Assembly: GCA_951799425.1 (NCBI GenBank)
Contig: OX637391.1
Span: 54,659,069 to 54,723,068 of the forward strand
From: Ilex aquifolium
Lineage: Eukaryota; Streptophyta; Magnoliopsida; Aquifoliales; Aquifoliaceae
Reading direction: 5' to 3'
Length of the DNA stretch: 64,000 nucleotides
Shown here piece after piece: positions 1 through 64,000 of this stretch. The translations under genes were made by a program, and so were the position numbers. The stretch's first letter is position 1. The number at the start of each line of letters is the position of its first letter. The notes under the pieces are model-generated. The model searched no databases and had not been told where the DNA came from. It saw only the letters and a list, made by a program, of their open reading frames with translations.

Positions 1-806
1 ATACTTTAAAAAAAAATTAGTGTTTAGAACCACTCCACCACCACCACTACCACTATATTCCCCATCGCCCCATTACCACCACCATTACCATTACCACCAC
101 CACCACCACTGCCACCCCACCCCACCACCAAACTACCCCCCACCCACCACCATCACCACTACCACCACCCCCTGCCCCTTACAATCACCATCGCTGTTGT
201 CACCATACCACCCCTCACCTTCACCACCGTTGCCACCCGACCACCACCGCCCGACCACCACCATCCCCATTACACTCGACCACCACCATCTCCATTACAC
301 CCATCACTACCACCACCCTACCACCATCGCCATTGTCCTACCATTGTCGCCGCCACCCCACCACCACCTCTACCATAACAACCACCACTGCCCCCTACTA
401 TCACCACCGTCGCCATTACTATTGCCGCCACCCCACCATCACCACCATCCCCAACTCTTACCGCCCGACCACCACCATCCCCACTGCCCCCACCACCACC
501 ACCACCACAACCGTCACCTCCACCCCACCACCACCCTACCACCACCGTTACTGTCCAACCATCACCCCTACCACCACTACCCCTATCACCTCACCACCAC
601 TGACATTGCCATCGTCGCCACCCCACCACTGCCACTGCCACTACCACCCACCATCATTACCATCGCTCACTCCCACTATAACTGGTGCTTAAATTATATT
701 CTCCCTCTTCTATATTTGTGTTTTGATTTTAGACGTGAATACAAATATATTTATTGTTGACCATTTTTTTTATTATTCTGTGCCTTCAGTCACAAACAAT
801 AACTAG
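1..806 (+). mobile_element. Helitron with CCA minisatellite, 5' end outside window
   Basis: The right end has Helitron 3' features on the + strand: an imperfect hairpin (TGTGCC-TTCA-GTCACA) near 779-793 and CTAG at 803-806 followed by T. The interior (about 35-690) is almost pure CCA/CAC/CCG trinucleotide repeat. Bases 690-806 match, in inverted orientation, 2358-2475 and 42039-42160, so this is one family. The 5' TC end lies left of the window. The His/Pro-rich open frames in it are a by-product of the repeat. No Rep/helicase is present, so it is non-autonomous. Confidence 0.75.
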
Positions 807-2357
807 TGTTTAATATGCCACTTAATTAAGTGTTTGTGCTTGGAAGTTGTAAGACTTGGAACTATTTTAGCATTGGAAAAATGTAAACTTGTGCTAGGAA
901 AAAGAAATTCAATTGTAAGAGGTTACCATAAATCGTCGTAGTTCTTTTCTTGATTCTTGACCTAACTTTTCATTTGGACTTAATTTAGTTTAAATTTTGA
1001 TAGTGAACGTGTATCACACGCTACTTTTTGCGAAACCCAATTTCATAAAAATTTGTTGCAGTAAACTTTATCTTAAACTCTATGCTAAGTCCCATCCATT
1101 GATTTCGAAGACCATTTGGATGTAGAAGATAGTGTTTGGAGAATATTTCCTTTTCTATAAGAAGCAAATCAAGAGATCATCAAACACACTATGTTATCCT
1201 CCTTTTGTTTATTAATTTCAGCAAGAGATATATGTGTGATCCAAAGAGTCACAGAACAACTTACCTGATTGCTATTGAAGCCAAATAAGATTTCTTGAAA
1301 AGCTTTGTGCTCTTTTTGCATTCCACCTTAATTTCTCCCAGTTGTTTGATAACAATGGCTAGAAATAAACAGTAAGAAGCCATAATAAGGAATATGGAAT
1401 ATGGAATATGGAAGCATGAACCAATTCAACTTTCAGATGGTAACTGACTTGCTCCCTTTAAAGTCCATCTCTTTGTATTCTAGTTATGTCCAACTACCAA
1501 TTGATATATTAAATGCAACTTTACTATAGATAGGAAGGATAAAATGGACATTAGTGTATTAATTAGGGATAAAATTGAAAAACAAAAGTTTTTCACTTTA
1601 ATGTAATTTTATAAGTAGTATAGATAAGTCGTACATGGTGTACCTGATTACAAAAAACCCATGATATTTTACAACAATATGCTTATATACAAAGGTATAT
1701 CAATATTACAAACTTACTAATATACAAGAATAATAATCCAAATAGGGGTTATTTAACAATTAATTTAAATTATGAGAAGATGAGACTCGAATAGAGCATC
1801 TATAGAAAGGCAAAATACACAAATTCTTATATGTAGCAATGTTTCATCTCCCGCTCACTTAAAAAAGTCAAAAGTGGTCAACTAGACATGTACCAACTGT
1901 GGTAATTTAATTAGGGCTCAATCTTAACTAAGTAAATTAATTTTAACACAATGCTACAGTATAAATAACCCCACATACTAGGGACAAACATATTCCATGA
2001 TGAAGGTGGTATAAATTCACATTTAATTCGTATCAAGTACAAAATGATCATATTATCGTGGTAATTGTAAAACTAAAAGTTGCCAAACTAGGTTTAGTTT
2101 GACATTTTAGGCCCAAAAATCCAGATGATATTTTAATTGATCCGAATTTGAACTCGATTTGAATACTCCTCCAAATCCAGTTGAATCATCCAATGATACT
2201 ACTTTAATATCATATAGAATATAACAAAACTCAAATATTCAATCCAATAATCCAATGTTATCCGAACAACTCAATTAGAATCGTATTCTAGTAAATTAGA
2301 TCTTAATTTCAGTCTGACTTTAATCAAATAATCACTCAGTATTATCATATACACATA
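807..2357. other. Intergenic, no gene recognised
   Basis: AT-rich sequence without a long reading frame. On the minus strand about 1263-1375 looks exon-like: it ends in a good GTAAGT donor (minus-strand reading at about 1260-1265) and has a short open frame, but I cannot match it to any family and see no partner exon. 1388-1410 has a small GGAATAT tandem repeat. Nothing else supportable. Confidence 0.4.
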
Positions 2358-3360
2358 CTAGTTATTTTTCGTGCCGAGTAATAAAAAAAATGAACAACAA
2401 TAAACATATTTGTATTCACACTCAAAATCAAATTACAAAGATAGATGACAGAGAAAGAAATTTAAATACCGGTTGTAGTGGGGGTGAGTAGTTGTGGTGG
2501 AAGACGTTGATGGTTGTAATGGATGATGTCGACCGGTTGTGATTGGTGGCAGACGTGGGTGGTAATAGTAATCGTGGTGGTGGTGGTGGTAGGGGGTGAT
2601 AGTGGGACAGTGGCCGTGGTGGTAAGGTGAGGGTGGTGGTAGTGGGGCTGTGGTGGTGGTTGTTGTGGAAGAGGTGGTGGTGGGATGACAATGGTGGTGG
2701 TAGGGCGGTGGAGGTGGTGGTGGGGCGATGAGGGTGGTGGCGACAATGGTGGTGGTGGTGAGGTGGGAGGGGAGGTGGTGATGGTGATGGTGGTAGGAGT
2801 GATGGTGTGACAGTGACGGTGGTTGTAAGGTGGCAACAACGGTGGTGATGGTAGGGTGACGACAATGGTGGTTGTTGTGTGACGGTGGTAATGGTTGTTG
2901 TGGAAGAGGTGGTGGGGTGGCAGCGGTGGTGGTGGGGCGGTAGAGATGGTGGTGGTGGTAGGGTGGCGGCAGTGGTGGTAGTGGTGGGGTGGCGACAGTG
3001 GTGGTGGTTGTTGTGGCAGAGGTGGTGGTGTAGTGGTGGCGACAATAGTGGTGGTGGTGTTGTGGTGGCAACGATAGTGGTGGTGGTGGTGATGGTGGTG
3101 GGGCGGTGGTGGTGGTGGGGTAGTTCTAAACAATATATATTTTTTTAAAGTACTTATGAGAGGTTATAGGTCCTAAAAATACTTAAAAAATTATCTCAAA
3201 CACACCTTTAGAGGTATATTTTTCCTATTAAATTTGGGGTATTAATATTAGCCGTCGAATTAACTTTAAAGTAAAAGTTAAAGATATCTCAACCGCGAAA
3301 AACAAAAGTCATTTTGTTTATCATTTGAGATTTGAATTATATTATAATTTATTATATTGA
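2358..3360 (-). mobile_element. Helitron with TGG minisatellite (complete, non-autonomous)
   Basis: Read on the minus strand it starts TC at 3360-3359 (TCAATATAATAAATTATAA...) and ends CTAG at 2361-2358, between host A (2357) and T (3361), as expected for Helitrons, which insert between A and T without target duplication. The 3' hairpin is damaged: only the left half (CGTGCC) remains at 2370-2375. The interior 2470-3125 is TGG/GGT repeat. It lacks the MITE present in the 42039 copy and so preserves that MITE's empty site (single TTAAAAAAT near 3184). Confidence 0.8.
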
Positions 3361-4561
3361 TTTTATATAACTACATATATTTCAGATCTAAACAAAATTG
3401 AATCAAATATTGATATATTCAAAGATCCTAATCCATGAAATATAATTTGATGATTTCAAATTTAAATTTAAATAATAGACCAAGAATATCGATTTATATC
3501 GGATTCGACTCGCAACCGATCCATTGACAAGCTAGGATGGGTGAATCTCAATGTATCTTTGTGCATCTGGATGAACAATGCGCCAAAGTTGTCTTCATGA
3601 GTCCTCCAAAGTAGTGAATCTTTCCGTTCCGGCAACAATGGCTGTCTCAACATAGTCATTTGACCTAAAACTTACCGAGCGTAACGAAGCCAATTAGCCC
3701 AATCTTTGTCCACACTTTTGGCAGTTTTAGCCTTAGACTACTGTACAAACTTCGGTACAGTTCCCAGATTAAAATAAACAAGGGTTTATTATAATTCATT
3801 TGATGTCAAATTATTATTCAAAATAAACAATTGATATTTAAAAGAATCAATTTACAACTCAAAAAAAGTTAGCATCGATCCTAAAATTATAGACTCGAGG
3901 TCGTGAAACCATTTGGCTATAATTTTGTGAAATGAATAGAACTATCGCAATAATTCCTCAACAATGGCTTCACTAGAAATTCTCTGATTTATTGACATAA
4001 TAATGTATTAAGCAATAGAATCCTAATGAAAAAGCTCAACAATTACAATAAGACTATAGAATCATCATGTCAATGTTACAATTTAGTTCAATTTTATTGG
4101 TACAAATGGCATTAGTAGATATTTTTTTATGAAGATACACAAGGGATACATGCATATTTTGATCAAACACCACATTAGTTGTCGCAAGAGATTCATGTTG
4201 ATTGATAAGCTGTCACCCACTCATCGAAAAATTAGGCCTTTTTTAGAAGTGGTGCTTGGTCTTAGGCTTGTTAGTTTTCGTGGGTTCTTACGACTGCAGC
4301 TGTAACAAATGAATCCATACAACTGAACAAACAATTCCACAATATCTATCTTGTAACTCACATCTCCATTTCCTCTGTTTAAAATACTATAATTAAGACA
4401 CATTGTAAACGAAATATTGATGTCCCTTAAGTCTATGGAAATAAGACTATTTCAGCCAAAATGCATTGTTTTAGGCCGGCTTTGGATGGTTGTGTTTGGA
4501 GGCGGGTAAAACAATTAGCCATTTTGAGAGCACAATGCAGTTGTTGAACTTCCACCCTTGC
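3361..4561. other. Upstream region of the subtilase repeat unit
   Basis: No gene seen at 3361-3770. From about 3770 to 4300 the sequence is recognisably the same as 15180-15828 and 27030-27675, that is, the ancestral region upstream of each subtilase copy. 4290-4560 matches 32160-32440 upstream of SBT-B. The block therefore marks the left part of the tandem unit. In SBT-A the text runs directly from GACTGCAG into CTGTAACAAAT (near 4295), whereas the other copies carry the Helitron block at this place. Confidence 0.6.
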
Positions 4562-4569
4562 TATATAAA
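4562..4569 (+). promoter_or_regulatory. TATA box of SBT-A
   Basis: TATATAAA lies 62 bases before the ATG at 4631. It is conserved at the same place in SBT-B (32650-32657) and as TATAAAT in SBT-C (44890-44896), inside a promoter block (GGCCGGCTTTGGA... to CTCAAGCTTTT) shared by all three. Confidence 0.75.
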
Positions 4570-4630
4570 GTCTATTGATTGTTGCTTATAACTCCTCATT
4601 ACCACTCAAGCTTTTGGGTAGAACCCTACA

Positions 4631-10056
<5,426 letters not shown>

Positions 10057-10179
10057 ATTGGGAGATTGCTTTTACTTCAGTCTTTGTAATGTTTGGAATG
10101 TTGTTTCTTATCGAATGAATGTTATTTCTTTTGGAGTAAATCAATTGTAAACGACAGTGTGTTATCTTTCTTGGATTTC

Positions 10180-10185
10180 AATAAA
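10180..10185 (+). terminator. Poly(A) signal of SBT-A
   Basis: AATAAA 124 bases past the stop; overlapping AATAAAT follows. The same signal stands at 37836-37841 after SBT-B. Confidence 0.6.
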
Positions 10186-10992
10186 TAAATCTTACTTTAG
10201 TCTAGAGCTTAATGATTCGTGTTAAATATAGTTGTCTAAAGATCACGAACTGTAGTTCAACTAACAGATGAAAACAGATTAGCCTATCCAAAAAATAAGA
10301 ACCCACTATCTACCTATCCCAATCATGATCAGCCTGATGGATCTATTATCTTACAAATTTCTAGTTTTTTCTTTTCAAAATTTGACAATTTTTTAGTAGT
10401 TTTGTTGGACAAATTGACCAAGGCAGTGTGGACCTTAACGGAACTTGATCAGGCTAACCAACTAAGCCCAAAATCACCCTATCCCAATCATCATCAGGCT
10501 ACCTATCCCAATCATGATCAAGCTAACACACAAACCAGAAAATTGCAACCCAATGCTTTTTCTCTTGAGCTACCCGGTTGTCCATAGCCTACACTCGCGT
10601 CTATATGAGAGAAAGTAATAATGTAAAAGTGATACTATGTCATTAACACGTGATATTAGTATTTAATTATAAATAATAGTTAATCCTATCCACTGCTAAC
10701 TTCTATATTTAACAACTAGCACATTAGATTATAGGAGTTCACTAATTCAAAATTTTGCTTGTAATTAATTGGAGTTATTACATATCAATGATAACATAGT
10801 ATTGCCGTTCTATCCAATGCAAGACTAAACTCGATACAATAGCCCTTCACTGCTCACTCTTTCAAGACAAAGGTATCATATACATACAGTTTTTTGAAAA
10901 CATATTACATATTTGAGTTTTGGCATTCAAAACATACCCCTATTTATTTTCCAAAAAACTTACCCCTATGCTACATCATCTAATTTACTTGG

Positions 10993-11217
10993 CCGCTGAG
11001 TTTTCTGGATGTGTCCTATAATCAGATTTTGGGGCCATTTCCAGATATGCCAGTATTTCATTTGTTGAAAGAGTTACATCTTTCCAACAATCGGTTACAG
11101 GGGATGCAATCCAAAAGTATCGGGTAACTTTCGAAGCTTGAAATTTTGGATGTCTCTTCAAACTCATTAGAAGGCATAATATCCGAAGCCCATTTCTCAA
11201 GTCTCACCAATTTAAAG
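10993..11217 (+). pseudogene. LRR receptor-like protein fragment
   Basis: Three leucine-rich repeats of the plant extracellular type are legible: LSFLDVSYNQILGPFP, LKELHLSNNRL, LEILDVSSNSLEG, followed by ISEAHFSSLTNLKT, a phrase typical of plant RLP/RLK ectodomains. A TAA at 11124-11126 interrupts it where copy 2 has CAA. It is fused at 11218 to LINE sequence. It is a fragment only, without signal peptide, membrane segment or kinase. Confidence 0.8.
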
Positions 11218-12030
11218 ACTGAGTTTGTAGGTTCTCTTAGGGTCTTGATTCCTCGGCCTCGACCTCTTCGCTTGATTGCTTGGACTCGTGCTGTAGCGGG
11301 TTGCCTGAAGATCAGCGTTGACGGTTATTCTAAAGGCAATCTGGGGCTGTCTGTGACAGGTGGTGTTATTCGGGACCATCAGGGTCGGGTACTTAGGGCT
11401 ATTGGCTTGTTTCTGGGGCATCAGCCTATTCTGTATGCAGAGTTAAAGGCTGTTTGTGCTGGGTTGGAGTTGACCGCAAATTTGAGAGCTTCAGAGTTGG
11501 TAGTGGAGTTAGATTCTGCTACAATGGTTTCTGGGTTTCTTCTCAGGGTACTGGGTGCTGGGTTTATGCTTACCTGCTTGCTCGGATTCGACTTTTATGT
11601 GCTTCTCTCTCTGCTCGCGTCTGCCACTTCCTACAGGAGGTGAATCAAGCTGCAGACTTCATGGCTAATTGGGCTTGCTCTCAGCAGCTCAATCCGCGAT
11701 TTCTTGATTCGTCATCCCTTCCTTCTGGGATTGCTGGTATCCTCGTCTTAGACGCTCGACAGACTCTTCACATTCGTCGTTGAATTTTATTTTAATTGAT
11801 GTTTTATGTAATTTTGTTCTGTGGGGATTCCCCACTTTGCTTTTCTATTTATTTATTTTTCATGCTTTTGGTGATGAGTCACTACCAAACTTTTGCTTTG
11901 ATTTTCTTCCACTTCTGGAGGCTTGGCTCTTTGTCATCCTCTCTTGTACATTTTTCCTTTTAGTTATATATACAGGTAGGGGTCCTGTCAAACCCCCCAC
12001 CCACACTGGGTGGCTTTGAGAAAAAAACAA
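11218..12030 (+). mobile_element. 5'-truncated LINE 3' end with RNase H
   Basis: Starts inside the RNase H domain of a plant L1-type LINE ORF2 (LKISVDGYSKGN with the first catalytic Asp, YAELKAV with Glu, VELDSATM). A one-base deletion after TGGTTTCT (near 11532) moves the rest (GTGCWVYAYLLARIRLL, VNQAADFMANWA) into another frame; the same family is intact at 38491-39402. 3' UTR about 11784-12018 and a short A-rich tail follow. The shared one-base deletion in copy 2 shows it predates the block duplication. Confidence 0.85.
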
Positions 12031-12284
12031 GTGGTGAAGATCTTTTTTTTTTTCGAAAAATAAATATTCAATAGATCAAGAAGAGAGAATACAAGCAAGG
12101 GGATAACCCTTACAAAAAACATGGCCCAGTCCAGAGCAAAGAAAACCCAAACAAGTCAAAGAACAATGGCCTAGCAGACATATGCAAACAAAGTGCCCAA
12201 GAGAGGAATTTAGGAGGAAGTAGAGGCCTTGAGCTTAAACTTCCAACTGAATTCCTCTCCAAAGGACCAAAAAAATCGAGAAAA

Positions 12285-12660
12285 CAGACAGCCTGCAACA
12301 GTGGGCAGCACCAAGGGAAGCCCCAACAATAACCACACCATAGGTCCAAAAAACAGAGAGAAAAACCTGTGACAGTGGGCAGAAAATAGGGAAGCAGACA
12401 GCCTGCAATAGACCCAACAACCTCAGCAGGAACACTGGCCAAGCAAACGGAGCAACCACAACGGGAAAACTGGCCAAGCGGGCACAACAACCCGCAACAG
12501 TGGGCAACACCAAGGGAAGCACCAACAAAACCTCACCATAGGTCCAAAAAATAGAGAAATCAGAGTGGGTAGTCTGCAACAGTGGGCATCACCAAGGGAA
12601 GCACCAACAAAAATCCTCACCATAGGGCCAAAAAATAGAGAAACAATGCAAACTGACCAT
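12285..12660. repeat. Minisatellite in LINE 3' UTR, copy 1
   Basis: Degenerate tandem units built on GCAACAGTGGGCA..CACCAAGGGAAGCACCAACAA..CCACCATAGGTCCAAAAAA, roughly 80-100 bases each, about four units. The long minus-strand frames here (Trp/Cys/Leu-rich) are products of this repeat and not genes. Second copy at 24840-25205. Confidence 0.7.
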
Positions 12661-13050
12661 GCAAACACAGAAACCATCACATGAGTTAACAGAGACAAGA
12701 AGCAGGGAGATTCCATAACTGGCCTGTAAGCAGGTTGTTGGCGGTAGCTTTGAATTTCAAGGTAGAAACTCTGCTCCTTATAGTCTGATGGATCAGATGG
12801 CTCAGTGCAATCAGGTCGCTGTATTGATTTCGAAATCTTCTAGAATTCCTTTCCATTAAAATATAGTAGACTGTGGCTGCCAAGCAAATTCTATGAATCA
12901 AATTTTGCATTGATTTCCTTTTCCAATTGATAGCAGCCCATTCAATGAGATCACAAGTGAGCATAATATTTATCCAGACTCTTGATGAATAATGGCATTC
13001 AAAGAACAAGTGGGGGTGAGACTCATCTGCAACTCTGCAAAGGATACAGG

Positions 13051-13771
13051 TAGGGGTGTCAAACGTGTCGGGTTAAATGGTTACGTGTCGGGTTAAACGG
13101 GTGACGGGTGAAATATATGTAAACCCGCACCCGACACATTTAATAAACGGGTGAAAAATCTCAACCCAAACACGACTCGTTTAATAAACGGGTAACACGA
13201 CACGACTCGTTTAACCCGTTTAATTTTAAAAAAATTATATTAAAAAAATTTAATACTCCACTTTTTTTTTATTGTCAATTATACTTACCTCAAAAAAGAG
13301 GAATTTTTAGCCAAATCTTATAAAAATCGTACTTGAAGGCTTAAAAAAAAATTAAAGAGGCAATTGCCTTTTATAGGCAACTCAATCCTCCCCATTTCCT
13401 CTCATTTTCCAATGTGGGACAAAAACAAAATACATTAGTTTACCTTTGTCTTTGAAGTACTTCCCATCTCCCCTCATTTGTCTTTGAACTACTACTTTAC
13501 TTCTTTTTTTTTTGTATTAATTTATTTACTTCTTTTTTTCTTGTTAATTTTTTAAAATAATTATTAATTTATTATTATATTAATTTTATTTAAACGGGTA
13601 AACGTGTGATAAACGGTTTGACAGGTCTCACCCGAACACGACCCGTTTATTAAACGTGTTTGGCGTGTCAACCCGTTTATCACCCAAACCCGTTAAGATC
13701 TCACTCAAACCCGTTTAATTCGTGTCGATTCGTGTCGGTTAATCGTGTCGTGTCGAATTTTGACAGCCCTA
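13051..13771. mobile_element. hAT-type MITE with 8-bp target duplication
   Basis: Ends TAGGGGTGTCAAA and, reversed, TAGGGCTGTCAAA; flanked by GATACAGG at 13043-13050 and 13772-13779. Subterminal parts are rich in CGTGTCG / AAACGGGT motifs; centre AT-rich; no transposase. Copy 2 of the block has one GATACAGG and no element at 25631-25638, so insertion followed the duplication. Confidence 0.92.
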
Positions 13772-14291
13772 GATACAGGTGGTGCCCAAGTGGGCTGCAT
13801 AAGATTGAATTCTATCAAAGGTACTCAGCCAGGACCTAACAGCTAACCAAAGGATGAAGCTCATTCTAGGGATTGCATTTCCAGACCAAACAAGCTTATA
13901 CCATGGAATTGGGGAACTCCTCTGTCTAATATGCTCCCAAGCTGAGGAAGTGGAGAAATTTGAGTTAGAAGAGAGGATCCAGTTAACCTTATCCTCCGTG
14001 GAAGGATTGGGAGAATATGAAGGCATTGTGCTAGTAATAACGTGAGAGGAAGAGGAGGAAGAAGGTGGCCATTGCCATTGGCCATTGGCAATGATTCTTT
14101 TGACAAGAGACTCTTTTAGCAGACCCCTGTCAAGAAGAAAATCAACACTACAAACAAACATCAGGGGGCTAAGGGGTTGCCAATTATCATACCAGATCAT
14201 AGTACCTTCACCATTACCAATTTTGTGGACCATTAGTGGCCTAGTAATCCCTCTTAACTTCAACAAATTTAACCAATTCCAAGAGCTAGGT

Positions 14292-15130
14292 TGTTGACAA
14301 TCGAACAGTTAAGTTGGTGTTCATATTGTCCAAGGTTCCCCTAGCAAGCATTTATCACGTGGTACGAGGATTGATTTTATCTTACATACATTAATGAGGC
14401 AACCTTGAATTTTTTGATTAAGTGTTTGGATCTCGAACGAATATCACAGGACAGGTGGCTAATGTTTTCTGTGGAACTCTTCGAGTGATGGACTGCACCG
14501 ATAGTGAAGGTGGTTCTTCAAGAATTTGGATTCTTAGAGTTGTAGCCATCTTAAGACCATAGTTTGGAATATATTGGGTCAGCATCCACCTAATATTGAT
14601 TTGGTGTGTCATAAATAGATTTACAAGTCACTAGACTTTGTCTTGATAGATTGGTGAAGCGATTGATCGTTGAGTCCTTCCAAGAGCAGGGAAGACGCGG
14701 GTAGACACACATAAATGATGCGGGCCAAGATATAAACTCTTGAAAGATAGAGAGGGCTCTTGAAAGGTAGAGAGGATTATGGTAACTCATAAGGGCAGAT
14801 TTGCATGTGAGACTTGAAGAGAGTAAGTAGATCAAAATCCAGGGAGAGGTTTTGCTCGTATGGTTTACATATGAGGGGGAGTTTGTTGGATAATTACATG
14901 TGAGAAGCTCAAATCAAATTGAAAAAGAATTGAAAGAGTCTCAATAAACTTTGAATAGTTTTATTAGTGATTTGATAGCAAATATGAAAATCTAGTAGTA
15001 TCTAAATAGGATGATCATAATCATCACTTACAACTCCCTCTTTCACTATATCTTTCACTATATCTTGTGGATCTATTTCATCATCGTAACGGAAGAGAAG
15101 GGCTTATTTTAATTTACAACATAATTTCCT
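14292..15130 (+). mobile_element. Truncated copia-derived element, internal part plus 3' LTR, copy 1
   Basis: Matches the element at 40696-43268: internal text (CAAGTTGGTGTTCAT, TGATTAAGTGTTTGGATCTCGAA) then polypurine tract GAGGGGGAGT at about 14873-14882 and an LTR start TGTTGGATAATTACATG at 14884. No coding domains survive; 5' LTR missing. Right limit approximate. Confidence 0.6.
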
Positions 15131-15855
15131 CTATTTTTTAGTCATTTGACCATGTGAATTAGTTGTGGGGGCTAAGACACTTGAATTTAATGTCCAAATT
15201 GTTATTCAAAATAAACAATTAATCTTTAAAAGAATCACAAAAAAAATTAGAATCGATCCCAACATTATTGACTCGATCCCGAGCGATCCTATTTTGCAGT
15301 AAACTCACTAGACTAATTTGCAGTCTAACCCATAATGTAATAAGTTAATATCCTTTATCTTTGAAGTGAATAGAACTATCACAATATTTCCTCACCAATG
15401 GCTTCACCAGCAATTCTTTGATTGTTATGAGTAAAGCTATCAAACTTATTGACATAATAATGATGGGATAGTCGTTGAGCGCTCTTCCTTGCACCATCCT
15501 TTTTCTTAACCAGCAAAAAAAAAAAAAAATTGATAGTCTTAATGAAAAAACTCAACAATTACAATAATGCTATACAATCATCATGTCAAAGTCACATCTT
15601 CAGTGGTTTAGTTCAATTTTTAGATACAAATGGCATTAGTGGTTTTTTTTTATTGATGAAGACACAGAAGTTGATACATGAATATTTTGACCAAGCACTA
15701 TATCTATTGCGACAAGAGATTCAGGTTGATTGATAAATTCACATCCACTCCAAAGGTTAGACCGTTTTGGAGGTGGTACTTGACTTTGGGCTTGTTAGTC
15801 TTTTTAGACTCTTATGACTGCAGTATGATGTTGGAGTATGTTCATTATTAAATTA
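15131..15855 (+). other. Relic of the subtilase upstream region, copy 1
   Basis: Matches about 3770-4295 upstream of SBT-A and 26970-27702 in copy 2. No gene. A T/A-rich run and the phrase GGTAGTGCTTGG-like region precede GACTGCAG (15819-15826), the point at which SBT-A continues directly into its promoter. Confidence 0.55.
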
Positions 15856-16357
15856 CTTGTAATTGTCCGTGCCTGAAAGCACTACGTTACTCATAAAAAA
15901 TTGTAAATATTTTTTTTATATATAAAGACAATGTATTATATAATTTCAAAAATACAACGATCAAATTAATATTGTTCAACCTGTATGTAGAACATATATA
16001 ATTAAACTTTTATATAACGAAAGTCACGCTACAACTACTGTAACATATTAATTCAAAAAACATGAGAAAATATAATTATTATTAATCAAACATCCACAAT
16101 TTTAACATTTTTAATAAACTTTATCTCAAATTTAAAAAATATATAATTATTTTGTTTTTATGTAGGTTTTGACCTAAAGTTCATAAAATTATCTCTGAAC
16201 CATTTTTCCAATGTGTATTCATGTAACTTTTGTGAGGAAAACATCCAAAAGTTTCACATGAATTCTTGTAAATTTAAAAAAATTTGTTGAGAAATTAAAA
16301 TCAGTTTCCATTTGAGCTCAACTTAAATATCCGTAAAATTCAATCGAATTTAAGTTT

Positions 16358-17104
16358 GTGTGGGGCTATTCCCACCCCCACAAAACTCCATTCCCAACTC
16401 CATTTAATTTTTTATTATCAAACTATTAAGTTCACCTCTTCTATATCCATCCCATTAGTAACTAAGTCCACCCCATGCTACATACACCACATTTAATAAG
16501 TAAACTCACCTTATATTTTATCATAATTAAGATTTCATCTCATGCACTCACAAAAATATTTTTTTAATATTAATTTTTCTAGTGAGATATATGTTAGTAC
16601 TACTTCTTAATTTAATTCTATGTTTGATTTCCTGTTTGTTGTGTGTATTTTCATTATTTTCGGTATATTTTAATATCTCTGTCAAGTTTAATAATTTTTT
16701 ATTTAGAATTTATATGTATGTATATATGCTTTCAAATTATTTATTGTTTTTTTATCTTGTTTAGGTGTTGCATCTATGTTTTTTAGTTTTTTTTCTTATT
16801 CAATTTTGTGTTTGTGCTTGATACTTTTTTTTTTCATGTATAGTTTTGCGTCTTGTGGTTTGGCGTTTTGTAGTTTTTGCTTATTCCTTTAATTGCTTGG
16901 TTTTTTTGTTTCCTTCTTGTTTCAGTTTGCTTCTTCTTTTTTTTTTTCTTTGTTTATTTCTTTTCTTTTTAAAGAGGATGTATGTAGCATGAGGTAAACT
17001 TAGTTAATAATGAGGTGAGTATAAAAAATGTGGACTTCGTAGTTTGATGATGAGAAATTAAATGAGGTGGAAATAGAGATTTGGGGGAGGGAATAACCCC
17101 ACCC
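16358..17104. mobile_element. Long-TIR MULE-type MITE, copy 1
   Basis: 747 bp; ends GTGTGGGGCTATTCCC and, reversed, GGGTGGGGTTATTCCC with about 100 bp of inverted similarity, flanked by the 9-bp repeat TTTAAGTTT (16349-16357, 17105-17113). The centre is a T-rich strand-asymmetric stretch (16570-16970) with no real gene. Same element at 28205-28935. Confidence 0.8.
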
Positions 17105-18002
17105 TTTAAGTTTAAGCAAAAGTTTATACTTTATACTCAAAGTCAAATTCAGCTCAATTCGAGTCTTAATCATAATTATGTCAAAGCGAAAATTAAATTT
17201 AAGTTCAACTCAATTAACACTTCTATCTTAAATCTATAAACTAATTCTTATTTATTCTTGTTCACTGTGACGCCATAAGTTCTTTTTTTTTTATTTTTAA
17301 TTTATTTATTATTTATTACTTTTACAATCAATTTTAATTTGACTTCAACTTGGATACTCATAAAATTCAATCAAAGTTAAGTTTAAGTAAAAATATATAT
17401 TTTATACTCGACAATCCAATTCAACTCAATTCAAATCCAAATCAAAATCACTTTGAACTGATTATCGAGTAAAATGAAAGAATTCTTATAATTTTTGGGC
17501 GGGAAAAAAATTTGGAGGAGGAATTTCGATCGTTTGATCAATATTCTTAAAACAATCTAAACCACGAAAAGTTAAAGACAAATAATGCTAACTCCCTTAG
17601 TATATAAATATATCACAAATTACATATGTATTATTCGTTTATTATACCATTCGAATGTTGTAGCATTTTTATTTCAATACAAAATATGACCTATATTATA
17701 GTCATTCGACTCGTTTTAACGCAAAGAATCTGTATTTAAAATTCATTTGTTTATTTGAAAATTTTAAAAATAATCTTTAATTAGAATAATAATTAACGAC
17801 CTAATTAATGTATAGTATGAGATAGAGTGAGATAGAGAGCTATAAGAGAGATAAGAGTCTCAGAATTGTAGAAAAATGAAAGTCTTGTTCAAAAAATTGG
17901 GGAGGGGGGAGGAAATTTTGTATTAGGACCGTCGAATTAATATTTCTTTAAGTGATCTAAGCTGCGAAAAGCTAAAGACAAATAAATCTAACTACTTTAT
18001 TA

Positions 18003-18351
18003 GGGCATCTCCAACCCTTACTCAAATTTAAATTTGAGTAAAAAAGTCTAAAATATTTGCTTCAACCCTTGACTCAAACTTATACCAAATCAAGGGAAAC
18101 TCATTTATTTACTCAAATCAAGGGAGACTCAAATCTTTACTCAAATTTTTAATTGTGAGATTTTACCATCTTTTAAAGATCCAATGGTCATCCTTACTTC
18201 CTTTTAAATTTGGGTATACCCTGATTTAAATTTGAGTCTCTCATTCTTTAAATTTGAGTTTGTCTATTTAAGTCTTTTATTTCAAATCAAGCTTTTACTC
18301 AAATGTTAATTTAAATTTGAGTAAAAATTTGAGTCATGGTTAGAGATGCTC
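18003..18351. mobile_element. Harbinger/Tourist-type MITE, copy 1
   Basis: Ends GGGCATCTCCAACC and, reversed, GAGCATCTCTAACC, with TTA on both sides (18000-18002, 18352-18354). The inside repeats ACTCAAATTT / AAATTTGAGT many times. It sits inside a Helitron 5'-end module. Same element at 29835-30195. Confidence 0.8.
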
Positions 18352-19699
18352 TTATATATAGTGGTCATTACCCGTACCTGAAGGCACTATACAATAAACA
18401 AAAAAATCTTAAACAATTGCCCAAATTCAAAAAGAATGACCTAAAATATTCATACAAATTTTTTTTTTTAAATAACACGAAATATATCGTCGATCATATA
18501 CTCCATATTAATGAAACTGTCATAAAAATATATAAAAAAACTCCCCAAAACAACACTATATACAAATGCCTCTGGAAAAAAATAAATAAATACAAACATA
18601 GTCCATTAAAATTTATAATTTTTAAGCAATAAATAAAATCTTGTTCATTTATAAGACTAACAAATGTATTGCCTCTACCACCACTCAATCCAATAACACA
18701 ACATAATTATAAACCCAACCACCTTATTTTCAATCCATCCAATTTCCACTTAATAAATAACTCAAGTGAAAAAAAAAAAATACGAACAGAACACAATTAA
18801 ATTCACAATCTTTAAGTAATAAATAAAATCAACCAAATTATGCTCATTTATAAAACTTATGAATTTATCACCATTTAATTCCAAAATAACACAATATAGT
18901 TATAAATTTAATCACCAAATGTCCACTTTTTCACATATAAATATACACAGAAACACACCCCACACATTTCTTTTTTGGTTACCAACAAATCCAGCTAACT
19001 AATAACTGTTTTTATTAGAAATACAATAATTCAAGTTTTTAAGATAAAATAATAATTAATTAATGTTTAATTATAAAATAGGGAAAAAATAACAGACATC
19101 CCCTGAATTTTGACAATATTACACGGACACCTTCTGACATTTTATAAATAACACGGAGACCCTAAGATTTGAAATTCATTGCACGGAGACCTCCTCTATT
19201 TCCCTTCTATCAATGTTGCTAACTGCAATTGATAATTTCATCCCAATTTTTTTTTATTTTTTTACAATTGTCCTTCACCAAATTTAGTACAAAAACTAAT
19301 TAAACATTTAATAAAATCAAATAAAATTTGATTTACTACCCAAAAAATTGATTAAATGAATTTTAATATTAATTTGATAACAAAAAAATTAATTTGATAT
19401 TAATTTGACAAACATGAATAAAATTAGACAAAATTAAATGTCAAATTTTGATAAAATTATATATTACTTTATGATTTAAGGTTCATTTCGTGTTGAATAT
19501 TATTTGGTGTTTATAGTTAATATGCTATTTTTTATTTATATTAAGTATTATTTACAAATTAAGAAACAAGTGACAAAATACATGTCGTCAGATATATAAA
19601 AACTTTGAATTAGTTTCATGAAATAAAAAATTGCATAATATGTATTTTTATATGTTTGATGGAGTAAATAATAAAAAAACAACATAGGGAAAACAAAAA

Positions 19700-20042
19700 C
19701 AAAAGATAATAGTATGAGAGAGAAAGGAAGAGAGTTATATGAGGGATGATAGTCTTAGGGTTGTAAAAAGAATGAAAGTCTAATTATGACCATCAGATTA
19801 CAACGATTTGAGCCGTGAAAAGTTCAAAAAAAAAATTTAGCTACTTTATTATATATATATAGAGAGAGGGAGAGAGAGGAGATGAGATAGTGTGTGTTTA
19901 AAAGCCTAAAAGACAGTAGAGAGAGAGAGAGTTATATGAGAGATAGGAGTATTAAAGTTAAGTCCAATTATAATTGTCGGATTAAAAACCTGAAAATAAT
20001 CTGAGTTGTGAAAAACAAAACAAACTTTTCTAACTACTTTAT

Positions 20043-20113
<71 letters not shown>

Positions 20114-20279
20114 TGAGATAGTGTGTGTTTAAAAGTCTAAGAGATAGGAGAGAGAGAGAGAGTTATATGAGAGAGAGTGTTAGAGTTAAGTTCAATTATA
20201 ATCGTCGGATAAAAAATCTGAAAATGATGTGAGCCGCGAAAAGTTTCAGACAAACTTTTCTAACTACTTTATTATATTA
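19700..20279. repeat. Tandem Helitron 5'-end modules with TA and GA microsatellites
   Basis: Three successive modules of roughly 190 bases, each GAGAGAG...AGTTATATGAGAG...AATTATAATCGTCGGAT...GCGAAAAG...CTAACTACTTTATTATATA. (TA)n lies at about 20042-20068, followed by (GA)n to 20109. Corresponds to 31580-32149 in copy 2, where the TA run is longer. Confidence 0.7.
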
Positions 20280-21106
20280 CTAGGAATAACCCGTGCCTGA
20301 AGGCACGGTGCAACTAAAAAAAATCGAACATTGAATTTAAACGCGAAATACTAAAACACTGAACTCGGACACGTACTAAACTGAAAGCCTAAACTCGCCC
20401 TGTATCACGTGTTTGAAGGCACTGTACATAGTTCTTAAATACGAAATAATCAAACAGTGAATATAAACATCCATTAAGTTGAAAATCGTTTAGTTATTTT
20501 TAATGTCATGACTTTAGTGAAATAAAAAGGGTCAAAATGTGAATACTCCGTCAAAATGTGGATACTTTAATTCAAATTACGCAACTAACCAAACAGGAAA
20601 AAGAAAAAAAATGTGAATATACATTAATGTGAGAGACAGGGATCTAATTCAACTACGATAAGCCTAGGGTTGCACCATTCATTTCATCTTCCCAAGGACA
20701 ATTTTTAAGTGTTATCAAGTTTTCAAGATACATTCATTAATCATTACCCTTTCTCCACGGGCAAAAATGAAGCTTATATTTACCAGAAAAAATGAAGCTC
20801 ATCAAACAAAAGGACCCTTGAACTAAAGCAACATATGTATTGACCCAAAGTCCACCCGAATTTTATTCCTAACCAAGCAAGAAAAAAAAAAGCACAAATA
20901 AATGCAAATATTTCCAAGGGGTTTGGTGACATGTTTGAGGTTCTTAAAGCTTCATCCTAACAAATGCATTGAAACAACTGCCTCAAAGCAATTTTGTCCC
21001 AGAATGACACTCCATCATCTGGAACAGAGCATAAATGGACAGCTCCGTCAAGTATAGCTCATGTAAACAACAGCAGCAATGCAAGACAGCAGAAGTTTTC
21101 CTTAAC

Positions 21107-21173
21107 CGGTCCCTAGCAATCTCTTCGGCAAAAGAATTTCCAATTTTGTCATTGTAGAGGTCTGCATTCCCAC
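21107..21173 (-). pseudogene. Captured exon fragment, parent unknown
   Basis: On the minus strand TTTTCAG precedes an open stretch reading GNADLYNDKIGNSFAEEIARDR, followed by GGTTAAGG; the related piece at about 21630 keeps the donor GGTAAGG. It looks like one bounded exon of a host gene carried by the Helitron. I do not recognise the parent. Confidence 0.45.
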
Positions 21174-21740
21174 CTGAAAATGGTTCATAGAAATCATCAT
21201 GCATGTGCATAAAATGGAAGGCCACCAAAAAAACATTCACAGAAAATTACCAGCAATGCCAAGTGAAGTATGCCGGCTATTCACAAATTTTATCCAAATT
21301 ACACAGCTAACCAAACAGGAAAAAGAAAAAAAAGAACTAAAAGTCACTTACATGATCTTTCCAAAACCATCACCACCTAGCACCACTGCAACAAATGCCC
21401 AGAAGATCACAACAAAATTCAACACAATAGATTAAAACCAAAGCAAGATTCATCATAGTTTCAAAAGATTCATCTAGCATGACATATTTGTTCACCAAGT
21501 ATATAGTAGCAAACCATGGACAGTTATGAGAACTCAACAAATAGGCATATTAGTACCCTGTAGAATTGAACTACATAAGTTATTGTTTCACATAACAGCA
21601 ACAGCAATGCAAGACATCAAAAGTTTTCCTTACCGGTCCCTAGCTTGGAAGAAATGTTGTACATGAGCAATCCATCCATTGTAGCAAAAACAAAACTATA
21701 GGTGCCAAAGGATTGTAGACCATAGACACTGGAACCAACC

Positions 21741-21868
21741 TGAAGGGTCCTTGTTGCAAATTCGACACCAATGGTGGACTTAGACTGCAAACAGAACTCA
21801 TTCCGGGTGAACCTGGAGAGTATATATTAGATTTTCCAACACCCGAATCACCAATCAAGACAATCTTT
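21741..21868 (-). pseudogene. Captured Rab11/RABA small-GTPase exon fragment
   Basis: Minus strand reads [14 protein letters not shown] (P-loop GxxxxGKS) and, after a two-base frameshift, [20 protein letters not shown] then ATRTLQ, including the switch-I Thr region. This is the first-exon core of plant Rab-A type GTPases. No downstream G motifs. It lies in the Helitron that starts at 20280, so gene capture is the likely origin. It cannot encode a GTPase. Confidence 0.85.
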
Positions 21869-21979
21869 CATGTTACAAGTAATTATTTTATAAAATTACG
21901 TAGTTTAACATCAAAAGACAATTTTTAGTTCAATGAAAAAAAAATTAAACTCTAAAAAGTCAAGTTTTTATATCAAAAT

Positions 21980-22190
21980 TAGGAGTGTCAAAATATGACA
22001 CGACCCGTTAACACGACATAAAATTAGTGGGTTTGAGTCTTCCTTAAACCACCTGTTTAATAAACGAGTGGACCCGTCACGATACGATTATAAACGAATT
22101 AGGTATTGGTGAAACCAATTATAAGAAATGTATACGATATGACTCGTTTATATATTATTTACATAATTTGACAAGCCGTTCAGAGAAATA
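21980..22190. mobile_element. Fragment of hAT-type MITE
   Basis: Left end TAGGAGTGTCAAAATATGAC, then Helix of ACGACCCGTTAACACGACAT-type motifs as in 13051-13771. No matching right end or 8-bp duplication seen, so it is truncated. Confidence 0.55.
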
Positions 22191-22523
22191 TTGCGTGACC
22201 CTCTGTTGATGTATATTATAACTTCTTTTAGTTATTTATTGTATATATGTATATAAATATTATTTCAGTATATAGTAACAATAATTTTATATTTTTTTTT
22301 CAGATGTCACTGAGAGCGTAGATGGTTCGGGACGAATGTTCAACTTTTTGCATTAATTTCTTGTACTCATATATCGTTATGTTTTATAAAAGTGCATACT
22401 TTACATTTTGTTTAACTCGTGGGATTGTTTTTTTTGGATATGAAAATATTTCTATGTTTTTTAAAATGTTGATTATATTTACTTTTGTGTTTATTTATAT
22501 ATTAAATTGGGTAGTTGTATGGA
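22191..22523. other. AT-rich stretch, no gene recognised
   Basis: Contains a short open frame at 22322-22582 made mostly of Phe/Ile/Tyr/Leu codons from T-rich sequence. No domain. It may belong to the CACTA element that ends at 23022. Confidence 0.4.
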
Positions 22524-22631
22524 TACTAATGTGTCTTTGGTCTAATGGTATTCCTTACATTGTGAAAGTTTTGCCTTCTTGAGGTCAAGGGTTCAAGCCC
22601 CCTTCCTCCCTCCTTTCACCCAAAAAAAAAA
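22524..22631 (+). mobile_element. Short tRNA-derived SINE
   Basis: Pol III box A-like TGGTCTAATGGTA (22539-22551) and box B GGTTCAAGCCC (22588-22598) about 37 bases apart, ending in an A-run, flanked by AGTTGTATGGA at 22513-22523 and 22632-22642. About 108 bp in all. Not a tRNA gene: the intervening part cannot fold into anticodon arms. Confidence 0.75.
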
Positions 22632-22642
22632 AGTTGTATGGA

Positions 22643-23022
22643 GTGTATATATGCACAGAGTATATAACATTGGTTATCAACGGTCTATAATAATTAAAAT
22701 TTTTTTTTGTGGCGGCATCGTTGCCGTCATAAATATATCTTCTATTTTTTACGATAGCCAAATATGGTATTTGAGGCAGCACTTTTGCCGCCGTAATAAA
22801 AACAAAAGTGTCGGATTTTTTGTGACAACTTATTTACGACAGGGTCCTGCTGCCGTAAATACTATTTGAGACAGACTGTTGCTGCCGTAAAAACCTTTTG
22901 AGACCATACTTATTATGGCGAAGCAATGCCGCCACAATGCCGCCACAAAAAATATTTGTGACTGCAAATAGACATTTTATGACAGCACTTTACCGCAGTA
23001 CAAACCCTTTTTTCTTGTAGTG
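22643..23022. mobile_element. CACTA (EnSpm) right terminus and subterminal repeats
   Basis: Ends CTTGTAGTG (reversed CACTACAAG), the CACTA signature, preceded by subterminal repeats built on GCGGCA / TGCCGCC / CTGCCGTAAA in both orientations (for example about 22712, 22786, 22850, 22885, 22928). No left CACTA end is present in the window. The terminus abuts copy 2 of the large block exactly. Confidence 0.8.
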
Positions 23023-23533
23023 CTATCCCAATCATCATCAGGCTACCTATCCCAATCATGATCAAGCTAACACACAAACCAGAAAATTGCGACCCAGTGC
23101 TTTTTCTCTTGAGCTATCCGGTTGTCCATAGCCTACACTCGCGTCTATATGAGAGAAAGTAATAATGTAAAAGTGATACTATGTCATTAACACGTGGTAT
23201 TAGTATTTAATTATAAATAATAGTTAATCCTATCCACTGCTAACTTCTATATTTAACAACTAGCACATTAGATTATAGGAGTTCACTAATTCAAAATTTT
23301 GCTTGTAATTAATTGGAGTTATTACATATCAATGATAACATAGTATTGCCCTTCTATCCAATGCAAGACTAAACTCGATACAATAGCCCTTCACTGCTCA
23401 CTCTTTCAAGACAAAGGTATCATATACATATAGTTCTTTGAAAACATATTACATATTTGAGTTTTGGCATTCAAAACATACCCCTATTTATTTTCCAAAA
23501 AACTTACCCCTATGCTACATCATCTAATTTACT

Positions 23534-23760
23534 TGGCCGCTGAGTTTTCTGGATGTGTCCTATAATCAGATTTTGGGGCCATTTCCAGATATGACAGTAT
23601 TTCATTTGTTGAAAGAGTTACATCTTTCCAACAATCGGTTACGGGGGATGCAATCCAAAAGTATCGGGCAACTTTCGAAGCTTGAAATTTTAGATGTCTC
23701 TTCAAACTCATTAGAAGGCATAATATCCAAAGCCCATTTCTCAAGTCTCACCAATTTAAA
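23534..23760 (+). pseudogene. LRR fragment, fused in frame to LINE RNase H
   Basis: As 10993-11217 but with CAA in place of the stop, so a single open frame 23555-24187 (210 codons) joins about 68 residues of LRR (SYNQILGPFP, LKELHLSNNRL, SIGQLSKLEILDVSSNSLEG) to the LINE piece (FVGSLRVL, LKISVDGYSKGNPG). The upstream half of the LRR protein is missing, so this is most likely dead, though the chimeric frame is open. Confidence 0.75.
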
Positions 23761-24584
23761 GACTGAGTTTGTAGGTTCTCTTAGGGTCTTGATTCCTCGG
23801 TCTCGACCTCTTCGCTTGGTTGCTTGGACTCGTGCTGTAGCGGGTTGCTTGAAGATCAGCGTTGACGGTTATTCTAAAGGCAATCCGGGGCTGTTTGCGA
23901 CAGGTGGTGTTATTCGGGACCATCAGGGTCGGGTACTTAGGGATTTTGGCTTATTTCTGGGGTATCAGCCTATTCTGTATGCAGAGTTGCAGGCTGTTTG
24001 TGCTGGGTTGGAGTTGACCGCAGATTTGGGAGCTTCAGAGTTGGTAGTGGAGTTAGATTCAGCTACAATGGTTTCTGGGTTTCTTCTCAGGGTACTGGGT
24101 CCTGGGTTTATGCTTACCTGCTTGGTCGGATTCGGCTTTTGTGTGCTTCTCTCTCTGCTCGCGTCTACCACGTCCTACGGGAGGTGAATCAGGCTGCAGA
24201 CTTCATGGCTAATTGGGCTTGCTCTCAGCAACTCAATCAGCGATTCCTTGATTCGTCATCCCTTCCTTCTGGGATTGGTGGTATCCTCGCCTTGGACGCT
24301 CGACAGACTCCTCATGTTCGTCGTTGAATTTTATTTTAATTGATGTTTTATGTTATTTTGTTTTGTGGGGATTCCCCACTTTGCTTTTCTATTTATTTAT
24401 TTTTCATGCTTTTGGTGATGAGTCACTACCAAACTTTTGCTTTGACTTTCTTCCACTTTTGGAGGCTTGGCTCTATGTCCTCATCTCTTGTACATTTTTC
24501 CTTTTAGTTATATATACAAGTAGGGGTTCTGCCAAACCCCCCACCCACACTGGGTGGCTTTGAGAGAAAAAAAAAAAAAAACAA
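23761..24584 (+). mobile_element. 5'-truncated LINE 3' end, copy 2
   Basis: Copy of 11218-12030, with the same one-base deletion splitting the RNase H frame, the same 3' UTR (CCCCCACCCACACTGGGTGG) and a longer A-tail (24566-24582). Confidence 0.85.
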
Positions 24585-24597
24585 GTTGTGAAGATCT

Positions 24598-26147
24598 TTT
24601 TTTTTTTTTCGGAAAATAAATATTCAATAGATCAAGAAGAGAGAATACAAGCAAGGGGATAACCCTTACAAAAAACATGGCCCAGTCCAGAGCAAAGAAA
24701 ACCCAAACAAGTCATAAAGAACAATGGCCTAGCAGACATATGCAAACAAAGCGCCCAAGAGAGGAATTTAGGAGGAAGTAGAGGCCTTGAGCTTAAACTT
24801 CCAACTGAATTCCTCTCCAAAGGACCAAAAAAATCGAGAAAACAGACAGCCTGCAATAGTGGGCAGCACCAAGGGAAGCACCAACAATAACCACACCATA
24901 GGTCCAAAAAACAGAGAGAAAAACCTGTGACAGTGGGCAGAAAATAGGGAAGCAGACAACCTGCAACAGACCCAACAACTTCAGCAGGAACACTGGCCAA
25001 GCAAACGGAGCAACCACAACGGGAAAACTGGCCAAGCGGGCACAGCAACCCACAACAGTGGGCAACACCAAGGGAAGCACCAACAAAACGTCACCATAGG
25101 TCCAAAAAATAGAGAAATCAGAGTGGGTAGCCTGCAACAGTGGGCATCACCAAGGGAAGCACCAACAAAAATCCTCACCATAGGGCCAAAAAATAGAGAA
25201 ACAATGCAAACTGACCATGCAAACACAGAAACCATCACATGAGTTAATAGAGATAAGAAGCGGGGAGATTCCATAACTGGCTTGTAAGCAGGTTGTTGGC
25301 GGTAGCTTTGAATTTCAAGGTAGAAACTCTGCTCCTTATAGTCTGATGGATCAGATGGCTCAGTGCAATCGGGTCGCTGTATTGATTTCGAAATCTTCTA
25401 GAATTCCTTTCCATTAAAATATAGTAGACTGTGGCTGCCAAGCAAATTCTATGAATCAAATTTTGCATTGATTTCCTTTTCCAATTGATAGCAGCCCATT
25501 CAATGAGATCATTCCAAGGTTTGGGTTGCCAGAAAAATCCACAAGTGAGCATAATATTTATCCAGACTCTTGATGAATAATTGCATTCAAAGAACAAGTG
25601 GGAGTGAGACTCATCTGCAACTCTGCAAAGGATACAGGTAGTGCCCAAATGGGCTGCATAAGATTGAATTCTATCAAGGGTACTCAGCCAGGACCTAACA
25701 GCTAACCAAAGGATGAAGCTCATTCTAGGGATTGCATTTCCAGACCAAACAAGCTTATACCATGGAACTGGGGAACTCCTCTGTCTAATATGCTCCCAAG
25801 CTGATGAAGTGGAGAAATTTGAGTTAGAAGAGAGGATCCAGTTAATCTTATCCTCCGTGGAAGGATTGGGAGAATATGAAGGCATTGTGCTAGTAATAAC
25901 GTGAGAGGAAGAGGAGGAAGAAGGTGGCCATTGCCATTGGCAATGATTCTTTTGACAAGAGACTCTTTTGGCAGACCCCTGTCAAGAAGAAAATCAGCAC
26001 TACAAACAAACATCAGGGGGCTAAGGGGGTGCCAATTATCATACCAGATCATAGTACCTTCACCATTACTAATTTTGTGGACCATTAGTGGCCTAGTAAT
26101 CCATCTATACTTCAACAAATTTAACCAATTCCAAGAGCTAGGTTGAC
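24598..26147 (-). mobile_element. 5'-truncated LINE (second family), copy 2
   Basis: Uninterrupted version of 12040-14291. Open frame 25885-25244 (213 codons) carries the zf-RVT C-terminus (CILCRVADESHSHLFFEC, SRVWINIMLTC); upstream part 26157-25720 reads WITRPLMVHKISNGEGTMIW in another frame. Minisatellite 24840-25205 lies in its 3' UTR. T-run 24599-24610 is the poly(A) tail. Confidence 0.85.
24840..25205. repeat. Minisatellite in LINE 3' UTR, copy 2
   Basis: Same degenerate 80-100 base units as 12285-12660. Confidence 0.65.
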
Positions 26148-26965
26148 AATTGAACAATTAAGTTGGTGTTCATATTGTCCAAGGTTCCCCTAGCAAGCAT
26201 TTATGACGTGGTACGAGGATTGATTTTATCTTACATACATTAATGAGGCAACCTTGAATTTTTTGATTAAGTGTTTGGATCTCGAACGAATATCACAAGA
26301 CAGGTGGCTAATGTTTTCTGTGGAACTCTTCGAGTGATGGACTGCACCGATAGTGAAGGTGGTTCTTCAAGAATTTGGATTCTTAGAGTTGTAGCCATCT
26401 TAAGACCATAGTTTGGAATATATTGGGTCAGCATCCACCTAATATTGATTTGGTGTGTCATAAATAGATTTACAAGTCACTAGACTTTGTCTTGATAGAT
26501 TGGTGAAGCGATTGATCGTTGAGTCCTTCCATGAGCAGGGAAGACGCGGGTAGACACACATAAATGATGCGGGCCAAGATATAAACTCTTGAAAGATAGA
26601 GAGGGCTCTTGAAAGGTAGAGAGGATTATGGTAACTCATAAGGGCAGATTTGCATGTGAGACTTGAAGAGAGTAAGTAGATCAAAATCCAGGGAGAGGTT
26701 TTGCTCGTATGGTTTACATATGAGGGGGAGTTTGTTGAATAATTACATGTGAGAAGCTCAAATCAAATTGAAAAAGAATTGAAAGAGTCTCAATAACCTT
26801 TGAATAGTTTTAGTAGTGATTTGATAGCAAATATGAAAATCTAGTAGTATCTAAATAGGATGATCATAATCATCACTTACAACTCCCCCTTTCACTATAT
26901 CTTGTTGATCTATTTCATCATCGAAACGGAAGAGAAGGGCTTATTTTAATTTACAACATAATTTC
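26148..26965 (+). mobile_element. Truncated copia-derived element, copy 2
   Basis: Copy of 14292-15130: internal text, purine tract GAGGGGGAGT at about 26722-26731, LTR start TGTTGAATAATTACATG at 26733. Confidence 0.55.
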
Positions 26966-27702
26966 CTCTATTTTTTAGTCATTTGACCATGTGAATTAGT
27001 TGTGGGGGCTAAGACACTTGAATTTCATGTCCAAATTGTTATTCAAAATAAACAATTAATCTTTAAAAGAATCACAAAAAAAATTAGAATCGATCCCAAC
27101 ATTATTGACTCGATCCCAAGCGACCCTATTTTGTAGTAAACTCACTAGACTAATTTGCAGTCTAACCCATAATGTAATAAGTTAATATCCTTTAGCTTTA
27201 ATTCTTTGAAGTGAATAGAACTATCACAATATTTCCTCACCAATGGCTTCACCAGCAATTCTTTGATTGTTATGAGTAAAGCTATCAAACTTATTGACAT
27301 AATAATGATGGGGTAGTCGTTGAGCGCTCTTCCTTGCGCCATCCTTTTTCTTAACCAACAAAAAAAAAAAAAATTGATAGTCTTAATGAAAAAACTCAAC
27401 AATTACAATAATGCTATACAATCATCATGTCAAAGTCACATCTTCAGTGGTTTAGTTCAATTTTTAGATACAAATGGCATTAGTGGTTTTTTTTTATTGA
27501 TGAAGACACAGAAGTTGATACATGAATATTTTGACCAAGCACTATATCTATTGCGACAAGATATTCAGGTTGATTGATAAATTCACATCCACTCCTCCAA
27601 AGGTTAGACCGTTTTGGAGGTGGTACTTGACTTTGGGCTTGTTAGTCTTTTTAGACTCTTACGACTGCAGTATGATGTTGGAGTATGTTCATTATTAAAT
27701 TA
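26966..27702 (+). other. Relic of the subtilase upstream region, copy 2
   Basis: Matches 15131-15855 and 3770-4295. No gene. Confidence 0.5.
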
Positions 27703-28204
27703 CTTGTAATTGTCCGTGCCTGAAGGCACTACGTTACTCATAAAAAATTTTAAATATTTTTTTTATATATAAAGACAATGTATTATATAATTTCAAAAAT
27801 ACAACGATCAAATTAATATTGTTTAACCTGTATGCAGAACATATATAATCAAACTTTTATATAACGAAAGTCACGCTACAACTACTGCAACATATTAATT
27901 CAAAAAATATGAGAAAATATAATTATTATTAATCAAACATCCACAATTTTAACATTTTTAATAAACTTTATCTCAAATTTAAAAAATATATAATTATTTT
28001 GTTTTTATGTAGGTTTTGACCTAAAGTTCATAAATTTATCTTTGGACCATTTTTCCAATGTGTATTCATGTAACTTTTGTGAGGAAAACATCCAAAAGTT
28101 TCCCATGAATTCTTGTAAATTTAAAAAAATTTGTTGAGAAATTAAAATCAGTTTCCATTTGAGCTCAACTTAAATATATGTAAAATTCAATCGAATTTAA
28201 GTTT

Positions 28205-28935
28205 GTGTGGGGCTATTCCCACCCCCACAAAACTCCATTCCCAACTCCATTTAATTTTTTATTATCAAACTATTAAGACCACCTCTTCTATATCCATCTC
28301 ATTAGTAACTAAGTCCACCCCCTGTTACATACACCACATTTAATAATTAAACTCACCTTATATTTTATCATAATTAAGATTTCATCTCATGCACTCACAA
28401 AAATATTTTTTTAATATTAATTTTTCTAATGAGATATATGTTAGTATTACTTCTTAATTTAATTCTATGTTTGATTTCCTGTTTGTTGTGTGTATTTTCA
28501 TTATTTTCGGTATATTTTAATATCTCTGTCAAGTTTAATAATATATATATATGTTTTCAGATTATTTATTGTTTTTTTTATCTTGTTTAGGTGTTGCATC
28601 TATGTTTTTTATTTTTTTTTCTTATTCAATTTTATGTTTGTGCTTGATACTTTTTTTTTTCATGTCTAGTTTTGCGTCTGGTGGTTTTGCGTTTTGTAGT
28701 TTTGCTTATTCCTTTATTCCTTTAATTGCTTGGTTTTTTTGTTTCCTTCTTGTTTCGGTTTTCTTCTTTTTTTTTTTTCGTTGTTTCTTTCTTTTCTTTT
28801 TAAAGAGGATGCATGTAGCATGAGGTAAGCTTAGTTAATAATGAGGTGGGTATAAAAAATGTGGACTTCGTAGTTTGATGATGAGAAATTAAATGAGGTG
28901 GAAATAGAGATTTGGGGGAGGGAATAACCCCACCC
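28205..28935. mobile_element. Long-TIR MULE-type MITE, copy 2
   Basis: Same ends as 16358-17104, with TTTAAGTTT at 28196-28204 and 28936-28944. T-rich centre shorter by about 16 bases. Confidence 0.8.
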
Positions 28936-29834
28936 TTTAAGTTTAAGCAAGAGTTTATACTTTATACTCAAAGTCAAATTCAGCTCAATTCGAGTCTTAA
29001 TCATAATTATGTCAAACCGAAAATTAAATTTAAGTTCGATTCAATTAACACTTCTATCTTAAACTTATAAACTAATTCTTATTTATTCTTGTTCACTGTG
29101 ACGCCATAAGTTCTTCTTTTTTTTTTTTTTAATTTATTTATTATTTATTACTTTTACAATCAATTTTAATTTGACTTCAACTTGGATACTCATAAAATTC
29201 AAGCAAAGTTAAGTTTAAGTAAAAATATATATTTTATACTCGACAATCCAATTCAACTCAATTCAAATCCAAATCAAAATCACTTCAAACTGATTATTGA
29301 GTAAAATGAAAGAATTCTTATAATTTTTGGGCGGGAAAAAAATTTGGAGGAGGAATTTCGATTGTTTGATCAATATTCTTAAAACAATCTGAACCACGAA
29401 AAGTTAAAGACAAATAATGCTAACTCCCTTAGTATATAAATATATCACAAATTACATATATATTATTCGTTTATTATACCATTCGAATGTTGTAGCATTT
29501 TTATTTCAATAGAAAATATGACCTATATTATAGTCATTCGACTCGTTTTAACGCAAAGAATCTGTATTTAAAATTCATTTGTTTATTTGAAATTTTTAAA
29601 AATAATCTTTAATTAGAATAATAATTAACGACCTAATTAATGTGTAGTATGAGATTGAGTGAGATAGAGAACTATAAGAGAGATAAGAGTCTTAGAATTG
29701 TGGAAAAATGAAAGTCTTATTCAAAAAATTGGGGAGGGGGGAGGAAATTTTGTATTAGGACCGTCGGATTAATATTTCTTTAAGTGATCTAAGCTCCGAA
29801 AAGTTAAAGACAAATAAATCTAACTACTTTATTA

Positions 29835-30195
29835 GGGCATCTCCAACCCTTACTCAAATTTAGACTCAAATTTAAATTTGAGTAAAAAAGTTTAAAACAT
29901 TTGCTTCAACCCTTGACTCAAACTTATACCAAATCAAGGCAAACTCATTTATTTACTCAAATTATGGGAGACTTAAATCTTTACTCAAATTTTTAATTGT
30001 GAGATTTTACCATCTTTTAAAGATCCAATGGTCATCCTTATTCCCTTTTAAATTTGTGTATACCCTCATTTAAATTTGAGTCTCTCATTTTTTAAATTTG
30101 AGTTTGTCTATTGGAGTCTTTTATTTCAAATCAAGCTTTTACTCAAATGTTAATTTAAATTTGAGTAAAAATTTGAGTTATGGTTAGAGATGCTC
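29835..30195. mobile_element. Harbinger/Tourist-type MITE, copy 2
   Basis: Same ends as 18003-18351, TTA at 29832-29834 and 30196-30198. Confidence 0.8.
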
Positions 30196-31705
30196 TTATA
30201 TATAGTGGTCATTACCCGTACTTGAAGACACTATACAATAAACAAAAAAATCTTAAACAATTGCCCAAATTCAAAAAGAATGACCTAAAATATTCATACC
30301 AATTTTTTTTTTTAAATAACATGAAATATATCATCAATCATATCCTCCATATTAATGGAACTGTCATAAAAATATATAAAAAAACTCCCCAAAACAACAC
30401 TATATACAAATGCCTCTGGAAAAAAATAAATAAATACTAACATAGCCCATTAAAATTTATAATTTTTAAGCAATAAATAAAATATTGTTCATTTATAAGA
30501 CTAACAAATGTATTGCCTCTACCACCACTCAATCCAATAACACAACATAATTATAAACCCAACCACCTTATTTTCAATCCATCCAATTTCCACTTAATAA
30601 ATAACTCAAGTAAAAAAAAAAAAATACTAACAGAACACAATTAAATTCACAATCTTTAAGTAATAAATAAAATCAACCAAATCATGCTCATTTATAAAAC
30701 TTATGAATTTATCACCATTTAATTCCAAAATAACACAATATAGTTATAAATTTAATCACCAAATGTCCAGTTTTTCACATATAAATAAATATACACAGAA
30801 ACACACCCCACACATTTCTTTTTTGGTTACCAACAAACCCAGCTAACTAATAACTGTTTTTATTAGAAATACAATAATTCAAGTTTTTAAGATAAAATAA
30901 TAATAAATTAATGTTTAATTAAAAAATAGGGAAAAAATCACAGACATCCCCTGAATTTTGACAATATTACACGGACACCTTCTGACATTTTATAAATAAC
31001 ACGGAGAACCTAAGATTTGAAATTCATTGCACGAAAACCTCCTCTATCTCCCTTCTATCAATGTTGCTAACTGCAATTGATAATTTCATCCCAATTTTTT
31101 TTTATTTTTTTACAATTGTCCTTCACCAAATTTAGTACAAAAACTAATTAAACATTTAATAAAATTTGATTTACTACCCAAAAAATTGATATAATTTAGT
31201 ACTTCAAAAAATTGATTAAATGAATTTTAATATTAATTTGATAACAAAAAAATTAATTTGATATTAATTTGACAAACTTGAATAAAATTAGACAAAATTA
31301 AATGTCAATTTTTGATAAAATTATATATTACTTTATGATCTAAGGTTCATTTCATGTTGAATATTATTTGGTGTTTATAGTTAATATGCTATTTTTTATT
31401 TACATTAAGTATTATTTACAAATTAAGAAGCAAGTGACAAAATACATGTCGTCAGATATATAAAAACTTTGAATTAGTTTCATGAAATAAAAAATTGCAT
31501 AACATGTATTTTTATATTTTTGATGGAGTAAATAATAAAAAAACAACATAGGGAAAACAAAAACAAAAGATAATAGTATGAGAGAGAAAGGGAGAGAGTT
31601 ATATGAGGGATGAGAGTCTTAGGATTGTAAAAAAAATGAAAGTCTAATTATGACCATCAGATTACAACGATTTGAGCCGCGAAAAGTTCAAAAAAAAAAT
31701 TTAGC

Positions 31706-31707
<2 letters not shown>

Positions 31708-31785
<78 letters not shown>
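31708..31785. repeat. (TA)n then (GA)n microsatellite
   Basis: About 50 bases of TA/AT followed by about 28 bases of AG, at a Helitron 5'-end junction; the copy-1 counterpart near 19850 has a much shorter run. Confidence 0.85.
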
Positions 31786-31788
<3 letters not shown>

Positions 31789-32218
31789 TGAGATAGTGTG
31801 TGTTTAAAAGCCTAAAAGACAGTAGAGGGAGAGAGTTATACGAGAGATAGGAGTATTAGAGTTAAGTCCAATTATAATTGTCGGATTAAAAACCTGAAAA
31901 TCATCTGAGTCGCGAAAAACAAAACAAAATTTTCTAACTACTTTATTATATAAATATATATAGAGAGAGAGAGAGGAGATGAGATAGTGTGTGTTTAAAA
32001 GTCTAAGAGATAGGAGAGAGAGAGAGTTATATGAGAGAGAGTGTTAGAGTTAAGTCCAATTATAATCGTCGGATAAAAATTCTGAAAATGACGTGAGCCG
32101 CGAAAAGTTTCAGACAAACTTTTCTAACTATTTTATTATATTATATAGATTAATTGAATCACCAGCTGTAACAAATAAATCCATACAGCTGAACAAACAA
32201 TTCCACAATATCTATCTT

Positions 32219-32718
32219 GTAACTCACATCTCCATTTCCTCTGTTTAAAATACTATAATTAAGACACATTTTAAACGAAATATTGATGTCTCTTAAGTCT
32301 ATGGAAATAAGACTATTTCAGCCAAAATGCATTGTTTTAGGCCGGCTTTGGATGGTTGTGTTTGGAGGCGGGTAAAACAATTAGCCATTTTGAGAGCACA
32401 ATGCAGTTGTTTATCTTCCACCCTTGCTATATAAAAGTCCATTGATTGTTGCTTGAAACTCCTCATTACCACTGTAACTCACGTCTCCATTTTCTCTGTT
32501 TTAGAATACTATTATTAAGACACATTGTCAACGAAACATTGATGTCTCTTTAGTCTGTGGAAACAAGAATATTTAGGCCGGCTTTGGATGGTTGTGTTTG
32601 GAGGCGGGTAAAACAATTTGCCATTTTGGTGTTTGTCGTCCACTCTTGCTATATAAAGTCAATTGATTGTAGCTTGTAACTCCTCACTACAACTCAAGCT
32701 TTTTGTTAGAACCCTACA
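32219..32718 (+). promoter_or_regulatory. Tandemly duplicated promoter of SBT-B
   Basis: The subtilase promoter block occurs twice about 255 bases apart: GTAACTCAC at 32219 and 32474, GGCCGGCTTTGGATGG at about 32341 and 32577, TATATAAA at 32428-32435 and 32650-32657. SBT-A has only one. The proximal TATA lies 62 bases from the ATG, as in SBT-A. Confidence 0.75.
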
Positions 32719-37708
<4,990 letters not shown>

Positions 37709-38286
37709 ATAGGGAGATTGCTTTTGCTTTCTTCTTTGTCATGTTTGAAATGTTGTTTCTCATCTAAATAATGTTTTTTCTTTTGGAGTAAATCAATTGT
37801 GAACGACATTATGTGTGTTATCTTTCCTAGATTTCAATAAACAAATTTTACTTTAGTCTAGAGCTTAATGAATCGTGTTATATATAGTTGTCTCAAGGTC
37901 ATGAATTGTTGATCAATCAAAACATCAAGCCAGGTTAGCCTATCCAAAAAATAAAAACCCGTTATGTACCTATCCCAATCAGCTTAATTGATCTATTTTT
38001 TTTTCAAATTCTTAGTTTTTTCTTTTCAAAATCACATTCCATATCCGTGTCTACTAGGCTATTAGATGCCCATTATCAAGCTAACACACAAAGCTGAAAA
38101 TCAGAACTCATGGCTTTGTTGCTTGAGCTATCGGGTTGTCGATAGCCTACCACGTAATGTCACTAATGAATTTATGCAAGAGGTGAAAAGGTATTTACCT
38201 CTTTCGTTGGTAGATATATATGGTTTCTTTGTATTTCGCCCTCTCTTTCCTGCAAAACGAGCAAATTGCCTAGAACTGAAGTGCTT
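37709..38286 (+). other. 3' flank of SBT-B
   Basis: Matches 10057-10600 downstream of SBT-A (AATAAA, TAGCCTATCCAAAAAATA, GATCAAGCTAACACACAAA-like phrases). No gene. Confidence 0.6.
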
Positions 38287-39431
38287 TTTTTTTTTTTTTT
38301 TTTAAAACCACCCAGTGTGAGTGGGGGGTTTGGCAGGACCCCTACCTGTATATATAATTAAAAGGAAAAATGTACAAGGGAGGAGGACGTAGAACCAAGC
38401 CTCCAGAAGTGGAAGAAAGTCAAAGCAAAAGTTTGGTGATGACTCATCACCCAAAGCATGAAAAATAAAACATCAATTAAAAATAAAAACTCAACGACGA
38501 ACGTGAGGAGTCTGTCGAGCGTCCAAAGCGAGGATGCCAGCAATCCCAGAAGGAAGGGATGACGAATCAAGGAATCGCTGATTGAGCTGCTGAGAGCAAG
38601 CCCAATTAGCCATGAAGTCTGCAGCCTGATTCACCTCCCGCAGGACGTGGCAGACGCGAGCAGAGAGAGAAGCACACAGAAGCCGAATCCGAGCAAGTAG
38701 GTAAGCATAAACCCAGCACCCAGTACCTTGAGAAGAAACCCAAGAAACCACTGTAGCTGAATCTGACTCCACAACCAACTCTGAAACTCCCAAATCTGCG
38801 GCCAACTCCAACCCAGCACAAACAGCCTGCAACTCCGCATACAGAATAGGCTGATGCCCCAGAAACAAGCCAAAAGCCCTAAGTACCCGACCCTGATGGT
38901 CCCGAATAACACCCTCTGCCGCAGACAGTCCCGGATTGCCTTTAGAACAGCCGTCAACACTGATCTTCAGGCAACCCACTACAGGACGAGTCCACGCAAC
39001 CAAGCGAAGAGGTCGAGGCCGAGGAACCAAGACCCTAAGAGAACCTACAAACTCCACGGACTCATCCCGACGCAACTGACTCGGAGCAAACCCAAAAGCA
39101 AGCCCAACCAACTGCATATTGGTCATAACCCTCTGAATCACAATGGGCATCTGAAAAACCTGACCATCGAATTTATAAGCATTACGGGCCTTCCATAAGT
39201 GCCACAGAATGAAGCACGGTAGCAGTACCCGCACGTGACCTGCAGAAGGAGCACAACGCCGCCAATGAAGCATCAAAGCATAAGGAGACTGAAACGGCCG
39301 ACATCTGATCCCAAACATCCGATAAAAGTGACCCCACACCTGAACTGCAAGCGGACAATCCAAAAAGAGATGCCTAAGAGTCTCAACAGCCCCACCACAC
39401 ACACACCGGGATACTACATGGAAAAGAGTCT
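38287..39431 (-). mobile_element. 5'-truncated LINE with 14-bp target duplication
   Basis: Flanked by GAACTGAAGTGCTT at 38273-38286 and 39432-39445; the poly(A) tail is the T-run to 38304. An open frame 39402-38491 (303 codons) carries zf-RVT (CGGAVETLRHLFLDC, Cys/His residues) and a complete RNase H: Asp in ISVDGCSKG, Glu in YAELQAV, Asp in VESDSATVV, Asp in VNQAADFMANWA. This is the family that appears frame-broken at 11218 and 23761. Reverse transcriptase and endonuclease are missing, so it is dead on arrival as usual for LINEs. Confidence 0.92.
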
Positions 39432-39445
39432 GAACTGAAGTGCTT

Positions 39446-39955
39446 CGATTGAAGGTACTCTGATACTTAAGTCAATAAGGGTATGAAAGAAATGGTTATG
39501 CAGAGAAAGTTGTGCATTCCTTTTACTATGCACCTTTGGTCCTTTATATAGTGTCACCGTTCTTGTTAGGATTCTTGTTATTGATGACGTAAGGTGGCAC
39601 ATCTCCTCTCAATCTAAGATGTTTATTAGGGATTTCTGAAATCTCTCCAGATGCTCCTCATGTTACCTAGCTCTTTTCAAGCCGATAATTGTGTTTATTT
39701 TTTATAACTAAATCCTTTGATTGTAGGCATTCCCTCATGACTCAGTTTAAGGTTGTTCCGAGTAGAGCTCGGCCTTATCGAAACCGAACTCTTACTCCTA
39801 CTACCGAGCTCTCTATGATTCGGCTTGGAATCATGAACCGAGCCTTCACTATTCGGTTCAATTTCTATTTTACTATTCCCCCACGTGATATATCTCATCA
39901 TGCTCACATGAGTGCATTAATTGTCTCCTGGACGTGGCACAATTTTATGTCCCTT
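39446..39955. other. Possible LTR fragment
   Basis: Phrases such as GATACTTAAGTCAATAAGGG, CTTTATATAGTG and repeated CGAGCTC / ATTCGG motifs resemble LTRs of plant Ty3/gypsy elements. No TG...CA pair or duplication could be fixed. No coding potential of note. Confidence 0.3.
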
Positions 39956-40335
39956 CAAATTATAAATAATATATTAATCCCACTTAATTCAAAACCACTA
40001 CTAACTTCAATATTTAATAACTAGCATATTATATTATAGGAGTTCACTAATTCAAATTTTTCTTGTAATTAATTGGAGTTATTACATATCAATGATAACA
40101 TAGTATTATAGTTCTATATGATGCAAGATTAAACTCGATACACAGTAGACCTACACTGCTCACTCTTTCAAGAAAAATATGTTGTATCCATACATTTTTT
40201 GACAACATACTACACACACTTGAGTTTGGCATTCAAAACATACCACTTTAATTTTTGGAAAATTGACCCCTATCCTACATCATCTAATTTACTTGGTCGC
40301 TGTGTTTGATGAGAATTGAGTAGAGAGATTCTTGC
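39956..40335 (+). other. Third copy of the subtilase 3' flank segment
   Basis: Matches 10668-11005 and 23210-23545 (ATTATAGGAGTTCACTAATTC, ACATATCAATGATAACATAG, CTACATCATCTAATTTACTTGG), more diverged. It stops where the LRR fragment would begin. Confidence 0.65.
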
Positions 40336-40599
40336 ACTAGAGATAACCGTATGTGTAAATTTAGGACTTAGCTAGAGATCTCGGATCTAGATCTTGAACA
40401 TTACAATTTCAATCAATTGTGTTGAATAGTACTCACTCATACATAGCCGGTCCTATACAAACTATGTATGGATGAAGAGTTCAATTATAAATAGCAAGTT
40501 CTACCTAAATTCATGTTAGATGATTTATCATTGAGTGAAATTCAGTGAAATACCATCTCAATCCAGATGTCTCAATGGTTACAAGCTTAGCCTTCTACA
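40336..40599. other. No gene recognised
   Basis: Short AT-rich stretch between the subtilase flank and the small heat-shock remnant. It may include the 3' UTR of the latter. Confidence 0.3.
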
Positions 40600-42038
40600 C
40601 ATTATCTTTGGGCACGACAAAAGTGAGCACACCATTCTCCATGCTAGCCTTCACTTTGTCCATCTTTGTATTTTTTGGTTTATTGGGTAATTGAATGTGA
40701 TAACCCCAAATCAAATAAAGAAAAATAGGAAGAGTCCTAAGAAACCTTGAATATGTTTATTAGTGACATTTGTAGGAAGTATAGAAATCTAGTAGTATTT
40801 TATTAGGTTTGGATGACAATATTTTTATCTCTATAAATAATGTGGAATATTATGTATCATTTACAAGATTTCTAGTGAATAATACATTGATATAGTTTTT
40901 TTGGTCAATGGATGTAGGTATTGTGCATCAACATTGATATGCGATATCAAACTACATTATATCTTTCTATTTTGTTTTATGTTATTTTTCTATCTTGAAT
41001 TTTTATCTCCCAATAATCGGTATCAGTATTATTTAATCGTTGCGCAAAACCAACAAGTGGTATCATAACAGCAGGTGAAGATCCTAGGTAAACTCTTTGA
41101 GAGGTAGATTGGCGATCCGAGTGTAACAAATAGAGTAGGTCATTGACAATCCAACAATCAAGTTGGTGTTCATGTTTTCAAAGGCTCCCTTGGCCACGTG
41201 TGTATGATGATGTGGTACGAAGATTGATTTTTTCTTGTGTACATTAAGGAGGTAATCTTTGATTTTTTGATTAAGTATTTTGATCTCGAATGAATATCAT
41301 CGGAATAGATGGCCGATGTTTTTTGTGGAACTCTTTGATTGATTATGCCGATATTGAAGGTGGTTCTTTAAGAAGTTGGATTATTAGAGACATATTCATG
41401 TTAAGACAATGGTTCAAGGTATATTGGATCGGCATCCACCCAATATTGATTTGGTGTGTTGTACATAGGTTTACGGTCACTACACTTTACCTTGATAGAT
41501 TGGTGAAGCGTTTGACCGTTGAATCCTTCCAAGAACAAGTAAGATGCAGGTAGAGGCACATAGAAGATGCAGGCCAAGACTCAAGCTCTTGAAAGATAGA
41601 GAAGATTGTGATGACTCATAAGGGCAAATTTGCACGTGATACTTGAAGAGAGTAAGTTGATCAAAATAAAAGGGGAGCTATGCTCGATGTTGTTCACACA
41701 TGAGGGGGAGTTTGTTAGAACTCCAAATCAAATAGGAAAACAATTGGAAAAGTCGCAACAAACATTGAATAGATTTAATAGTAATCTAACAGAAAATATG
41801 AAAATCTATTTGAATAGGTTTAGCTAACAATATATTATCAATATAAATAGAATTGAGTATTATATAATCAGTTACAAGATTTCTAGTGAATAATACATCA
41901 GTCTATTTTTTTGATTCGTAGATGTAGATATGGTAGACCAACAATACATCAAATTGCGTTATATCTTTGTGTTTTGTTTTATTATATTTTTATATCTTGA
42001 ATTTTTATCTCTCGACAATTGGTCTCAATATAGATTAA

Positions 42039-43245
42039 CTAGTTATTTCCCGTGCCTGAAGGCACGAAGAAATAAAAAAAATGATCAACAATAAACAAAT
42101 TTGTATTCACACCCAAAATCAAATTACAAAGATAGAAGATAGAGAAATGAATTTAAGTACCAATTGTAGTGGAGGGCGAGCAGTGGTAGTTGTAGTGGGA
42201 GATAGTGATAGTTGTGGTGAGTGACAACAACCATTACTAATGGTGGAAGCCATAGGTGGCAAACGGTGATAGGGGTGATGGTGGTGGGTAGGTGGCAGAA
42301 GTGGTGGTGATGGTGGTAGTGGTAATAAATATAAGAATAAGATAAAGATGGTGGTGGGTAGTTACGGTTAGGGTGGTGGGGATAGTCGTGGTGGTGGTGG
42401 TGGTGGTGGTGGTGGTGGTGATGGTCGTGGGGGGGGGGGGGGTGGTGGTGGGATAGTGAGGATGATGGTGGTAGGGATAGTGATGGGACAGTGGCGATGG
42501 TGGTGATAGTGATGATGATGGTGGGAGGTGATGGTAGTGGGGATGATGGTGGTGGGGCGGTGGTGGTGGAAGGATGGCGACAATGGTGGTGGTGGTGGGG
42601 CAATATGGGTGGTGGGGCGATGAGTGGGTTGGTGAAGGTGTGGTGGCCGCAGTGGTGATGGCGGCGATGATGGTGGTGATGGTGGGGTATTGGTGGAGGT
42701 GATGGTAGTGGTGGAGCGATGGTGGTGATAGTTGTGGTGGTGGGGTGGCAGTGGTGGTGGTAGTGTTGGTGGTGGTGGGGCGATGGGGTGGGTGGCGGTG
42801 GTGGTGGGATGGTTTTAAACACCACTTTTTTTAAAAAAAAAAATACTTATGAGAAGTTATAAGTTCTAGAAGTATTTTTAAAAAATGAGCAATGCTATAT
42901 GAACCTTATTTGAGGACCTAATATGAGGACCTAATGATGTGGCTTCAATGCAACTATTGGATTAGTTGTGACTTCCAATGTTAGATGTAGTCCACAACCA
43001 ATCCAATGGTTGTACATCATTAGGTCCATAGATTAGGTCCCCAAATTAGGTTCAAATAGTATTTTCCTTAAAAAATTACTTCAAACACACCTTTAGGGCC
43101 TTATTTTCTTATTAAATTTGAGGTGTTAATATTAATCGTCGGATTAACTTTAAAATAAAATTTTAAAACGATCTCAACCGCAAAAAGCAAAAGTCATTTT
43201 GTTTATTTTTTGAAATTTGAATTGTATTGTACTTTATTATATAGA
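42039..43245 (-). mobile_element. Helitron with TGG minisatellite inside a copia LTR
   Basis: Minus strand: TC at 43245-43244 (TCTATATAATAAAGTAC), CTAG at 42042-42039, hairpin CGTGCC-TGAA-GGCACG at 42051-42066; host A before, T after. Interior 42160-42810 is TGG/GGT repeat, including a run of about 16 G at 42430-42445. Holds the MITE 42887-43067. Same family as 1-806 and 2358-3360. Confidence 0.88.
42887..43067. mobile_element. MULE-type MITE inside the Helitron
   Basis: 181 bp; ends GAGCAATGCTATATGAACCT and, reversed, GGAAAATACTATTTGAACCT; 9-bp duplication TTAAAAAAT at 42878-42886 and 43068-43076. The sister Helitron at 2358-3360 has the empty site. Confidence 0.85.
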
Positions 43246-43427
43246 TTAATTACTGCCCAAAACCAACAACCTGAACCACAGGAAAAACTTACCAAAGTCC
43301 CTCTCATATCGATACCACTTGTTTGTCTTCTCTTCTTGTTGTCTGGTTCTCTCCCCACTAATCCTAATGACTCTACCATCTCAGCATGATCATGTGAGCT
43401 TCCAATCCATCCGAACATTGAGTAAAG

Positions 43428-43529
43428 AGGAATGGCCTAGTGGTTAGTGTCTTTACCCCCTTGCCTCCTGGTGCAAGGTCCGATCTCACCAAGTCCCCCT
43501 CCCCTGTATGAATAGTGACAAAAAAAAAA
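43428..43529 (+). mobile_element. Short tRNA-derived SINE
   Basis: Box A-like TGGCCTAGTGG (43433-43443), box B-like GGTCCGATCTC (43479-43489), A-tail, and a 22-base imperfect target duplication (43406-43427 and 43530-43551: TCC ATCCGAACATTGAGTAAAG against TCC ATACGAACATTGGCTAAAG). 102 bp. Confidence 0.8.
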
Positions 43530-43696
43530 TCCATACGAACATTGGCTAAAGCAGAGGCCTCGTCGTCTGATCTAGCTAGGGTCGTCAACAAGAGGTCTCG
43601 AGGGAGGTGATTCCTCAAAGGGACCCCAAATAACCAGAAAGTATGGATGGTATATGTTGCTTCGTTGGTCAGACAAAAGCTCGGAATAAGCGACAT

Positions 43697-44341
43697 GGAT
43701 AGATTTTGTCGTTGTTGCTGATCGATGTGAGTTTTATGCTACCATCTACTCTAAAAGTCTAAACTTGTAGAGTAGAATGTAACATATTAGTTAATCTATT
43801 ACTCATCTCACGTGTGTCTTGGATGGTTTGCATATCCACGTGATTTTTTTTTTCTTTTTTTTCCTAGTAAGTTTTGATACCATGTTGAACTACTATTTAT
43901 TCCAAAAGGTAGATGTAAAATAAGTATTTAATCTATTATTGTGAACCTGAGACAAAAGCTAAAAGCATTTCTAATAGTGCTCTATTTTAAAGAGCATCTT
44001 TTTAAAAATAAACAACATCTTTACTGAAAAGTTAAAATAAAGTGTGAAATTTGTTTAACAACTCCGGTAGATCTCTCAATTTTATTTTAATAGTCTTTAT
44101 AATGATAGCATTTAATGCAAAAAATGTACATTTGTTATTTTTTTATTCGTTAATTATAGAGCAAAGAGTAAGGTTGGTTCTTCAAATGTAGAAAGTCCAA
44201 TTTGACTCTCTCTATTTTATTTAGTTCAAATAAAAAGTCTATTAGAGATGATTTTTTTTTTAGAGAATGACTCTCTAAATATAGAATTGAGTGAAAGTAC
44301 ATTGTATATTGGAGATGTTGTACCTGAAGATGAAAAGCATA
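43697..44341. other. Intergenic, no gene recognised
   Basis: Probably the 5' flank of the dead small heat-shock gene; AT-rich, no convincing heat-shock elements located. Short frames only. Confidence 0.35.
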
Positions 44342-45330
44342 GAGGTGACACCCTTGCTTGTAACCCACATTTCCATTTTCTCTATTTGAAATGCTATTAA
44401 GACATTCTTTTTTCTTTTTTTTTTTGCTCGTGAAAAAGATAGTCCGGGACGATCAAGCGTAGCAACTCTCCCAGTACATTATCTTGATGTTCCCACCCAT
44501 TGTAGAATGTTCGGTTTGATGCATAGTTATTAACCTGAAATGGTCAAGTCCGTCATTACAACATCACCAAGGGCAAGTTGGACATTTGACCCCTCCAACA
44601 ATATCTGATTCATAGATACTACCACCGTAAGCATCTTCGAACTCATGACCACAAGAGGAGGGCGGGACTTTCACCAACTAATGAAATCAACTAGGCTATC
44701 ACCTCGGTGTATTAAGACACATTCAGAAGGAGTAATTGATGTCTCCATAGTAACAGAAAGAATAAATCTTCGGCTGAAAAAACATTATTTATGCCGGCTT
44801 TGGAGCTTCTGATTCAAGACGGGTATAACAATAGTTATTTTAAGAATATTTTAAGAATCAAAGGGAGGTGGTGAAACTTCCACTCTGCCTATAAATTCAG
44901 TTGATCGTTCATCAGACCTCAAGCTTTTGGAAGCATTGTGTGTGCTCTGCTTATTAGCTGCAGCAGAGCATCTAATGACGATCAAAAGGCACATTCTCTC
45001 TCTTTTAATTCTTTTTTACTAGTGCCATAACTAGACATTGGTCCTGCCCATGGCCTAGAGTTGTTAACTTCATTCTTTTTTCTTCGGAAATTTTAGTAGT
45101 GAGTTTTAAACCTCTACCAGTTTTCTCACGTAAGATGTTATATTAGTACTTAACCATCAATCTATCTATAATGGCATCATCCTTGGTGGAAAACAAAAAG
45201 TTGATGCTAATTTTTTTTTTTCAAATGCCACTTTAGAGGAGTAATGGGGGGTTTTGAATCACCAAATTCTAATTGAATTCATAGTACTAATGATTTGTGG
45301 TTGTTGCAGGTGTACCAAACTTGAAATGCA
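44342..45330 (+). pseudogene. SBT-C: subtilase remnant (promoter, part of exon 1, intron 1, edge of exon 2)
   Basis: 44342-44407 and 44725-44935 match the promoter of SBT-A/B (TAACCCACATTTCC..., GCCGGCTTTGGA, CTATAAATTCAG with TATA at 44890-44896, CTCAAGCTTTTGG). Exon 1 is internally deleted: the ATG and first half of the signal peptide are gone, leaving TGTGCTCTGCTTATTAGCTG...GACGATCAAAAG to 44988, followed by GC where a GT donor stood. Intron 1 is recognisable, and TTGTTGCAG|GTGTAC at 45301-45315 is the start of exon 2; homology then stops. A SINE sits in the promoter. Confidence 0.85.
44408..44709 (-). mobile_element. tRNA-derived SINE in the SBT-C promoter
   Basis: Minus strand: box A GATAGCCTAGTTGA near 44692-44705 and box B TGAGTTCGAAGATGC near 44632-44646; poly(A) tail is the T-rich run 44408-44425. 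Target duplication TATTAAGACATTC (44395-44407) against TATTAAGACACATTC (44710-44724). About 302 bp. Confidence 0.75.
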
Positions 45331-45798
45331 AAATGACTTTGGACAATGATACTTGTACATGGACGTGAATTAGATATGTTGCTGCAGAGTTGAGTATTGT
45401 TTGTGCTAGTTTGTTTGAAAAACATAGCAAACATTGTTTAGGTTCATTTCAAAAAATAGTAATATGAACAGTAACATGAACAAAAGAGTACAATAACAAT
45501 ATGGTGAATTTTTATTCTCAAATGACTCAAGTATGATATAATTTTGCAGAGTTGAGATTGTTAGAACTGGTATGATTGAAAAATATACCACCCACTGCCC
45601 AATAACAGTAACATGAACACATTATGAACAACATGAGTGCATTATCAGTTTGGTGACTTCTTCCACTCAATGCACAGGATTTTTCACTTGTAATATACCA
45701 TTAAGTAAATAAAAATTAAAAAAAAAACCTAATTGATTATAGCAGCATGGAAACATAACATGACTATCAAAAAAAAGTAACATACACTCAAAACCTGT
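45331..45798. other. No gene; internal direct repeat
   Basis: GCAGAGTTGAG...ACAGTAACATGAACA occurs twice (about 45382-45485 and 45547-45620), diverged. Nothing coding. Confidence 0.4.
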
Positions 45799-45949
45799 TA
45801 CACACACGTGTTTACTCCAATTTCCTGGTTCATTTGTCAAATTATAATCACACATCTAAAAATAATGGATGTGTGATATTTTTTTTTTCCAGACGTGTGA
45901 TTATGATTTGACAAATGAACTAAAAAACTGGGGTAAACACGTGTGTATA
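45799..45949. mobile_element. Foldback MITE, type uncertain
   Basis: Two arms of about 65 bases (ACACACACGTGTTTACTCCA... and ...GGGGTAAACACGTGTGTA) around a T-rich loop. A TA on each side would fit a mariner-type duplication; ends are not canonical Stowaway. Confidence 0.55.
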
Positions 45950-46007
45950 AGATAAACTGTTGATTTGCCACTGATAGCATGAGCACGTACAATTCTGGCC
46001 AGTGTTG

Positions 46008-47030
46008 TTAGAAATGGCCATGTAAGCTCATTCTGGCATTTTCGTCGAACACTTTGCATTCTGGTATAACACAACTTTCTTCTTCACAAACCTCCTGTAA
46101 GTCCACTTCCTCTTTGCAATGGTTGACTGTTATTGCACCAACAATAGGTACCTGATTCTGATGAAGCACAACTAGGGGTGGCAATCGAGTCGTGTTGTAT
46201 CGGGTTTGTGTTGTGTCGAGCATTAGTCGTGTCGAACATTAGTCAACCCTAACCCAACCCATTTAACTAATCGTGTCGTGTCGAGTTGACCTGTTTATTT
46301 TCGTGTCGTGTTCGTGTTCGTATTCGTGTTCGTGTTGACCCACATAAACTTTGAATAAAAATTTTAACGCTAACATTTTATTTTCACTTAATTGAATCTC
46401 TCCTCACACTTTTTTTACAAACTAAAAATTAACTTAATAATAACAATAATAATAATGAGTAATAATATCTTTTTTATATAATAATTATGTCAGTGCTTGA
46501 TAAACAGTTACAAATAATTAATATTTTATTTCTATAATACTAATTAAATATGTTAATCGTACATCGCGCAACCAAATTAAACATCAGAAGTAATGAAAAA
46601 AACAAGTCATCAGAACATAAAAATTCATACATGCAACGAAAAGGTCAGGTCTATCTCTTTCAAGTTAAAAACTTCGTGTTGGCGAGTCAATTCGAGTTAA
46701 GCGGGTTGAACCTGAACACGACTCATTAACACTTCGTGTTGACGGGTCGTGTCATACACGAGTTTGTACCAAAAAATAGTCAACTCAAACCCATTTATTC
46801 GTATCGTGTTCGTGTCGAGTTATCGTGTCGTGTCAAAAATTGACATCCCTAAGCACAACATGCAAAATATACATTTGAAACCGGTAGTAATGACCTCTAC
46901 AACAAATTCAAAACCAACTTGTAACTGTGCGACGATTTTAGCAAGAGCAATTTGACTGCATTCTTGGAGTCTCTCGTTCATTTCGTTGGCGATGGTGTCC
47001 CAAATATGAACTGGAGATAAATTCACTATT
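46008..47030 (-). pseudogene. Unrecognised gene fragment interrupted by hAT MITE
   Basis: On the minus strand an open stretch 47026-46852 (VHIWDTIANEMNERLQECSQ, FEFVVEVITTGFK) is followed, beyond the MITE 46173-46851, by HQNQVPIVGAITVNHCKEEV, DLQEVCEEESCVIPECKVFD to about 46008. The codon use looks protein-like, and the MITE's target duplication shows both halves were once contiguous. I cannot name the family. Confidence 0.45.
46173..46851. mobile_element. hAT-type MITE
   Basis: Ends TAGGGGTGGCAATCG and, reversed, TAGGGATGTCAATTTTTGAC; 8-bp duplication AGCACAAC at 46165-46172 and 46852-46859. Subterminal CGTGTCGTGTCG / CGTGTTCGTGTT repeats; AT-rich centre. 679 bp. Confidence 0.92.
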
Positions 47031-47887
47031 AACTAGTATAAGCGATGATGGATGAGTCTTCGAAAACTATGCATTGAGCTTGTTTTTCTACATAGAATAA
47101 ATCTCCACCAATTATGATAGCTAAATCAATCAGCGATACAAACCCTAAATAAACCATGAGTTGTACAAGAGTAATGTGTTTTATGTTGAAGACGGTGTGG
47201 AGAAGATCGAAGCTGATGATTTTGAGTAGTTTGGAGTTTCTGGACCAATTCGACGATGTTTCATTTGGATAAGTGTATCCTCGATTTGGCTTGTTGAGCC
47301 AACTCGAATTATCTCCGAAATTCGAGCAGTTCTTCCTTTATTGTCAACCCCCAGCTCTAAACTACTAGGATGTGTGCCAAAATACTGGGAGGTGTGTATG
47401 TGTGTGTGTGTCTGTGAGAGAGAGAGAGAGAGGGAGGGGGTGGAATTTTAATTGAGAACGAGTAATGAAGAAAGATTTTCAGTCAGGTTAGGGTATTTAA
47501 GTAATTAAAAAAAATAGACTTAACTGCTTAAGTCTTGCGTGCATGTCAGACTTAAAGTCAAATATGTTTTAGGTTTGATCTTTAAACCTTATAAGTCTCC
47601 TAAATAAAATTGATCCCCCAGTTCTCACTATTTTTTTGGTCTGGAATTGTCATACATGTTTTAGTATTAATGAAAGAAGAGGGGCACCCCTAGACATAAA
47701 ATATCCATAATATTGTTTTCTTTTCTTTTAATTACTCGTAACTTTCAATTCAACCGCAGTCAACTGTTTATATGCCATTATAGATTTATTCTCTCTCTTC
47801 ATGTTACAGTATTTTATAGTTACACACGAGTAATCATGTACACAACCTTTCTAGCTTGGCACGAGCCTCTAGCATACATGGTACGTA
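47031..47887. other. No gene recognised; (GT)n(GA)n microsatellite
   Basis: Microsatellite at 47396-47440 (TGTGTGTG then GAGAGAG). Rest AT-rich, only short frames. Confidence 0.5.
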
Positions 47888-48641
47888 TAGAGGTGTTCAT
47901 GGGCCAAACCGGGTCGGGTTAGGTAGGCCCACGAAATTTTTTTGAGTCGGGCTTGGATAGTGTAAGCCTAAGCTCTTATCCAAGTGAGTTATCGAACGGG
48001 CCGGGTTGGACTTCGGATAAGGGTAGGCTACCTACAGCCCAACCAGCAAACCTATTGGACAGGCCTGTAAGTGGGCTTGCTAATAATGAATATTTTTGAA
48101 ACTTAATATTTGTGTAAATTATATTTTTTAATCAAAAGTAGAGTCAAAATGGATAAAAATAGCATAATGATATTAGGGGATGAACTACATCCAATAGAAT
48201 GAATACATCCTAATTAGGTTGACACCTACTCACTTATCTATCATTTGCATTACTCTACCCTTTAAAACTTGTATGTTTAATACATGAAAAATAAAATAAT
48301 ACATTATTTATAGTATCTAAATTTTTAAAACTTCAAATTCCAATATTTGTAGACTTATTTCAAAATTTCAAATTTAATGGTCTAAAAGTATAATTTTTTT
48401 TCAAAGAAATGGTGGGCGGCCTGTGTGGGCGGGATGGGCTTGGTGGGTGGGCTCTTGGGCTGGATTTTAACGAGTTTTTTCAGACTGGCTATTGGGCCAG
48501 GCTTTGGGTCGGATAATAGGTTTGGGGGCAAAATCAAGCCCTCTTTTTAAGAATATTGCATTCAGGCGGGTCAACTATAGAGCCTATTTTTTTAACCGGG
48601 TAACAAGACCCCGTAGATAACCCGACCTATAGACACCCCTA
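47888..48641. mobile_element. hAT-type MITE
   Basis: Ends TAGAGGTGTTCATGGGCC and, reversed, TAGGGGTGTCTATAGGTCGG; 8-bp duplication GGTACGTA at 47880-47887 and 48642-48649. Subterminal GGGCCGGGTTGG / GGGCTTGGTGGG text. 754 bp, no transposase. Confidence 0.9.
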
Positions 48642-48681
48642 GGTACGTAGTGTCGTTAAAAAACTTCTTTATTTTGGTTCT

Positions 48682-49237
48682 TGATGATGCACAATTTTGA
48701 CCTTGCACACCACTAGTCAAGTAATTTAGAATTGAGTAATAATTAATGTAGAAAGAGACTGGATTTATAGTGGTTCAGTCAGTTGACCTACGTCCACTTT
48801 GGAATGGCAGAGAGTTGCCGGTAGTTTATTGATTCCGATGAACGGAGTGTTACAGACTGGAGAGGAAAAGGAGATTTATGCTGTGTAGAAGGTGATGCCC
48901 CCCAAGTGTTGGTGGGGCTTACATTTTATATTCAGTCCTCAACCGAATGGAGCTACTAAGTGGCCATACTGAGCTATTCTAGTGGGTTTTGCGGATTCTC
49001 CTCAACGGGTGTGACCGTTGAGGAGCTCTCCACAAGACCGGGTCTCCCTTTGACTGCTTCCAATGTGGGTAAGGGAGGTAAGGGGTCTTGAATGTTCTCT
49101 GGATCTCGTAGCTAAGCTGGGGTAGCTCCATGGTGAATTTACTTGAACCTGGGAATCTCATTGGGCTTGCTGGGTCTTCATGGGTCTGAGCTTTTAATTG
49201 CAACTGGGCTTCTAGGCCTTTTGGGCTTGACCCATCA
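48682..49237 (-). repeat. 3' LTR (element orientation)
   Basis: 556 bp, TGATG...CATCA. Identical by eye to 59041-59596. Confidence 0.97.
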
Positions 49238-49252
49238 TTTGCCCCCCAATGC
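49238..49252 (-). other. Polypurine tract
   Basis: Minus strand GCATTGGGGGGCAAA directly before the 3' LTR; primer for plus-strand DNA synthesis. Confidence 0.8.
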
Positions 49253-49458
49253 CCCGTGTTCAAGGAAACTTGGAGAAGGGTGCATTAGTTTGCTCCTTGA
49301 GTTCTAGGTGACGGAGAATTCTTCTGCTTCATGACTCTTTCCCTCCACATTGCATTTTTGCTTTGCATGCCTCAAATTTTTTCCACTTTGGCTAGAGTTT
49401 TTTAGGAGAGCCCATTATTTTCAAATTGGGCTTTTTCCCTCTTTTAAAAACCCTAGGT

Positions 49459-49465
49459 TATAAAT
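49459..49465 (+). promoter_or_regulatory. TATA box of the antisense gene
   Basis: TATAAAT 244 bases before the ATG at 49703, followed about 15-30 bases later by CTTCTTCTTC, a usual plant start-site context. It lies inside the retrotransposon but outside the LTR, so the antisense gene seems to have its own promoter. Confidence 0.55.
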
Positions 49466-49702
49466 GTAGTCTTCTTCTTCATTTTGCTCATTTCTTGAAA
49501 ATCCATCTCTTGAAAGTCTTGAATGGCCATTCTTGAAAAACCTTGAAGACCCACTCTTGTAAGCTTGGTTCTTTCCATTCCATTGAGAGAGGTAAGGTTT
49601 GAGATCTTTCAAGCTCATTTTGTGGGTATTCTTTGTTTGGATTTTTTGAAGTGGGTATTGGAGATTTTGAAATAGGTAGGATAAGAAAACTCCATTGGTG
49701 CC

Positions 49703-51299
49703 ATGGGGGATTGTAAAGTTGGGGCTGAAGAAGGTAGTTTTGGAGCTTTGGAGGTTGCAAGAGTTGAAGGAGGAGGAGGAGGAGAACACCCCAGTTCAGC
49801 CGCTGCTGCGCGCGCGCCACAGCAGTCCGCCCAAGGAGCTTCAGGCGCTGTTTTGGGCGCTGGTTCAGGCTCCTCTTCCATGGGTTTTGGTTCTTTTAGC
49901 AGGCTCTCCAACCTGGGTACGAATGGGGGAAAGATGGTGGACTACGTAGGCGAGATGGGCAGCGAAAAGGGGGCTGTCCTGGGCAGTTTCTGCGCGCTGG
50001 GCAGCTGCCTGGGCGCCTGTTCTGCTGCTGTGGACAGTCCGAATGTGCTGGGCAGCAGCCTAGGCGCTGGGGTTGAGGTCCTGGACAGCTCAGGCACGCT
50101 GGGCAGCAAAGAGGGGGCTGTCCTGGGCAGTTTCTGCGCGCTGGGCAGCTGCCTGGGCGCCTGTTCTGCTGCTGTGGACAGTCCGAATGTGCTGGGCAGC
50201 AGCCTAGGCGCTGGGGTTGAGGTCCCGGACAGCTCAGGCACGCTGGGCAGCAACTTGGGGGCTGTCCCCGCTGTCCTGGACAGCTCAAACGCGCTGGGCA
50301 GCGCTGATTTTGGTGTCGCGGACAGCTCAGGAGGGCTGGGCAGCCACTTTTCTGCAGCACAAAGTGCTAATTTTCGGTCCATGGAGCGTCAGGGAGAGTT
50401 GGGTAGCAGCCTGGGTACATGGGCAGCTATGGGCACCACTTCAGGCGCTAATTCGGACACCATAGGCGCCTCTCCAACTGCTGGGCTGCTCCCTTTTGGC
50501 GAGCAGAGGGGATCAGGCACCTCTCCTACTACTGGGTTGCCTTATTTGAACGAGCAAAGACGGTCAGGCACTCATCCCAATGTTGGGTTAGACACTTCAG
50601 GCGGCAGGGAAACTTTGGGTGTTACCTTAGGTGATCAGGAGCTCCCTGTGACTCCTCCAGCCCGAGCTCCTCAAGACTTCACAAGTGGCGGCTTAGACTA
50701 CTCCCTACGGCCCCGCAAGAAGAAACGCAAAAGTAAAGTGGGTCCCGACGAAGATGAGTCTAAGGTAAGCACTCTTTCCAGTTTATTCAATTCGAAGGAG
50801 GATATCTCGAGACTTGTTTATGCTTATCGCATTCCTCCGACTGTGCTGTGCCGTCGGGCTGAGCCGAGTGAGTTTGCTTGCGACGATTCCTCTGGTGATA
50901 TTGTCGTTTATGAGGAGATGCTTGAGGCTGGGTTAAGGTTTCCCATGTCCTCTCCCATTTGTCGTATTTTGCACTACTTTTCCTTGACTCCGGGGCGGCT
51001 AGCGCCTAATGGTTGGAGAGTTTTGTTGGGCTTTCTTGCGTTGTGGAGGAGAGTGCACCAGGAAGATGCTTCTCCTGTGGAGTTCCATGCAGCATATAAT
51101 TTGAGCGAGACTCCTACACCGAACAGGGGGTGGTATTACTTCACCACAAAAATTGGTACAGTGCTCACGGGTCAGCGCTCTAATTGTACTGGCTGGAAAT
51201 CTAGCTTCTTCTTTGTTGGTGGAGAGTGGGCTGCAGAGGCCGATAGAGCTTTGGTGCCCATTCGGTGGGATGCTGCCAGAAAACCCGGTACGCTGCACC

Positions 51300-51330
<31 letters not shown>

Positions 51331-52807
51331 TTATTATTTTTTTTTTTATGTGCTCACGATTCTTCTACAGATATGTCTGTCCTCACCAAGGACCAAGCAT
51401 GGAAGCTGGAGGCCGTGAAGGCTTGTCCTGCCAAAGATGTGGGTGCTCTTTTGCCCAGGGATGCCAGGGATGCCAAGGCCGTTGCTCCCTCCCCGAAATT
51501 TGGCGCCTCTGCTTTGAAGAGAAAAGGTATGTTGAATCTCTTATACATCCCTTTCTTTGACTTGGTGTTATCCATCTAGATAATCCTTCCTTGCCTTTGC
51601 AGCGAATAGAACAACGGTAGCGTCTCGCTATCGTAGTAGGAGTTCCCCTCCTCCTAAGGTGGCGAGGAAGGGTGATACCCCTCAGGTGACTTCTTCAACG
51701 GCTCCGCCTGTGGTGTGCTCTCCTGGGGGTTCTCCTACGGTGGTGCCTACTCAAGGAGGGACTCCTCCTGTCGCATCTCCTATTCCAGGGTCTTCCTTTT
51801 TGGCTTCATCTTCTGTCCCTTGCTCATCTACTCCCCCTGCGACGGCTTCTACGAGGAAGCCGATACAGAATGGTCCCATGCTGGGCAATCCGCAAGTTAT
51901 TAGGGAAAAACTTGGGAGATTCGTATTTCCACCCGAAGTTAATGAGATTAGTATGCTAGGCACTCAGGGAGTCATCAACTCATTCTTGGAAGGACTGGCT
52001 CAGGTAAGGGTCTGCAACCCCCTTTATTCGATCATCCTTTACGTATTTCGTTATTCATCTTCTTTATTTCTTTTCCAGGCTTCGACCGCGTCTGTAGGTT
52101 TGCTCACAAGGGTCCAGTTCTATAACCATCTGAAGCTTAGTCATGAGGCTATAACAAAGCAGCTTCTAGCTGCTCAGGAGAAGATTGTCGAGATTGAAGC
52201 TGCTGGCGGGACTTCCCAAGTTGAGTTAGTGGCGTCCCATGAGAGGGCGGCTGAGCTTAAGGCTGAGCTGTTGGCGACCCGTGAGAGGGACGCGCTCAGA
52301 GAGGCAGAGCTTGTAGAGGCCCGTGAGAGGGCGACCAAGCTTGAGGCTGAGCTGTTGGCGACCCATGAGAGGGACGCGCTCAGAGAGGATGAGCTTGTTG
52401 AGACCCGCAAGAGGGTCATGCTCAGTGAGGCTGCTTGTTTGAGAGCCGAGTCGGAGGTGAAGGCAGCTCAGAAGAAGGCTGAGGTGGATCTTGAGAGGTT
52501 TGCAGAGATGCGAGCAAGGGCCATGCTCAGCGAGGCTGCCTGCGTGAGTGCAAAGGCAGAAGTGAAGGCAGCTCAGGAGAAGGCTTCTCAGGCTGAGGTG
52601 GTTCTGGAAAATAGCCTTGCCGATGCTTTTATTGACGGTTATAAGGAACTCCGGGGAAGGATTTCTGTTTCTTACCCGAGTATTGACCTTTCAGGCTTCG
52701 TGCCTACTGAGGCGCCTGCTGATGGAGATGGAGGTTCTGATGCTGATGATCACGATGCTGAGGACGAGGAGGAGGAGGAGGAGGATGACGACCGCGAGAG
52801 TAGTTAG
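49703..52807 (+). CDS. Antisense extra gene of the retrotransposon: gypsy-type transposon domain plus coiled coil, four exons
   Basis: Exons 49703-51287, 51371-51526, 51603-52003, 52079-52807; introns are GT-AG of 83, 76 and 75 bases, phases 1, 1, 0, giving 956 residues. N-terminal 260 residues are low complexity, rich in Leu-Gly-Ser (LGSSLGA, CALGSCLGAC) with a 48-residue tandem repeat. About 369-450 match the plant 'putative gypsy type transposon' domain: VYAYRIPPTVLCRRAEP, YEEMLEAGLRFPMSSPICRI, LAPNGWRVLLGFLALWRR. A basic stretch RPRKKKRKSK (about 340) could be a nuclear signal. Exon 4 is a long coiled coil with Arg/Glu/Ala repeats (ELLATRERDALREAEL) and ends in an Asp/Glu run. Retand/Tat elements are known to carry such antisense frames of unknown function. 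It converges on gag-pol with stops 250 bases apart. Splicing is inferred from frame continuity only; intron 3 has no stop and could be retained. Confidence 0.85.
49958..50245 (+). repeat. 144-bp tandem repeat, two copies
   Basis: Units 49958-50101 and 50102-50245, nearly identical, encode the 48-residue repeat of the antisense protein. In-frame by length. Confidence 0.9.
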
Positions 52808-52884
52808 AGTGCTGGGACTTTTTTTTTTTTTTTTGAAAGACAGTTTATAGTCTTGCTTTTGTACTGTTACTCCTTTTGAAACTG

Positions 52885-52890
52885 AATAAA
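52885..52890 (+). terminator. Poly(A) signal of the antisense gene
   Basis: AATAAA 78 bases past the stop at 52805-52807. Confidence 0.6.
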
Positions 52891-53057
52891 TGCACAAGAT
52901 CTTTTTGGAGTAAAGTGTGAAAAATTTTATTGACTTATTGCTCATATAAAGCAATATTGGGTAATAATTCCCGACAAAGGTACATTGAATAGTGACTCAA
53001 AAAATAGAAAAAATAAAATCAAGTCCCAACTTCCACTACTTTGATACTCTCAAGGTG

Positions 53058-56000
53058 TCATTGATAATACCTCTTCAGGTGCTCCGCATTCCATGGATGG
53101 AGTAAAGCCTTTCCCTCCGAATTCTGGATCTTGTAGGTGCCCGGCCTCACTACCTCTGTTATAAGGTATGGTCCTTCCCAATTTGGCCCCAGCTTCCCTT
53201 CGTGTGCATCCTTTGTGGCGAGGATCACTTTCTTGAGGACCAAGTCCCCTGGTTGGAAGGAACGTGGCTTCACCCTCGAATTGTAGTACTTTGCCATGCG
53301 TCGCTTGTATTCCGCGTTGCGGACCACGGCCATCTCTCTTGCTTCCTCCACCAAGTCGAGGTTGATGCGTAGTCCTTCATCATTGGTGATGGGGTTGTGG
53401 TGCTGCACCCTTAGAGAGTGTACCCCTATCTCTACTGGGATGACCGCCTCAGTTCCGAAAGCGAGGGAGAAAGGGGTCTCCCCAGTAGGGGTTCTTGGCG
53501 TAGTTCGATAGGCCCATAATACGCCTGGCAGCTCGTCCACCCAAAGACCCTTCGCTTTTTCAAGTCTTGTCTTTAAGTTACGTAGCACCGTTCTCACCAT
53601 GACTTCTGCTTGTCCATTTGCCTGCGGGTGTGCTGGGCTGGAGTGAGGTTGTTTTATCTGAAGGTCGGTGCAGAAGGAGTTCAGCAACTTGTTGTCGAAC
53701 TGTTTGGCGTTATCACTTACCAATGCATGGGGAATCCCGAATCGACATACCAGATTCTTCCAGATAAAATCTTTGACCTTTATATCTGTGATTCTGGCCA
53801 AAGGTTCCGCTTCTGACCACTTAGTGAAATAGTCGACTGCCACCACCACAAACTTGCACTGTCTTTTACTGAGGGGCAAAGGGCCTAGGATGTCGATGCC
53901 CCACTTGGAAAAAGGCCACGGGCTTAAGATGGTTGTCAGCTCTTCTGGTGGTTGTCTGGGCACAGTGGCAAATCGTTGACATTTGTCACACTTTTTGGAG
54001 AATTCTTGAGCGTCCCTTACCATGGTAGGCCAAAAGTAGCCTTGCCTGAGTGCCTTGTGGGCAAGGGAGCGCCCTCCAGAATGATTCCCACATATTCCCT
54101 CGTGGATCTCTCGCAGTGCATAGTGAGCCTCTTCGGGTGATAGACAGCGTAGCAAAGGTAAGGAATAACCTTTCTTGTATAGAGTGTCCTGGAGGATGGT
54201 AAACTTGGAGGCTCTCACCCTCAGTTTTCTAGCCTCTAGGGCATCATCTGGCAGCACACCTTCTTGGAGGTATGCCCTTATTGGGGTCATCCAATTTGAT
54301 TCGGCCGATGCACAGTTGATGTTTACGGCCTCTATGTCCAACTTGCTTGGCTCGAACTGGTGCCCGATGAATGCTGGTTCTCCTGGTGGGGCTTCCACGG
54401 ATGAGGCAAGTCTTGCAAGTGCATCCGCGGCCATGTTGTCTTCCCTGTGAATATGGCTTATCTCGAAGTAGCGGAACTTTGTGATGATGTTCCTTGCCAT
54501 GCCAAGGTACTCTTGCATCTTGGCTCCTTTGGCTTCGAACTCCCCCTTCACTTGATTGACTATCAGCTGGGAGTCGCTGTACGTGGAGAGGTGCTGGGCT
54601 TCCATTTCGACCGCCAATCTTAGTCCTGAGAGGAGGGCTTCGTACTCTGCCTCGTTGTTTGAAACAGCGAAATGAAGCTTTATTGCATATTTGATGGTGG
54701 TGCCATCTGGGCTGATCAAGATCAGTCCCGCTCCTCCTCCACCACTAGTTGAGGAACCATCTACGTAAAGCTTCCAAAGCAAAGGAGAGGAGGGTCTATA
54801 AGCTAAAGTGGATGACTGGGCTTCTGGTAGAGCAGCCCGGGCACCAGAGGGAACAATCTGGGCGCCTGAGGGAGCAGCCTGGGCGCCTGGGGAGGAGGCC
54901 TGGGCGCCTGCAGCAGCCTGGGCGCCTGGGGAGGAGCTCTGGGCACCTGAGGGAGCAGCTTGGGCGCCTGGGGAGGAGGCCTGGGCGCCTGCAGCAACCT
55001 GGGCGCCTGGGGAGGAGCTCTGGGCGCCTGAGGGAGCAGCTTGGGCGCCTGGGGAGGAGCTCTGGGCGCCTGAGGGAGCAGCTTGGGCGCCTGGGGAGGA
55101 GGCCTGGGCGCCCAGTTTGAGTGTCAGGGAGTCTTTGTTATGGCTTTGGTTATCCTCGCTGAGCCTATGGGTATCCTTGCAGCTCCCTTCTTCCGTTGGT
55201 GTAAGCTCAGCAATGAAGTCCGCCAAAGCTTGTGCTTTGATGGCTGTCCTTGGTTGGTACTGAATGTCGAACTCGCCCAGCTCCACTGCCCATTTGAGAA
55301 GTCTACCGGATACGTCCGGCTTTCCCAGGATCCTTTTTAGGGGTTGGTCTGTGGTGACCACTATGCAGTGGCTCTGAAAGTAATGTCGCAGCCTTCTCGC
55401 CGTCGTGATAAGAGCGAGCGCCAGTTTTTCTAGTTCCGAGTATCTGATCTCTGCCCCCCGATATGCCCTGCTCACATAATAAATTGGTCTCTGCACTCCA
55501 TTATCATTCCTGACAAGCACAGAACTTACTGCTGATGAAGAGGCAGAAAGATATAGGTGAAGAACTTCTTCTGGAGTGGCATGTGACAGGAGGGGAGGTG
55601 TGGCCAGGTAAGCCTTGAGCCTTTGGAAAGCCTCCTCAGCCTCAGGTTCCCATTCAAATGCCTTTCGGAGAATTTTAAAGAAGGGGAGACATTTGTCTGC
55701 AGACTTGGAGACGAACCTATTGAGTGCTGCGATTCTCCCATTAAGGCGCTGGAGCTCCTTGGTTGAGGAAGGTGACTTCATATCAAGGATAGCCTTGATC
55801 TTGTCAGGATTCGCCTCAATTCCTCTCTGGTTGACCATGAAGCCCAAGAATTTGCCTGACCCTACGCCAAAGGCGCACTTCTCAGGATTGAGCTTCATGT
55901 GATAGGACCTTAGGACATTAAAAGTTTCTTGAAGGTGATCAACGTGGTCCGCTGCTGCAAGGCTTTTCACCAGCATGTCATCCACGTATACCTCCATTGT

Positions 56001-58976
56001 TCGCCCAATCTGAGACTGGAACATCTTATTCACTAGCCGTTGGTAGGTTGCTCCTGCGTTCTTCAATCCGAATGGCATGACTCTGTAACAGTATGTCCCT
56101 TTTGGAGTGATGAATGACGTCTTCTCCTGGTCTGGAGGGTGCATGCTAATTTGGTTATATCCAGAATAGGCATCCTGGAAAGTGAGCAACTCATGTCCTG
56201 CGGTGGCATCGATGAGGAGGTCAATTCTCGGCAGCGGGTAGCTGTCTTTCGGGCATGCCTTGTTGAGTTCTGTGAAGTCGACGCAGAGGCGCCACTTTCC
56301 ATTGGTTTTAGTGACCATTACCACATTGGAGAGCCACTCAGGATATGCTACTTCTCTGACGGCCCCGTTGTCTATCAGTTTTCCCACTTCCTTATCCATA
56401 GCTTGGGCCCTTTCAGTGGAGGCGCCCCTTAGCTTTTGGCGAACAGGCTTGTGGTGTGGGTCAACATTGAGGCGGTGCGTGGCCACTTCTGGGTCGATGC
56501 CCTCAAGATCTGCATGTGACCATGCAAAGACGTCCATGTTGTGTTTCAAAAAGTCCATCAGCGGGCCAACAAGATCTCCAGAGAGAGAAGAGCCAAGATA
56601 CACTTTTCTGTCTGGGTGCTCTTCATCCAAGACTACAGGAGTAAGCTCCTCCACCGGTTTTCCTCTTTCTGTGGTGGAATCATCCCTTGGGTCAAGGACT
56701 TCCACCTGCAACGCTTCTTGGGGCTTTCTGGCCTTCATAGAGGAGACATAGCATTCCCTTGCTACCACCTGGTCTCCCTTGACCTCTCCGACTCCATTTG
56801 GTGTTGGAAAGCGGAGGATGAGATGATAGGTGGAGGGCACAGCTCTTAATGTGTTTAGAGCAGGTCGCCCCAGTATGATGTTGTAGGCTGATGGGCAATC
56901 TATCACCAGGAAATTGACCATAACTGTGGAGCTTCGAGGTGCTGCTCCGGCTGTGACAGGAAGAGTAATGGACCCAAGGGGATATACTTTCTCCCCTGAG
57001 AATCCAATGAGGGGAGACCTAATAGGCTGCAGTCTCTCCCTGCCCAGGTTGAGCTTGTCATAAGCCTCTGCGAATAGGATATCCGCAGAGCTGCCACTAT
57101 CCACCAGGATCCTGCGCACCTGAAAATTGGCCACTGTCATGGTGAGCACCAAAGGGTCATCATGGGGGTGCTGGATCCCCTCAAGGTCCTTATCTGAGAA
57201 AGATATGACCACACTGTCGCCCTGCTTCGGCACCTTGGATGGGCGTGTCTCGTCGAAGTGTCTTGCTTTTCTGGCGTGGGCCTTCATTGCAGCAAATGAC
57301 TCTCCACCTCCTGCTAGTCCTCCAGAGATGGTGTGGATCTCTCCGATGGGCTGCTGATCTTCCTGATTGCGAGGTGGAGGTGGTGCTTGTCCTCTTCCGG
57401 CTACATACTGGCGAAGATGTCCACGTTGGATGAGGTCTTCAATTTGCCTTTTAAGGTCATAACAATCGTCAGTGTCATGACCATGGTCGCGGTGGAAGCG
57501 ACAGTACTTGCTGGGGTTCCTGCGGTTTGAGGGAGACTTCATCCTCCCAGGCCACTTTACTGCGGGGTCCTCCTGGATCTGGCATAGGATGTGCCCGACA
57601 GCGGCGTTGAGGGGAGTAAAGGCTTGCCGGTCCCTGTGCGGGGCGGGACCAAGTCGATCCCTCTGAGGAGCAGGACCAAGTCGGTCCCTGACAGGTACCC
57701 TTTCTGTCCTGTTGTGCTTGTTGCTAGTCTCCTTCCTGTCGTCTCTGTCTCTCTCCTTTCTCTTCTCCCCTGTTCTGGATGTTTCCCCTCGTCTGGCCCT
57801 CGTGATGGCTTCTGCATTCATGTATTTTTGGGCTTTGGCTAGTAGCTCCGGCATGCTCCTTGGTGGTCGCTTCATCACCGAAAATAGGAAACTTGAAGAA
57901 CGGAGGCCTCCCAAAAATGCAGTCATGGATACCTTGTCGTCGGGTTCTTCTACCTGAAGGACCTCCTCGTTGAAACGAGTGAGGTAGCTCCTCAGGCTTT
58001 CGTCCTTGTCCTGCTTTATGCTGAGCAGGTGGGTGACGGGCTTCTGGTGGCGGCGCCCTCCGATGAAGTGTGATACGAACGACCTGCTCAACTCAGCGAA
58101 GGAGGATATAGAGGCCGGAGCGAGCTTGGCAAACCACTGTCGAGCTGATCCCTTCAAAGTGGTTGGGAATGCTCTGCACATGATTTCGTCGGGGACACTG
58201 TGCAGCTGCATTAGGGTCTTGTAAGTCTCTAGGTGGTCCAGTGGATCTTTCTTCCCGTCAAAGGTCTCCACCGACGGCATTTTAAACTTCTGAGGGAGGG
58301 GATAGTTCGCCACGTCAGGCTTGAATGGGGTGTCTGTACGCCTTACCAGGTAATCTACGGTCTCTGGCCCCTGTGCCTTCATGGCGTTGAAGACATCACC
58401 CAATTGATTCTGTACCTCCTTGATTTTCTCGTCCCAGTGGTTGGGTGCTCCTCTGGAATGGTCATGGAAATGGCTCCCATGCTCCAGGCTTTGGTTCTCG
58501 CCCTCATCCTCTTGGAGATGGGGATCCTCGCCATGGAAAGCAGGAGGAGGGTGAGGGACTCCCTCATGTTGGGCTCCCCTGTGTGGGGCGTCAAAAGGGG
58601 CTCCCAAGGGGGCGCCCAGCCCTGCATGGGCGCCTATGTGTGGAGCACCGGGGTGTGGAGCACCAGGGTGTGGAGCACCGGGGTGTGGAGCACCGGGGTG
58701 TGGAGCACCAGGGTGTGGAGCTCCCTGATGTCCAGGGTGTGGAGCTCCTTGGGGTCCTCCATGCTGCGCACCACCAAGCTGTGCTCCACCTTGTCCAGTG
58801 AGCATAAGTTGCAGTATCTGCTGGTTTTGGGCTACTAGCTGCTGCATGGTCTCCAGCATTTGCTGTGGATTGGGAGCTGGAGCATTTGGGACAGGGTTGG
58901 TAACCGAAGGAGCAACCTCCTCTTCTCGTGCAGGATGATCTTCATGCTGGTTCATCAACCGGGTAGTGATTGCCAT
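53058..58976 (-). CDS. Gag-Pol polyprotein, Tat lineage
   Basis: One open frame of 1972 residues. N-terminal Gly-Ala-Pro-His repeats (about 64-135); gag capsid domain (about 245-350, GSARQWFAKL); CCHC-like knuckle YCRFHRDHGHDTDDC (about 488); protease with Asp626 (VDSGSSADILF); reverse transcriptase with YVDD at 997-1000; first RNase H (about 1140-1255), where the usual catalytic Asp position reads LYLSAS; linker of GAQ repeats (about 1285-1380); second RNase H with Asp1406 (LYVDGSS), NNEAEYEAL, YSDSQLIV and NMAADALA; integrase with HEGICGNH / CDKC zinc site (about 1625-1665) and D1695, D1755, E1791 (35 residues between the last two); GPY-type C-terminus (about 1934). The ATG is the first one after a 64-base leader beyond the PBS. 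Gag and Pol are in one frame with no shift, so processing is by the protease alone. Confidence 0.97.
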   Translation of the reverse strand: MAITTRLMNQHEDHPAREEEVAPSVTNPVPNAPAPNPQQMLETMQQLVAQNQQILQLMLTGQGGAQLGGAQHGGPQGAPHPGHQGAPHPGAPHPGAPHPGAPHPGAPHPGAPHIGAHAGLGAPLGAPFDAPHRGAQHEGVPHPPPAFHGEDPHLQEDEGENQSLEHGSHFHDHSRGAPNHWDEKIKEVQNQLGDVFNAMKAQGPETVDYLVRRTDTPFKPDVANYPLPQKFKMPSVETFDGKKDPLDHLETYKTLMQLHSVPDEIMCRAFPTTLKGSARQWFAKLAPASISSFAELSRSFVSHFIGGRRHQKPVTHLLSIKQDKDESLRSYLTRFNEEVLQVEEPDDKVSMTAFLGGLRSSSFLFSVMKRPPRSMPELLAKAQKYMNAEAITRARRGETSRTGEKRKERDRDDRKETSNKHNRTERVPVRDRLGPAPQRDRLGPAPHRDRQAFTPLNAAVGHILCQIQEDPAVKWPGRMKSPSNRRNPSKYCRFHRDHGHDTDDCYDLKRQIEDLIQRGHLRQYVAGRGQAPPPPRNQEDQQPIGEIHTISGGLAGGGESFAAMKAHARKARHFDETRPSKVPKQGDSVVISFSDKDLEGIQHPHDDPLVLTMTVANFQVRRILVDSGSSADILFAEAYDKLNLGRERLQPIRSPLIGFSGEKVYPLGSITLPVTAGAAPRSSTVMVNFLVIDCPSAYNIILGRPALNTLRAVPSTYHLILRFPTPNGVGEVKGDQVVARECYVSSMKARKPQEALQVEVLDPRDDSTTERGKPVEELTPVVLDEEHPDRKVYLGSSLSGDLVGPLMDFLKHNMDVFAWSHADLEGIDPEVATHRLNVDPHHKPVRQKLRGASTERAQAMDKEVGKLIDNGAVREVAYPEWLSNVVMVTKTNGKWRLCVDFTELNKACPKDSYPLPRIDLLIDATAGHELLTFQDAYSGYNQISMHPPDQEKTSFITPKGTYCYRVMPFGLKNAGATYQRLVNKMFQSQIGRTMEVYVDDMLVKSLAAADHVDHLQETFNVLRSYHMKLNPEKCAFGVGSGKFLGFMVNQRGIEANPDKIKAILDMKSPSSTKELQRLNGRIAALNRFVSKSADKCLPFFKILRKAFEWEPEAEEAFQRLKAYLATPPLLSHATPEEVLHLYLSASSSAVSSVLVRNDNGVQRPIYYVSRAYRGAEIRYSELEKLALALITTARRLRHYFQSHCIVVTTDQPLKRILGKPDVSGRLLKWAVELGEFDIQYQPRTAIKAQALADFIAELTPTEEGSCKDTHRLSEDNQSHNKDSLTLKLGAQASSPGAQAAPSGAQSSSPGAQAAPSGAQSSSPGAQVAAGAQASSPGAQAAPSGAQSSSPGAQAAAGAQASSPGAQAAPSGAQIVPSGARAALPEAQSSTLAYRPSSPLLWKLYVDGSSTSGGGGAGLILISPDGTTIKYAIKLHFAVSNNEAEYEALLSGLRLAVEMEAQHLSTYSDSQLIVNQVKGEFEAKGAKMQEYLGMARNIITKFRYFEISHIHREDNMAADALARLASSVEAPPGEPAFIGHQFEPSKLDIEAVNINCASAESNWMTPIRAYLQEGVLPDDALEARKLRVRASKFTILQDTLYKKGYSLPLLRCLSPEEAHYALREIHEGICGNHSGGRSLAHKALRQGYFWPTMVRDAQEFSKKCDKCQRFATVPRQPPEELTTILSPWPFSKWGIDILGPLPLSKRQCKFVVVAVDYFTKWSEAEPLARITDIKVKDFIWKNLVCRFGIPHALVSDNAKQFDNKLLNSFCTDLQIKQPHSSPAHPQANGQAEVMVRTVLRNLKTRLEKAKGLWVDELPGVLWAYRTTPRTPTGETPFSLAFGTEAVIPVEIGVHSLRVQHHNPITNDEGLRINLDLVEEAREMAVVRNAEYKRRMAKYYNSRVKPRSFQPGDLVLKKVILATKDAHEGKLGPNWEGPYLITEVVRPGTYKIQNSEGKALLHPWNAEHLKRYYQ
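54825..55115 (-). repeat. Minisatellite coding the GAQ linker
   Basis: Units of 18-42 bases built around TGGGCGCCTG (on the + strand), coding GAQASSP, GAQAAPS, GAQSSSP. Lies between the first and second RNase H. Confidence 0.85.
58600..58745 (-). repeat. Minisatellite coding GAPHP repeats in Gag
   Basis: Five or more 15-base units GTGTGGAGCACC(G/A)GG on the + strand, coding GAPHP. Confidence 0.9.
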
Positions 58977-59020
58977 TGGTTCAGTAAACAGAATGTTTTA
59001 AAATGAGAATTTTTTCGATT

Positions 59021-59037
59021 TCCCACAGACGGCGCCA
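59021..59037 (-). other. Primer binding site
   Basis: Minus strand TGGCGCCGTCTGTGGGA, three bases inside the 5' LTR. The first eight bases match the 3' end of plant tRNA-Asp type (CGGCGCCA); the rest diverges, so the primer tRNA is not certain. Confidence 0.75.
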
Positions 59038-59040
59038 AAC

Positions 59041-59596
59041 TGATGATGCACAATTTTGACCTTGCACACCACTAGTCAAGTAATTTAGAATTGAGTAATA
59101 ATTAATGTAGAAAGAGACTGGATTTATAGTGGTTCAGTCAGTTGACCTACGTCCACTTTGGAATGGCAGAGAGTTGCCGGTAGTTTATTGATTCCGATGA
59201 ACGGAGTGTTACAGACTGGAGAGGAAAAGGAGATTTATGCTGTGTAGAAGGTGATGCCCCCCAAGTGTTGGTGGGGCTTACATTTTATATTCAGTCCTCA
59301 ACCGAATGGAGCTACTAAGTGGCCATACTGAGCTATTCTAGTGGGTTTTGCGGATTCTCCTCAACGGGTGTGACCGTTGAGGAGCTCTCCACAAGACCGG
59401 GTCTCCCTTTGACTGCTTCCAATGTGGGTAAGGGAGGTAAGGGGTCTTGAATGTTCTCTGGATCTCGTAGCTAAGCTGGGGTAGCTCCATGGTGAATTTA
59501 CTTGAACCTGGGAATCTCATTGGGCTTGCTGGGTCTTCATGGGTCTGAGCTTTTAATTGCAACTGGGCTTCTAGGCCTTTTGGGCTTGACCCATCA
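59041..59596 (-). repeat. 5' LTR (element orientation)
   Basis: 556 bp, identical by eye to 48682-49237. Begins on the minus strand at 59596 with TGATGGGTC. Confidence 0.97.
59281..59289 (-). promoter_or_regulatory. Candidate TATA box of the retrotransposon LTR
   Basis: Minus strand TATAAAATG within the 5' LTR, the only good TATA there; expected to drive gag-pol. Confidence 0.55.
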
Positions 59597-59809
59597 GTTC
59601 TTATGAATAGATAGTATGCGACCCAATTCAAATGTAATTAAAATACAACTTTAACAACCAGTGGATATTTGATCCAAAAAAATGGGTTAATTACAAAATA
59701 CCCCCTTAAAGTTTGGGTTATGTTTCAATCAGCTCCTCGTAGTTTTAATTTTGACAATCTACCCCTTTCAAGTTTTAACATATCTCAATCACCACATTGC
59801 CGTTATTCT

Positions 59810-61164
59810 TGACTGTCTAAATTGATAGATGATTAACCATCAAAAGTGTTATTTTATTATATTTATTGATTGGTTAATTACATATTATTTGTGATTAAAT
59901 GTGTCAAATTCCTTGATTTTCTAGTTTGATACTTTTTCTAGTTGTTTGATTTATTTTACAGGTAAATTGGTTAATTTAAAGTAATAATGGATAATGCAAG
60001 TGAAGCAATCACTAGAGGAAGAATCACAATTGATAAGGATTGAAGAGTTAAGATTGAGATAGGAAGACTTGAAGATAAATCAGCAATTTAATCCTTATAA
60101 AAGTCCAAGTGAGAAGAAAATTCATTTAAAGTTGGATTAGGAAAGTTTCCTAAAAGATAAGGATTTAACACGTCTTCAGTATTTTGGCCATAACTTTTGA
60201 CTCTGATATCGGATTTACCTGATTTTGGTGAGGTTGGAAATAAAATTTCAAGAACTACAAAAGTGTATTTCACGTAAATTTTGTGGTTCAGCCTCTAAAT
60301 AGGCGAAATTCAAGTTTAAAGACTGGATATATTTTGTACCCGCGCCCCAAAGATTTTATGCATTGGATTTGACCTTACAAGACTTCTTTTTGGAAAGGAA
60401 TTCCTTCTAAGCCAGCCTTGTATCTTCTACCTGTACTTATGATTTATTTTAGTATAAATAAAGGCTCTCATCTATTGAGAGAGATAATTAGAATTAGGAT
60501 TAACATTATTATTCTTTTCCCATCTTTTTATTTTGATTTTAGTTCATCATGTCTGGCTAAAAGGTTTAGCTAGGGCTAGGGGAGGACCTCTCAATGAAGT
60601 ACGGTAATGTTATTGACTTATGAGCTTAATGGTATGTGATATTTTGTTAATTCAACTTTTTATTTCTTAGGAAAGTTTTTGCTCTGTCAAAATTCTTGAG
60701 TCATTGTGCCATGTACATTGATTGCTTGAATTTCCCTGCGAGTCAAATAACTGGTTATTCCATGCTTAAGTTGATTATCATTATTTCACAGAATAATATA
60801 ATTGGATGATTATTCAGGTTCCTAAATAATCTTTTGATTATAAACAAATGTGTTCTCTTGGTTTTATTGCTAAACTTGGTGACTTGAATCAACCGACATT
60901 TGATTATTGTCTAGGGTTAAGAACTAAGTCTTTAATCATTATTGGATGGATTTGAGAGGGAGTACCTGATGTTTTAGTATTTTTCAATTATTGTTTTAAA
61001 AATTAAATTTATTGTTTTCTAATTTCAAAATCTCTACAACAATTATTTCAGAACAATTTTTCTTTTATTTTTCTTTGTGTTCTAAGTTTTCATAATTCCC
61101 TGTGATTCGACCTCGGACTTCCCGAGAAATTTATTACTTTGCACAACCTGCACTTGGGTGATCA
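59810..61164. mobile_element. Solo LTR of a gypsy-type element (Athila-like)
   Basis: 1355 bp, TGACTGTC...TTGGGTGATCA, with ATTCT at 59805-59809 and 61165-61169. The tail CCTGTGATTCGACCTCGGACTTCCCGAG and GCACAACCTGCACTTGGG are characteristic of Athila-type LTR ends. Orientation + by that tail. It contains a TATAAATAAAGG promoter-like site near 60461. Confidence 0.75.
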
Positions 61165-61429
61165 ATTCTAAAGTTGTAGCAATAGAAGTCAACATTAACA
61201 CCATTAAAAGACAATTATACCCTTCAATCCAAAAACAACTCAACCCTCCACAAGCAAAAGTGCAAAAACTCATCAAACAAGCAAAAACCCAGTATAACTC
61301 AACCTTCTCTCAATCGGTGATTATCCACTCCCTCCCCCTCTGGTGAAACCGAAACCCATCTATACCTAGTGAAAACCGAAACCCTCAAAAGCCTCAAAGT
61401 TTCGATCAATCCTAAACTCGTGTGAAAAA

Positions 61430-61711
61430 TTGATGCCAATGGAGAACACCCTAGGCATTGTTCAAAGGCGTATCGACATCGTTCAGAGGTCTATTGATGC
61501 AATCGACAACAAGAGCTTCTTTCACCACCTTGAGTTTGTTTGGATGGCCGGTGAATGGAAAAGCTATAAATGGCAAAAGAACTTCGAACGAGGCCTTCGA
61601 AACTGGATTACTTGTGTTTCTATTCACAGAGGGGTGGGCAAGGGTTACCTGTTAGAAGTGGAGATTGGAGGTGTGTGGATAAGTTTTTGTTTTTGTTTTT
61701 TTAGGACGTAG
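61430..61711 (+). other. Short open frame in the long-TIR element
   Basis: 93 codons (IDIVQRSIDAIDNKSFF, WMAGEWKSYKWQKNFERGLR). Not recognised. Followed at 61735-61895 by a G-rich minisatellite of about 30-36 base units (CCGGAGCAAGAGGTGGGGGT). Could be a captured host exon. Confidence 0.35.
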
Positions 61712-62141
61712 GTTTTGGGGTGCTGTCAGCATTAGGTATGGGGGTGGGACTGCTGGAGCAGGGGGTGGGGGTTCGAGCGAACCGATGGAGCAAGGGTTTG
61801 GGGTTGGGGGAACGCCGGAGCAAAAAATGGGAGTTGGGGGACTGCCGGAGCAAGAGGTGGGGGTTGGGGGCACTGTCGATGTATAAGAAACGGGTTGGAG
61901 GCTCACCAGAGCATGGGGAAATGGGTTAGGTACAAAGAAGTGATAAAAATAGAATTAGTGGGGTATTTTATGAATTTTGTGATTTTCCTCCACTTTCTCA
62001 GTTAATTTAATCTAAAGAAACTTGAAAGGGGCAAATTGTTGAAATTAAAACTACGAGTAGCTGATTGAAACACGATTCAAATTTAGAAGGGATATTTTGT
62101 ACTTAACCCAAAAAAAAAAAAAAAAAGACAACCAGTGGATA

Positions 62142-63605
62142 ACATTAATTCCCCACTACTGTACATAATTATCATTGGTTGGCTAGTTCCTATTGTCAAA
62201 TTGCAGATTTCGTACGTCTTCTATTAATGAGAAATGCTATGTTGACAATTGTCGTGACCATGACTTCTTCTGACTAATTGGCCCGGTTAATTCGGTCACA
62301 GTTATTTTTTTTTTTGATAAGAGCACAACACTGAATATACAAACTAAATATACAAAGCTTAAAACTCAAATCTGTGGTTTGGCATATTTAAAAAGTCATT
62401 AGTCAAAAAAATAGATTGACAGAAAAGAGATAGATAAAATATTATATTAAATTCGTAAAAAAAAATGTAAAAATGGTAGATGAATCAATCTTACTTCTTA
62501 CCCACCAAATTTTATTCCCAAAATTGAACCGAAAATTAGACGAGAAGAATAAAACGTGTGTTGAAATATGAGTTACTTATTTTTAATATGATTAATAAGT
62601 TAATTTTATGTGAAGATAGGGGTTGCTAACATCCTATATATAGTATAGTAAAACGCGTTTACATTAAGGCTCGTGCTAGACGCTAACATTTTTTGGCTTC
62701 CCTAAAATCTAGAATTTTGAAGTTGGTAAAAATTTGCCACTTGTGTTTGGTCAAAATGAATCCCCATTGATTTCTGTCAACAGTGAACTATTAAAGAGCG
62801 ATCACATATTTTATATTATAACTTGCAACTAATTCAACTTCCGCATCTTGAAAATCAAAAGCGACTCAATTAGTTTCTGCTAGACAAGAAATAACAAAAC
62901 AAGGGAATAATGGACCATGTCTGTTTTTATGCCATGACAATCTCACTTGAATTACGAGGACCTATTCACATTAGTACAATATATAATCTTTTACTTTCTA
63001 TCCCTTAAAACATAAAAAATGATGCGAATATTTCTTTTTTTCTTTCTTTTTTTATGATAAAAAGTAGATCCTTCATTTTTTATTTTTTTTTGCTTTTCTA
63101 TGCATTATATTAATCATAATCTTCTTTTCTCAAATAACTTCAATAAAATGGCATGGAATTTCAATCTGAATACAGAATTCCGAACCATTTAACATATTTT
63201 GAACAATCCACCTTAGGATCAAAGTTCTGAGATATTAATGTTCAAAGCACATTAGTATTAAGGTTTAAAAAATTAAAACCTTTTTTGGTCTTAGTCCATG
63301 GCTCTAGAACCTTGAATTCCTTGATGGTATAAAGCAGCTAATTAATTATGAGGATTTGTTTGTTTAATTTCTAGACTCACTGACTGACTGACTGATTAGG
63401 TTGATTTGGTGAATTCTTTTTTGGCTTCGCCTATAAATACATTTTTTTTTAGAAAAAGTCTTCTTGAACGTGACTCTGAAGGAATTGTTGATTAGCATTT
63501 GCTTGACTAAGAAGCGTCATGTGTCATTAGTCAAAGAACAAAACAGTACAGGTTAAGAGTACTGGGTATTCAATTCAATTTATTACTAAATAAGAGTTAG
63601 TTATC
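62142..63605. other. Intergenic, no gene recognised
   Basis: AT-rich. 62307-62360 (T-run then GATAAGAGCACAACACTGAATATACAAAC) looks like a minus-strand LINE or retroposon 3' tail. 63379-63394 has a small ACTG tandem. Nothing coding. Confidence 0.4.
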
Positions 63606-64000
63606 GATGGTGTGTTGCACAAATAAACAGAATTTAAGAATTAGTGGGTTATTGAATGGTCCAGTCGGAACTCTTAGGCTCTTAAGAGTTGAATAAAAGG
63701 GAATGGAGATTTGCACACAAAATTTATAGTGGTTCACCAGTTTGAGAGCTCGGTTAATCCACTTTAAAAGGAGTCTCTTACTCTTGGAGATATTATTGAT
63801 AATGGGTGAAGATTACACATAATATTTTCTCAGGCTAAATGCTTATGCTTTGTCGTGAGGGATATACCTCGTATTTATAGTCTTCAGAGGCCTTGCATGA
63901 TCATGGGCATGATTTTTGCCCTCTTCCTATAACGGTTGCGTCTCTTATGTGACTATTATGGACATTGTTGAGACGGTTGTGACTCCTTTACCTAGATGCA
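63606..64000. mobile_element. Probable start of another LTR, cut by the window end
   Basis: TGGTGTGTTGCACAAATAAACAGAAT and AAATTTATAGTGGTTCACCA, followed by GGTGAAGATTACAC and a 'CTCGTATTTATAGTCTTC' leader-like region, are laid out like the 556-bp LTR at 59041 (TGCACAATTT..., GGATTTATAGTGGTTCAGTC). Ends not seen. Confidence 0.4.

Follow-up and report, generated by a model that had tools for sequence, protein, structure and literature searches.

The window, by which we mean the whole stretch of 64,000 nucleotides of Ilex aquifolium DNA that was analysed, carries on its minus strand a Ty3/gypsy LTR retrotransposon and, within that element, a candidate split gene that reads along the plus strand (Table 1). 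The two LTRs are identical at 556 of 556 bp, a 5-bp TSD (GTTCT) is found at both flanks of the element (48677–48681 and 59597–59601), and gag-pol is one long uninterrupted frame. A preliminary description of the locus had called the retrotransposon intact, and these features agree with it: the element looks complete, intact and young. The antisense gene lies between the 3' LTR and the end of gag-pol and thus, as had also been proposed, inside the element and outside the LTRs. Its exons join to 2871 nt that encode 956 amino acids followed by a stop codon, with no internal stops; the junctions originally drawn, with four exons whose phases join and three short GT-AG introns, proved exact.

Table 1. 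Features of the element and of its antisense gene (window coordinates).
Feature	Position	Strand	Remarks
3' LTR	48682..49237	-	identical to 59041-59596 across 556 bp
TATA-like motif	49459..49464	+	upstream of antisense gene, just inside 3' LTR
Exon 1	49703..51287	+	start codon, low-complexity N-terminus, basic stretch, TRP28 domain
TRP28 (Transposase_28, PF04195) match	50903..51043	+	aa 401-447, Pfam
Intron 1 (predicted)	51288..51370	+	83 nt, GT-AG, GC 0.22
Exon 2	51371..51526	+	joined frame
Intron 2 (predicted)	51527..51602	+	76 nt, GT-AG, GC 0.38
Exon 3	51603..52003	+	joined frame
Intron 3 (predicted)	52004..52078	+	75 nt, GT-AG, GC 0.37; if kept, in frame without stop
Exon 4	52079..52807	+	charged 14-residue repeats, acid tail, stop codon
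AATAAA poly(A)-like signal	52885..52890	+	motif match
gag-pol open frame	53058..58997	-	1979 codons stop to stop
5' LTR	59041..59596	-	element reads along minus strand

The domains of the gag-pol frame occur in the order Gag, RT, RNase H, second RNase H (RVT_3) and integrase, with Pfam matches to RT_RNaseH at 1142–1243, RVT_3 at 1412–1530 and rve at 1695–1791. Retand elements are recognized by an RNase H of archaeal type placed after the first RNase H and before integrase, a feature that Ogre shares (PMC6317226); RVT_3 sits in this very place, between RT_RNaseH and rve, and is presumably the archaeal-type domain. The size ranges given for Retand are 315–1194 bp for the LTR, 7380–12869 bp for the internal region and 2933–6566 bp from POL to the 3' LTR (PMC11963269), and the corresponding 556, 9803 and 3820 bp of the present element all fall within them. 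The identical LTRs and the TSD are also in keeping with the recently active Retand elements (PRARE) of that survey. An antisense TRP28 ORF between pol and the 3' LTR, which is also looked for in Retand, is present on the plus strand with PF04195 above its cutoff. The order of RNase H, second RNase H and integrase, the element's dimensions and its antisense TRP28 gene all point the same way, and the element appears to be Retand-like and of the Tat clade, although such agreement falls short of proof. Ogre elements are recognized by an ORF with a plant mobile domain (in 57% of Ogre) and by an intron between gag-pro and rt (PMC6317226). Here, PF10536, the plant mobile domain family, which the preliminary description had suggested searching, has no match at E ≤ 1 in the 956-residue protein, and gag-pol is a single open frame. 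Within that frame, tandem units of 21, 42 and 81 nt at 54830–55112, all in frame, encode a GAQ-rich stretch that links one RNase H domain to the other, and near the N-terminus of Gag (58638–58721) units of 15 nt are repeated in tandem, also in frame.

Transposase_28, the other family named at the outset, is found in the antisense protein: the match has E 2.3e-9 and 37.8 bits against a Pfam curated cutoff of 26.2, and covers profile positions 1–47 of 69. It is the sole Pfam family at E ≤ 1 in the 956 residues. Exon 4, searched alone in Pfam, gave just two matches, whose E values of 3.2 and 6.5 lie far outside the cutoff; a PDB sequence search gave 0 matches at E ≤ 1, and AlphaFold run on a single sequence (50744–51286) returned a mean pLDDT of 35 and no usable model. 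Collections of viral and prokaryote sequences held 12 and 39 pattern-matched stretches, respectively, and no relatives, as is expected for a plant element. Rfam, searched across the window at gathering scores, gave 0 matches, and a scan for bacterial promoters and terminators, which is ill-suited to plant DNA, gave none. The openness of the exons was compared with 2000 base shuffles read in a single frame: not one shuffle left exon 1 or exon 4 open and seven left exon 3 open, while exon 2, open in 231, is uninformative because it is short.

Residues 734–905 consist to 70% of E, K, R, A, L or Q and include three Pro or Gly. For the long coiled coil of the preliminary description, a simple test of the heptad period gave P 0.65 and six more gave P from 0.057 to 0.79, none of them significant. 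Tandem repeats that preserve the frame are present in exon 1 (144-nt units, 49956–50344) and in exon 4 (42-nt units, 52223–52432). The gene had also been credited with a TATA box and a poly(A) signal. Both motifs are there; all 8 loci compared, among them the window's own (L001), keep the TATA-like motif, and 6 of the 8 have AATAAA, but in simple base shuffles of their own stretches the chance probabilities are 0.15 for a TATAAA-like motif and 0.09 for AATAAA, so that the pair is weak as proof of a gene.

The splice signals were evaluated with the reading frame left unused. All stretches of 60–150 nt within the gene that begin with GT and end with AG (n = 1169) were scored by approximate plant splice-site weights, with an optional bonus for A+T content. 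The three introns of the model rank 1, 2 and 7 among the 1169 candidates by sites alone, and 1, 2 and 3 when the A+T bonus is included. Among the three donors, that of intron 1 scores lowest (rank 7 of 165). Dips of 76 nt that are rich in A+T coincide with the three introns. Joining of the frames requires the removal of introns 1 and 2. Intron 3 has a length that is a multiple of three and contains no stop, so that its removal is not demanded by the frame; because the frame reads through, the case for intron 3 is that of its strong splice sites and its composition. Taken on these signals, splicing of all three antisense introns is predicted. One more A+T-rich dip lies in exon 1 (50750–50836), with a donor-like GTAAGC at 50765 and an acceptor-like TTTCCAG ending at 50781; the donor scores highly, but the two sites are 17 nt apart, too near for an intron, and may be a vestige or a cryptic site.

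Seven close copies of the antisense gene were compared in the same genome. The GT and AG of all three introns are kept in 7/7, intron 1 being 77–90 nt long, and exons 2 and 3 are free of indels in every copy. It should be noted that these kept splice sites are weak evidence, because the copies are near-identical through recent shared descent. The whole frame is kept in three of the seven (L002, L005 and L006); in L008 it is open to codon 952 and the end differs, and in L003, L004 and L007 it is broken by single-base deletions. The preliminary description had looked to synonymous and non-synonymous change across family copies, and among these seven neutrality is not rejected: with variants past 52757 excluded, since two copies end differently there, 31 variants alter an amino acid and 19 are silent, against 34.6 amino-acid changes of 50 expected neutrally for the same mutation types (P 0.17). 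The close-copy variants were therefore rejected as proof of selection. C>T or G>A accounts for 36 of the 50. The integrase part, compared in six copies (L007, unaligned there, was omitted), shows a similar balance, with nine amino-acid and six silent variants. In L007 and L008 the antisense gene ends differently past the site that matches window position 52758; beyond this end, the integrase part of L008 is near-identical again (four mismatches) and that of L007 does not align.

More diverged copies were sought by searching the 800-Mb genome at the protein level with the TRP28 stretch, and 150 copies were scored among 7180 first-look candidates. The TRP28 stretch is free of stops in 22 of 25 copies at 92–100% amino-acid identity (the window's own copy counted), in 43 of 65 at 73–84% and in 36 of 60 at 61–70%, a count that covers the TRP28 part of exon 1. 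Under neutral simulation, the stop-free share was 12.5% at 80% identity (2.1 stops on average) and 1.5% at 66% identity (400 sequences, 3.4 stops on average); the contrast with the observed copies is inflated, as the search is biased towards intact copies, part of the matches are incomplete and frameshifts were left uncounted, but it is so large that it nevertheless supports selection on the TRP28 frame in active lineages. Some copies are mosaic (for example, C1:16883913-16886554 and C15:5139931-5142589). In seven of them, DNA identity is 77–79% across most of the antisense gene, yet the TRP28 stretches are 92–97% identical; in 22 others, the later part of the gene has 85–88% DNA identity, yet the TRP28 stretches (scored in 21 of them) have just 75–81%. 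Such a pattern suggests that subfamilies have exchanged modules.

The literature already treats an antisense TRP28 gene as a hallmark of Retand; what is new, as far as the literature was searched, is the split structure. In the survey of Vicient (2025), antisense TRP28 occurs in 97% of recent Retand clusters, and TRP28 was found in 57 of 104 antisense ORFs, with 11 Smc domains also reported (PMC11963269). Those ORFs agree with the present gene in place (pol to 3' LTR), strand and Pfam domain, and the surveyed elements often have a second antisense ORF with an Smc-like match (PMC11963269). Unlike the present gene, however, they are given as unspliced; the survey used ORF Finder, and the word 'intron' occurs 0 times in its available text (PMC11963269). 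Grande gene23, RIRE2, Silene Retand ORF4 and PvRetro13 ORF2 are likewise antisense ORFs between pol and the 3' LTR, and in Grande the ORF is driven by a promoter of its own and its protein is nuclear (PMC7264820). Introns are unmentioned for any of these in the accessible part of the 2020 review, where the word also occurs 0 times, although the review calls for antisense and spliced transcripts to be examined (PMC7264820). No account of introns in the antisense gene turned up in the literature searched, PMC11728184, PMC7730604, PMC3091746 and PMC9289625 included; Steinbauerova 2011 and Gomez-Orte 2013 may contain one. A 2025 review describes plant LTR retrotransposons as generally intron-less and singles out Ogre and EVADE as exceptions (PMC12786077). 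Spliceosomal introns are thus something that the present element would share with those two; theirs, however, lie on the sense strand, so that some RNA must escape splicing, whereas antisense introns need no such escape (PMC12786077, PMC6317226).

We consider it probable that the TRP28-encoding accessory gene which Retand elements typically carry in antisense is here one split gene of four exons, spliced to give one protein. On the strand that does not carry gag-pol, transcription would probably start from a promoter of the gene's own, immediately inward of the 3' LTR, and the host spliceosome would remove the three short A+T-rich introns. The envisaged product is a single protein that begins in low-complexity sequence, continues through a basic stretch and TRP28, and ends in a charged region with an acid tail. 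The genomic RNA, starting from the 5' LTR, would hold the introns in reverse and hence unspliceable, which is why they would survive retrotransposition; no loss would be possible, and every new copy would inherit them. This logic, already set out in the preliminary description, is upheld, and there is a precedent for a spliced antisense gene in HBZ of HTLV-1, a polyadenylated accessory gene of an LTR element that acts on transcription (PMC1459196). HBZ differs in starting within the 3' LTR (PMC1459196), and the likeness is one of working, predicted for the present gene from its splice signals. As for function, the protein would most likely act in the nucleus, on its own element's expression or integration. 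The basic stretch, the published prediction that TRP28 binds DNA (PMC11963269) and the nuclear location of the Grande protein are the reasons for this suggestion, which we put forward tentatively; that an antisense TRP28 protein is a regulator has itself been proposed before (PMC11963269).

Alternatively, there might be two separate antisense ORFs that are never spliced, with the 'introns' as mere spacers. Both ORFs are present as such a scheme would draw them, one with TRP28 from 49703 to 51418 (571 aa) and the other, of 407 codons stop to stop, at 51584–52807 and passing through intron 3, and published surveys do give antisense ORFs as unspliced (PMC11963269). We nevertheless regard the arrangement as unlikely: the spacers are the top-scoring intron candidates of the gene, the TRP28 ORF would stop within an A+T-rich, intron-like stretch, and the region of the second ORF has no known start signal. 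A capture of a host gene together with its introns, if recent, would also leave introns and a promoter-like motif of the gene's own, as expected when a captured gene lies antisense. This appears very improbable, given that antisense TRP28 is found in nearly all recent Retand clusters of both monocots and eudicots, that the survey reports TRP28 to be absent outside TEs (PMC11963269), and that at least 150 copies were scored in this genome.

The layout bears on a different possibility, namely that it is the antisense RNA, and not a protein, that matters, by pairing with genomic RNA and so making small RNAs or limiting the element. A sense genomic RNA would span the whole antisense gene, and double-stranded RNA is thus expected if both RNAs are made; overlapping transcripts and small RNAs are predicted from the layout alone. 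A role for double-stranded RNA has been proposed (PMC7264820), and the close-copy variants do not reject neutrality. An exclusive role for RNA is nevertheless improbable in our view, since the stop-free TRP28 stretches at 61–70% identity are far from the neutral expectation.

It is conceivable, and to us plausible although short of likely, that across Retand the two antisense ORFs described as separate, one with TRP28 and one Smc-like, belong as exons to a single spliced gene; one family was examined here, from which we infer the state in other species. If so, Retand would be an old and widespread selfish lineage that keeps spliceosomal introns by means of a strand that is never spliced in its genomic RNA. 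Annotation of unspliced ORFs would then have cut one protein apart, with functional guesses built on the fragments. A spliced antisense gene would also have a practical use, in that junction reads from the opposite strand would be a clean marker of where, and whether, it is expressed.

Elsewhere in the window, a segment of about 10 kb is repeated some 12 kb further on (about 10479–20175 and 23023–32041), most of the listed 300-nt blocks being 96–99% identical. Two copies of what by eye resemble exons of a subtilisin-like protease gene lie at about 5928–10056 and 33866–37708, with listed blocks 89–91% alike. The open frames at 21–692, 2428–3163 and 42119–42846 consist of simple repeats rich in Pro, His and Thr, that is, of microsatellite-like DNA.
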